Source: Gigantopelta aegis
Taxonomy: Eukaryota > Mollusca > Gastropoda > Neomphalida > Peltospiridae
DNA length: 64,000 nt
Direction of reading: 5' to 3'
Assembly (NCBI RefSeq): GCF_016097555.1
Contig: NW_024533028.1
Coordinates: forward strand, 62,001 to 126,000
Shown one piece after another: positions 1 to 64,000 of the stretch. The notes under the pieces are model-generated. The model worked only from the letters and a program-made list of their open reading frames with translations, did no database searches and was not told where the DNA came from. The first letter of the stretch is position 1, and each line of letters begins with the position of its first letter. Made by a program: the position numbers and the translations under genes.

Positions 1-358
1 TTCTCTCGCGAAATGCGCTCAGGTCCAGCTACTCCACACGTACTGGTCGCTATAGCTACACGACCACTAACAATATTACTCTGCACTGCAGGACGACAGA
101 CTATAGAAATCCGCCGTCATCATAAACAAGGATGATTGGGAAATATGCAACACGCCGCTAGAAAAAACAACGATAAAAGGAATGCAAGTTTGGCAGTCCA
201 TTCTTTCTTTACCGTCTGCGGTCAAATACAACTATCTTTTTGTTTAAATGCAGCATAAAAACATACAAGATGACAATAAATAAAACTAGGTCTAGTCTGC
301 TGATGCTCCTCCCACTGGGTTGTGTTGTGATGACTCATCATTTTCCAGAGCATGTCAT

Positions 359-1600
359 CTATCATCTGACAGAGTCATCATCGCCAGCAAACTTCTTGAT
401 TTTGCATTCATGCGAGTTCTTCCATTTGAGTCACGAAGTTCTTCATTTCTTCAACATCTGTCCAAAACCCTTGCTACAGAATAGAAACCTTATATATTAC
501 AAATGTTCTAATGTACCTCCATTTTAATATTGAAATGAAATGACATCACATTTACTTCAATGCCTTTCTTCTTATCACCTGGATCACTGAATTACAGTCT
601 AGCTATTCCCTCGGCTCGAATCCAAGGTGGTTGTCGTGCACACCATACTGAGGAGCCATCTATCAATTAAATCTACAATGAGTTAGCGACGATAAAATTA
701 CAACTATAATAAGAGACACCTTAATTGTCATCTCTAAGTCGTTGATTGTTGCTAAGGCCTAATTTAAGTAGCCTTTTTTACATTTTCAGCATCTATTGCC
801 CTACATACTGATAACATAAGACTTCAATATCTACAAAATTATTTAGTAATTTAGTTCTATAGAGAAAAGATTCTATCAACCTGATCGTATCTTTACTGGT
901 GGTTGAGTAGTCAGTCTATGTTGAAGATTTGCTAACAGCTGTTCTTTTTCTTCTAATTTAGTGTGCATATCATCTAATAGAGTGCATCTCTAATATAGAT
1001 ATAAAAATATAAGAGTTATTCTCTAATTATACATACGCAACAGCTTTTTTAAAATATTTCGTAAGAACTGCCAGAATTCAACTTTATACTTCAATTTCCA
1101 TGCATTCTCTCATAAAGATCTTCAAGTTGTTCGTTTAGTAACTCTAGACTTGAGGGCTAGCTAACATTACATAAAAACCTGTTTACCCCTATAAGAATGA
1201 CCCTGATAAAAAACTAATTAGAACGCACAGTAATTAGTACATACTGTCTTTTCTTTGCTTTAGAACACTTTTTCTTCACATTTCTGTATCTCTTCAGGTG
1301 AGACACGCCTCTTTGACAAATCAATATATCCTAATTACAAAAATTATAATATCAATGACTGTACATCACTATTATGTAATATATACCTTTCTCCTCATCC
1401 ACTCTAATAACAGCTATACACACTCACTTCGTCCTATTCCTTACTAACTTATTTATAGATCTTAATTGCTCCGTCTTGTAAGTTCACTTAACATAATCAT
1501 ACCCTCAAATATTACCATATACTCCAGTAAACTAACCATATGCTCCCCATCTCAGCAATGGAGCGGACATTGACATCACTACATCTCTTCTAATTTGAAG
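359..1600 (-). CDS. Unidentified coiled-coil protein gene, multi-exon
   Basis: I do not recognise the family. Several short exon-like open stretches lie on this strand: KLEEKEQLLANLQHRL near 900-970, LLNEQLEDLYERMHGN near 1085-1140, VSPEEIQKCEEK near 1265-1310, a Trp-rich stretch (VWCARQPPWIRAEGIARL) near 600-660, and WTDVEEMKNFVTQMEEL near 400-460. GT..AG-type borders such as the 51-base gap ending near 470 separate them. The composition suggests helices that form coiled coils, ending in a short charged tail with a stop near 359. At least one single-base frame change is needed near 597. The 5' end is uncertain, somewhere at 1400-1600. The gene points the same way as the CEP350-like gene upstream of it. 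No function is assigned. Confidence 0.45.
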
Positions 1601-1669
1601 GATATTTGTGACGACGATAAAAACCGACATGCTAACGCCATATTTGTCTGCTCTCCCTAAGATCTATAA

Positions 1670-4600
1670 TTATACACGCAGAGACTGATGCAAGACAACC
1701 TCTCTGGGTATATATACTCTTCCGATTCTACCTACTACTATTAGAATATCTATATTAATTACAGAAAAGAAAGTAATAACCAGTGCGTCAGCAGAAAAAT
1801 TATTATTATTAATAATATTATGTATTATTACATATGCTGTGTTCTTTGTGATATATATCCCAATTATTTGTACAGTTTCATCTATGAGAAATTCAAGAAT
1901 GCTGGTCTGCAGTCTGTATCTACTGTCTCTCATCCTGACTATAATCAACCCCCAACTTGTTCCTCTTCTCTCAATTCGCCATATCAATAATGCATCAACG
2001 TGGTCATTTTCTTTGCCACCTGGACGACAGTTGCCATGGAGATAGCGTACATGCAAGGGAGTTTTCGAGGTTGTTTCCCCTGTTTGGAGGTGATTGTAAG
2101 GCTTCTTCTTGAATGTTGTTCGAGAGATAGTGATCTGTTAGAGAATGGTGATAAACGCGAAATTGTACGGAGTAATTTCTATGCGATTGTATTATATCTA
2201 CTTGCTAAGGAAATACTACGTGGACAAAGGACTTTTCACAGTTCAGCAAGACACCATTTTTATTACAGACATCATGATATGAGATCTGATGATGGTTCCA
2301 AGTGACAACTCTGTTTGGTCACACTATAAACTGCATTCCAAGCACACATGTTCGTGATATGGTTAACTATTGGTCGACTGCTACGGTACAAGAGCTAATG
2401 GTTCAGATGAAAAATGAGGTGCTCCTTTCTTAACAGTGTCTCTGCTTCCTTTTCCTTGTGTTCTTCCAATACAGCTTCTTTGGTTTCTTTTATATTACAC
2501 ATTAAGTCTACTTCAGATTTTAATAATATTAGTAACTGATCAGTGACTCGATCACAGTAGTTTTCTGTCTCTTGGCCTTTGTCATCTGTTGTGAACTTCT
2601 CTTCACTTTTCATTTGTCTCCTTCATTGTTTTCCTGTGTCTCCTCTATCACTTCTTGTGTCTCTTTAATCCCCTCCATTTCTTAGACCATATATTGTGGA
2701 CTGTGTTGAAAGCTTCTGGAGAGAGTTCAGTACAAGTTGTTGAGTGATACCATCTACTTTAACTTCTTGATTTTTCTCAACTACAACTACTTTAGGTAGT
2801 GCGGGAGATTTATCATCATCTTGTAGTCGTCCTTGTTTGTCATCCTCCTTAACAAAGAAATGACTTCATCTTTGTTGTTGACAGTTTTCTCTACTAACAT
2901 TCTTCATTTCCTGAGCTATCATCCTGTATTCACTTGTTATTTTCTTCCATTGCTGGTAGCGAGGGTTCAGGAGATACAGATAATTGGCGAGATAACTGGT
3001 TGATCTTCATCTTCACACTCACTTCTAACTGCTCAGAGACATCATGTTCCACTATTGCTATCAACTGTTCCCTGCTATAGCATCTGTCAATGACAGCTAT
3101 CTTAGAAGGAGGATCGCGAACACACCACTGACGTGGAGGACAAGTGAAATAACGTCGGTCATTGACAGCACCATCATTTTTCCCTCTGGGTTCATCTAGT
3201 TCTCTTCCCAACCACCCCACTCCTTCTGCAAAATTGGTTTCTCCAATAAATTTAACATGTTCCTTTAACAGTATTCCCACCAATACTCTCTGATCAATAT
3301 TGATATCATAAGATAGAGGACCTTCACTAAATCTGGTGATAGACGAAGAGAGACTAGTGATGGATTAGGAGAGAGAGTTGAGGAAGGCTCAAATGTGAGG
3401 AGTATGTCTGAGGGGAAGCAGATGGTCTTAAGTTGTCCTGTAACTTTTATTTTCATGTTCAGGCACTGAATTTAAGACAGGAGCATGTCTAGGACTTTCT
3501 TCACCTTCACTATCCAATGTGTTCAGACACAGAGATGACAGTGAGAAGCTGAACATGGTTTCACTTTTAAGAGTTAGAGGTACCGCCTCAATAGGAAATG
3601 ATGCAGAGACCTGTTTCTCCTTTGCTGTAACAACAGGCAAAGAGTGAAGCAGGAGTTGTTGTTGGATTAGTATCAGGTATAGCGTGAATTGGAGTAGAAC
3701 AACACCTCAGAGGGATTGGAATAGAGATGATTGAATAAGAAACAGGAGTTGTCATTGTTGGATGGGTATCAGATATGGAGTGAGTTGGAGTAGAGGATAC
3801 TAGAGTGAGAGCTGTAGCTAGATGATCTTCAGCTGTAGTAGTAGTTTTTGTTGTGTAGCAATACTGGAAGAATGGAAGGTGAAGAAGACAACTGTGATAA
3901 CAGGTATAACTGGTTCAGCAACAATCATTGGAGGAGTGACACTATAACTGGTAGCTCTGTTGTTGGTGAAATAAGAGATGTGCTCCTTTAGGGCATCTTC
4001 AACGACCTACAATATATGTTTGTATTAAAACATGACACTAATTTATACATCTAACCTGTAGTCTTGCTTGAATTTCTTCTTCTTGCTGTTTGCGCAATGC
4101 CCTTTTTCTTCTGATCTGTTCCTCTTCTTTCCGCTTAAGTTTCTTTTTCTTTCTCTCTGAGTTCCTCCAGAGTTTGATGCAAGCGATAATCATATTCAGT
4201 GGCTTCATTAGATTCTGTTAAATTGTAAGTATTATTATTATTATGTATAGAGATAGATTTCCTGACCCTCTCTTGCTGTTTTGATGGATGATATGGTGTA
4301 GAAGTTAAAGACCTTCAGTCAGTAAATGATTCTCTTCTTCAAAAGTATCTGTGTTATACTCAAATCCACTATTAGGTCGACTGCTCTCTAAACAGTTCCT
4401 CAGAATATCACTACTTTTAGAGTATTCCTCTTCTGGTATAGTAGCACTAGTTCTTTCAGTAGCAGTAGTAGTTTCAATAGTTTTTGACTTTACTGTATCA
4501 TCTGATATAGTATTGGACAATGGTTTAGCACTCTTCACAGTAGAAGTATCATATGATGGTTTTTTCCTCTCTCAAAGTATTCCATGCTTGGTCTATCATT

Positions 4601-7600
4601 TGACTGATTGTTGGTCTCTTCCTCTTGAGTGCCCTCTCTCGTTTCAACAATTCTTGTTGAAATGAAAGTATCTCTTCCAGCAGTTCTTCGACTTTTCTTC
4701 ACTTTTCTTGATATTTTCTCCAAATATCTGGAGAGACAGGACAAGAGTAAATGTAGTATAATTTACAAAGACGCCGTTTTCTAACATAACTCACGTTTTC
4801 TGTCTTGTTTGAGTTAGGTTGGACATTTGTAATTTCTATTTAACTTGTAAGAGTCACGTAGATGACCACATTATCTGGTTTTCCCAAGAAAGTACTTTCA
4901 TGACATCACTGTGCACTGGAGAGGAATGTTTTGAGGAATTCAGTGCTTCATCAATACACTAATAATGAAGATGTCCTTCTTATCTCCAATAGAGAAGTAG
5001 ATGAAGACTCTTCAGCTACTTCCTAACAGAATAGATAAAATTACCTCTCTTCTACAAAAACACTTACTTCTTTCTTGATTAAGGTCTACTGATGGAGCAG
5101 GAGAGGGAGATGGAGAGGGTGAGAAGTCAGGGAAAGGACTAGCCTCTCGACTGTATTGTTGTTGGGCACTATAACGTTTTATCTTCTCTTTGTAATGTTG
5201 AGCAGATTGCTGCAGACGAGCTATATCTTGTTGCTGTAAGAGTAACAGTTTCTCCTCTTGACTAGCAGCTTTATGAGCCTCACGTAGCTCTGAATTTCAG
5301 CCTGAAAGAGAGAGAGAATTAATATGAATGCTCTCCCCCCCCCCCCCTTGATCCCACATACCTGCTCATGTTTCCACTTTTTTCAGAAGTCCCTTTTCTC
5401 GCTGCAACAATGGGGGGCATAGCATCATCATTCTTTTTTCTTTTGAAGGGATCTTTTTTTAACATTCAACCATTCTAATTCAGCTCGAGTCTTTCTTTCA
5501 CAGCTCTCTCTCTAACTTTTAACAATGCAGCTTGATGTTTAGCTCTCATCTCTTCCTCTTTGACATACTGGCTCACCATACGAGAAACAAAACTAAAGAA
5601 AGATTCTTCACAGTCGTTGATAGAGGGGACATTTTCTCCACTCTAGATACAAGAGACATATTTTAGGTTATCAATTGATGAGATGAACTTACAGCTATTC
5701 CAAGTCCTTGGAGTTGAGATATCACTGCTGACTGACAAATGATGTTTCTCTTTCTTCTTCCTTTGTAATCGATGGCTCTCTGATGGTAGCAATTCGCGAA
5801 ATGAAACTTCATCAATTCTTCTTCAATCTCTTCCTCTGTAACTGGGTTCTCTCTCTTTTCCTCTTCGTTAATCTACTATCAATTCCATCATGTTTGTCTT
5901 GTTTATTTACTTCTTCTACTACTAGTTTTGTCCTCATTCTCATCACATTAGTTTCAGACAATACAGGAGTGAGAGTCCTATCACTGGTATGAGACCCTTA
6001 TCCTACCACCAGATAATTAGGTGAAGAGAAGTTGGGATTCATTTGGAATACAGGAGACAGAGATGGTATATGTTCGGAGGGAATAATTCCAGATGGTACA
6101 TGTTCAGAGGGAACTGTTGTCACACCAGATACAGAGATGGTATATGTTCACTGGGAACTGTTGTCACGAGAGACAGAGATACTACATGTTCACTGGGAGC
6201 TGTTGTCACAGAAGACAGAGAGGTATGCGTTCTGCAACAGTAGCAGTGGTAGATGGACCAGATATAGGAGATAAAGCAGGAGGTGTGTCAATGTTAGCTA
6301 TGTGTTCAAACTATAGAATATAACAGTCATATTAAAGAATTACTATCTAAAGGACTAACCTGTCTGGTTGATAATGAGAAGACTCAAAGTCACTTTCATA
6401 TCCTATTGTGCGAACTGGGGAGGAGCTTGTTTTTCATGACAGCCATTACAGCACTTTCTGCAGCTACTTTTTTTTTTTAGCAACATTCTCAGCAATATTT
6501 TGTGCAGACTTTTATCTGCTGTTGTGTAGCTTCTAACAACAGCTGTAGTGAGTTGAGCATAACTATCCATCACCTCTGGTTAGTAAGAGATTCTCTTTGA
6601 TGAGACTGTTCTTCAAGCTATATGACCCCATACTATTAATAAGTATTAATCATTAATATATTGTACCTCTTTTAGCTGTTCAGAATGTTTCCACGACTTC
6701 CTCTTTTCTTGTCTCCTGTAAATTTCTCAATATCTCTAGTCATTTGAGCAGCGTTATCACGAGCCTAAATATACTCACACACAACATAAAAAAAAAATTT
6801 GCTTACCTTTGCATACTTTCTCTTGAACTTCTTTGAGGTCCTCTTTAGTCTTATCAGTGAGATCTTTCAATGTTATGTTCATGAGTGACTTGTTGTGACT
6901 TTAGTAACTGAGCTAAAGATACTGTCTCTTGTGGGGCTATTGCTACAGCACGTGCTGACTCCACTCCTTCCAGTTGCGTACACCTTCCTCAACTGTTTCT
7001 AATATGTTTAATTCTGGCTTTTAGTCTCAATTCCAAGACGAATGAGTGTGAATACTGAGGCTAAAGTAATAGAGAATACATTTAATAATACCAGATAATG
7101 ACAGGGACATACTTGTATGTGTTGTTGCTTGGAAGGTTGAGCTCTTGGAGGAGACATAAAGGTCTCATGGAAACTTGGTGACCCAATAGGAGTAATGGCT
7201 GAAATGTCATCTTGCGATTTCTCTGAACTAGAAGATGAGGATGATTCCTGCAAGGTACTTCAATCGGAGATACTAGAGTTGTATCAAGTCCTTCTCCTTT
7301 GTCTTGTTTCCTTGTCTTCCTGTTCTGTCTCTTCGTCTTGTTGCTGTTCTCTTCTGTTCTTCAATAGTCATCCTCACTGCTTGCAGAGCTAGTGACACTA
7401 CCAGTTTCAAAAGTGTCTGTAATAAGTAATGTGACCTAGCTCATCATCTCCACCCACATTTTTAGTGGGTACACTTTGAAGTGGCATAGGTTCTTCCTGT
7501 AAAGTTCTCGTAGTGTTCCTGTTGACGAGTGAAAATATTAATAACACTAAGTGATCACCTCCACTGTGTTGCCATGGTGCATGTTACATGCTGAGTGCAA

Positions 7601-10600
7601 GGGTGTGTGGTTAAAGTAGGTGTGATTTGAGGTCTCTTTACAGTTACGACAGAAGAAAGGGTAACTTTGGATAATGATACGAAAGAGACAGAGCTAACAG
7701 GATAAGACTGAAGTGATTTACGAACTTTATGACCACGCATATGGACCTGGATCTTAATAGCACTTCATTTAATGATCTTTCTCTTTCTACAGTAGCAGCA
7801 TGTTGATAGATATTAGTGACTCCAGGTATTGTACTAGTATTACCTTGAGATGATGAACTAGAAATGAGTCGTGGGTCGAGGTGATGCTGAAATATACTTT
7901 AGCTTCAAGTTTTTTCTTTTCAGTTTCAATTCTTTGTCTTAAAGTTAAAGCTGAATGTTTTGAGAGCTAGTATTCTAGCTTCACGAGGACTGGAAAAGGG
8001 GAGGAGATATACTGTGATGTTAAGTGAGATGTGTGCTCACGAGGAGGAGAAATAAGAACCCGAGGAGAGAGGACAGTCTATACTCCTAGACCTTAATGAA
8101 CTAGAAAGAGAAATCACTCTGTGATACTATGGTTACATGGGAAGTAAACATGGGTACAGGGACATAGTAGACACAGGTAGACAGGACACAGGAGAGGTAG
8201 ACGGGGTTAATGGGACACAGAGAGGTATACGTGGTAAACGGGGCACAGTAGATGTGGATAGATGGGACACAGAAGGAGTAGACATGGATAGATGAGCATA
8301 GAATAGAAATGGTTAGATGGGACACAGAAGGAGTGAACGTAGGTAGATGAGACACAGGATAAGTAACTGGGTAGATAGGACACATGAGTAGATGGAGGTG
8401 AGACAATGTAAGATTAATTCTTGGAGATGTCTTCATGAACCTGCACCTCCTGGTAGTGGGTGTGGTCATATACGAGAATGAGGTAGGTACTTGAGGTCGA
8501 GGGTCAGAAATCCAGGAATATTGGAATGATCTGGACAGGAGCCGAGTAGAAGACAAATGTGTGGAGAAGATTAAAGAGAGGAGGATATGAGATAGATGGT
8601 GGAACATGATGATAAAATGAAGAAAGATGCTATAAATAAAATCAAATAAATCATTAGATAAGGTAGACTATTTATCTTACTGAAGGGATTGTCATCAAGA
8701 TGAATATGAAGACCATCATCTTTGGACAGTGTATGTTCAATGTAATTCTCTCTATGATCGTTGCTTAGCCTGTAAGTTAGAAGTGACATATGTCTTTGTC
8801 TCTCTTGCAAGTCCTATAATAATAGTCAATAAAATGAGGAAAATATTATAATATGTGATTTACCTGTTAAAAAGACGTCCTCTCCGTTCTCTCTGTGCTC
8901 TAGCTCGTGCTAACTTCTCCTCTTTCTCTCTTCTTTTTCTTTCTTCTTGTTTGTTCTGCATATATTGATATCAGCTTCTCTGTCATACTCTCTCACTTTC
9001 TTAGAAGTTGGCTGAGACTCTGCTGGTTCTAGTTAATAATATAACACATCATTTGTTATTTATGACTTGCATACCTGCTCCTAATTCAAAAACTCGTTTG
9101 ACATGATTGACTGGTTTAGTAGCAGGTTTTTTTGGTTTTTTCTTCAACCTCACTAATATCTTCTTCCTCATCATCATCACTTAGTTCAAGGTCTCGTAGT
9201 AATCCTTCAGCATTACTAGCAGGTGAAGTCAATGGATGTCACATGATCTGATGAAGCTAATGGCTTCACTGTTGAAGATTTTGTAGTTTTACTGAGTATT
9301 TTATTAGCTAGTGCCTGTCCTGATCGCCATGACGAGGAGTTTATAACAGGTTTATTAGCTACTTGAGCTGCCCATCTCTCATGTTTTGTTGTTTGATTAT
9401 CAACTGGTCCCTAAGAGATTAGCAGAAGAAATTTTGTTAGTGAGATACTTTTTTGACGTGGGTTTTAATGGGGACAGGTTCTGTTAAAGTAGATGTGAAC
9501 CCAGTATAACTTTTAGGAGGTGGAGCTTGCTATTTTTCCTCTTTTTGTGAGGCAGAGAAGACTTGAATTTGATATGAACTTGACTTGATGGATCATGACG
9601 TGGTTTATTATGAACAAGAGGATCTGATGTGTGTTCATCAGTATAAATAGGAGGAGAACCTCTCCATTTTGTCCTTCATTGATGCTAACTCTCTTTTCTG
9701 TTTCTCAACTTTTACTAATAGAGCTGATTATTTGTCCTGAAACAACAAAAAACAAACTATTAATAGTTTTCACTATGAATATTTAAATTATTAAACAAGT
9801 ATGTTTATCTTACCATCTGATAATGGTAATCCATTATCAACTACTGGCTCAGGTTTATGACGTGATATCTTAGTCTCTACATGACCAGTTGCAGTTTTTC
9901 TAGTGACTACTTTTGGCTGTTGAGAAGGGGTCACTTTAAGGCCATTAATGACTGGCCATGATGTCATGTCTGTACTGGAGGGGTGTGGTTTAGGGTCTTC
10001 AAAATTGACAGGACCAAAGAGTGAACGAGGGTTAGAGCGATAAGGAGAGGGAGTCAATGGTTGCAAGTGGATCATGGTATGGCTTTCTTTCCAAATAGGA
10101 AGATGATGAAGGCGATCTAGTATTAGTTTGTGAGGGTAACATTGGGTCGAGTTGGTTTAGAAGACAGAGAAATAATCATTCAAGACATTCCTTTCACAAC
10201 ATCTCTAGTTTTCTAAGATATCATGTGATTTTGAGCCTCCGTCATGTGACTGTCTCGTTGCAGGACTACTACGTTCAAAATGAACACTATGATGTATGCC
10301 ACTGGTATCCCGTGGCAACAAGTTATGCTCAAGTTGGTTCAACTAGAGGAAACATAATAAATAGAACTATAATAACAATAAATAAATTTAACAATTACAT
10401 CATCAGTTTACACAGGTGTGTGTAATATATTAACACTAACAAATGTGTGGTCAACATATACATGTACATGTACAAACCAATACATGTTAAGATGTATTAT
10501 GTACATGTTAAGATATTGTTTTTCTCTTCATACTAAATGCATAGCATGTGTTATTAGTGAGTAATTCCTTCAAATATATAACAAGTATGCTTACTGTTAG

Positions 10601-11020
10601 TACATAGCTTCTTTCATGCATACCAGCTAATTACACAAAAGAATGAATGAACACACACACACACACACACACACACATTTATCGTATTAAGTGAACATAC
10701 ACAATATATTACTAACGTACTGATAGTTTGGCTGAACCTAATGTAGACCATGCCTGAGAGAGCTCTATAAATGAGATATACATATATATAAATCATTATA
10801 GCTTTTTTTCCTTTAGAAACAATACTGCAAATAGATTTGTATACAATGGGAGTAGTTGTGTAGAAGTGCAATAAGGATATAGTACTGACAATCTACATTA
10901 TGTTTCTTATGATATTATTGGTTACCTGACAATCTATCAGAGCCTGTGTGAACAGGGAGTGGTCGTTTAAAAGGTGACTTGAGGCTCTTTTACTCTACCT
11001 CCTCTCAATGTGCTTGACAT
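1670..11020 (-). CDS. CEP350: CEP350-like centrosomal protein with CAP-Gly domain
   Basis: CEP350 is a large centrosome and centriole scaffold that binds microtubules. Four regions support the call. A CAP-Gly domain lies at about 3100-3280, with [10 protein letters not shown], the GKNDG signature and YFTCPP. A block at about 5380-5530 reads RAELEWL, then DDAMPP, then AEIQ, matching the conserved helical segment of vertebrate CEP350. A segment at about 2395-2560 ([14 protein letters not shown]) resembles the segment after the CAP-Gly. A far C-terminal stretch at about 1830-2040 (ELREEE, then [11 protein letters not shown]) matches the CEP350 tail. Near 10020-10075 the N-terminal part has [10 protein letters not shown]. 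The proposed start at 11020 ([13 protein letters not shown]) is inference from the open frame before a GT donor. The gene has many small introns and many single-base frame changes, so exon borders are approximate. Two in-gene tandem repeats occur near 6.1 and 8.2 kb. Confidence 0.75.
6068..6232 (-). repeat. In-frame 14-residue tandem repeat inside the CEP350-like gene
   Basis: Four copies of a roughly 42-base unit start near 6070, 6100, 6144 and 6186; the first spacing is only 30 bases. Read on the minus strand they give a Ser/Pro/Thr-rich repeat of the form [14 protein letters not shown]. The unit length is a multiple of three, which keeps the frame and suggests a disordered, length-variable linker. 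Confidence 0.7.
8140..8400. repeat. Degenerate minisatellite in the CEP350-like gene
   Basis: Roughly 36-base units recur, built around GATGGGACACAGAAGGAG and related forms (GGACACAGGAGAGGTAGAC). Copies differ by several substitutions. On the minus strand a long open frame runs through (8101-8607) but shows no conserved domain, so I cannot say whether the repeat is exonic or intronic. Confidence 0.65.
10250..10920. other. Non-coding stretch, probably the first long intron of the CEP350-like gene
   Basis: I see no convincing exon on either strand. The stretch is AT-rich and contains a CATGTACATGTAC palindromic run near 10463, plus the AC microsatellite listed separately. Coding-like sequence resumes upstream at about 10925-11020. 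Confidence 0.5.
10650..10677. repeat. (AC)n microsatellite
   Basis: An uninterrupted run of about 13-14 AC dinucleotides. Confidence 0.95.
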
Positions 11021-11265
11021 AACAAAGAGTGGGGTGGGGTAGAGTGTAAGCTTGTTAGCTTGATAGGAACACTGTTACCAATCAAACAGCACTGACAGTC
11101 AGAGAGACAGTTCTTATTACAACAAATAAAGATTCTAAACAGTCTTTTAATGTTTTAATCAAATTGACAGAGTTCTAACTTCATTCAACGGTACTGCTTA
11201 GCGCCATGTTTATTTTCCATAGTGACGTCATAATGGGACCACACCCATCCTAGCTATTAATAAGA
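11021..11265. promoter_or_regulatory. Bidirectional intergenic region, CEP350-like / STEEP1
   Basis: This 245-base gap lies between two divergent start codons. It contains a TGACGTCA (CRE-like) palindrome near 11222-11229, just upstream of STEEP1. The promoter role is inferred from the arrangement. Confidence 0.5.
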
Positions 11266-12267
11266 ATGCCCAAGTTGTATCTAAAAGTGTTGTCTGTACT
11301 GACACTCGAAATAGAGAGGAATATGATGGAGATACACCACTCTACGTCTATCATTGTGTCTGTGGAAAAAATGGCCTTGGTATTAGGTAACAAGTGGTCA
11401 TTAATTAGAATAACACTAATAAGTCCTTCAGACACCACTTTAGATAAACTACCTTTAAGAAGGAGAGACAATGCTAGAGTGGCAGATGCAGCTCGTAATA
11501 TTTATAAATATACTGTGAACAGGCAGGGTTGTATTTCTGAGAAGGTAGGATGAGATTATAATGACTATATAGCTTTTATGTGTGTGTGTAGGTCATATTT
11601 TATAGAGAAGATGGTATAGAGAAACAATACAGATACAAGTGTACTCAGTAAGTTTGTTATATAGAGGTATATCCTTATTCTGTTATGATAGGTGTGGTCT
11701 AAATTTGTTCTATCGTCATTCTGATATTGATGAACAAGTGACATTTATATTTGATAAAAGCATGGTGAAAAGTGGGGAAAAACCAATTACTACTGAAAAA
11801 CCGAAACTATTACAAGAATCAGAAGTTCCTACAAGAAGAAGAAAGGTAATATTATTGGTATAACTGGTTATTGATACTTGTGAAACAGGTTATGATGACT
11901 CGTCATACATATGATGCTGGTAAATATAGCACAGTTACTGTGTCAACAATTGATGAGGAAGAAGAAGAGTTAGAGGCAGTAAGAATGATTAACCCTCATA
12001 TACCATTAACTCAGAGGTCTCTCTCTTTCTCCCCCCTCTCTCCCCCTCTGTGTGTGTAGCGTGAAATAGCAGACTCTTTTGCTAGTAATGCTAGTCTCAT
12101 ACATAATCAATTACAAGAACAGAAGAAGGAAGAAAACGTTATGCTGGACAGGTACTAGAACATTTGGATATTCCATTCCATTATTTCTGCATTATTTGTA
12201 GAAAGCTATTGAAGATTTTATCAAAGCCAAGAAACAAAAAGGAACACTTATTGATAAGATCACATGA
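11266..12267 (+). CDS. STEEP1: STEEP1 homologue (CXorf56; STING ER-exit factor)
   Basis: In vertebrates STEEP1 promotes exit of STING from the endoplasmic reticulum. Seven exons can be read: 11266-11386, 11444-11544, 11592-11647, 11692-11845, 11889-11978, 12060-12151 and 12202-12267. Introns are 44-81 bases with GT..AG ends. The start reads [21 protein letters not shown], as in the human N-terminus, then [68 protein letters not shown], and the tail [13 protein letters not shown] single base is missing after MPK and one A is extra before MALVL; both look like assembly slips because the protein is otherwise colinear with the whole family. The last intron and exon lie inside tandem unit 1, so extra copies of that exon occur downstream. 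Confidence 0.95.
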
Positions 12268-12301
12268 CTGTCATGTGATATTTGAATGATATTTAGTTGA
12301 A

Positions 12302-13665
12302 TTATTGTCTTTGTGGGAAGGGGTCTGATATGATGGTAATAATTCAAGAACTCTTGTAGCAATATCTTTATACACAGTAGCCTATGTAGTGTTTAATAAT
12401 AATTAAGATTAATGGTCTTAAAACTACCTGTGGACTAGAGGGTCTAGACACTACTATGGGCTGACCCTTATCTGACGTCTCACAAATATTTAGGTCAAGT
12501 GGAACTTCCCCTAAATGACATCATAATGATGTCATTGGTTGATTACGAACAACTGACCTAAAATCTCCACATTTATCTGTTGGGCAATCTTTTTAGCTCC
12601 ACCCATTTCCAAAACATTAGACAAATGTCCACATTTTGGACATATATACCCACTCATGTTTTCGACCACACCCAATACCTAAATGTACATATTCCTGTAT
12701 CATAAGATACACTAGACTTACAGGAACATTAACTCTTCGGAACATTTCTGCTCCTCGTGTGGCATCATCCAATGCTAAATCTTGAGGCGTGGTTACTATG
12801 ACAACACCTACGCATACAACAAATAATCCTCTCCTTGCAGTCACATGTACCTGATATAGGGATCTGTTGTGTTATAGTTAATTGGGTATCACCAGTACCA
12901 GGTGGCATATCAATAACTAGTATATCTAGTTCTCCCCAGTCCACTTGTCTAAGTAATTTCTGAATAGCTAACATCACCTAGATAACCACATATTATTAAT
13001 TAATATGTAATTAATAAGAGGAGTTTACCATTAATCCCCTCCAAACAATAGGAGCTGATTCCTCTACTAAAAATCCCATTGACATACTATTATAATAGAT
13101 GTAATAAATGGGTGTGGCTATAACCTACCATTTGACGCCGTAATTTACCAATGGAATCATTCTATCTTCTATTATACATGAGATCATAGATAATATATAA
13201 TATGTTGTGTATGTACCCACGTACGTGGTGAGAGCTCTGGACGTCCAGATAAATTCATCAATTTAGGAAGAGAGGGACCATACACATCAGCATCTAATAA
13301 TCCAACAGATAACCCCTAAATATAATAATACATGTAACCATAGCAACCAATAGTAACTTACCCTCTGAACAACAGACATTCCTATGCTAAATTGACTAGT
13401 AAACATCAGTGAAATTACAACAAATAAATACATCATTACCTGCAGTTGTTGACTTTCCTACTCCACCTTTACCTGATGCTACTAATACCACGTGTTTGAC
13501 TCCAGCAACAGGCCATTACGAGGTAGTCCTCTCTTAGCTAATTCCTCTTGTCCAGTAACTGTAGATAAAAATGTTTTTGTCTCTCTCAATATCGTAAGAC
13601 ATCTACGTATGGCTAAAGACAAGAACATTGCTATCAGAAATTCATGAATGGGGCGTTGTCATCAT
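12302..13665 (-). CDS. NUBPL: NUBPL homologue, copy 1 (mitochondrial Fe-S P-loop NTPase)
   Basis: NUBPL (Ind1) delivers iron-sulfur clusters for respiratory complex I assembly in mitochondria. Seen here are the deviant Walker A of the Mrp/NBP35 family (SGKGGVGKS), [40 protein letters not shown] and a CPKC zinc/iron motif. The proposed end is the TAA at 12302-12304, after [12 protein letters not shown]. The start at 13665 gives a short Arg-rich N-terminus compatible with a mitochondrial presequence. Introns are small (about 45-60 bases). One base appears missing in the KWPVAG exon and another near the C-terminus compared with copy 4, so this copy is probably intact apart from sequencing slips, but that is inference. 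Confidence 0.93.
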
Positions 13666-13670
13666 TACAG

Positions 13671-14287
13671 ACATAGCTATTTGGACTATCCAAGTTTTTA
13701 ACGTTGATAGTGTTTAGGTAAGGATTTTTATTTGTTGTAACATAAAAAAGAGACAATGATACTTTACATTAGTAATATGAAATTAATACAATAAAAACAA
13801 ATATTTTGACACAAGCAGACAACTAACTATACTATTTAGTGTCACAATAAAATTACAGAATTGTCAAATGTAGTTATCAAGTATTGCATTTAGTTTTGGA
13901 ATAGTACATGTAAGATATATCAAGACTGTCAAACACTACTTGTCTGACTCTGTCTACACAGAATTTAATGTACAAATACGAGTCCAATGAAGGTACATCT
14001 ACAAGTTCTATATATGTTTTTGTGAGTAGGTGTAAGTATACAACTATATCAATGGCAACCTCACTGAGGTAGAACCTTAACTTAGTTTGATTTGTTACTT
14101 AAATAAATGTACATGTACAAATAAACGTGTACATGTTTATATCTATTACCTTTTATTGTAGTATATGACATTGTAATATATATAATTGGTAGTGTTGTTA
14201 TAGTTTGCTTAAGCAGGACTAGTTTTATTCTTGACCTTTACAAATATAGTTTAATTTTAGTTATGAAATAGCTCAGATACTAACTAG
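13671..14287. other. Gap between NUBPL and the structured RNA gene
   Basis: No exon is seen. The stretch is AT-rich, with a TGTACATGTACA palindromic run near 14107. Its left end probably carries the NUBPL promoter and its right end leads into the RNA gene promoter. It is repeated in units 2 and 4 and, diverged, in unit 5. Confidence 0.6.
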
Positions 14288-14363
14288 CGTTAATGATATT
14301 CATAGGCGACAAACAGCGCGCGCCCCACAAGGCATGAAGACAAAATCTGACGTACATATAAAA
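14288..14363 (+). promoter_or_regulatory. Type-3 Pol III-like promoter of RNA gene copy 1
   Basis: Three blocks survive in the diverged inverted copy: GTTAATGATATTCATA at about -100 to -82, CCCCACAAG with GAAGACAAAATC at about -66 to -41 (PSE position), and TATAAAA at 14357-14363 (-31 to -25). The sequence between blocks has changed much more. Spacing matches the PSE and TATA of animal U6, 7SK and RNase P genes. Copies 2-4 have the same blocks at 19141-19216, 22059-22134 and 26899-26974. Confidence 0.75.
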
Positions 14364-14387
14364 GGAAATGAAAACCAACTTGGATAG

Positions 14388-14740
14388 GTTGTGTTGTGGG
14401 CCAGCGTTCTGCAATGCATCAGACCTCTGAGATGGTTACCAGCATACTCTACGGAGTATCCGAAAGGCCGACTAGGATAGGGCTGGTAGTCTCCCTTTAA
14501 ACGAGAAGAGGCTGGTGTATTTGTGGTTCCCGGTTCCTGAATGCGAAAATTCCCTAAGAGCTGGAATCCCGTACGGCTGGTTTTAAGTTAGGGCGACGCT
14601 CCAGCCAGGATTACCTCGCGAAGACGAGGGTTACCAAGCCAGGTGGCGGTCCCAGCTAGCAATAGCAGGGAATCCTGGAGCCTAAGTGGAAGCCTGAGTG
14701 GGTGAGCGAGTAGGAATCGTTTGGGCAACACAACATGTTT
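14388..14740 (+). ncRNA. Structured RNA gene, copy 1, about 350 nt, family unknown
   Basis: A GC-richer island lies between a TATA box 31 bases upstream and a run of 13 T at 14738-14750, which would stop RNA polymerase III. The two ends pair perfectly: GTTGTGTTG at 14388-14396 with CAACACAAC at 14726-14734. Inner stems are TACCAGC/GCTGGTA (14437-14443 with 14482-14488); ATACTC-TACG-GAGTAT (14444-14459), a cUACGg tetraloop; CCCTAA/TTAGGG (14552-14557 with 14588-14593); CCTCG/CGAGG (14614-14629); CCAGGATT/AATCCTGG (14605-14612 with 14671-14678); and GCTA-GCAA-TAGC flanked by CCC/GGG (14651-14670), a GNRA loop. No open reading frame of note is present. I find no 7SK, RNase P/MRP, SRP, U1 or U2 signature. 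Length and closed ends resemble RNase P-type RNAs, but the CR motifs are not convincing. Confidence 0.8.
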
Positions 14741-14898
14741 TTTTTTTTTTAATAAATCTTGACTTTATTTAAACTACAAGAAATGTCAGTCAATCCAAAG
14801 TAAAGTTAACGTTAAGTTTTAGTTGTAAAAGTCAAAATTAAAGGACATATTGGAAGTTTCTTTAATGTCAGTTCAACATAACACTAACTATATCATAG

Positions 14899-16119
14899 AT
14901 ATTTGGTGACAACATCCGTCATGTCTCACTGACTGAACATCTTCTCCTTGTGCTATCATCACAACATTGTCAATATTATAGTTTTCAAAAGATATTGGAC
15001 AATGTTAGTGTATTAGACACGATAACCTATATTCTCTCTCTCTTTCTAGTGCACTATAGCTACAGTTAAATTAGGGATATCCTATCACTCTAATGATACT
15101 ACAGTATATACTCCTGGTACATTTCCTAATAGCATTCCTACAACCATTAATATCACTGGTATGTCACATGATTATCACCTGACATTATACTACAACTATT
15201 GTAGAACTTCCACCACTGTTATTTCAAACACAATGTAATTCTGAAGTAGGAGTCCATTTTGGAGGTTCCCCTCATGTTTATATCCATAATCCAAAACCTT
15301 CTGCATGTAATGAATTTCATGTAAGAACATTACACTCTGGACAACTGGTAACTTATACATTTAAGAACCTCATTATTTAATAGACTTGCTAGATTGGGAC
15401 TTTAAGTACTGATAATATAGCTTTCCATCATGATGTTGCATCATTTCATTTTGAAGACTACCAATGTATACTTCATATAAGTGGATGTACCCTCATGTAA
15501 CAACCACACCCACCATTAATGCAATTACTCATGTATTTATTATCAGGTGTTATAGATTAACAACAAATGGTTTGACTCTTCATTATTTGACTAATTTCAA
15601 AGCACTGAAAACAGAACAAGATACAGAAGTGGTTAAAAAATAATGATATCATAATTACATCATATTGACATCATTGCCATAGCCACAAGTTTCTAGTCGA
15701 GGACGTATTATTAAAAGAAAGAAACCAGAACCAGCGTATTATGGAGATTTTGTGGTAAAGGGTTAAAAATTAATGATAATGTGTTCTATAATATATAGTC
15801 AGCTATTCAAGACTTGGATCATGAAAATGAATTAGATTTATTATATACTGTTATCACATTACCTGAAAGGAGAAGAAACAGTAGCTCAATTGTGTTTTTT
15901 AGATGACAATACAGGAAAAAATTACTAAAACTGTACTACTTCCAACTTGGAATCCAGTATGCATCCATCAATTCTTAATTTATATGTCCATTACTTTTAT
16001 AGACTGAATCTAACAGTATTTATTATGAACTGGATTGTCTAATACATGTTGCTGGTAACATCTGTTACTTTTATCGATTGACAAGAGAAACTTCATCATT
16101 AACTGATAACAGTCATTAA
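14899..16119 (+). pseudogene. DCAF17: DCAF17 3' half, copy 1 (5'-truncated)
   Basis: DCAF17 is a substrate receptor of CUL4-DDB1 ubiquitin ligases. Exons read IFGDNIRHVSLTEHL, CTIATVKLGISYHSND, ELPPLLFQTQCNSEVGVHFG with GSPHVYIHNPKP, IGTLSTDNIAFHHDVASF, CYRLTTNGLTLHYLTNF, PQVSSRGRIIKRKKPEPAYY, HENELDLLYTVITLPEG and a last exon ending LTRETSSLTDNSH. Order and spacing match the second half of human DCAF17 (ITDMPPLLF, then DELDLLSVV, then the C-terminus). Introns are about 45-60 bases. Only about 150 bases separate the first exon from the T-run of the RNA gene, and no N-terminal exons exist upstream, where NUBPL sits. The copy is therefore truncated unless 5' exons lie elsewhere and the RNA gene was once inside an intron. 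This copy carries a few extra single bases relative to copy 4. Confidence 0.85.
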
Positions 16120-16304
16120 TAAAAAGTTAACCACAGACATATAACAGTCTTCATTACAAAGTTAATCACAGATATAATCACAGATATTAATATCTATGAT
16201 ATTATTAAGGAGTTACTTATTTTGTAATTATGATTCCATGAATCTCTGTGTATGAGAGTATGAGACAACAGATACCAATAGGAACAAGCCATACTGCTAT
16301 AATT

Positions 16305-17030
16305 AGAGTGCAATCATTATAATATCTTTATATGCAGAAAGATATCGATGCAATTCAGGATTCTGATGAGATAAATAATGCTGACAATTGATGTAGTTAG
16401 AAATATACCTCTAGTCTAAATGATTTCCATTGGTCAGTAGGCAAACCAGCAAACAAGTAATAAAAGATGTGAAAAATTTCGTTCCTAATAGGATACAAAA
16501 ATAAATGTAATGTACTACCAAATTTGGAAGGAAGTCACAGCCAACTACAAACATCTACAGTGTCATGCCAACTAACCTCATGTCCCTGGCGACAAACACG
16601 AGACTTTTCTAAAAGGTACTGCTCTATACCAGCTCCAATAATACGTCCTTGTGATGTTAAATATTAACTGAATAAAAATGCCAAATCGACTGGACTTTGT
16701 TGTTAAGACTTGTTTGTGCATTACCAAATGCTTCAAGTACTGGATTCAACTTATATAACATTAACACAATAACATATAACAAAGATACTTATCATAAATT
16801 TTATGATGTTTATTAAACACATCCATACTTCTCACCTGAATAATCCTGTTTTGAAGTTGTCTTCCAAATTGACTTGATTTACACATGTTCATTAACTATA
16901 ATAGTTTTATAAAAATTCCAACCTTCTCTTTTGTTTGCAAATTAAGTTCTATAAATTGAACACTACAAGGAAATATAAAATACTTTCCCTTGTACATTTT
17001 TGTTAAATGGACAGGATCATGTGGGACAGA
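16305..17030 (-). pseudogene. Myosin motor-domain fragment, copy 1
   Basis: Minus-strand exons encode internal motor-domain pieces: LMNMCKSSQFGRQLQNRIIQ, then [20 protein letters not shown] with FGKF, then [20 protein letters not shown], then FHIFYYLFAGLPTDQWKSF and [28 protein letters not shown] with [10 protein letters not shown] is the switch-1 region of myosins. No P-loop exon, relay or converter is present, so this is only a slice of a gene. The class cannot be decided. The fragment is cut at 17030, where the next tandem unit begins. Confidence 0.85.
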
Positions 17031-17050
17031 TATTTCTGCATTATTTGTAG

Positions 17051-17115
17051 AAAGCTATGAAGATTTTATCAAAGCCAAGAAACAAAAAGGAACACTTATT
17101 GATAAGATCACATGA
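17051..17115 (+). pseudogene. STEEP1: Orphan last exon of STEEP1 (unit 2)
   Basis: This copies the STEEP1 terminal exon with its AG acceptor but without the other exons; it follows the myosin fragment directly. One base is missing (AAAGCTATGAAG instead of AAAGCTATTGAAG), which breaks the frame. Confidence 0.9.
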
Positions 17116-17149
17116 CTGTCATGTGATATTTGAATGATATTTAGTTGAA

Positions 17150-18519
17150 TTATTGTCTTTGTGGGAAGGGGTCCTGATATGATGGTAATAATTCAAGAAC
17201 TCTTGTAGCAATATCTTTATACACAGTAGCCTATGTAATGTTTAATAATAATTAAGATTAATGGTCAAAACTACCTGTGGACTAGAGGGTCTAGACACTA
17301 CTATGGGCTGATAATTATCTGACGTCTTACAAATATTTAGGTCAAGTGGAACTTCCCCTAAATGACATCATAATGATGTATTGGTTGATTACGAACAACT
17401 GACCTAAAATCTCCACATTTATCTGTTGGGCAATCTTTTTAGCTCCACCCATTCAAAAAACATTAGACAAATGTCAAATTTTGGACATATATATCCACTC
17501 ATGTTTTCGACCACACCCAATACCTAAATGTACATATTCCTGTATCATAAGATATACTAGACTTACAGGAACATTAACTCTTCGGAACATTCTGCTCATA
17601 GTGTGGCATCATCCAATGCTAAATCTTGAGGTGTGGTGTACTATGACAACACCTACACATACAACAAATAATCCTCTCCTTGCAGTCACATGTACCTGAT
17701 ATAGGGATCTGTTGTGTTATAGTTAATTGTGTATCACCCAGTACCAGGTGGCATATCAATAACTAGTATATCTAGTTCGCCCCAGTCCACTTGTCTAAGT
17801 AATTTTCTGAATAGCTGACATCACCTAGATAACCACATATTATTAATTAATATGTAATTAATAAGAGGAGTTTACCATTAATCCCCTCCAAACAATAGGA
17901 GCTGATTCCTCTACTAAAAATCCCATTGACATACTTTATAATAGATGTAATAAATGGGTGTGGCTATAACCTACCATTTGATGCCATATTTACCAATGGA
18001 ATCATTCTATCTTTATTATACATGAGATCATAGATAATATATAATATGTTATGTATGTACCCACGTACGTGGTGAGAGCTCTGGACGTCCAGATAAATTC
18101 ATCAATTTAGGAAGAGAGGGACCATACACATCAGCATCTAATAATCCAACAGCTAATAACCCCTAAATATAATAATACATGTAACCATAGCAACCATATA
18201 AGTAACTTACCCTCTGAACAACAGACATTTCTAATGCTAAATTGACTAGTAAACATCAGTGAAATTATTACAACAAATAAATACATCATTACCTGCAGTC
18301 GTTGACTTCCTACTCCACCTTTACCTGATGATACTAATACCACGTGTTTGACTCCAGCAACAGGCCATTTACGAGGTAGTCCTCTCTTAGCTATGTCCTC
18401 TTGTCCAGTAACTGTAGATAAAAAATGTTTTTGTCTCATCTCAATATCGTAAGACATCTGCGTACGGCTAAAGACAAGAACATTGCTATCAGAAATTCAT
18501 GAATGGGCGTTGTCATCAT
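17150..18519 (-). CDS. NUBPL: NUBPL homologue, copy 2
   Basis: This has the same exon layout as the copy at 29741-31107. The first exon keeps [19 protein letters not shown], with Ser for Ala before the P-loop, but lacks one T in the bases coding GKSTT. It also has other single-base differences, for example in the CPKC exon (near 17470) and the LLRQVDW exon (near 17800). This copy shows the most coding differences among the four. It may be a decaying duplicate or the worst-polished copy; raw-read depth would tell. Confidence 0.85.
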
Positions 18520-19140
18520 TACAGACATAGCTATTTGGACTATCCAAGTTTTTAACGTTGATAGTGTTTAGGTAAGGATTTTTATTTGTTGTAACATAAA
18601 AAAGAGACAATGATACTTTTACATTAGTAATATGAAATTAACACAATAAAATAAATATTTTGACACAAGCAGACAACTAACTATACTATTTAGTGTCACA
18701 ATAAAATTACAGAATTGTCAAATGTAGTTATCAAGTATTGCATTTAGTTTTGGAATAGTACATGTAAGGATATATCAAGACTGTCAATACTATTTGTCTG
18801 ACTGTCTACACAGAATTTAATGTACAAATATGAGTCCAATGAAGGTACATCTACAAGTTCTATATATGTTTTTGTGAGTAGGTGTAAGTATACAACTGTA
18901 TCAATGGCAACCTCACTGGAGGTAGAACCTTAACTTAGTTTGACTTGTTACTTAAATAAATGTACATGTACAAATAAACATGTACATGTTTATATCTATT
19001 ACCTCTTAATTGTAGTATATGACATTGTAATATATATAATTAGTAGTGTTGTTATAGTTTGCTTAAGCAGGACTAGTTTTATTCTTGACCTTTTAAAATA
19101 TAGTTTAATTTTAGTTATTAAATAGTCACAGATACTAACT

Positions 19141-19216
19141 AGCGTTAATGATATTCATAGGCGACAAACAGCGCGCCCCACAAGGCCATGAGACAAAATC
19201 TGACGTACATATAAAA
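19141..19216 (+). promoter_or_regulatory. Type-3 Pol III-like promoter of RNA gene copy 2
   Basis: The same three blocks as copy 1 (distal TTAATGATATTCATA, PSE-position CCCCACAAGG..GAC-AAAATC, TATAAAA) sit at the same spacing upstream of the RNA start. Confidence 0.7.
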
Positions 19217-19240
19217 GGAAATGAAAACCAACTTGGATAG

Positions 19241-19592
19241 GTTGTGTTGTGGGCCAGCGTTCTGCAATGCATCAGACCTCTGAGATGGTTACCAGCATAC
19301 TCTACGGAGTATCCGAAAGGCCGACTAGGATAGGGCTGGTAGTCTCCCTTTAAACGAGAAGAGGCTGGTGTATTTGTGGTTCCCGGTTCCTGAATGCGAA
19401 ATTCCCTAAGAGCTGGAATCCCGTACGGCTGGTTTTAAGTTAGGGCGATGCTCCAGCCAGGATTACCTCGCGAAGACGAGGGTTACCAAGCCAGGTGGCG
19501 GTCCCAGCTAGCAATAGCAGGGAATCCTGGAGCCTAAGTGGAAGCCTGAGTGGGTGAGCGAGTAGGAATCGTTTGGGCAACACAACATGTTT
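19241..19592 (+). ncRNA. Structured RNA gene, copy 2
   Basis: The body is nearly identical to copy 1, with a C-to-T change in GGCGATGCTCC shared only with copy 3. The closing stem GTTGTGTTG / CAACACAAC (19578-19586) is intact. The terminator is a run of about 15 T at 19590-19604. Confidence 0.8.
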
Positions 19593-19746
19593 TTTTTTTT
19601 TTTTAATAAATCTCGACTTTATTTAAACTACAAGAAATGTCAGTCAAGTAAAGTTTATGTTAAGTTTAGTTGTTAAAAGTCAAAATTAAAGGACATATTG
19701 GAAGTTCCTTTAATGTCAGTTTAACATAACACTAACTATATCATAG

Positions 19747-20921
19747 ATATTTGGTGACAACATCCGTGATGTCTCACCGACTGAAGATCTCCTTGTGCTA
19801 TCATCACAACATTGTCAATATTATAGTTTTCAATGGATATTGGAAAATGTTAGTGTATTAGACAAGATAACCTATATTCTCTCTCTCTTTCTAGTGCACT
19901 ATAGCTACAGTTAAATTAGGGATATCCTATCAGTCTAATGATACTACAATATATACTCCTGGTACATTTCCTAATAGTGTTCCTACAACCATTAATATCA
20001 CTGGTATGTCACATGATTATCACCTGACATTATACTACACTATTGTAGAACTTCCACCACTGCTATTTCAAACACAATGTAATTCTGAAGTAGGAGTCCA
20101 TTTTGGAGGCTCCCCTCATGTTTATATCCATAATCCAAAACCTGCTGCATGTAATGAATTTCATGTAAGAACATTACGCTCTGGACAACTGGTAACTTAT
20201 ACATTTAAGAACCTCATTATTTAATAGACTTGCTAGATTGGGACTTTAAGTACTGATAATGTAGCTTTCCATCATGATGTTGCATCATTTCATTTTGAAG
20301 ACTACCAACGTATACTTCATATAAGTGGATGTACCCTCATGTAACAACCACACCCACCATTAATGCAATTACTCATGTATTTATTATCAGGTGTTATAGA
20401 TTAACAACAAATGGTTTGACTCTTCAATATTTGACTAATTTCAAAGCACTGAAAACAGAACAAGATACAGAAGTGGTAAAAATAATAATGACATCATTGC
20501 CATAAGTTTCTAGTCGATCTTATTATTGAAACCAGAACCAGCGTATTAAGATTTTGTGGTAAAGGGTTAAAAATTAATGATAATGTGTTCTATAATATAT
20601 AGTCGGCTATTCAAGACTTGGATCATGAAAATGAATTAGATTTATTATATACTGTTATCACATTACCTGAAGGAGAAGAAACAGTAGCTCAATTGTGTTT
20701 TTTAGATGACAATACTGGAAAAATTACTAAAACTGTACTACTTCCAACTTGGAATCCAGTATGCATCCATCAATTCTTAATTTATATATCCATTACTTTT
20801 ATAGGCTGAATCTAACAGTATTTATTATGAACTGGATTGTCTAATACATGTTGCTGGTAACATCTGTTACTTTTATCAATTGACAAGAGAAACTTCATCA
20901 TTAACTGATAACAGTTATTAA
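19747..20921 (+). pseudogene. DCAF17: DCAF17 3' half, copy 2 (5'-truncated)
   Basis: This has the same exon order as copy 1. The segment around 20490-20545 (RGRIIKRKKPEPAYYG exon) is shortened by several small deletions compared with copies 1 and 4, so this exon is damaged here. The last codon before the stop is TAT rather than CAT. Confidence 0.8.
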
Positions 20922-21104
20922 TAAAAAGTTAACCACAGACATATAACAGTCTTCATTACAAAGTTAATCACAGATATAATCACAGATATTAATATCTATG
21001 ATAATTATTATTAAGGAGTTACTTATTTGTAATTATGATTCCATGAATCTCTGTGTATGAAGTATGAGACAACAGATACCCAATAGGAACAAGCCATACC
21101 TGCT

Positions 21105-21937
21105 GCTATAATTAGAGTTGCAATCATTTATAATATCTTTATATGCAGAAAGATATCGATGCAATTCAGGATTCTGATGAGATAAAGAATGCTGACAATT
21201 GATGTGTTAACAAATATACCTCTAGTCTAAATGATTTCCATTGGTCAGTAGGCAGACCAGCAAACAAGTAATAAAAGATGTGAAAATTTTGTTCCTAATA
21301 GGATACAAAAATAAATGTAATGTACTACAAATTTGGAAGGAAGTCACAGCCAACTACAAATATCTACAGTGTCATGCCAACTAACCTCATGTCCCTGGCG
21401 ACAAACACGAGACTTTTCTAAAAGGTATTGTTCTATACCAGCTCCAATAATACGTCCTTGTGATGTAAATATTAACTGAATAAATTTGCCAAATCGACTG
21501 GAGTTGTTGTTAAGACTTGTTTGTGCATTACCAAATGCTTCAAGTACTGGATTCAACTATTATAACATTAACACAATAACATATAACAAAGATACTTATC
21601 ATAAATTTTATGATGTTTATTAACACATCCATACTTCTCACCTGAATAATCCTGTTTTGAAGTTGTCTTCCAAATTGGCTTGATTTACACATGTTCATTA
21701 ACTATAATAAATTATAAAAATTCCAACCTTCTCTTTTGTTTGCAAATTAAGTTCTATAAATTGAAACTAACAAGGAAATATCAAATACTTTCCCTTGTAC
21801 ATGTTTTGTTAAATGGACAGGATCATGTGGGACAGATGTGGGTCTCAAAGCACCATTAGATGAAATTAACAACATGTAACTGTGTGGCTTAAAAGAATTA
21901 AACTTGCTACTTAAAGGATTGTTTCTTTTTGTTGTTC
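21105..21937 (-). pseudogene. Myosin motor fragment, copy 2, with a longer 5' exon
   Basis: The exons are the same as in copy 1 ([20 protein letters not shown] at 21490-21556 is clean here). Unlike the other copies, the open frame continues to the right of 21836: an exon with acceptor ..TTTTATAG at about 21938-21945 reads TTKRNNPLSSKFNSFKPHSY, MLLISSNGALRPTSVP and HDPVHLTKH. This is either more of the same gene (possibly a loop-1 insertion of the motor) or an adjoining exon. It shows where the source locus continues past the array breakpoint. Confidence 0.8.
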
Positions 21938-21965
21938 CTATAAAATAAATAATGACAAAAATTAA
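21837..21965. other. Unique 129-base insert between units 2 and 3
   Basis: This is the only sequence between 12.2 and 31.4 kb not present in the other units. Its left part is the longer myosin-side exon; its right part is AT-rich. It then jumps directly into the RNA gene upstream region at about 21966. Confidence 0.85.
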
Positions 21966-22058
21966 TATAATTAGTAGTGTTGTTATAGTTTGCTTAAGCA
22001 GGACTAGTTTTGTTCTTGACCTTTAAAAATATAATTTAATTTTAGTTATTTACATAGA

Positions 22059-22134
22059 GCGTTAATGATATTCATAGGCGACAAACAGCGTGCCCCACAA
22101 TAGCATGAAGACAAAATCTGACGTACATATAAAA
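22059..22134 (+). promoter_or_regulatory. Type-3 Pol III-like promoter of RNA gene copy 3
   Basis: The same blocks at the same spacing are kept, although the sequence further upstream is cut at about 21966 and some bases between blocks are missing. Confidence 0.7.
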
Positions 22135-22158
22135 GGAAATGAAAACCAACTTGGATAG

Positions 22159-22510
22159 GTTGTGTTGTGGGCCAGCGTTCTGCAATGCATCAGACCTCTG
22201 AGATGGTTACCAGCATACTCTACGGAGTATCCGAAGGCCGACTAGGATAGGGCTGGTAGTCTCCCTTTAAACGAGAAGAGGCTGGTGTATTTGTGGTTCC
22301 CGGTTCCTGAATGCGAAATTCCCTAAGAGCTGGAATCCCGTACGGCTGGTTTTAAGTTAGGGCGATGCTCCAGCCAGGATTACCTCGCGAAGACGAGGGT
22401 TACCAAGCCAGGTGGCGGTCCCAGCTAGCAATAGCAGGGAATCCTGGAGCCTAAGTGGAAGCCTGAGTGGTGTGAGCGAGTAGGAATCGTTTGGGCAACA
22501 CAACATGTTT
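22159..22510 (+). ncRNA. Structured RNA gene, copy 3
   Basis: The body is nearly identical to copy 2, including GGCGATGCTCC. The closing stem is intact. A run of about 16 T lies at 22508-22523. Confidence 0.8.
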
Positions 22511-22675
22511 TTTTTTTTTTTTTAATAAATCTCGACTTTATTTAAACTACAAGAAATGTCAGTCAAGTAAAGTTTATGTTAAGTTTTAGTTGTTAAAAGT
22601 AAAATTAAAGGACATATTGGAAGTTCCTTTAATGTCAGTTCAACATAACACTAACTCTATCATAGATATTTGGTG

Positions 22676-23876
22676 ACAACATCCGTGATGTCTCACCGAC
22701 TGAAGATCTCCTTGTGCTATCATCACAACATTGTCAATATTATAGTTTTCAATGGATATTGGACAATGTTAGTGTATTAGACAAGATAACCTATATTCTC
22801 TCTCTCTTTCTAGTGCACTATAGCTACAGTTAAATTAGGGATATCCTATCAGTCTAATGATACTACAATATATACTCCTGGTACATTTCCTAATAGCATT
22901 CCTACAACCATTAATATCACTGGTATGTCACATGATTATCACCTGACATTATACTACACTATTGTAGAACTTCCACCACTGCTATTTCAAACACAATGTA
23001 ATTCTGAAGTAGGAGTCCATTTTGGAGGCTCCCCTCATGTTTATATCCATAATCCAAAACCTGCTGCATGTAATGAATTTCATGTAAGAACATTACGCTC
23101 TGGACAACTGGTAACTTATACATTTAAGAACCTCATTATTTAATAGACTTGCTAGATTGGGACTTTAAGTACTGATAATGTAGCTTTCCATCATGATGTT
23201 GCATCATTTCATTTTGAAGACTACCAACGTATACTTCATATAAGTGGATGTACCCTCATGTAACAACCACACCCACCATTAATGCAATTACTCATGTATT
23301 TATTATCAGGTGTTATAGATTAACAACAAATGGTTTGACTCTTCAATATTTGACTAATTTCAAAGCACTGAAAACAGAACAAGATACAGAAGTGGTAAAA
23401 ATAATGACATCATAATACATCATATTGACATCATTGCCATAGCCACAAGTTTCTAGTCGAGGACGTATTATTAAAAGAAAGAAACCAGAACAGCGTATTA
23501 TGGAGATTTTGTGGTAAAGGGTTAAAAATTAATGATAATGTGTTCTATAATATATAGTCGGCTATTCAAGACTTGGATCATGAAAATGAATTAGATTTAT
23601 TATATACTGTTATCACATTACCTGAAGGAGAAGAAACAGTAGCTCAATTGTGTTTTTTAGATGACAATACAGGAAAAATTACTAAAACTGTACTACTTCC
23701 AACTTGGAATCCAGTATGCATCCATCAATTCTTAATTTATATGTCCATTCCTTTTATAGACTGAATCTAACAGTATTTATTATGAACTGGATTGTCTAAT
23801 ACATGTTGCTGGTAACATCTGTTACTTTTATCGATTGACAAGAGAAACTTCATCATTAACTGATAACAGTCATTAA
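22676..23876 (+). pseudogene. DCAF17: DCAF17 3' half, copy 3 (5'-truncated)
   Basis: This has the same exon order as copy 1. The exon DHENELDLLYTVITLPEGEE with QLCFLDDNTGKITKTVLL is cleanly open here (23573-23710). No N-terminal exons are present. Confidence 0.83.
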
Positions 23877-24044
23877 TAAAAAGTTAACCACAGCATATAA
23901 CAGTCTTCATTACAAAGTTAATCACAGATATAATCACAGATATTAATATCTATGATATTATTAAGGAGTTATTTATTTTGTAATTATGATTCCATGAATC
24001 TCTGTGTATGAGAGTATGAGAGTGTTGATACCCAATAGGAACAA

Positions 24045-24785
24045 GCCATACCTTCATAATTAGAGTTGCAATCATTTATAATATCTTTCTATGCAGAAAG
24101 ATACAAATGCAATTCAGGATTTTTGAGCAATAAATAATGCTGACAATTGATGCGTTAACAAATATACCTCTAGTCTAAATGATTTCCATTGGTCAGTAGA
24201 GCAAACCAGCAAACAAGTAATTCTTATTGAAAATTTTGTTCCTAATAGGATACAAAAATAAATGTAATGTACTACCAAATTTGGAAGGAAGTCACAGCCA
24301 ACTACAAACATCTACAGTGTCATGCAAACTAACCTCATGTAACCTGGCGACAAACACGAGATTTTTCTAAAAGGTATGCTCTATACCAGCTCCAATAATA
24401 CGTCCTTGTGATGTAAATATTAACTGAATAAAAATGCCAAATCGATGGAGTTGTTGTTAAGACTTGTTTTGTGCATTACCAAATGCTTCAAGTACTGGAT
24501 TCAACTATTATAACATTAACACAATAACATATAACACAAGATACTTATCATAAATTTTATGATGTTTATTAACACATCCATATTCTCACCTGAATAATCC
24601 TGTTTTGAAGTTGTCTTCCAAATTGACTTGATTTACACATGTTCAATAACTATAATAAATTATAAAAATTCCAACCTTCTCTTTTGTTTGCAAATTAAGT
24701 TCTATAAATTGTAAAATAACAAGGAAATATAAAATACTTTCCCTTGTACATGTTTTGTTAAATGGACATGATCATGTGGGACAGA
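24045..24785 (-). pseudogene. Myosin motor fragment, copy 3
   Basis: The exon order matches copy 1, with more differences (TGTAACCTGGCG for TGTCCCTGGCG, ATCGATGGAG for ATCGACTGGAG). It is the most altered of the four slices. It is cut at 24785. Confidence 0.8.
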
Positions 24786-24804
24786 TATTTCTCATTATTT
24801 GTAG

Positions 24805-24874
24805 AAAGCTATTGAAGATTTTATCAAAGCCAAGACAAAAACAAAAAGGAACACTTATTGATAAGATCACATGA
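24805..24874 (+). pseudogene. STEEP1: Orphan last exon of STEEP1 (unit 4)
   Basis: The terminal exon copy has a short extra stretch (AAGACAAAAACAAAAAGG) relative to the parent exon, and no upstream exons. Confidence 0.88.
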
Positions 24875-24908
24875 CTGTCATGTGATATTTGAATGATATT
24901 TAGTTGAA

Positions 24909-26268
24909 TTATTGTCTTTGTGGGAAGGGGTCCTGATATGATGGTAATAATTCAAGAACTCTTGTAGCAATATCTTTATACACAGTAGCCTATGTAATGT
25001 TTAATAATAATTAAGATTAATGGTCTAAAACTACCTGTGGACTAGAGGGTCTAGACACTACTATGGCTGACCCTTATCTGACGTCTAACAATTATTTAGG
25101 TCAAGTGGAACTTCCCCTAAATGACATCATAATGATGTATTGTTAATTACGAACAACTGACCTAAAATCTCCACATTTATCTGTTGGGCAATCTTTTTAG
25201 CTCCACCCATTCCAAAACATTAGACAAATGTCCACATTTTTTACATATATATCCACTCTGTTTTCGACCACACCCAATACCTAAATGTACATATTCTGTA
25301 TCATAAGATATACTAGACTTACAGGAACATTAAACTCTTCGGAACATTTCTGCTCCTCGTGTGGCATCATCAATGCTAAATCTTGAGGTGTGGTTACTAT
25401 GACAACACCTACACATACAACAAATAATCCTCTCCTTGCAGTCACATGTACCTGATATAGGGATCTGTTGTGTTTATAGTTAATTGTGTATCACCAGTAC
25501 CAGGTGGCATATCAATAACTAGTATATCTAGTTCTCCCCAGTCCAATTGTCTAAGTAATTTCTGAATAGCTGACATCACCTAGATAACCACATAATATTA
25601 ATTAATATGTAATCTAATAAGCCAGTTTTACCATTAATCCCCTCCAAACAATAGGAGCTGATTCCTCTAATAAAAATCCCATTGACATACTATTATAATA
25701 GATGTAATAAATGGGTGTGGCTATAACCTACCATTTGATCCATACTTTACCATGGATTCCCTCTATTTCTATTATACATGAGATCATAGATAATATATAA
25801 TTGTTATGTATGACCCACGTACGTGGTGAGAGCTCTGGACTCCAGATAATTCATCAATTTAGGAAGAGAGGGACCATACACATCAGCATCTAATAATGAG
25901 AAACAGATAATATAAATATAATAATACATGTAACCATAGCAACCAATAGTAACTTACCCTCTGAACAACAGACATTCCTAATGCTAATGCTAAATTGACT
26001 AGTAAACATCAGTGAAATTTATTACAACAAATAAATACATGAGTACCTGCAGTCGTTGACTTTCCTACTCCACCTTTACCTGATGCTACTAATACCACGT
26101 GTTTGACTCCAGCAACAGGCCATTTACGAGGTAGTCCTCTCTTAGCTAATTCCTCTTGTCCAGTAACTGTAGATAAAATGCTTTTGTCTCTCTCAATATC
26201 GTAAGACATCTCTACGGCTAAAGACAAGAACATTGCTATCAGAAATTCATGAATGGGGTTGTCATCAT
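24909..26268 (-). CDS. NUBPL: NUBPL homologue, copy 3
   Basis: The first exon is open through [20 protein letters not shown] with GKSTTA. Several later exons carry single-base losses or small changes, for example around 25740-25850, where the middle exon is altered and a few bases are missing. The same Mrp/NBP35-family motifs can be found. The function is likely as for the other copies if those changes are assembly slips. Confidence 0.87.
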
Positions 26269-26898
26269 TACAGACATAGCATTTGGACTATCCAAGTTTT
26301 AGATTGTTGATAGTGTTTAGGTAAGGATTTTTATTTGTTGTAACATAAAAAAGAGACAATGATACTTTACATTAGTAATATGAAATAACACAATAAAACA
26401 ATATTTTGACACAAGCAGACAACTAACTATACTATTTAGTGTCACAATAAAATTACAGAATTGTCAAATGTAGTTATCAAGTATTGCATTTAGTTTTGGA
26501 ATAGTACATGTAAGATATATCAAGACTGTCAAACACTATTTGTCTGACTCTGTCTACACAGAATTTAATGTACAAATACGAGTCCAATGAAGGTACATCT
26601 ACAAGTTCTATATATGTTTTTGTGAGTAGGTGTAAGTATACAACTATATCAATGGCAACCTCACTGGAGGTAGAACCTTAACTTAGTTTGATTTGTTACT
26701 TAAATAAATGTACATGTACAAATAAACATGTACATGTTTATATCTATTACCTTTTATTGTAGTATATGACATTGTAATATATATAATTGGTAGTGTTGTT
26801 ATAGTTTGCTTAAGCAGGACTAGTTTTTATTCTTGACCTTTACAAATATAGTTTAATTTTAGTTATGAAATAGCTCAGATACTAACTAGCGTTAATGA

Positions 26899-26974
26899 TA
26901 TTCATAGGCGACAAACAGCGCGCCCCACAAGGCCATGAAGACAAAATCTGACGTACATATAAAAGGAAATGAAA
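26899..26974 (+). promoter_or_regulatory. Type-3 Pol III-like promoter of RNA gene copy 4
   Basis: This matches the copy 1 promoter, with the same distal, PSE-position and TATA blocks. Confidence 0.7.
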
Positions 26975-26998
26975 ACCAACTTGGATAGGTTGTGTTGT

Positions 26999-27340
26999 GG
27001 GCCAGCGTTCTGCAATGCATCAGACCTCTGAGATGGTTACCAGCATACTCTACGGAGTATCCGAAAGGCCGACTAGGATAGGGCTGGTAGTCTCCCTTTA
27101 AACGAGAAGAGGCTGGTGTATTTGTGGTTCCCGTTCCTGAATGCGAAATTCCCTAAGAGCTGGAATCCCGTACGGCTGGTTTTAAGTTAGGGCGACGCTC
27201 CAGCCAGGATTACCTCGCGAAGACGAGGGTTACCAAGCCAGGTGGCGGTCCCAGCTAGCAATAGCAGGGAATCCTGGAGCCTAAGTGGAAGCCTGAGTGG
27301 GTGAGCGAGTAGGAATCGTTTGGGCAACACAACATGTTTT
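26999..27340 (+). ncRNA. Structured RNA gene, copy 4
   Basis: The body is nearly identical to copy 1 (type A, GGCGACGCTCC). One G is missing in the CCCGGTTCC segment. The closing stem is intact, with a run of 13 T at 27337-27349. Confidence 0.8.
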
Positions 27341-27499
27341 TTTTTTTTTAATAAATCTTGACTTTATTTAAACTACAAGAAATGTCAGTCAATCCAAAGT
27401 AAAGTTAACGTTAAGTTTTAGTTGTTAAAAGTCAAAATTAAAGGACATATTGGAAGTTTCTTTAATGTCAGTTTCAACATAACACTAACTATATCATAG

Positions 27500-28709
27500 A
27501 TATTTGGTGACAACATCCGTCATGTCTCACTGACTGAACATCTCCTTGTGCTATCATCACAACATTGTCAATATTATAGTTTTCAAAAGATATTGGACAA
27601 TGTTAGTGTATTAGACACGATAACCTATATTCTCTCTCTCTTTCTAGTGCACTATAGCTACAGTTAAATTAGGGATATCCTATCACTCTAATGATACTAC
27701 AGTATATACTCCTGGTACATTTCCTAATAGCATTCCTACAACCATTAATATCACTGGTATGTCACATGATTATCACCTGACATTATACTACACTATTGTA
27801 GAACTTCCACCACTGTTATTTCAAACACAATGTAATTCTGAAGTAGGAGTCCATTTTGGAGGTTCCCCTCATGTTTATATCCATAATCCAAAACCTTCTG
27901 CATGTAATGAATTTCATGTAAGAACATTACACTCTGGACAACTGGTAACTTATACATTTAAGAACCTCATTATTTAATAGACTTGCTAGATTGGGACTTT
28001 AAGTACTGATAATATAGCTTTCCATCATGATGTTGCATCATTTCATTTTGAAGACTACCAATGTATACTTCATATAAGTGGATGTACCCTCATGTAACAA
28101 CCACACCCACCATTAATGCAATTACTCATGTATTTATTATCAGGTGTTATAGATTAACAACAAATGGTTTGACTCTTCATTATTTGACTAATTTCAAAGC
28201 ACTGAAAACAGAACAAGATACAGAAGTGGTAAAAATAATGATATCATAATTACATCATATTGACATCATTGCCATAGCCACAAGTTTCTAGTCGAGGACG
28301 TATTATTAAAAGAAAGAAACCAGAACCAGCGTATTATGGAGATTTTGTGGTAAAGGGTTAAAAATTAATGATAATGTGTTCTATAATATATAGTCAGCTA
28401 TTCAAGACTTGGATCATGAAAATGAATTAGATTTATTATATACTGTTATCACATTACCTGAAGGAGAAGAAACAGTAGCTCAATTGTTTTTTAGATGACA
28501 ATACAGAAAAATTACTAAAACTGTACTACTTCCAACTTGGAATCCAGTATGCATCCATCAATTCTTAATTTATATGTCCATTACTTTTATAGACTGAATC
28601 TAACAGTATTTATTATGAACTGGATTGTCTAATACATGTTGCTGGTAACATCTGTTACTTTTATCGATTGACAAGAGAAACTTCATCATTAACTGATAAC
28701 AGTCATTAA
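27500..28709 (+). pseudogene. DCAF17: DCAF17 3' half, copy 4 (5'-truncated)
   Basis: This is the clean type A version; most exons can be read without correction, including QVSSRGRIIKRKKPEPAYYG. A two-base loss falls in the QLCFLDD stretch near 28490. No N-terminal exons are present. Confidence 0.85.
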
Positions 28710-28884
28710 TAAAAAGTTAACCACAGACATATAACAGTCTTCATTACAAAGTTAATCACAGATATAATCACAGATATTAATATCTATGATATTATTAAGG
28801 AGTTACTTATTTTGTAATTATGATTCCATGAATCTCTGTGTATGAGAGTATGAGACAACAGATACCCAATAGGAACAAGCCATA

Positions 28885-29620
28885 CCTGCTATAATTAGAG
28901 TTGCAATCATTTATAATATCTTTATATGCAGAAAGATATCGATGCAATTCAGGATTCTGATGAGATAAATAATGCTGACAATTGATGCGTTAACAAATAT
29001 ACCTCTAGTCTAAATGATTTCCATTGGTCAGTAGGCAAACCAGCAAACAAGTAATAAAAGATGTGAAAATTTCGTTCCTAATAGGATACAAAAATAAATG
29101 TAATGTACTACCAAATTTGGAAGGAAGTCACAGCCAACTACAAACATCTACAGTGTCATGCCAACTAACCTCATGTCCCTGGCGACAAACACGAGACTTT
29201 TCTAAAAGGTATTGCTCTATACCAGCTCCAATAATACGTCCTTGTGATGTAAATATTAACTGAATAAAAATGCCAAATCGACTGGAGTTGTTGTTAAGAC
29301 TTTGTTTGTGCATTACCAAATGCTTCAAGTACTGGATTCAACTATTATAACATTAACACAATAACATATAACAAAGATACTTATCATAAATTTTATGATG
29401 TTTATTAACACATCCATACTTCTCACCTGAATAATCCTGTTTTGAAGTTGTCTTCCAAATTGACTTGATTTACACATGTTCATTAACTATAATAAATTAT
29501 AAAAATTCCAACCTTCTCTTTTGTTTGCAAATTAAGTTCTATAAATTGAAAATAACAGGAAATATAAAATACTTTCCCTTGTACATGTTTTGTTAAATGG
29601 ACAGGATCATGTGGGACAGA
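28885..29620 (-). pseudogene. Myosin motor fragment, copy 4
   Basis: The exon order matches copy 1. One extra T follows NAQTS-coding bases near 29300 (AAGACTTTGTTTG). Confidence 0.83.
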
Positions 29621-29640
29621 TATTTCTGCATTATTTGTAG

Positions 29641-29706
29641 AAAGCTATTGAAGATTTTATCAAAGCCAAGAAACAAAAAGGAACACTTATTGATAAGATC
29701 ACATGA
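29641..29706 (+). pseudogene. STEEP1: Orphan last exon of STEEP1 (unit 5)
   Basis: An unchanged copy of the terminal exon ([18 protein letters not shown] then KIT and stop) with its acceptor, but no upstream exons. Confidence 0.92.
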
Positions 29707-29740
29707 CTGTCATGTGATATTTGAATGATATTTAGTTGAA

Positions 29741-31107
29741 TTATTGTCTTTGTGGGAAGGGGTCCTGATATGATGGTAATAATTCAAGAACTCTTGTAGC
29801 AATATCTTTATACACAGTAGCCTATGTAATGTTTAATAATAATTAAGATTAATGGTCTAAAACTACCTGTGGACTAGAGGGTCTAGACACTACTATGGGC
29901 TGACCCTTATCTGACGTCTTACAAATATTTAGGTCAAGTGGAACTTCCCCTAAATGACATCATAATGATGTCATTGGTTGATTACGAACAACTGACCTAA
30001 AATCTCCACATTTATCTGTTGGGCAATCTTTTTAGCTCCACCCATTCCAAAAACATTAGACAAATGTCCACATTTTGGACATATATATCCACTCATGTTT
30101 TCGACCACACCCAATACCTAAATGTACATATTCCTGTATCATAAGATATACTAGACTTACAGGAACATTAACTCTTCGGAACATTTCTGCTCCTCGTGTG
30201 GCATCATCCAATGCTAAATCTTGAGGTGTGGTTACTATGACAACACCTACACATACAACAAATAATCCTCTCCTTGCAGTCACATGTACCTGATATAGGG
30301 ATCTGTTGTGTTATAGTTAATTGTGTATCACCAGTACCAGGTGGCATATCAATAACTAGTATATCTAGTTCTCCCCAGTCCACTTGTCTAAGTAATTTCT
30401 GAATAGCTGACATCACCTAGATAACCACATATTATAATTAATATGTAATTAATAAGAGGAGTTTACCATTAATCCCCTCCAAACAATAGGAGCTGATTCC
30501 TCTACTAAAAATCCCATTGACATACTATTATAATAGATGTAATAAATGGGTGTGGCTATAACCTACCATTTGATGCCATAATTTACCAATGGAATCATTC
30601 TATCTTCTATTATACATGAGATCATAGATAATATATAATATGTTATGTATGTACCCACGTACGTGGTGAGAGCTCTGGACGTCCAGATAAATTCATCAAT
30701 TTAGGAAGAGAGGGACCATACACATCAGCATCTAATAATCCAACAGATAACCCCTAAATATAATAATACATGTAACCATAGCAACCAATAGTAACTTACC
30801 CTCTGAACAACAGACATTCCTAATGCTAAATTGACTAGTAAACATCAGTGAAATTATTACAACAAATAAATACATCATTACCTGCAGTCGTTGACTTTCC
30901 TACTCCACCTTTACCTGATGCTACTAATACCACGTGTTTGACTCCAGCAACAGGCCATTTATGAGGTAGTCCTCTCTTAGCTAATTCCTCTTGTCCAGTA
31001 ACTGTAGATAAAAATGTTTTTGTCTCTCTCAATATCGTAAGACATCTGCGTACGGCTAAAGACAAGAACATTGCTATCAGAAATTCATGAATGGGCGTTG
31101 TCATCAT
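29741..31107 (-). CDS. NUBPL: NUBPL homologue, copy 4 (cleanest)
   Basis: The first exon gives [20 protein letters not shown] then [14 protein letters not shown], an Arg-bearing amphipathic start like a mitochondrial presequence, followed by [20 protein letters not shown] and GKS. Later exons read [59 protein letters not shown] with [31 protein letters not shown], and [14 protein letters not shown]. It ends [19 protein letters not shown]. The protein is about the normal NUBPL size (roughly 300 residues). The role is as a cluster carrier for complex I assembly in the mitochondrial matrix. Confidence 0.95.
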
Positions 31108-31575
31108 TACAGACAGCTATTGGACTATCCAAGTTTTTAACGTTGATAGTGTTTAGGTAAGGATTTTTATTTGTTATAACATAAAAAAGAGACAATGATA
31201 CTTTACATTAGTAATATGAAATTAATACAATAAAACAAATATTTTGACACAAGCAGACAACTAACTATACTATTTAGTGTCACAATAAAATTACAGAATT
31301 GTCAAATGTAGTTATCAAGTATTGCATTTAGTTTTGGAATAGTACATGTAAGATATATCAAGACTGTCAAACACTACTTGTCTGACTCTGTCTACACAGA
31401 ACTTAATGCACAAAAGACAAGTGCAATGAAGGTACATCTATAAGTTCCTATATAATTAAATGTCTTGGTGAGAAGTATACAACTGTACAATGGCAACCTC
31501 ACTGGAGGTAGAACCTTAACTTATTTTGAGTTGTTACTCAAATACATGTACATGTACAAATAAACATGTACATGT

Positions 31576-32013
31576 ATTTCAGTAATAACTTAACAGATGA
31601 AATCTATAATTTTTTCTTACTATCTTTTTTTCAAACTTGACCAGCAAAAATTAACCGCAAATACATGTAAATGTATTTATTTTATAAATAAATAAAGTAA
31701 CATGAAAAAACAATTTTATTAATTTCACATTAAAGTACGGTGTTTCTTTACAAAGACACTTAAAAATATAAATAATGTAAATATTAATTGCTCCTAAAAA
31801 AAAAAATAAAATCTATATTAGTGGTCAGGTATTATGACTTCAATCATAATGATACTGATGTATCTTAAATATCATGTCTTTAAGTTTTTATTAGATTCTC
31901 AATATCAAGATTTCAAAGTATCTATTAAACTAGTCACTCCAATTAAAAATTATTATTATGAAAAAATTTATGCTAATAATATTTTATGTAGTAGTTTTAA
32001 ATAAATATAACTT
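31576..32013. other. AT-rich non-coding stretch
   Basis: I see no exon. Its right edge (TTTATTTAAA, ACTAC) resembles the short region just downstream of the RNA gene in the tandem units, read in reverse, so part of it belongs to the inverted copy. Confidence 0.6.
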
Positions 32014-32030
32014 AAAAAAAAAAAAAAAAA

Positions 32031-32380
32031 CCCTTGTGTGTTGCCCAAACGATTCCTACTCGCTCACCCACTCAGGCTTCCACTTAGGCTCCAGGATTCC
32101 CTGCTATTGCTAGCTGGGACCGCCACCTGGCTTGGTAACCCTCGTCTTCGCGAGGTAATCCTGGCTGGAGCGTCGCCCTAACTTAAAACCAGCCGTACGG
32201 GATTCCAGCTCTTAGGGAATGTCGCATTCAGGAACCGGGAACCACAAATACACCAGCCTCATCTCGTTTAAAGGGAGACTACCAGCCCTATCCTAGTCGG
32301 CCTTTCGGATACTCCGTAGAGTATGCTGGTAACCATCTCAGAGGTCTGATGCATTGCAGAACGCTGGCCCACAACACACT
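32031..32380 (-). ncRNA. Structured RNA gene, inverted fifth copy
   Basis: On the minus strand the body differs from the tandem copies at only a few positions over about 340 bases (for example GAGATGAGG for GAGAAGAGG, GCGACATT for GCGAAATT). Its closing stem is GTGTGTTG (32379-32372) with CAACACAC (32043-32036), so the eighth pair counted from the inside is G-C where copies 1-4 have T-A. The terminator is a T-run, seen as 17 A at 32014-32030. The flanks have diverged much more than the body. Confidence 0.82.
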
Positions 32381-32405
32381 GGCACTCATGACTGTTCAAG
32401 TTTCC

Positions 32406-32480
32406 TTTTATATGTACTTACGATTTTGTCTTCAGCCTCTTGTGGGGCGCAACCATGTACGCTTATGAATCTCATTAACG
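32406..32480 (-). promoter_or_regulatory. Type-3 Pol III-like promoter of the inverted RNA gene
   Basis: On the minus strand the TATAAAA box (32412-32406), the CCCCACAAG..GAAGACAAAATC block (about 32447-32422) and a GTTAATGAGATTCATAAG block are kept while the intervening bases are scrambled relative to copies 1-4. Spacing to the start is preserved. Confidence 0.75.
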
Positions 32481-32599
32481 GCAACTATGAAATGACATCG
32501 ATGAACTTGTTAAAATAATTAAAACTAAAACTACTTTTAAGAGCCAAGAATAAACTAGTCCTACTTAAAGCAAACTAGAACAACACTACTAATTATAAT

Positions 32600-33501
32600 A
32601 ATTTTTATCATATTTGGATGAAGAAAAGGTGACAGGTCACAGCATGAAAAGAGATTGATGGTTATTGATGAATCATAATATCAGATTAATCAGAATATTC
32701 CCTATGACAGACTGACTAATTCTACTGACAAAGGGATTCCTTCCCATAGTACTTTTAAACAGATATAAAATTAATTTATTAATAGATTTATAATTAATAA
32801 TAATATGCAATTTGTATTACAAACATAACACTACCTAAGAAAACTTCATAAAGTATTATTTATCTGTGTGAATTTAACTTACTGTTTATGAGATTGTATA
32901 CTAAGTGGAGGTCCCAGTGAGTGAGTCAGGAATTATGATCACTAATACAAAAAATTACAGTTAGTATTAAGCATCTTGAATAGATGTCTTCTCATTGACA
33001 ACTATCTACAACACAAAGAAACATGATAGAATGTGATAACTGCTATAGATAGTTTCATTGATAAGTATATTAAATGTATATATACTACAATAGATATAAA
33101 TATATATAGACCATGAATTAATATATATCAATAATTTACCTTCTATTTTATTGGCCATGTATGTACATGGACATTCCACCAACTGCTACATGTCGATTTG
33201 CATTAAAATAAGTTAATCGAAATAGAGAAATGATTATAATAGTTAAGTTTTGAACGAGTGAATTATTTTTTACTCCACCCTTTGATCAAAGTTGTCACAA
33301 ATATACAATTACAACGTTCATTCCTGTGGAAAAATTCCTCCCTTTAGTCACTTCTAAGACAGCTGAAAATATTATTAACCAAAATAATAATATTATTTTT
33401 ATAAAACAAAAGTTTACAAAATAACTTAATGAACTGACAACCTAGTTTAAAAATTTAAGTTGCTATGGTAACGACACTACAAAACTGATGAAGGGACTAT
33501 A
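32600..33501. other. AT-rich intergenic stretch without visible gene
   Basis: There are no convincing exons on either strand, only A/T runs and short ATATAT tracts. Confidence 0.6.
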
Positions 33502-36500
33502 TCATGACTGTGTCTGACGTTTCTTTAAGAGGTTTTTAGACTCCATAACAGCAGCATGAGTGCGACGCACTAAATACACAATATGAACAAGATCGTCTAA
33601 AACAATAATAACTTACATTGATCATGAATTATTGACAAATCACTGATGATGCACGACTAGAAGATCTCTCCTCCTATTATTTTACATCAACACTAGTAAC
33701 TAAAGTAATAATTTTACCTGATCTAGATTCTGGTTCTCTGTGGTCCTAGGCGGTGGTCCATGACTCACAGTTATATGAGATACAGTTGGTATTTCTTGTG
33801 TTTGTTCAAGACGCTCTAAGAGATGTTGACTGTCATCTAATTGAAGTCTTTGTTGTTGGAGATAGAGAAGAAGTTCTTGAAGAAATTCTCTGTCCATTCC
33901 CTGAAATAAAAAAAATTATAAATAATTTGGTTTAATAATTAAAGTCTACTTACTCCACAAGTGGGAGATGTTAAAGCTTCTTGAATGCGTGCTTCAAGTT
34001 GTAGTCCATTACTCTGAGAAGCTAAACCTGTTATACGTGGGCGTGTCTTAACCCCAGTATTAACAGTAGAAGATGCTACAGGAACAAATGGTGGACTACC
34101 AGATAAATTCAATGAAATATCTGTAGCACTCTTCCTTAATGTACTACTGGTATGTCTTGTGGGAAGTTTTGGTGATGAAAAAGACTCTTTGCTCTGAAAA
34201 ATGAACAGAATTAAGAGAGCAGTTCTCTAATTTCTTTACTTTTCTTTTCATAAGTTGATCAGAGAGAGTGGCATTGTTACGTAAACTATCTTCTAGTTGA
34301 CGTCTTAATGCTCTTATCTCTGCCAACAGGCTATCCACAGAGAGACTACTCCGGCTAGCACCACTAGCACCGACATGACTGTCTTGAAGTAAACATTGAT
34401 GAAGTTCTAACTCGCGTTGAAGACCGGCTACTTGATCTCGGCAATTAGTTAATTGTGTCATCAAAACAGACTTTTCATCTCTCAGAGTAGCAAGACTATA
34501 TATATTATAACAATTGTAGAAAAGATAATATTTATTATTATTACTTTTTTCTGAGTGTCTTCAACTCCCCGTCAGCAGTTGGTGTGTACATCCCCTTTAA
34601 AATAAAAGTACCAGTGACATAGCTTGTCATGTGATAGTCATATGAGTGTCATGTGTACATATAATGTATATGAGATCATACTCTGGTGTTCTGTAGTTCA
34701 GAAATTCTTTCTTCCAATTCTTCAATTTTTAGATTTTTCTCCATCAAAATTTGATCCAATTTTTCTTCAAGTTTTCTTGTCTTGTCTCGTGAAGATTGCA
34801 AAGTCACCATCAAACTAATTAGAGGTTAGTCGATAACATACTTTTATCATTTTATTACCTTGCAAGTTCTTTCTCTTTGTTCTTACAGGCAGTGAAAGCA
34901 GTAGTTAACTCATGTTGCAAGGCTCCTTTCCTCTCTTCACTGATTCGAAGTTCATCTTCAAGTTGTCGCAGCCGAGTATTTAGAATGCGTTCTTTCTCTT
35001 TCATTTCTTGTTTCAAATTTTGTTCCTGTTCTTTCAGACGTATTTGCCAATAACTCACACTATGACTAGCACTAGCAGGTCTACTACTGCGAGGAGAAAC
35101 ATGGAGTCTCTCTTCACACTTACGTTGGAGTTCCTGATTCAAGCGAGTCACTTCACGATGTTTTTGAATCAACTCGCTCAGATCAGGTCGGTCCCCAAGT
35201 GTGAAACTAGAGGCTGTAGCCATCCAGTTATCACCATCAGTACCATGAAGGTTAGGTAAAGAAGTTGTTGAGCCCATATCATTCGCTGTAGATCTCCTCA
35301 AGTTAGCTAGACGTAACTCTGTGGTCTCAATTCTTAGTCTTCTGTTAGCATCTTCTTCAACCTCTAGTTGAGCTTGAAGTCGAGCTATTTCAGATCTCAA
35401 TCGATCCAATTCCTCTTGCAAACGTCTCCTATCAGCACATTGTCTTTCTAACTCACTGATCTTTCTCCTTGCATGAGCAAGCTGTTCTTTTAAAACTAGT
35501 AATTGATTGTCTCCTTCGACTTTAACTCTTTCTCTTTCTATCTCTAATTCATGAAGGAGACGTTCATTCTCTTTTTGTAAATTGTCTAGCAATTGAAGAG
35601 TTGAGTTCAAATCTTCTTTGTCTCCTCCATGTTTACGAGTTAATGATTGAAATTGTTTCTGAAGTTTTGCCAATTCATCCAACTTTTCAGACATAGAACT
35701 ACAAAATATCATATCATAGACACACACACATAACAATATGAGGTAATACTTGTTAGCTTGAGACTCTTCGCTTCTTCCTGCCATCATCTCACGATATAGC
35801 TCTTCCAAACTTTTGCAAAATGAGGAGGAGAAGATTTTTCAGACATTGCTCCAATAATCATAGTAGTTGAAGTATTTGATCCCTGGTTAAGTGAATGCAA
35901 ATATTAGCAGACATATGGAGGGTACCTACCGGAGAGGCATCTGCTCCAGTTGGAGTAGCTCCTTTAGTGGGCGTAGTTTCTACACTCACAGAGACTTTAC
36001 CAGGAGAGCGACTGAGTTCTCTAATTTGAGCTTCTAGTCTCAGTACCTGTTCTTTCAATTGTTCCATAACACGTTTGGCTTCATCATAAGCACTTGTGTT
36101 ATGTGCAGCAGCCTCCTCTAGTGTCCTGATATAATTCTGAGAGATGATAATATGATCAATCTGTACATTTGATATTAAAACATTACTTCCAGTTGTTCTT
36201 TCTCTTCATTTAGTGTTATAATGGTCTCCTCTAACTCTTGTTTTTCTCTCTGTGCTTTCTCAAATTCTTGCTGCAGATCCTACAGTATTAGTTAACAATG
36301 TTGGTCACATGATCATGTTTATATTTACCAATATGATTTTATCTTTAGTAAGTACAGCTTGTCTTAAACTAGCTATCTCAGAATCTTTTGTTTGTAGAGC
36401 ATGTTCTTGTGCTTTGAGACGAGCTTGTAATTTAGCCTAATAGAAAATATAACATCAATTTTTAAGACAATAAATGTCTTACTACTTCAGCAGTAGGTAC

Positions 36501-39500
36501 TCCATTTGATTGGTTCTGATTTTGACTTAATTCATCAAGTGTGCGTTGTAAACTGTCAATAGTTCGTCTAATGAGAATACATTAATATACAGTATATCAG
36601 AGCTAACAATAGAGGGAATTTATTATTATTATTATATTGAAACTGAAAGATGTATCCTATCATTAGTAATTATATTACAGACATCATAATATAAACAATT
36701 ATTACTAACAGGAGGACAATGATATAGCTGCCATTAGTACATAGTGCTATAGTTACAGAACACAATGTTCTTTTGGACAGCACTATATTATAAATACATT
36801 AATTTTATAATATAACATACTCTGAATGTTCCAGAAGTATATTTTTTCTCTTTATTTGCTGTTCCAAGTCATCAATTTGAGCTTGAAGGTCTCCATTCTA
36901 TATAACAAAGATTTAATTGCTACATTTGTGATGAACTCTACTTACTTCTTGACGTAATCTCTCTAACTCTCTCCTCAAGGCTTCATTCTCTCCTCTCAAT
37001 TGAGCAATCTCACTTCTCAAATTTCTAGCAGCAGCTATAAATAGTTGAAGTAATCATAATTATTATTATGATAATATAATTAATACCTTCCTTTTTGTTC
37101 TAATTGTTGTGTTAAAGTTCTATTGTACTTTGTAATACACCCTAATATAAAGTATGTCATATTATTTACTAAATAAATTAGCACTTACCTTTTCTGCTGC
37201 ATGAGCTGTTGTAGCTTGTAATAATCTCTCCTCTGTGTCCTGTAACATATATATATATATATTAAAGGAGGAATTAAGAGGGAATTGTAACTTACAGTTA
37301 ACTTTCTTTGAAGTTCTTCAATTGCTTGTCTCAGTTGTGCTATCAATTCATCTTTAGCCATTAAACTAGACTGAGCATCATTCTAACCCGAAATAAAACC
37401 AGTTAAACAAGTTTGACCAGCTTTCAATACAAGTTCTCACTTTAAGTTTAGTCTCTTGTTTCAATTGTTCTCGTAACTGCTCAATTTCGCTAGTAAGTTG
37501 AGTTACTTGACTAGATATCTAAACATGTCATAAATTACATTAATTAAACAGATTATGATAGGGATTACCTCTTGTGCATTAATGTTAGTACTGTGAGCTG
37601 CAGTCCTAGCAGCTGACAAAGCTGTATCTTTTTCTGCTAGTTCTGCTCTCAATTGAGAGAGCTGTGCTTTTAAATCAGCCAACTACAAAATAATAATATT
37701 ATTTTATATTGACATTTAATATACCTCATTTTCTTTTTGTTGAAGTCGTCTCTTTAAATTCTAAAGTAATACAATTAAATAATTATAATTATTATATTAT
37801 CTCATTACTGACTTCAATCTCTTCATCTCTGTCTCTAACAGTTCTTTCTAGTCCATTAATTTGTGATCTTAATCTCTCCAGTTCATCTTGAAGATCTCTT
37901 ATTTTCCTTCTCAAATCCTTTATAGAAATAATATAATTTTATATTCTATTATAAAGTAGCACGCCTTACTTCCATCTCTCGTTCTTTTTCAAGACATTCT
38001 TCTTCTTTGGCTGCTAATCTGTTCCTAAGTTGTTCAGCTGTATCTGTTACTTCTCTTAACTGACGTTGTAGTTCTCTTAACTGACGATTGAGTTCAAGTA
38101 TCTCTCTGTCTCTTTGTCTCAGCAGTTCATCTTTCTCTTCTAGAGTAGCCTAAATAGAGAGGCTAGCATGAGGTTACTTGAAGACAACATTCATACTTTA
38201 AGTTTGTTGATTTCATCTGTAAGAGTCTGCATTTGTTGAGCATGTTCTGTTGCCATGGCAGCCATTTTGTTTGTAGCTCGCAGAATTTCTAATTCAAGTT
38301 CTTGAATTTTACGATCTTTAAGTTCATTAGTTTTTTGTGCATTTTCCAATTCAGATATTGTTTGAGCTAACTCTTCTTCTAATATCTTTAACTACATTTA
38401 TAGAGAAAGATTAATAACAACTAGTTAATTATAAATGACTCACTTTATTTCCAAAATAATCTTCTGTTTGTACACCAACATTTTTATGAGGTACTATAGA
38501 CTGATGAGGGAAGGTATCAGTTGTCATAGAAACACAAAAAAATGTACCTTTTGAGTGGAAGTTTCATTTAACTGTCTCATTAACTCATTGACCTCTTCTT
38601 CTAACTGCTGTGCTCTTAACTCTTCTTCCTCCTACAGAGAGAGGAATTTGGAAGTCTAAAATTTGAAATGACTTACAGCTTGTTGTTGAGCTTCTTCAAA
38701 TTTTATTTGATATTGTTGTAATTCCTACAAATGTTACAAGTATTTTGTGATAATAGTAAACACATACTTGATGGAGTCTCCTTGAAGAATCTTGCAATTG
38801 AGGCACTTCAGATGCTGTCTTGTCACTTCAGCTAATTCATTCTCAAGCTGTTCATACATTTAGATACAATATTACAACAAATAACTTACCTCTGCTATTC
38901 TTGACTCTAGTGAATCTAGAGCATGTCTGATGTAGGATAGAGTAGTTAATATGTCTCTAGGGAATGAACTTACTTGGCATCTCTTAGTAACATTTCTCTG
39001 TCAGCTATCTCTTGTTTCATTTCATCCACTTGAACATTGAGTTGAATGTTCTATACCAGACAAGTCATGTGACAATCACATGACTATCACGTGACTAACC
39101 ATTTCCCAGTCTTCGTTTGATTCTCCATATCTTTTACGAAGAGCTTCCTCTAGATGATAAATACGAAGCTTTAAACCAAATTTTTCTTTCTTTAACTCTT
39201 GAAGTTGCTAGAGAAACCGATAAAGATGACATCATAATGACATCATTATGAACGCACTGTTTCCTGATCACGAAGGGATCGTACCCGATGTGGTGATATC
39301 CGCCCACTACTTGTTAAATTTGGTCTAGTCCCTGTTACTAAATAGTTATTAAAAGTTAATGAGAGGAGGTGTGGTACCTGTTGTGTCAATATCACTGATA
39401 ATTGATGATGTTATATCATTATCTGATTTACTCTCTGATAATGGCAGTGTCCTAGTTATTAACAGTTATTACATCAGATATTATATATAATTGATAATAA

Positions 39501-39616
39501 AATTAATGTAGTATTTATAATACCTCATATATAATACATTATCTATGTTCTATCACTTACAGTCCATCATGAGATCGTCCTAGATAACTAGTATCTTCCA
39601 TGTCTTCTGACAACAT
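33502..39616 (-). CDS. CDK5RAP2: CDK5RAP2 / centrosomin / myomegalin homologue
   Basis: Proteins of this family recruit and activate gamma-tubulin ring complexes at centrosomes and Golgi. The start at 39616 reads MLSEDMEDTSYLGRSHDGL. A CM1 motif follows at about 39030-39210: KEKFGLKLRIYHLEEALRKR, YGESNEDWE, NIQLNVQVDEMKQEIADREM, LLRDA; this matches the gamma-TuRC-binding N-terminal motif of centrosomin. The remaining roughly 5.5 kb is almost all coiled coil in many small exons (for example 35700-34855, RLRSEIARLQAQLEVEEDAN). Near the C-terminus are LLAEIRALRRQLEDSLRNNA (34300-34350) and a short tail ending ESKNLLKKRQTQS, stop at 33502-33504. Introns are about 45-70 bases. Vertebrates have two paralogues, CDK5RAP2 and PDE4DIP; a single pre-duplication homologue is likely here. 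Confidence 0.87.
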
Positions 39617-39695
39617 TGTCTCCTCACACAAAAAACGTTTGTCCCGCCTTGTAGTGGGCGTGGTTTAATGGGGTGGAGCTAAAGACTTGGTCAAA
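39617..39695. promoter_or_regulatory. 79-base bidirectional gap, CDK5RAP2 homologue / DHX40
   Basis: Two divergent start codons are separated by 79 bases that include TAGTGGGCGTGGT (GC/CACCC-like box) and GGGGTGGAGC. Both promoters and both 5' UTRs must share or overlap this gap. The regulatory role is inferred. Confidence 0.6.
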
Positions 39696-41875
<2,180 letters not shown>

Positions 41876-41880
41876 AAATA

Positions 41881-42783
41881 TCAAATTTGAACATATTTTC
41901 CATTCAACATAACAACAGTAGCACTACTAGTCTGGTTTGTATTTAATCTTCTTTTCTCTGAAGTATCCAACTTCTTTCTTTTACTTAATGGCTAATACAA
42001 AGATATAAAAATATACTTTTAGTTACACTTACCATTTTATCCAAAGATGTATCTTAGCTGTTTTTCGTTCCGCTCTACAATGGAGTATTCATATTAAAAA
42101 AAAAGAAAATGAGCTTAAATTACCAGTGATAATAGGGGGCGACTCTAAAGAGGGAGAATCCATTACATCAGTGTCAGTCTTTAGGCATCATCTCACTCTC
42201 CTCCTCTTCACTGTCACCTTCATTTGTTGTAAGTCTAACTTTTGGATTAATTCTGATACCAGTTCTTTCTTACCAGCCTCAACTAAAAATTATACTTGAT
42301 ATTCAGTTAAAAATAAAAATACTTACAGTCTTCCTTTGCATTTATATATTTTCTACCTGCAATGTGTGTCTCAAATGACTAGGAATACGATTAATATATT
42401 TCCCAGTTAAACAACAAAACAACTGATTCCTACAATTACATGAATGTTCCCCAACCCACCCCTTTTTTATCTATATCCATAATTATATATCCATGTTATA
42501 TCAATGTGTTGTTTATAATTACTTTCTCTTTTCACTGGGGTACTATAAATGGTCTGAATGACTCGTAGTCGAAATATAATCTTGTTTCAACTTCTGGAAT
42601 TTTTGCCTTTCACATAACTTTGAACAACCTCAACACGACAGGGCAGTTTCATGTCCACTTAACTGACAACATATCTAGATAGATATTATATTATACATAT
42701 GATATAGTATATAGTCTCACTCTTTTAGTTCCATAGTTCAGTGTCAGCTCTGGAAATGAAGCTAATAACTGCTGTACCTGCAT
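41881..42783 (-). CDS. SURF2: SURF2 homologue
   Basis: SURF2 is a conserved nucleolar protein of the Surfeit locus. The start at 42783 reads MQVQQLLASFPELTLNYGTK. Next come QLSGHE with LPCRVEVVQSYVKGK, FDYESFRPFIVPS, NQLFCCLTGKYINRIPSHLR with HTLQGRKY, EAGKKELVSELIQKLDLQ, an acidic stretch (GDSEEEESEMMP) and a basic tail (PLSKRKKLDTSEKRRLN) ending at 41881. This order matches human SURF2 (ILTGHELPCRL, then [20 protein letters not shown], then an acidic/basic tail). Its stop lies 5 bases from the DHX40 stop (tail to tail). The start is 109 bases from the divergent unknown gene. The 5' part is duplicated at 44.8-45.1 kb. Confidence 0.87.
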
Positions 42784-44790
42784 CCTCCATTCAACACGTG
42801 GGTTTATAGTATCCCTGACGTATACTGATTTCGTTCGGAATTTTATGGGTGGGGCTGGATGTGCAGTTATTGGTTATCGCAAATTGTAAATAATGTCTAA
42901 AAAACGAGTCTGGTTGTCCAAAAGAGCGTCCCCAGTCCTGAAGATAGCTGTGAAGATACCAGTACAGTTCAATCAGCGTATCCAAGAAGGAGAACAGCCA
43001 AAAATTGAGAGAAGAGAAAGAGCCTACAGTCGATTGTAAGGATAGCTTGTTACCATTCACTGCCAGAAAAAACCTCATCATCAAAAGAAAGACAATGGAT
43101 ACAGTACAATGTAAAAGTGTATCATATAATAATTTAGATCTTTATGACCATATTCAACCAAAGCATCAGTAGTAATGCACTGTGTGGTTGGAGACAAAAT
43201 GAACATGCTACAATTAAAGGTAGATTGGAAGCTTTTTCTCCACAGTTAGAGATAAATCTGCAAAGCCGAGAAATATCAGTCGACCTTACTCTTCCCAGAT
43301 TAAGTTATCGATTAAATCGCACGAGAGATTCAGTACTGGTTTCAACATTTAGATTAATGTTGAAGATTATCTTGTGTCATACAAACACTCTTGGTCTTAT
43401 AGCTACTTAGATCCTCAAGAAAATTCAACAACAGAAGAAGAGGACAGCAAGACAGCACTTGTGAAACAGAACTTTAACAAGTGTTCTTCATTATAAGAAA
43501 GTCAGAGAGAGACCTACATTAGTACCAAGGACATTACTGCTTCATCTGAACCCAAAACCTTACTTTGTTGAACAATCTCATCTTCAAAGTTTAGCATTTC
43601 GTTTAGGAATTCAAGAATCAATTCAGAGCCCTCAGCTTCTACAGTCTCCCTCATCCCCAACACCTCCCTCTATCACGAAGAGAATGAAAATGACAGATTG
43701 TAGGTTTAGAAAGAGCTCCACAACAAACCAAGGGCTAAGAGATTTACACAAATCATTTGAAAAGCTGACATGGAAAGTTACTTTTCTTTGCACATGAGAC
43801 CAGATTAGCCAAGTCCTCTAATGCAACACACAGGTTGGGTATCTGGTCTTCTTCTTTAATACAAGACATATTGTTATGTCCACTCTAGAAATCAAAGGCA
43901 ACTCTACAAGACGGTCTAAACAAAGCAGTGACTCAAAACATCATTTTCCATCACTAACCAAAGCACAGTCCAACGACGGCGACAATCTCTCTACAAAATA
44001 TCTTCATATACACACCAAGAAACACAGCAAAAATGGAGCAGATCAGAAACGACAATGAATTTAGAAGGTTCTGGAATGTGATTCTGGTTCATATTATCAA
44101 GTTCATCCAGTATTTTGGTAGAGGATCAGACACGGGAACAGGATACAACAACGCATACCTCTTCTTGGCCAGAACATTTCTTGCCAGTAAATTCTAATGA
44201 ATTGGCAGTGTAGATAAAGCAAATGCGCTCATTCGTAGACAAGCTAACGTCTTTAGTCTCCTCTCACACCTACATGCGACAAACAACTTTGGTAGAGAGA
44301 GATTTATGAATGGGTATCTCCCTCGTAAATTGTATTAGGATTACTCCTCGTCCTGTGACAAGAGATAATGCACGAGATGAAGAAAGTCAACAGCGCACAG
44401 TTACTAAAGATAACAATGATATCAATCAGGACTACTAAACCATCGTGGTGGTTTGGCACAGACCTGTTCTCATACTGATAGAACGGGCCTCATCTATCGC
44501 GTACTGTAGCTAAGTCCGACTGGTGCTCAGTCTTGTTCTGACAAATTACATCATTAGAACAGTTAGGAAAAAAGACATAGTTTCATCATCAGGGCCTCTA
44601 CTAAAAAATAAATTGATTCAAATAAATTACAAAAATACTAAAGGAAAGAGGAGTTTATACCCGTCCCCTAGTGCTTGTTAGTTTCCAACAGGAAAGAAAA
44701 ATGAAAAATTTATAAAACAAATAAACCCCCATCTAATAAAGGATGGCTGTTAAGGAGAAAAGGAGAACAAATGCTTTATAAAAAACAAAA
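42505..44790. repeat. Tandem block, first copy: SURF2 5' part plus unknown gene
   Basis: The stretch from the second SURF2 exon through the divergent plus-strand gene reappears at about 44805-46990 in the same order and orientation, with many small insertions and deletions. The two copies are clearly less alike than the NUBPL-array units. Confidence 0.85.
42893..44600 (+). CDS. Unknown gene divergent from SURF2, copy 1
   Basis: I do not recognise the protein. It begins MSKKRVWLSKRASPVL and continues through ALCGWRQNEHATIKGRLEAF, LEINLQSREISVDLTLPRLS with YRLNRTRDSVLVSTFRL, LLLHLNPKPYFVEQSHLQSL with AFRLGIQESIQ, SPQLLQSPSSPTPPSITKRM and HHFPSLTKAQ. It resembles a single-exon, mid-sized protein with a basic N-terminus and a proline/serine linker. 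Frame changes occur every 100-200 bases; comparison with the second copy shows that the reading above is the shared one. The end is uncertain. Confidence 0.55.
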
Positions 44791-44804
44791 TTTGTTTTAA
44801 TAAT

Positions 44805-45092
44805 ACTTTTCTCTTTTTCATCACTGGGTACAAATGGTCTGAATGACTCGTAATCACATATGAATCCTTGTTTCAACTTCTGGAATTTTTCCTTGTCACA
44901 TACTTTGACAACCTGCAACAACGACAGGGCATTTCATGTCCACTTAACCTGACACTATCTAGATAATTTTATTATATTATACATTGATAATATAATTAGT
45001 CTCACTCTTTAGTTGTCCATAGTTCAGTGTCAGCTCTGAAATGAAGCTAATACTGCTGTAACTGCTCCCTCACATTCACCGTGGGGTTTTAT
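44805..45092 (-). pseudogene. SURF2: Duplicated 5' part of SURF2
   Basis: This is a copy of the first two SURF2 exons (KFQKLKQGFICDYESFRPFV is clear). No other SURF2 exons follow on its left, where copy 1 of the unknown gene ends, so it is a truncated duplicate. Confidence 0.8.
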
Positions 45093-45178
45093 AGTATCTC
45101 CAGACGTATACGGCATTTCGTTCGAATTTTATGCGGGGCTGATGTGCAGTTTAATTGGTTATTTGCAAATTGTAAATA

Positions 45179-46990
45179 ATGTCTAAAAAACGAGTCTGGT
45201 GTCCAAAAAGAGCGTCCACAGTCCTGAATAGCTGTGAATACCATACATTCCAATCAGCGTATCCAAGAAGGAGAACACGCCAAATTGAGAGAAAAAAAGA
45301 TCCTACAGTCGATGTTAGGAGAGCTGTTTACCAGTGCCGAGCCATAAAACCTCATCATCAACAAAATACCATGGATCAGTACAATTGAAAAGTGTATCAT
45401 ATATAATTATATCTTATGACCATATTCAACCAAAGCCTCAAGTCAATGCATCACGGTGTGGTTGAGACAAAATGAACAGCTAATTTAATGGATATTGGAA
45501 ACTTTTCTCAACAGTTAAGATAATCTGCAAAGCCGAGAATATCCAATCGACTTACTCTTCCATATTAAGTTCTCGATTAAATCGGCAAAGAGATAAGTAC
45601 TGGTTTTCAATTAGATAATGTTGAAGATTATCTTGTGTCATACAACACTCATTGTTCTTATGCTACTCTACTATAGTCCTCAAGAAAAATTCAACAACGA
45701 GAAGAGGAACAGGCACGACCCACTTGTCACATTCACCTTTAACAAGGTGTCTTTCATACTAAGAAAGTCATAGAAAGACCTACATTATTACCAAGACAGC
45801 TACTCTCTCAGCTGAATCCAAACCTTACTTAGTTGAACAATCCTCATCTTCAAAGTTTAGCATTTCGGTTTAGGAATTCAAGAATATTCGAGAGCCGTCC
45901 GCTTCTACAATGCTCCCTCATACCGACCCTCCCTCTATCACCCAGTAGCAGAAGGACAAATGTAGTTGAGAAATAGCTCCCACAACATATCAAAGGGTCA
46001 GGATATTCACAAATCATTTGAAAAAATCTACATGAAAATTACTTTTTTCTTTGCACAGAGACCAGAAGCCAAGTCCTCTCTATTGCAACAACACGGTTAG
46101 TAATCGTTGTCTTCTTTTAATGCAGATCATATTGTATTTCCCTCTAGAACTCAAAGCCAATCTACAAACGGTCCAACAAGCAGTGACTCAACACCATTTT
46201 CCATCACTAACCAAAGCACACATCCAAGAACTTCTAACAAATCTCTTACAAAATTCGTTCTAGACACCAAGAACAAGACAAAAAAGGAGCCATAATAACA
46301 AATGGATTAGAGGGTTCTGGAATGTGATGCTGTTCCTATTGATCAAGTTCTCCATAAGTTGGTAGAGGACATACACGGAACATGATACACAAAGCTGACT
46401 CCTTCTGCCAAATTTCTTGCAGTAGATTCAATGATTCAGTGTAATAAAGATGATCTCATTCGTAGAAAAACTAACTCTTTGATCCTCCTCTCACACAAAT
46501 GGGCAAAAAACTTTGTAAGAAGGATTTATGACTGGGTATCTCCCTCAATAAATTGTATTATGATTACTCTTCATCCTGTGATCAAGTAATATCAAGAGTG
46601 AAAAGCAACAGAGCACAGTTTTACTAAAGATAACATTGTATCATCAAGGATACTAAACAGAGTGTGGTTTGTGCCATTCGACTGATTCTCATACTGATAG
46701 AACTGGGGGCTCAATCTCGTACTGGAGCTAAGTCCGTACTGGGGCTCAGTCTCGTTCCTGACAAATAATCAATGAGACAGTTTATGGATCAAAGACTCAT
46801 GTTTCATCTCAGCTGCTACTACTAATAAATAGAATTTGATTCAAATACATTACAACAAAGTACTAGAAAGACTGGGTTTACTAATCTCTCCACCTAGCCG
46901 CTCTGTTAGTCTTCACAGGAAGAAAAATAACAGATTTAATAACCAGTCAAATAGCCGACCCATCTCATGACTAAGATCAATGTTGAAGTA
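45179..46990 (+). pseudogene. Unknown gene divergent from SURF2, copy 2, degraded
   Basis: The start MSKKRVWCPKRASTVLNSCE matches copy 1 and the frame stays open for 69 codons, longer than in copy 1. Later parts (LELKANLQTVQQAVTQHHFP, SLTKAHIQELLTNLLQNSF at 46140-46263) are readable, but many indels lie between. It could be a decaying duplicate or a poorly assembled second allele. Confidence 0.6.
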
Positions 46991-47149
46991 GAGAAATGGA
47001 GACAAATGAATTTATATACAAACTCCACACTTATCTTTGTCAGGTAGGAGAACATTCTTATATAATCACTTAGATTTTATTTTCATCCCTTTGTATTTAT
47101 AAATTTGTATAAGTAAATAACAAAGATTTAATATTATACAATTATACAC

Positions 47150-50100
47150 ACTACACTGAGGTACTATTACTACTCTGTTGTATTTGAGGTAGAGGCCTCA
47201 ACTTGCATCTTCCTCTATCTCCCATAGTTGATATATTTGCAATAGATTTACTTTTTTTAGAGCTTTGAAAGAAAAAAGGAATACCAACTAATTATATATT
47301 ATCATTTAATAATACCATTTTAATATACAAGTCTCTATTATAACTCTGATTGGAGGTATCCTGTAATAACAGATAAGGACAATACAATAAAGGTATTATA
47401 ATATTTTAACCCCATCAACTTCTTTACAATAGGTTTTAGAGTATTTTGAAATACGCATATACAGTCTGGATAATATGGTGTCTGATATCAGTACTTGAGT
47501 TTTGTCAACTTCCTGGAATCTGATATTTTAATAGATGGACTGCTATCATAATCCATCCAATACTTTATTTTTGTTGATGAGCACGAAACAATTGATCCTG
47601 TTTGCAGTATCATGTGATTCTATGTTATTAATACTTTTACAGTCCAAGAGGGTACACGAGCTAACTCAGTGTGTCCATAGACCTCTTGGTTTAAGTCAAC
47701 TTGTAAGTTGGAGAAAGTTAATTGCTTGTCAGAGAATCCTTCAAATACATTACTCTATAATTATATTATATTGTTATTTATTCTCGTCCTTAATACCTGC
47801 TAGTATCTCTCGTGTTATTGATCATGAAGTTATAAAGACGATTACTAATAATTATGTAATAGAATTCAATTTACTAGACTATCCATTTTTTGTTTTAATT
47901 TGCTTCATCAACTACATTCTTAATTCCACACGATATTTGAAAATCTTCCACACCACAAATAAAGTCATGATTTTCTATTAGTTTCTTAACAAACAACAAA
48001 CAACATAACTAGTCCTAATTTAGTTATATTACTAACTGTTTGTGTGAGTCCAGTAATGTCATATACCATTTTGTCTGCATGCCAAGTTCTTGTCAATGAT
48101 TAAAAACCCGCTAGAGAAGAGAAGAGAGAGGAGAGAGAATATTAAACATCAGATTATTCATTTACCAGTAAAATGAATTGATGAATACAAAAGTTGAACC
48201 AACTAATTTCAACGAATACTACCACTTCCTTTGAGTTTTATAGTAGAGGACAGGACTGGACAAAACTACAAACAATATTCTATTCCAAGATATCAATATG
48301 ATGTGTTATATGAAGAGACCTAACCAAACAATACCTAGAAGGTCACGACTAGAACACCAAGATATAAACAACCTAAAGATATGATGAATGAGGACATGAG
48401 ATGGACCAATTGTTTGGTTGAAGAGATCGCTCCATTCTGATCTATTTATAATATCTTATAGAATATTATATTGATATGGAAAGACATGGTACTGACCTGT
48501 CCATGAGAGATTCTTGTGTCCTACAATAATTAAATCTGCTACTTTCTCATTAGAGAGGAGGTAAAGAAAGTCCTCGAGACAATTGAAATTCCATATAAAA
48601 ATTCAATACTCCATCCTGACCATCCATTCTCTATATTCTCATTCTCGATATTAAATCCCATTCTGTTCCATTCCAAATATTCCATACCTTTTTCATGCAT
48701 GGTCCTACGTACCCTACATAAACTTGTAATATATATCGGTAAATATTCTCTAACATTGCTAACATAATCACGTACTACCAGAGATAGACCCTCCTTGTAC
48801 GAAGAGCCACGAGTTTTAAAGGGGAGGAAGAGAGATGAAAAGACTTGATTGTGTTTCAGATGTAGAATCTTCGATGGTAGTTTACTTAAAATTGGTTGTG
48901 TGTAAAAGGTTATTAGGAAGTTTATATTGATTTTCCTCCAATGGTACTAATTGATGATGTCGATAGTGTGGTCTTATATCAAGTAATGGGGTCATAGTCA
49001 TGAGATAGATTAATATTGTCTATTGGGACAGTGATTGAGGGTCTAATAACGTCTCATCTCCTCAGTCAGTACTACTGCTGTCCTTGTGTTTTTATGAACT
49101 TAACTTTAGATGAAACGTTATTTTGAGGTTGGACGGAATTCAAAGTACAGATTTGTACGGAGTAACGTCCTAGATCTATTTCTATGATGCTAAATCATTT
49201 GATTGATGCCTATTGTTTCTCTGATCATTGTTTACGGTTCAGAATTAACTTGTTGTATATTTTAATTGAAACTTCTATTACTGATCACTGCCCGTATGAT
49301 CAGATCAGAACAGTCTGCCATTCTTCTGATCTCACCAACTTCTTAGCCCTGGATATAAGCCCAGTTACCATAGCACTATTAAACAATAAAACCGAGATAT
49401 TATTAACACTTACATAAACACTCGTACTAATCATTTCATTATTATTAGTTTTGGTAATTATAATAATAAAGAATTATTATTATATTATTATTATAATTTA
49501 CTATTTTGCGGATGGTTCGAGGTTAAAGTGGCCTGTAATAAAAGGGCACAACTAATATACTCAGTATATTACAATACCTCAAACTGTAGGACGTTCTTTA
49601 TGCTAGTTACACAACTTCAACAATTTTAAATACTGTCAAATCCTAATAAACACAATATAATATGCCTATATAACACAGATACATACTTGACTAATGTTTC
49701 TTATCAGACACACCTCTTCCTATCCATACTAACATAGATAGGTTCTTTATATTCCTCCTTGAAGACTCGGTAAACTCTTCTGAACAGAGATATTTTCTAT
49801 ACCCACCCCCACATATATATATACCTCTGAATACATTCATCTAACCTCACAATATACTCTCTTCACTAGACTAATCAGTATCATAACATCAATGATTTTT
49901 ATTTAATATACTAGTTACTATTCCTTGTTGACAATGGACGCACCCCGAATTATATAAATATAATTATTAAATTATTATGTCGTACTCTAATAAAACCCTA
50001 AGAATAAATTTGCACTAAGTTCCTAAAAAATACACAATACTTTCAAATTTTATTCTCTTACTCACATTTACTTGTGCAATTTTTTTTGCATTTTTCCCTT

Positions 50101-53100
50101 TTTTTATTCAATGATACTGCTTCTTCTATTCTTCAGTTTGATAAATGTAACAGAAACCTTCCACTAAGCAGCTGCTGAAAGAACCGAGGCCATTACGTCA
50201 GCATACGTCTATAAGGTGATGTAAGTATGTATGAGGAACAGTGGAGAGCATAATGGTGAAATTTTCCTTCCTCTACAACCAGTACGAAATATTGAGCAAC
50301 TATAGGAGAGAAGTGTGTGGTGTGTGTTACAGGAGATATCAATATCCCTCCTGCCATACTTTACAACACATATTGAAAACTTTTTCCTTCTCCATTATTG
50401 ATGTATTTAGGAGTCTTGCCTTGATAGCTAGCTATTATCTCTACTCGTATATACAATAAGATAAATGTATATTGTATATATATTATAATTTACTTTAGAT
50501 CTCCTGCATAAGTTAAATCTAGACACTCCAAGACTACAAGGTTGATCTTCTGTATTGATGTGAATTAAAATATTTTGATGAACATCAAATGAACTTCTAC
50601 GGATTCTATAGATTCTCCTTTTGGAGGAGGTTGTCGTCGTAGAGTGCATGTCTGGAAAGTTGTTGTATACGACGACAACGCCATTTTTCAGTAAACATGA
50701 ACTCTCTACAATCTATAATTAATGAATGGATCAATGAATTAACAAATAGATGATAGGGTTGTCTTTCCATACTGTTAACTATCTTGATGTTGATAAATAT
50801 TACAACATGAGGGTGATCCAGTTGGATTATCTAAACTATATACTAATTTTTGCCTATATAAGAACAAAATATATATAAAAGAATCCCATATTACGTACCT
50901 GATATCCAATCTAATGTTCCATGACATTGTCGTAAAAACCCTTAACTGTTTATGCAATCCTACACATACAATATGTATAGTTCTAGATACATTATTACTG
51001 ACCTTTTTTAATGTAACAACAGACTGAACTACTTGTGTGACAATATATGCTTGGATCTTTAGGGAAGACCTTGTAATTATTACGTTATTAAACTATGTAA
51101 ACACGTAACTATTTACAAGAAATCATGTGTTTCCATGGCAACTGAAAGGACCCTCTATCATTCGCTAGAATTCACATAACGTCAGTTGTATATCTCCATT
51201 AACATACCTGAGCGTTATCATAACTAGTTTATCTCGACTACATATAATAGTTCTCCCCATCCTATCCGTCAAGAAGCTACAGAAATAAATGGTCATAATT
51301 TCATACCAATCTCTCTCTTTACCTCTCCTTTGAGCGTAGTTTCCACACAACCGAAATGTCCAGTCGGTCCTGGTTAACTCTAATAGTTAGGTGGTAACAC
51401 CTCCATTACTTATTCATGGAGCTTTAAACTACATAACGCTTCACATAGTTTCCTGGTAACCGATTATCACCGAGAATGAGGACTTAATGTAACATACCAA
51501 TAAAAATATTTACTTTTTGTATTAAATATATTGCTAGTTAGCTCTACTGATGTCCGTATTTATCAGTAGTGGAGCCGGGGCTCAAGAAAATAGCTGACAT
51601 GTCAGCAATGTGAACAACCCACTTCATAAATACCTAGTTATTATAATAAGCTACATAGTATTTATTAAATAAAAAGCTTACTAACCAGGGACCAATTAAT
51701 TTACAATGTAAAGCATTCATCAAATTCCGCATATCAATACATTAATTTGAGTGGTTGTGGCTTACATTAGAACCTACTCTAGCAGGTAGAAGGGTCAAAT
51801 ACTGAATTACCAAATCATTACGAAAGTCCTCCTCTTTTTTATCTCCTCCTACAATCACAGAACATTTATATATAATAAATAGTTTAAAGTAATCGCATAC
51901 ATATATATAATCAGTAAATAGCATAATAATGACACAATACTTTATTAAACTATTAATAATTTTCTCCTACTTCTTGTATTTTCCCATTGACTTCCTGAAG
52001 TGGATGGAAGATAGACAGTCTTTCTTTTAGGAAATAGTCTTCATCATCATGTATTTCATATTTCTGCTAATATACTAGCAGTTTGCTGGCTCACAATCTC
52101 ACCAGCTTCTCCAAGCTTCCACTCCAGCGACGCATAATTGTCTATTATTATAAAAATAAAAGAGGGGTTTATAGAGACAAATATACTTAACCCCATGTGG
52201 AAAAGGAGAAAATTTTGCCAGCCAGTCAATTAATCATACAATATAAATAATCGTGTTGTCATATTTACGACAATTTTACAGAATCATTCAGGGAGATCTG
52301 GATAATGGGAGTATTACTCTAGGAACTCGACTGTCTTTAGAAGAAAATAACGCCTAATTTAAGATCCTATAATATAATATATAATAATAATTAAGGAACT
52401 ACAGACAGACTTTTGTTAAGATCCTAACACAAATCCATCACTAGCTCTACTGTGACCTCTACTAAATGATATATACTACCTAATAGATAAATCATCATGT
52501 GCACATTTATATGTTCCGCCTCTTAAACAGTTCTACGATATTTTCTGATTACTCTTTTCTCCATGAGATATGTAGCTCCTGATGGGATGTCTTGGGTTTT
52601 TTTTAACCACCAGCCCACTGATGACAATGCGTGTTTATAAAAAAAAATAACCCCCAAATCTATTAGACTGGGGTTTTGAGGCTATCCTTCTGGAGGGTGG
52701 CCTTCATGAGATACAAGAGGTGTGTCTTGAATCGGTTCCAGAGATCTGGTGACAGATGGAACCAATGTCATTTCCTTTGATTCTCAACTCTCGGAAGTAA
52801 GGAAATGACAGCAGATGGATAAATGGACCAAGACAGATAAGTAAATGACCCCCCAAACAGATTACATGTTTTAACCTTTAAAGCTTGATATACAATCATG
52901 AAAAACAGTTTTCCCTTCACGAGTCCTCTATCTCTTTACTAGGCTATAATCATAATAATAATAATAATCATAATAATACTAAATATGTGTGTTTATTATT
53001 ACAAATCATTTATGTCACTACTAGGATACCTCCGACATTTATCCTGGGTAAACCCCTCAAATGCCACAGTATCACACCCTTCAAGTGCTCGATTTTCTTG

Positions 53101-54780
53101 CCCAACACCATCCAGATATAAAATAATCTGGACTAATACATTCTAACAACACACCACACACACCCTAATACTACAATATAACTATCAACATACTGATCAG
53201 TAATAATGCTTCATTATAGTCTCGTTGATTTGATACGTATCACACCCTATAATATAATTATATTATTATTATATTAATTATTAATTGAACATGAGGGTAT
53301 TACAATTACCTGTAATAATGAACCTGATTTTAATCCAGCTGACACCATCTTGTCTTTACTTCCAATAGTTTTCCAAATGGCTATAATAAACAACTATAAA
53401 TTATCAATATATTATCATAAGTTGCCTACCTGGTGTCTGCTTTTGTAAAAAAAAATATCATTTTGTGCAGGTCTTGTCTTCTCTGCTGGGAAACATGTGT
53501 GCTCTGGAGAAATATAAACTATTTATTTAATAATTTAATGAACTTGTTAATTTTTTGCTGTTTTCCTTTAATTTTTGACAGGGGTTTTTCGTTTAGTTTC
53601 TCCAGGCACCACATCTTCAATAATTACCACACCTCCGCTGTTCTTGGTCCAGGCTTTTTCGAGAGTTTACAATTATTCAATATTTTGTGGGCGTGGTCAA
53701 GAGTTTCATTTGATTTGTTACATCCTCCTTTTGTGATTCTCTCAAATACGAGACTAACCTATACAATAGATCTGGTCATCGGTGTCTCTAATATAACTCT
53801 TCAACATATAACGTATGGATAGTGTAGCTATTCCTCAAACAATTAGGGATGTTGAGGATACTCAAATGTTTGTACACAAGACTGTCCTGACTTGATGTAG
53901 AGAGATATTAATGTTTAATTGTTATTATATATATATAATGTACTGTGATTGGATCTAGTTGTATGTCCAGCCTTTCCCTCAATAGTGGTGTGTATGACTA
54001 AAATACATTTAGAGCTTATCAATATATGATCAAATTACTAAGCTCCTCATAGTTGTACTTGATTTTATAACTTTGATCTTAAATGTTAACTTTCCCATTG
54101 AAGTATTGTTAAAGTATTGTAACTGTTACTAGCAACTAGAACACTAAAAAAACACGATAATTATTGAACTGAAAACAACAATAATAATATAATATTAGAT
54201 TAACATTGAGAATCAACCTGGTGATCTCTTAGGAACAACTTGTAGTGAAGAGTTGATGGCAATACATACAGTTCCCAGAAATCACAGATGGTAGTCTAGT
54301 ACACACTATACATATATGGTTTCTCTATTTCCTCTTTATCTCCTTACATTTCTTCTATTATAGATCTTCTTACCTTGTATATAATATGAAGTGATGATCT
54401 ATCGTGTCTAGTCCACACCTCTCTCCTATCCTCCTGATTCTGAAGAATGCTTCAAGTTTATGTTCTCCTAGTTTCTGTAACAACGTTCCTGCCGTGGTGA
54501 CCACCCCTCCTCCTTGGATATTTACAAATCTTGCTGCAAGGACCCTCCTCCTCACATTGGGTTCCTAGGAACAACCCCCCTCCTAGTTCTGTAAACAATC
54601 TTTCTGTGGGAAACAGTCCAGTGTGTCCTACTCCATCTCATTCAGAGCTCCTCTCAACCCGTAACTCTCCTCATACAAATGGTGTTGTTGACCCATAGCA
54701 ACGGTGAACTAGTCCAAGTACTGTAAAAAGTGGTGAGTCAGTACCTGTGGCAAAATTATTGCCATCTTCTTGGAAACTTT
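47150..54780 (-). CDS. Unidentified multi-exon gene or genes
   Basis: A series of exon-like stretches can be read on the minus strand, but I could not tie them to a family: LFTVLGLVHRCYGSTTPF and TERLFTELGGGLFLGTQ (54590-54770), NIQGGGVVTTAGTLLQKLGE (54430-54520), SGGVVIIEDVVPGETKRK (53570-53640), ASLEWKLGEAGEIVSQQTAS then DDEDYFLKERLSIFHPLQEV (51965-52140), KKEEDFRNDLVIQYLTLLPA (51775-51840), THFSPIVAQYFVLVVEEGKF (50250-50340), GLSLVVRDYVSNVREYLPIY (48740-48810) and MGDRGRCKLRPLPQIQQ (47155-47235). Several have GT..AG borders with about 50-base introns. The stretch may contain more than one gene, with AT-rich gaps near 49.4-50.1 kb and 52.2-52.6 kb. Confidence 0.4.
49420..50220. other. AT-rich stretch without visible exon
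   Basis: It contains an ATT/ATA-rich run near 49436-49500 and nothing I can call on either strand; it is possibly intronic or intergenic within the unidentified gene region. Confidence 0.5.
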
Positions 54781-55099
54781 ACGATGAGGACTCCCAGTAA
54801 GTTTAATTAATGGTGTGATTGTTTTTAAAACAACACCAGCTTCATTAGAGGTTGCATGTGGAATTCAATAAAGTCAGAAGAGATTGGTGAATGTTAACAG
54901 AAAGAGGGACCTCCACCCTGAAAAGCATTATTATCTGCTGATGTAAGTAACATTATGCACTCCGTCTCACTCTCTAAAAATTCTTTAGCCTAAACTTTCA
55001 AGAGGCAACAAGATTGATCAAAAACAGAGAATCTGCTAGCTCTCTCGTCAAAAGAAAAAAGAAGTTAGTCCTCTATGTGTGGTTTTGTATTGAGCAGTA

Positions 55100-56460
55100 A
55101 TGATATTATATTCTTTTAGTATGTACACAACTTTAGAGACTCGACTCAAGAAGTAAAAAAAAAGCAGCCGTGCAAGAACATGTGCACTTATTAAGAGAAC
55201 GAATTGTTACAAGAGACAAAGTTGTGCAATTACAAAAGAGGTAAAATTTGCATTCTGTGTCGAAAACCTGCTCTAAATAATACTTCTCAGAACCAGGAAA
55301 AGTACGTAGCAGTTTTAGTCATCCTCCTGGTATGTTCCAGGAGTACTGTCCCACGACCAGCATCATCTTGATGGTAGCGCTATGCTTTTACTCTAGCCCT
55401 GTTCCCATTGAGGTACTTTAGCTCCACCCACTCAATTAATATCATCTCATTTTATAGGAGTTTATAATACCACTTGTCTGCTAAACCAGTAACCTTCACT
55501 TGCTACCATTAATCCAGCTGGTCGTGCCTTAATGTCAGTTGATAGTCCCAGTCTACATGATATAACAATGGTGATATTGTACAGTGTGATATCATGCACA
55601 TCCTATTTAAACAAGAACTTGGGAATTATCGTAAACGTCCTTGAAGATCACGATCTAAAGAGATACCCTGGAGATAATACAGTATGTACCTGGCCTTCTG
55701 CCACACCCACTTCTCAAGATAAACATAACATAAGCAAGAGCTTTAATGTAAGTACATAAATATGTGTGTTGTTAGTACCTGTCGCCTCCCCCTCCAGATT
55801 AAACACACAATTGTCAATTAGTTCTAATGAGTAATGTCACCATCAATGTAACAAACATGAGTTAAGTATGACATCATCATACTTTTATATTTAAAAGACT
55901 GACCACATTTCATTTCAGAAATCATTTAGTGATAGTAATAAGGACACATCAAGACATCAGCGGTAAGTGGAACACAACTAATTAGAATATTCATTTATTT
56001 ATTAATATTCATTAGCTCTGGATGTCATTGCCATTCAAATGATTAGAATAGCTACGTAAGTTGTTATGCTTATCCTGGTACTATGGACCCACTTATCACT
56101 TACAGATGTGTAACAAGAGTTTGAAAAAGTTCGCATGACTCGAGATTTGAATCAGGTTCTACCTCATATCTTTTAAGGTAATAAGGTCATGGGATCCTAT
56201 TGTGTAGTCCATGTGATTATCCAAACAATGTCTTTTCATAGGATCATTATTATTAAATGCACCATTACGCAAGTCAACTACAAACCCAGTTCCTCAGTGA
56301 TCATACAGCTCATAATGGTAAGTAGGAACATGATCCTATCTACTATACTCTTTGGTTATCATCAGGTGGTCCTTTTTTTCTTTCTAGGTTACACACACAC
56401 CTCCTCCAGGGTACATGTCCATGTTACCGATAGACTGTCAAGTTATTGATTCCAACATAT
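55100..56460 (+). CDS. Possible coiled-coil gene
   Basis: One clear exon-like stretch (KAAVQEHVHLLRERIVTRDK, VVQLQKR, about 55165-55240) precedes a GT donor and a 50-base intron. Further open stretches (INPAGRALMSVDSPSLHDIT near 55510) could belong to it. The family is not recognised and the limits are guesses; the minus-strand alternative cannot be excluded for the right half. Confidence 0.3.
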
Positions 56461-56879
56461 TTTTTGGGTGGTGCAACACCGTAAACTGTTTTTATTACTA
56501 TTTCAGATGATGAGCTTTATTCCAAGGAATACTGCTACTACTAATACTGGTATTGGCCGTTTTAACTATTCATTTTTTTCTTTGTATTATTCCATTAAAT
56601 TAAATTTGTCAAATAAATAGAAATAATTATTATTGTTATGTATTGTGTATTAGTTATTTTACAAACAGTTGACAAAAAATGTACTATTAATTGTTAGTGT
56701 TTTAGAGGTTTCAACCACGGCAGTCCGTCTAGTCTCTAGTCTCATTCACAAATGACTCCATTATATCTCTCCTCCTTGTTAATCTCTGTTTCTGGACGAT
56801 ACTTTTAAAATGTGATGTTATCAAATCTTTACATTCTGAGAGATCCAATTCGGGCATGTTCTGGTGGACAATGTCTCTT

Positions 56880-57560
56880 CCACATCAAGTGCCAGGTAAC
56901 TGACCGTTAGCGGCATATTAGAGACTAGCTGACCGACAAATAGAGGATGATACCAATACTCCATATATCAGCTGTATTCCCGTTATAAGTCCGTCCACTA
57001 TCACTTCAGGTGCTCCATAGGCCATAGCTTCACAAGGTATGTTGAACCGTTTGCGACCAATTTGAAGGCGAGCGCAACCAAAGTCAGTAATTTTGGACAA
57101 TCAATCTTGATCAACAATAAATTTTCTAGTTTTAAAAATCAGATGACAATACTGCGTTCGTGAAGATACGGACACTCCATTAAGGATATCATGCAAACAT
57201 TTTACGAGCATTGGGTTCACGGAGAGCTCCACTTTATTTGACATTTTTCCTTCAAATCACCCTTTGGCATTATTTCCATAATCATGAAGACCGACGATCA
57301 CCCTGAAAAGTGTTTCAAATATTTTAACAATATTACGACATCTTATACCTATTCAAGACTTCCATCTCACGCAGATATGCTCATCAATGGATGAGTGTTC
57401 GGTTGCCAGAGCGACGTATTCAGATAAATTTTGATGGCAACAGCTCCGTTAGTTGCTAAATTACAAGCCATTGCTAACTTTAGATTACAAAACCTCACCT
57501 TCACCAGTAATGGTCTTCCAATACATAAGATGGGGAGGTATAAAGGTTAGATTAACCATC
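56880..57560 (-). CDS. Ser/Thr protein kinase domain
   Basis: Kinase motifs appear in order on the minus strand: a glycine-loop-like GEG and ATNGAVAIKIYLN (57400-57500, Lys of VAIK), an RLHDY-type stretch (57290), then YLHERS with a catalytic-loop region followed by ENLLLIKIDCPK (57090-57180), ITDFGCARLQIGRK (DFG, 57050-57095), AMAYGAPEVIVDGRTYNG (APE, 56990-57035) and ADIWSIGIILYLSVS (56900-56960). The catalytic loop reads H-x-DFK only if single-base slips are allowed. The order and the APEV-x-DIWSxGxxLY pattern suggest a CAMK-group, TSSK- or AMPK-like kinase. The C-lobe is short in the window, and the gene end near 56880 is uncertain. Confidence 0.8.
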
Positions 57561-57574
57561 ATGATTACCTCGAT

Positions 57575-58590
57575 TTGGAAGAGGAGGAATTGATAATTAC
57601 TCTCAGTAATTGTACTATCATTATCTGTAGTATACTAGAAATGACAGGTAGCATGATCACTGCGCATCATTACCAGTGTCTGAGGACATCATTAACATCA
57701 TCAGCGATTTGTGACTCAAACACCTCTGATAAAGAGCTTGAAGAGTCCAATAGTAGAACCAGGGTTAATCACCCTGCCCCTGCTAGATGCTGTTGTAGAC
57801 GCAGACCAGAGGAGGAATGCAGATACTCGTTGTAGCGTGGTACAATTGAATTAACGTCAGAGGTAGTGGAGCTAGGTCTTTCAGCTGTACTCAAAGGAGC
57901 GGGTGGTCGATGTATATGTATAGGGAGAGTGACATTGGAATAGGATTATCCAGTAATGGACCAGACAATGCATTTATGCCTAATCTCAGACATACTCGCC
58001 AAGCACAGCAAATCAGAAGGAAATGGGACTGCCAAGTAGTGGGTGGATGTAGTGGATGATCTATACAATATAATCTTGTAATACTCATTGGAGTAAATTC
58101 AGGTGGAGTAGCTGCAGTTAATTCTGGATAAATTATAACTTCAATGCTAGCTCCATGAGGTATAACTCGTCTAGATACTGCAGTACAGAATTGACTGAGG
58201 TAGCTACGAATCTTATGGGGCTAGACCAAGGTTGTGGTCAGAACCATCACTACTCCATATAAATGGATATTGTCTAGGTTGATGGACGAGATGGGGTTGA
58301 GTGTTCCTACCTAGAAGTCTGGAGTAAACAGCTGAACCATCACTTTCTCGTACCGAACAGTAACTGATCGAGAATTGATAATGCAGCTTCAAAAAATGAG
58401 CCAATACTACTTCTTCGAGAATACATGGAATAGGAGGAGGATTGACAGAGGAAGGAGGCTCTGTTGAGGTGGATGTACTAACTGTTCTTGGTCTGAGTTC
58501 TCTTCGACTGAATCTTGTGTTACTATTACTGCAGCAGATGATGTAGTGGACTGTTCTGTCGTATTTGTATCGTTAGAAACATTCTCTGTC
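57575..58590 (-). CDS. Unidentified coding-like stretch upstream of the kinase
   Basis: Open minus-strand stretches include SYCSVRESDGSAVYSRLLGR (58300-58370), HLVHQPRQYPFIWSSDGSDH, VIIYPELTAATPPEFTPMSI (58070-58140) and a Ser-rich part near 57700-57860 (SSTTSDVNSIVPRYNEYLHS). I do not recognise it. It could be the N-terminal regulatory part of the kinase gene or a separate gene. Confidence 0.35.
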
Positions 58591-58781
58591 GATTATTGTT
58601 CAGCCAGAAAACGTGCTCCAAATCTAAAACGGAGGCATCTTTGCAAGTGGACGACAGCTCGCATTATATTATAGACTATTATCACCATAGCAAATTTCAA
58701 TTAATTATAATTAACACAATAATAATAATAATTATTATTATTATTATTAGCTCCCAAATTATTGCAGTCGTTAGTTCAAAT

Positions 58782-58972
58782 TTACAATCTTCTCCTTCAT
58801 TCTCTTTTCTTGGGACTCATGCAAGCTTTCTTGATAGTTCTTTTCATTTCATCATCTCATCATCGTACATCTTCTGCATCAATTTCATAAGACTACACCA
58901 GGATCTTCATCTTTATCAGGTTTACTGGTTTCAATCTAAACATCATATTATAATATATATACCAGGTATATA

Positions 58973-59017
<45 letters not shown>

Positions 59018-59764
59018 TTACTCTCTAGCATCTTTCAGTTCTTTTCTCTCGTCCTGTGAGATATTTCCAATCTTCTTTTGAGACTTTTTTCAGCGAAATT
59101 ATACCCTTATACCACTTTTAACCACTATATAATACTCCTTAATAACATGTATTTATAATACAAGATACTACCCTTTACAGAAGATTGATCTGGTGTATAC
59201 TTGGATTGAATAAATCATTAATAATTAATGAATAATTCTTTCCACTTGGACCTAATATTTCAATATCCATGATCTAAAAGGTAAGAAAATTGATTATATT
59301 GAATATTAATTAATTATAACTTACTTTTCAGGAGAATTTACTTTTAATCCTCTCCTCTGACTTTAGTTTATCCAGTCCAGGTAGATCACTGATGTAAATT
59401 TTGACAAATTTATCAGATTGATCCCCATCCTAGATACAAAAGTCACCTGCTACTATAATGTAAAAACTCACCATAAGAACTGATCTTGGATAGACTTGCT
59501 GTAGTCTTATCTGCTGTTGTTGTAGCTAATGGTTTAATTGTTGTATGGTCACTGAGCCATTTTGAACTGGGTGGTAGTTGATGACAATGCATTTTGAATA
59601 CCTCTCTCTAAACAGAGCAATAGTTTTGAGGATGCTGTGCTTGAGTTAATAGATACGTAATTCCTCGAGATGACTTCTAGAAATTTTATTTTAGTAAATA
59701 ATATAATATAATAGACTGCCTCCTCATTTACCAAAGGCACTTCCATATCTTCTTGAGTAGCCAT
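58782..59764 (-). CDS. CACYBP: CACYBP / Siah-interacting protein homologue
   Basis: CACYBP links SIAH1 to SKP1 in beta-catenin degradation and binds S100 proteins. A CS domain is read as DQSDKFVKIYISDLPGLDKL (59390-59450), MDIEILGPSGKNYSLIINDL with FNPS (59200-59275), then EDWKYLTGREK (59040-59075), and the SGS-like tail LMKLMQKMYDD, EMKRTIKKA, ending KEKIVN-like with TAA at 58782-58784. The order matches human CACYBP. The proposed start at 59764 (MATQEDMEVPLVNEEA) lies before a 50-base intron, but the N-terminal helical domain between it and the CS domain is hard to follow, so the start is tentative. Confidence 0.9.
58980..59016. repeat. (TAA)n microsatellite
   Basis: About 12 uninterrupted TAA units within a CACYBP intron; a related ATT run lies at about 58725-58749. 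Confidence 0.95.
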
Positions 59765-59911
59765 TGGTGCTCTCTCTGAGTATTATTCTCTCAAGAATGT
59801 TTCCAGACTAGGTTAGTATTAAAATTCCACGAGGGATGACACGCCTACTTCAAATGTCCCCACCCATTTAGCAACTGACTAATGAATTATTCAGTTAATT
59901 CTTAAGTGTGA
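59765..59911. promoter_or_regulatory. 147-base bidirectional gap, CACYBP / TRAF7
   Basis: Divergent start codons (59764 minus, 59912 plus) bound this gap. The role is inferred from the arrangement. Confidence 0.5.
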
Positions 59912-62900
59912 ATGGAGACTACTTTGGTAAGATCATTATCTCGAAAGTAATTGATGACTAGCCCCTATTATATGTGCATTAATTGTTTTATTACTTTTCT
60001 TTCCACTAGTCTTCTCTATCTAACAACAAAAGAGAAGTGTTACTTTTTGCTGACGATAAAGCTCGTGAACTTAGAATATTTTGTCCATTATGTCATTGTT
60101 TATTAATGATCCCTACATCACTACATGTGGAGTGAGTTATAAACTATAATGATCTCATTCTAATCATCTCCTGCAGCACATTTTGTCTAAAATGTATTAA
60201 ACAAAATAGCGGAGAGGTTTGTCCAGTTGACAAGATAACTCTTCACCAGGTGTTAGAAATATGCTGTAAGAAATCACATTTAATTACATTATATATATAT
60301 ATTCTGGAATAGGTATTTGATCAAGTTGTGAGCTGTTAATACATTGTCCCGTTATGGCTGTAAAGTTAAAACTGATATCCTTTAGAATATGAAATAGTCC
60401 CAAGGTATTATATCAGACCTCACTTCTCTTATGTTAATATATTTACATCAGGTTGTCCAGCAATTAATCAAATAAATGATCAAGAGTAAGTTTATAATAT
60501 CTTCCTCTCTATCTCTTCTCTTTCAATATAAAGGAGTCATGAGTCAGAATGTGACTATTGTCCTGTAGAATGTCCCTAATAGTACTTATTGTTCAAACTA
60601 TGATTAAGAAAGTAAGTCAATGTTATAGAAATTGGTATTTCATTAATACTTACAGGAGTTAGAAGACCATTTAAAGATCTGTCAATATATGAGATGTCCA
60701 CATCATAGATATGGGTATGATGTGGTGGTGAGTGTGTGTGTGGGGAGGGAGGAGATAATATAGCTACCTACATAGAGAACAATACTAATTGAAGTAATAA
60801 ATATTTTTATTTCATTTTCAAAGGTGCCCATTTTCAAGGTAATGGAGATTTGTTATCTGATCATTTGAAGGAATGCAATTTGCAAGGCATCAAAGTATTA
60901 AATTATTACTAAGTAATTATTATATAATATATTTTAATAGGGATATTTGAAATCATTAGAGTTACATTAAATACATTAAAAAAAGAAACAAAGAAAAAAA
61001 AATAACAATAGCAGATCTTACTCTCAAGTCAATGAATTACAAGATAGATAGATAGAAGTAGAAAAACAAGAGAGCGTCTCTACTTTAAGACTAAGGTAAT
61101 ACTTTTAGGTCACATGATATATCACATGACATGTCATATGATGTAGAACATGTGGAGGCGAGCGTATGGGGCAATTGTTAAAGAGATTTCTCAGACAAAT
61201 AATAGTTTTGATGTTTTTATGGTTAGTTTACAATTGATAATATAACATGCACCCACTTTGTCTCTCAGAGTAAATTGACTCATGTGGAACAACAAACTAG
61301 GTTTAAATCGTAAGGATGACTGGATGGACAGATGGATGACTAGATGGACAAATGGATGACTGGATGGACTGGGATGGATGACGGGATGGACAGATGGATG
61401 ACTGGATGGATACATGGTATTTTTTTCTTTATTATTTAGCTCTTGAACCTCAGCATCTTTTTTAAATGTCAAGGAACATTTGTTGGTCATAAAAGTAAGC
61501 ACATTTACTGGGTGTGGCATTGGTACATCCACGTCTTCTATTAGGGTCTGTGTGGTCTGTATGTACTGAAGGTGACCTTTGTTTAGTGCTTCATCAGATA
61601 ATACTATTAAAGTCAGTAAATAAAAACACACACAGAGAGAGGAGTAATGATTATTACATTATAGGTATGGAATCTCAGTGCTATATATGAGGTCCTAGAA
61701 CATCTGACAGAGGGACATGATGTATTGTATTAACTGGTTGTGCTAAAGAGTAAGTCAATGTTCATCTAATTTGTATCTCTCTCTCTCTCTCTCTCTCTGC
61801 AGTTATTATCTCTATAGTGGAGCATCTGATAAGACTATTAAAGTTTGGAGTGTAAAGACTTTAAAACTAGAGACCAGTTTAATGCTCATGATGATCAGTC
61901 TGTACTTTAACAACATCAGATAACAATTGTTTAGTGGATCAATGAGAGTATCAAAGTTAGACTCATACCTATATACTCAAACCCTCATACCTATATACTC
62001 ATACACTCATACCTATATACTAAAAACCCTCATACCTTATACTCATACACTCATACCTATATTACTAATACACTCATACCTATATACTCATACACTCATA
62101 CCTATATACTAACACACTCATACCTATAATACTCATACACTCATACCTATATACTCAAACCCTCATACCTATATACTCAAACCCTCATACCTATATACTC
62201 ATACACTCATACCTATATACTAAACACCATACACCTATATACTCATACACTCATTCTATAACACTTATACTTTATACACTCATATTTGTATATACTCAGA
62301 CCTATACACTCATACCTATATACTCAACTGAGGAGTCAAGCCAGTCTAAGACTCATACCTTTATCACATTTTCTAGGTCTGGGACTTTTATCCGACAATA
62401 ACAATCTCTTAAAGACTCTGCCGACACAAAAACCACTGGGTACGAGCTCTAATAGCGTCAGGTCGCTATCTCTACTCAGGTTCATACCGTCTGTCAAGTA
62501 GGTAAACCAGTTTAACAGGTTTTGCAGATAACTGTTTCATTTAGATATGGAACTTGGAGACATTAGAAGTGGCTCACGGTCTTACAATGTAGAGGTGGTA
62601 GTGTCTATCTTTAGCTATTACTAACAGACATATTGTCTGTGGTATGTATGAGAACAGTATACATGTTTGGGACGTACAGGACATTATCGGAGGTAGCTAC
62701 TCTCTCAGGTAAGGGGTGTGGTTATATTAATGTTATCGTCACAACATGGTACAGGTCATGTTTGTACTGTTTATGGATTTAACTGTTTCTCCCAACATCT
62801 CGACAAGTCCGAATCTTTAGTGCTTCATATGATAAAAACTATAAGAGTGAGTACCCACTAGACTGAGACTAATATTCCATGCTAGTAGACAGCGTCCTGA

Positions 62901-63138
62901 TATTCTATTCCATACTAGTAGACTGATACTTTGATCTTTATACCATTTCAGGTATGGAATATGGATCTCCTGAACATGGTCTCAGACAATGTCTCGACAT
63001 GAAGGTAGTGTTACATGTTTAACAATGTGTCAAGGAAGGATTATCTCCGGATCAGTAGACAGTACTATTAAGGTATTAATTACTTTACACATTCCACATC
63101 TTACAAACTCCTCTTTCTGTGCTTAGGTGTGGCAATAA
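59912..63138 (+). CDS. TRAF7: TRAF7 homologue (RING E3 ligase with WD40 repeats)
   Basis: TRAF7 is an E3 ubiquitin ligase in MEKK3 and NF-kB signalling. Exon 1 is METTL, then a 45-100 base intron. The RING reads [16 protein letters not shown] (60085-60130), [20 protein letters not shown] (60178-60235). TRAF-type zinc fingers follow ([44 protein letters not shown]; 60540-60895), then a lysine-rich coiled coil (60960-61095). WD40 repeats run from 61660: [103 protein letters not shown], stop at 63136-63138. Domain order and WD40 spacing match human TRAF7. An intron at about 61950-62330 is filled by a minisatellite. Confidence 0.94.
61310..61412. repeat. ATGG-type minisatellite in a TRAF7 intron
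   Basis: Repeats of GGATGGACAGATGGATGACT, about 20-24 bases, with tetranucleotide ATGG character; four to five copies. Confidence 0.85.
61771..61798. repeat. (CT)n tract acting as polypyrimidine tract
   Basis: About 13 CT units run directly into GCAG, the acceptor of the [13 protein letters not shown] exon of TRAF7. This microsatellite therefore doubles as a splice signal. Confidence 0.85.
61962..62335. repeat. ACTCATACCTATAT minisatellite in TRAF7
   Basis: About 20 copies of ACTCATACCTATAT and the shorter variant ACTCATAC / AACCCTCATACC are arranged head to tail over 370 bases. It begins within 30 bases of the exon coding LVSGSMR and appears to sit in the following intron. Confidence 0.9.
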
Positions 63139-63291
63139 AAATGAGTATTATTCAGCAACAATACTTTTTAATGATTTCAATTATTAATTATTTTTTTTAT
63201 TACTCATTATAAATGATAATTCACACACATATTGTATTAACAATGCCATTAGTTGAGTGAGGAGGAGAAAGTGATGAAGAAAATAAATAGA

Positions 63292-64000
63292 TTAAGAATG
63301 TGTCACTATTTCTGGTGCAGTTTCTTCCATCATTTGTCTTATGACTTTTATTGAGAGCACACTCACTAACACGATCTTTAACACTAGCAACTAGGGAGAA
63401 GGAGACACCCACCGTTGTAATGAAATCATTACCTGAGTATAGTCCAATACACGAGGTTGCAACCACCGTCATGTTGACTTGTTGATCCACTTTCATCATA
63501 GTACCTAGAATCAGTACTATAAACATACTACAATGGGTCTTCTCTAAAGGACACCATTTTTATCTATATAATTGCCTCATGTAAAAGAAATCTCTTCATT
63601 AAAGACAATAAAAGGCTCCAATGGTGTCCAATCAGACATGCCTCATATATATATGATAATACCTTTTAACAAACCAAGAGACAGGGCCTTCATAACTAAG
63701 AATTCACCTATGTATTGTTAACAAGTGACATTTTAAACATAACATTTTATACTAACCTCTTTTGATATCACTTTAGTGTTTCTGCCCTATAGTTATAAAA
63801 TCAATAGTTCTCTCATGAGCATGACGTCGAAATACAACTGTTAATGAATAACGACAATAGTAAGTAGGATGATTTATTGTTGCCATGACAACCATACCTC
63901 CATTAGACATAGTAGACGAATCTTAGACTCTAATTTTATCTGGTTAGCAACAAGGTCAGCTTGTTGTGACCACAATGGTTGAGACGATCAAACCTTTGCA
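63292..64000 (-). CDS. PSMD13: PSMD13 (Rpn9) proteasome lid subunit, C-terminal part
   Basis: This is a PCI-domain subunit of the 26S proteasome lid. From the right edge it reads QADLVANQIKLESKIRLLCL with MEV (63905-63970), then FRRHAHERTIDFITIGQK (63765-63835), matching human [20 protein letters not shown] and TFEEIAKSAK. The winged-helix part continues GTMMKVDQQVNMT, WLQPRVLDYTQ (63430-63510), then the tail VKDRVSEW-like with IKVIRQMMEETAPEIVTHS, stop TAA at 63292-63294. One extra G splits MTW-LQP. The gene runs off the right edge, so the N-terminal part is missing. It is convergent with TRAF7, 153 bases apart. Confidence 0.87.

Follow-up and report, generated by a model that had tools for sequence, protein, structure and literature searches.

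A candidate multicopy family of type 3 Pol III structural RNA genes without an Rfam counterpart

A GC-richer island lying between a TATA box and a T-run, without a reading frame of its own, raises the question of whether it is a gene for a structural RNA, a drifted member of a known RNA family or a repeat. A sequence-only reading had taken it for a functional small nuclear or cytoplasmic RNA. Analysis of the window, i.e. the whole 64-kb stretch of DNA (64,000 nt) in which the island lies, indicates that it is very probably a real multicopy RNA gene with an snRNA-type promoter and without a known family. To the fuller statement, that we are dealing with a multicopy family of Pol III structural RNA genes of about 347 nt that has no Rfam family, we would give a probability of roughly 0.6. 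The RNA appears to be known as a kind, namely a type 3 Pol III structural RNA, and as a family it appears to be either new or highly divergent.

The island itself proved real. The body of the first copy (c1), roughly 347 bases long, has a GC content of 0.536 against 0.349 for the window, and the 26 sliding windows (among about 6,366) that reach the GC content of the body minus 0.02 all fall on five copies of the same sequence. No open frame runs through the body, the stops numbering 5, 5 and 5 in the forward frames and 1, 6 and 5 in the reverse ones. Self-comparison of the window yielded five copies, four on the forward strand and one inverted (Table 1), where a single locus had been seen earlier and the four further copies had been missed. 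Each of the five consists of the body, a TATA block, an upstream block and a T-run. A BLAST search (word size 7, E 1e-3) found no further copy in the 64 kb, and outside the copies and their near flanks no exact match to the body of at least 13 bases occurs on either strand of the window. The copies c1–c4 lie about 4.8, 2.9 and 4.8 kb apart in a segmental array; past about -300 the sequence upstream of c3 does not align to the other array copies. These extra copies are far stronger evidence for a gene than folding is.

Table 1. Coordinates in the window of the RNA gene copies, their control elements and the predicted structural elements of c1.
Feature	Position	Strand	Remark
RNA body copy c1 (the locus in question)	14388..14734	+	340/342 aligned bases identical to c5 despite diverged flanks
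Upstream block CGTTAATGANATTCATANGCG of c1, about -100 to -80	14288..14308	+	DSE-like position
PSE-position block of c1, CCCCACAA...TGAAGACAAAATC, about -65 to -41	14323..14347	+	largely kept in c5
TATA box TATAAAAG of c1, at -31	14357..14364	+	
Terminator T-run of c1	14738..14750	+	13 T
P1 5' strand	14388..14397	+	predicted to pair with 14725-14734, mean probability 0.86 in c1
P1 3' strand	14725..14734	+	predicted to pair with 14388-14397
ATACTC-TACG-GAGTAT hairpin, cUACGg loop	14444..14459	+	probability 0.68 in c1, 0.60 in c5
Central hairpin (predicted)	14525..14568	+	GGTTCC/GGAATC outer, CCGGTTC/GAGCTGG middle, GAAT/ATTC inner
Distal domain (predicted)	14605..14678	+	hairpins 14614-14629, 14630-14647, 14650-14671
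RNA gene copy c2	19241..19592	+	99.4% to c1, 353 columns
Promoter blocks of c2	19143-19163 and 19192-19221	+	
RNA gene copy c3	22159..22510	+	98.9% to c1, 354 columns
Promoter blocks of c3	22060-22080 and 22110-22139	+	
RNA gene copy c4	26989..27339	+	99.4% to c1, 353 columns
Promoter blocks of c4	26890-26910 and 26940-26969	+	
RNA gene copy c5, inverted, strongly diverged flanks	about 32031..32380	-	BLAST 99.1%, 343 columns
Promoter blocks of c5	32460-32480 and 32401-32430	-	

The extent of conservation is best seen in the comparison of c1 with c5 (intervals are given relative to the predicted start). The body is nearly unchanged over [2,345), and identity drops at once on both of its sides, to 0/2 over [0,2) and 3/7 over [345,352), so that conservation sets in about two bases past the predicted start and gives out a few bases ahead of the T-run. 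Upstream, the spacer between TATA and start at [-20,0) is unconserved (8/20), and [-70,-20) is kept at 42/49. Farther out, identity amounts to 60–65% over [-160,-70) and 15/23 over [352,375), then to 56–59% over [-300,-160) and [375,500) (79/140 and 73/124), and beyond 300 bases upstream and 500 downstream it is 43–47%, the level that unrelated sequences give on alignment. Outside the promoter block the flanks of c5 thus show 43–65% identity to c1, and from this comparison c5 appears to be an old relative of the array copies. The bodies match at 338/342 to 342/342 in all ten copy pairs; however, the identity among c1–c4 carries little weight because the array copies share their near flanks too, which are mostly 90–100% alike. 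The argument from conservation therefore rests mainly on one diverged copy, c5.

Read in this way, the conserved footprint would be the promoter plus the transcript rather than a whole duplicated block, and the retention of both of these with loss of the spacer between them marks a gene whose promoter is external. A near-identical body within diverged flanks suggests selection acting together with gene conversion; multicopy RNA genes are known to stay alike by these two processes, and the identity of the bodies could in part reflect recent gene conversion. As a yardstick we used the adjacent NUBPL-like copies (a name that we presume from motifs of the Mrp/ParA-type P-loop ATPases), in which a 170-base segment with the Walker-A exon matches at 159/169 to 163/170 in six pairs. 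The RNA body is somewhat better conserved than this exon segment, which is frameshifted in two of its four copies. The internal changes in the five-copy alignment of the RNA come to three substitutions and four indels, and three of the four indels are run-length changes that may be sequencing errors.

A 21-base pattern at about -100 and a 30-base pattern spanning the PSE-position block and the TATA box are found with 0 mismatches in 5/5 copies (0.01 and 0.00 matches expected in the window) and nowhere else in it at up to three mismatches, although both were built from the copies themselves and so are not an independent discovery. The upstream block of c1 we take to be POU/octamer-like. From the start of GACAAAATC to the start of TATAAAAG there are exactly 18 bases in every copy, from TATAAAAG to the first TGTGTTGTGG 33 bases in c1–c4 and 34 in c5, and the T-run after the body counts 13–17 T in all five. 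The TATA box and T-run reported earlier are therefore confirmed, and the snRNA-type external layout of promoter and terminator that had been proposed from one locus is supported by blocks present in each copy. A gene-external TATA at about -30, a conserved element within -70 to -40 and a T-run directly past the RNA are what is found here, and the spacing fits a type 3 (snRNA-type) Pol III promoter by analogy with known genes. The human U6-1 gene is described as having its PSE at -65 to -48, and the TATA box as steering such promoters to Pol III (PMC9652321); the genes for RNase P, MRP, 7SK and U6 are given as carriers of type 3 promoters (PMC10498592). The locus resembles U6 snRNA genes in its promoter geometry, having a block at the PSE position, a TATA at about -30 and a T-run, whereas the RNA is more than three times longer and has no U6 match in Rfam.

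The two ends of the RNA are complementary, as had been noticed before: the P1 helix of c1 (GTTGTGTTG/CAACACAAC) comprises nine perfect base pairs, to which one G-U pair can be added. Its counterpart in c5 (9 bp, probability 0.98) is built of different arms, each pairing with its own partner (GTGTGTTGT/GCAACACAC in c5), and P1 is the firmest element of the predicted fold. The hairpin with the cUACGg loop, identical in sequence in 5/5 copies, and the GCTA-GCAA-TAGC hairpin (14655-14666 in c1) were likewise recovered. The outer, middle and inner helices of the central hairpin have probabilities of 0.47, 0.75 and 0.81 in c1 and 0.70, 0.83 and 0.95 in c5 (one G of the middle helix is missing in c4), and those of the three distal hairpins lie at 0.87–0.99 in both copies. 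A possible closing stem of the distal domain, CCAGGATT/AATCCTGG, reaches 0.57 in c1, and in c5 other pairing takes its place. The helix probabilities cover c1 and c5; if a stem counts as clear once some part of it reaches at least 0.6, the elements clear in both copies are P1, the UACG hairpin, the central hairpin and the three distal hairpins. The earlier figure of at least six internal stems holds as a count of possible stems; the rest are strong in c1 or in c5 and in its counterpart are weak or missing.

Taken by itself, the stability of the predicted fold is modestly above chance and would not convince. On the forward strand z was -2.09 (4/100 shuffles as stable) and -1.70 in a second run (6/150), and the opposite strand gave z 0.17 with 82/150 shuffles as stable, so that the excess is confined to the forward strand. 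Two global folds compete, a local 5' domain in c1 (about 0.5–0.7) versus a long-range arrangement (about 0.3) that is preferred by several helices of c5 (up to 0.9) and that RNAalifold adopts with 122 pairs. None of these 122 pairs shows two-sided changes among the five copies. The BLAST alignment gives a T-A to G-C change in P1 of c5, where the five-copy alignment places gaps; it is compensatory by the BLAST alignment alone and RNAalifold counts none, so we claim no covariation in P1. Among the internal substitutions, one of three turns G-C into G-U and the other two affect positions that RNAalifold leaves unpaired; with three such changes a fold can hardly be tested. The internal multi-stem fold is thus ambiguous in these models and without reliable covariation. 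Of the earlier inference of a functional small RNA, the structured RNA gene, the promoter layout and the lack of an Rfam family stand, and the specific multi-stem fold is a candidate at most, two folds being in competition.

Searches for a family were negative within their scope. Rfam at the gathering threshold gave 0 matches over the whole window, and at E<=10 the 366-base searches with c1 and c5 returned chance-level hits alone, far below gathering scores; the strong Rfam hit by which the earlier reading would have fallen did not turn up. The hits psm_mec_RNA, Qrr, SNORA38 and WT1-AS_2 belong to this chance level and were rejected. A tRNA search found none, and the C box is absent from all five copies; short H and D strings present in 5/5 are non-diagnostic. 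For the SRP54-binding motif, as for CR-I and CR-V, the tests relied on what we take to be the consensus patterns; the SRP54 patterns occur in 0/5 copies and Rfam gives no SRP match. The absence of this motif, of the 7SK GAUC and of CR-I/CR-V, all noted before for the single locus, thus extends to all five copies. Four exact stretches of the body had 0 matches in viral contigs and two of them 0 in prokaryotic genome contigs, where a eukaryotic gene is unexpected, and a distant-mode search of phages with the body gave no match. Within the literature searches made, no paper was recognised as describing this RNA.

Known Pol III RNAs that have diverged strongly have to be weighed against these results. 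RNase P and RNase MRP RNAs possess a helix closing their 5' and 3' ends, a feature common to them and this RNA, and they agree with it in size class, in the external type 3 promoter with TATA and in the T-run terminator. Past the UACG hairpin, at about position 75, there is also a GAAAGGCC string that we take to be loosely CR-I-like, and strings of the GARAR type, the motif of L8 in MRP, occur in 5/5 copies. Against this, a degenerate 5-base string whose positions vary among the copies is non-diagnostic, c5 has lost the GARAR at about 116, the GAAAGG string lacks one A in c3, and GAAAGTC, GNAANNTCNGNG and two CR-V-like patterns, which we take to stand for CR-I and CR-V, are found in 0/5 copies. 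Rfam gives no RNase P or MRP match up to E 10 with either c1 or c5. Human RPPH1 and RMRP are listed with lengths of 341 nt and about 270 nt and type 3 promoters (PMC10498592), and five copies are unusual beside the single-copy RPPH1 of the same source. Work using Infernal is reported to have found sponge RNase P RNA (PMC4287351), and the blank in Rfam would accordingly be informative if the host is a sponge, though short of proof. That the locus encodes a strongly diverged RNA of RNase P or RNase MRP we consider unlikely.

That the locus is a drifted counterpart of 7SK, controlling P-TEFb in this lineage, is to our judgement distinctly unlikely. The size agrees with the 331–334 nt of human 7SK, for which a circular model with an end-to-end helix is described (PMC10083321), the promoter is of the type 3 that 7SK has (PMC10498592), and the sequence of 7SK is reported to vary in protostomes (PMC8406779). 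However, the hallmarks named for 7SK are the GAUC motif of SL1 and a conserved SL4 (PMC10083321), and neither is seen here: GATC, the hallmark HEXIM motif, occurs in 0/5 copies, and between P1 and the U-tail, the expected place of SL4, there is no hairpin, the 3' strand of P1 being followed after 3 bases (c1–c4) or 5 bases (c5) by the T-run. Rfam gives no 7SK match.

A SINE-like or array-borne repeat without cellular function would account for the multiple copies, of which four are set about 4.8 or 2.9 kb apart in a segmental array. A tRNA-derived SINE would carry internal A and B boxes; the B box is found in 0/5 copies, and a loose A-box pattern has one match in each of four copies and two in c3. 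The external promoter blocks are present in every copy, which speaks against a retrocopied element, since a retrocopy would come without the upstream promoter; copies devoid of these blocks, the sign of a repeat, were not seen in the window. The inverted c5, conserved in promoter and body only, and the lack of a sixth copy in the 64 kb also argue against this explanation, which we hold to be quite improbable. Arrays of near-identical RNA genes have a precedent in Hydractinia, where near-identical ncRNA copies are described in tandem units (PMC11067881); those arrays, as far as that account goes, contain known families in tens to hundreds of copies, whereas the 64 kb studied here contain five copies of an RNA without a known family.

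The position of c1, c2 and c4 upstream of NUBPL-like exons on the opposite (minus) strand would suit a regulatory or divergent promoter transcript of these neighbours. This reading is highly improbable: a motif scan finds no NUBPL motif between 18.4 and 25.8 kb, around c3, whose far upstream sequence is unaligned, c5 and its neighbour have the same orientation, the RNA is somewhat better conserved than the exon segment, frameshifted in two copies, and the RNA gene has its own TATA and T-run. Least of all would we expect a telomerase RNA such as plants and ciliates make with Pol III, the Pol III layout, the closed P1 and one CCCTAA hexamer seen by eye in the body being offset by the lack in 5/5 copies of any 7-base permutation of a telomeric template of the CCCTAA (TTAGGG) type and by the sponge telomerase RNAs, which are box H/ACA RNAs where reported (PMC8480181).

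Under the preferred reading, a multicopy Pol III structural RNA gene, we infer Pol III transcription, RNP assembly and a cellular function. A SNAPc-like factor would bind the block at -65 to -41 and TBP, within a Brf2-type TFIIIB, the TATA box at -31; Pol III would start at about 14388 and terminate within the T-run, so that the transcript would end in a 3' oligo-U to which La can bind. The P1 helix may protect both ends, and the interior arms (the UACG-capped hairpin, the central hairpin and the three distal hairpins) may serve as a protein-binding scaffold, the product being presumably a housekeeping RNP. Purifying selection and gene conversion would keep the copies near-identical, as in multicopy snRNA genes. 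Tentatively one may go further and see here a housekeeping RNA family not described before, belonging to one animal lineage or shared by all of that lineage's relatives. The RNA of about 347 nt would then be the scaffold of an RNP whose function is either new or is fulfilled elsewhere by an RNA such as 7SK, of which this lineage would have no recognisable form; we put the joint claim somewhat short of an even chance.

To our knowledge, animals have no more than a handful of large type 3 Pol III RNAs (RNase P, MRP and 7SK). Each of these stands at the base of an important RNP. If the preferred reading is true, a further large type 3 RNA, multicopy and near-frozen, would mean a new housekeeping RNA; alternatively, the locus would show how far a known RNA can drift.

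The surroundings of the RNA genes allow some minor observations. The segmental array with NUBPL-like exons extends over 12232-31504, the exons lying on the minus strand. Two of the four copies, at 13409-13578 and 18261-18430, have a frameshift in the Walker-A exon, which may be real decay or an assembly indel. Searched against the PDB, the 50-residue NUBPL-like exon matched Fe-S carrier ATPases weakly (E 0.37 and 0.5), with a capsid protein ranked ahead of them (E 0.014). Elsewhere in the window, an AT-rich satellite-like array of CTCATACCTATATACT units occupies 61962-62276. Coiled-coil frames at 34144-35838 (minus strand) resemble CDK5RAP2 and CCDC93 weakly and stay under the curated cut-offs, with E 0.00043 for CDK5RAP2. 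A CAP-Gly domain (E 6.4e-15) is encoded at 2930-3364 on the minus strand; this domain and the CDK5RAP2-like match do no more than suggest a eukaryotic, perhaps animal, origin of the window. The open frame at 40998-41621 (plus strand) matches HA2_C and, below the cut-off, OB_NTP_bind, and probably encodes the C-terminal portion of a DEAH-type RNA helicase.
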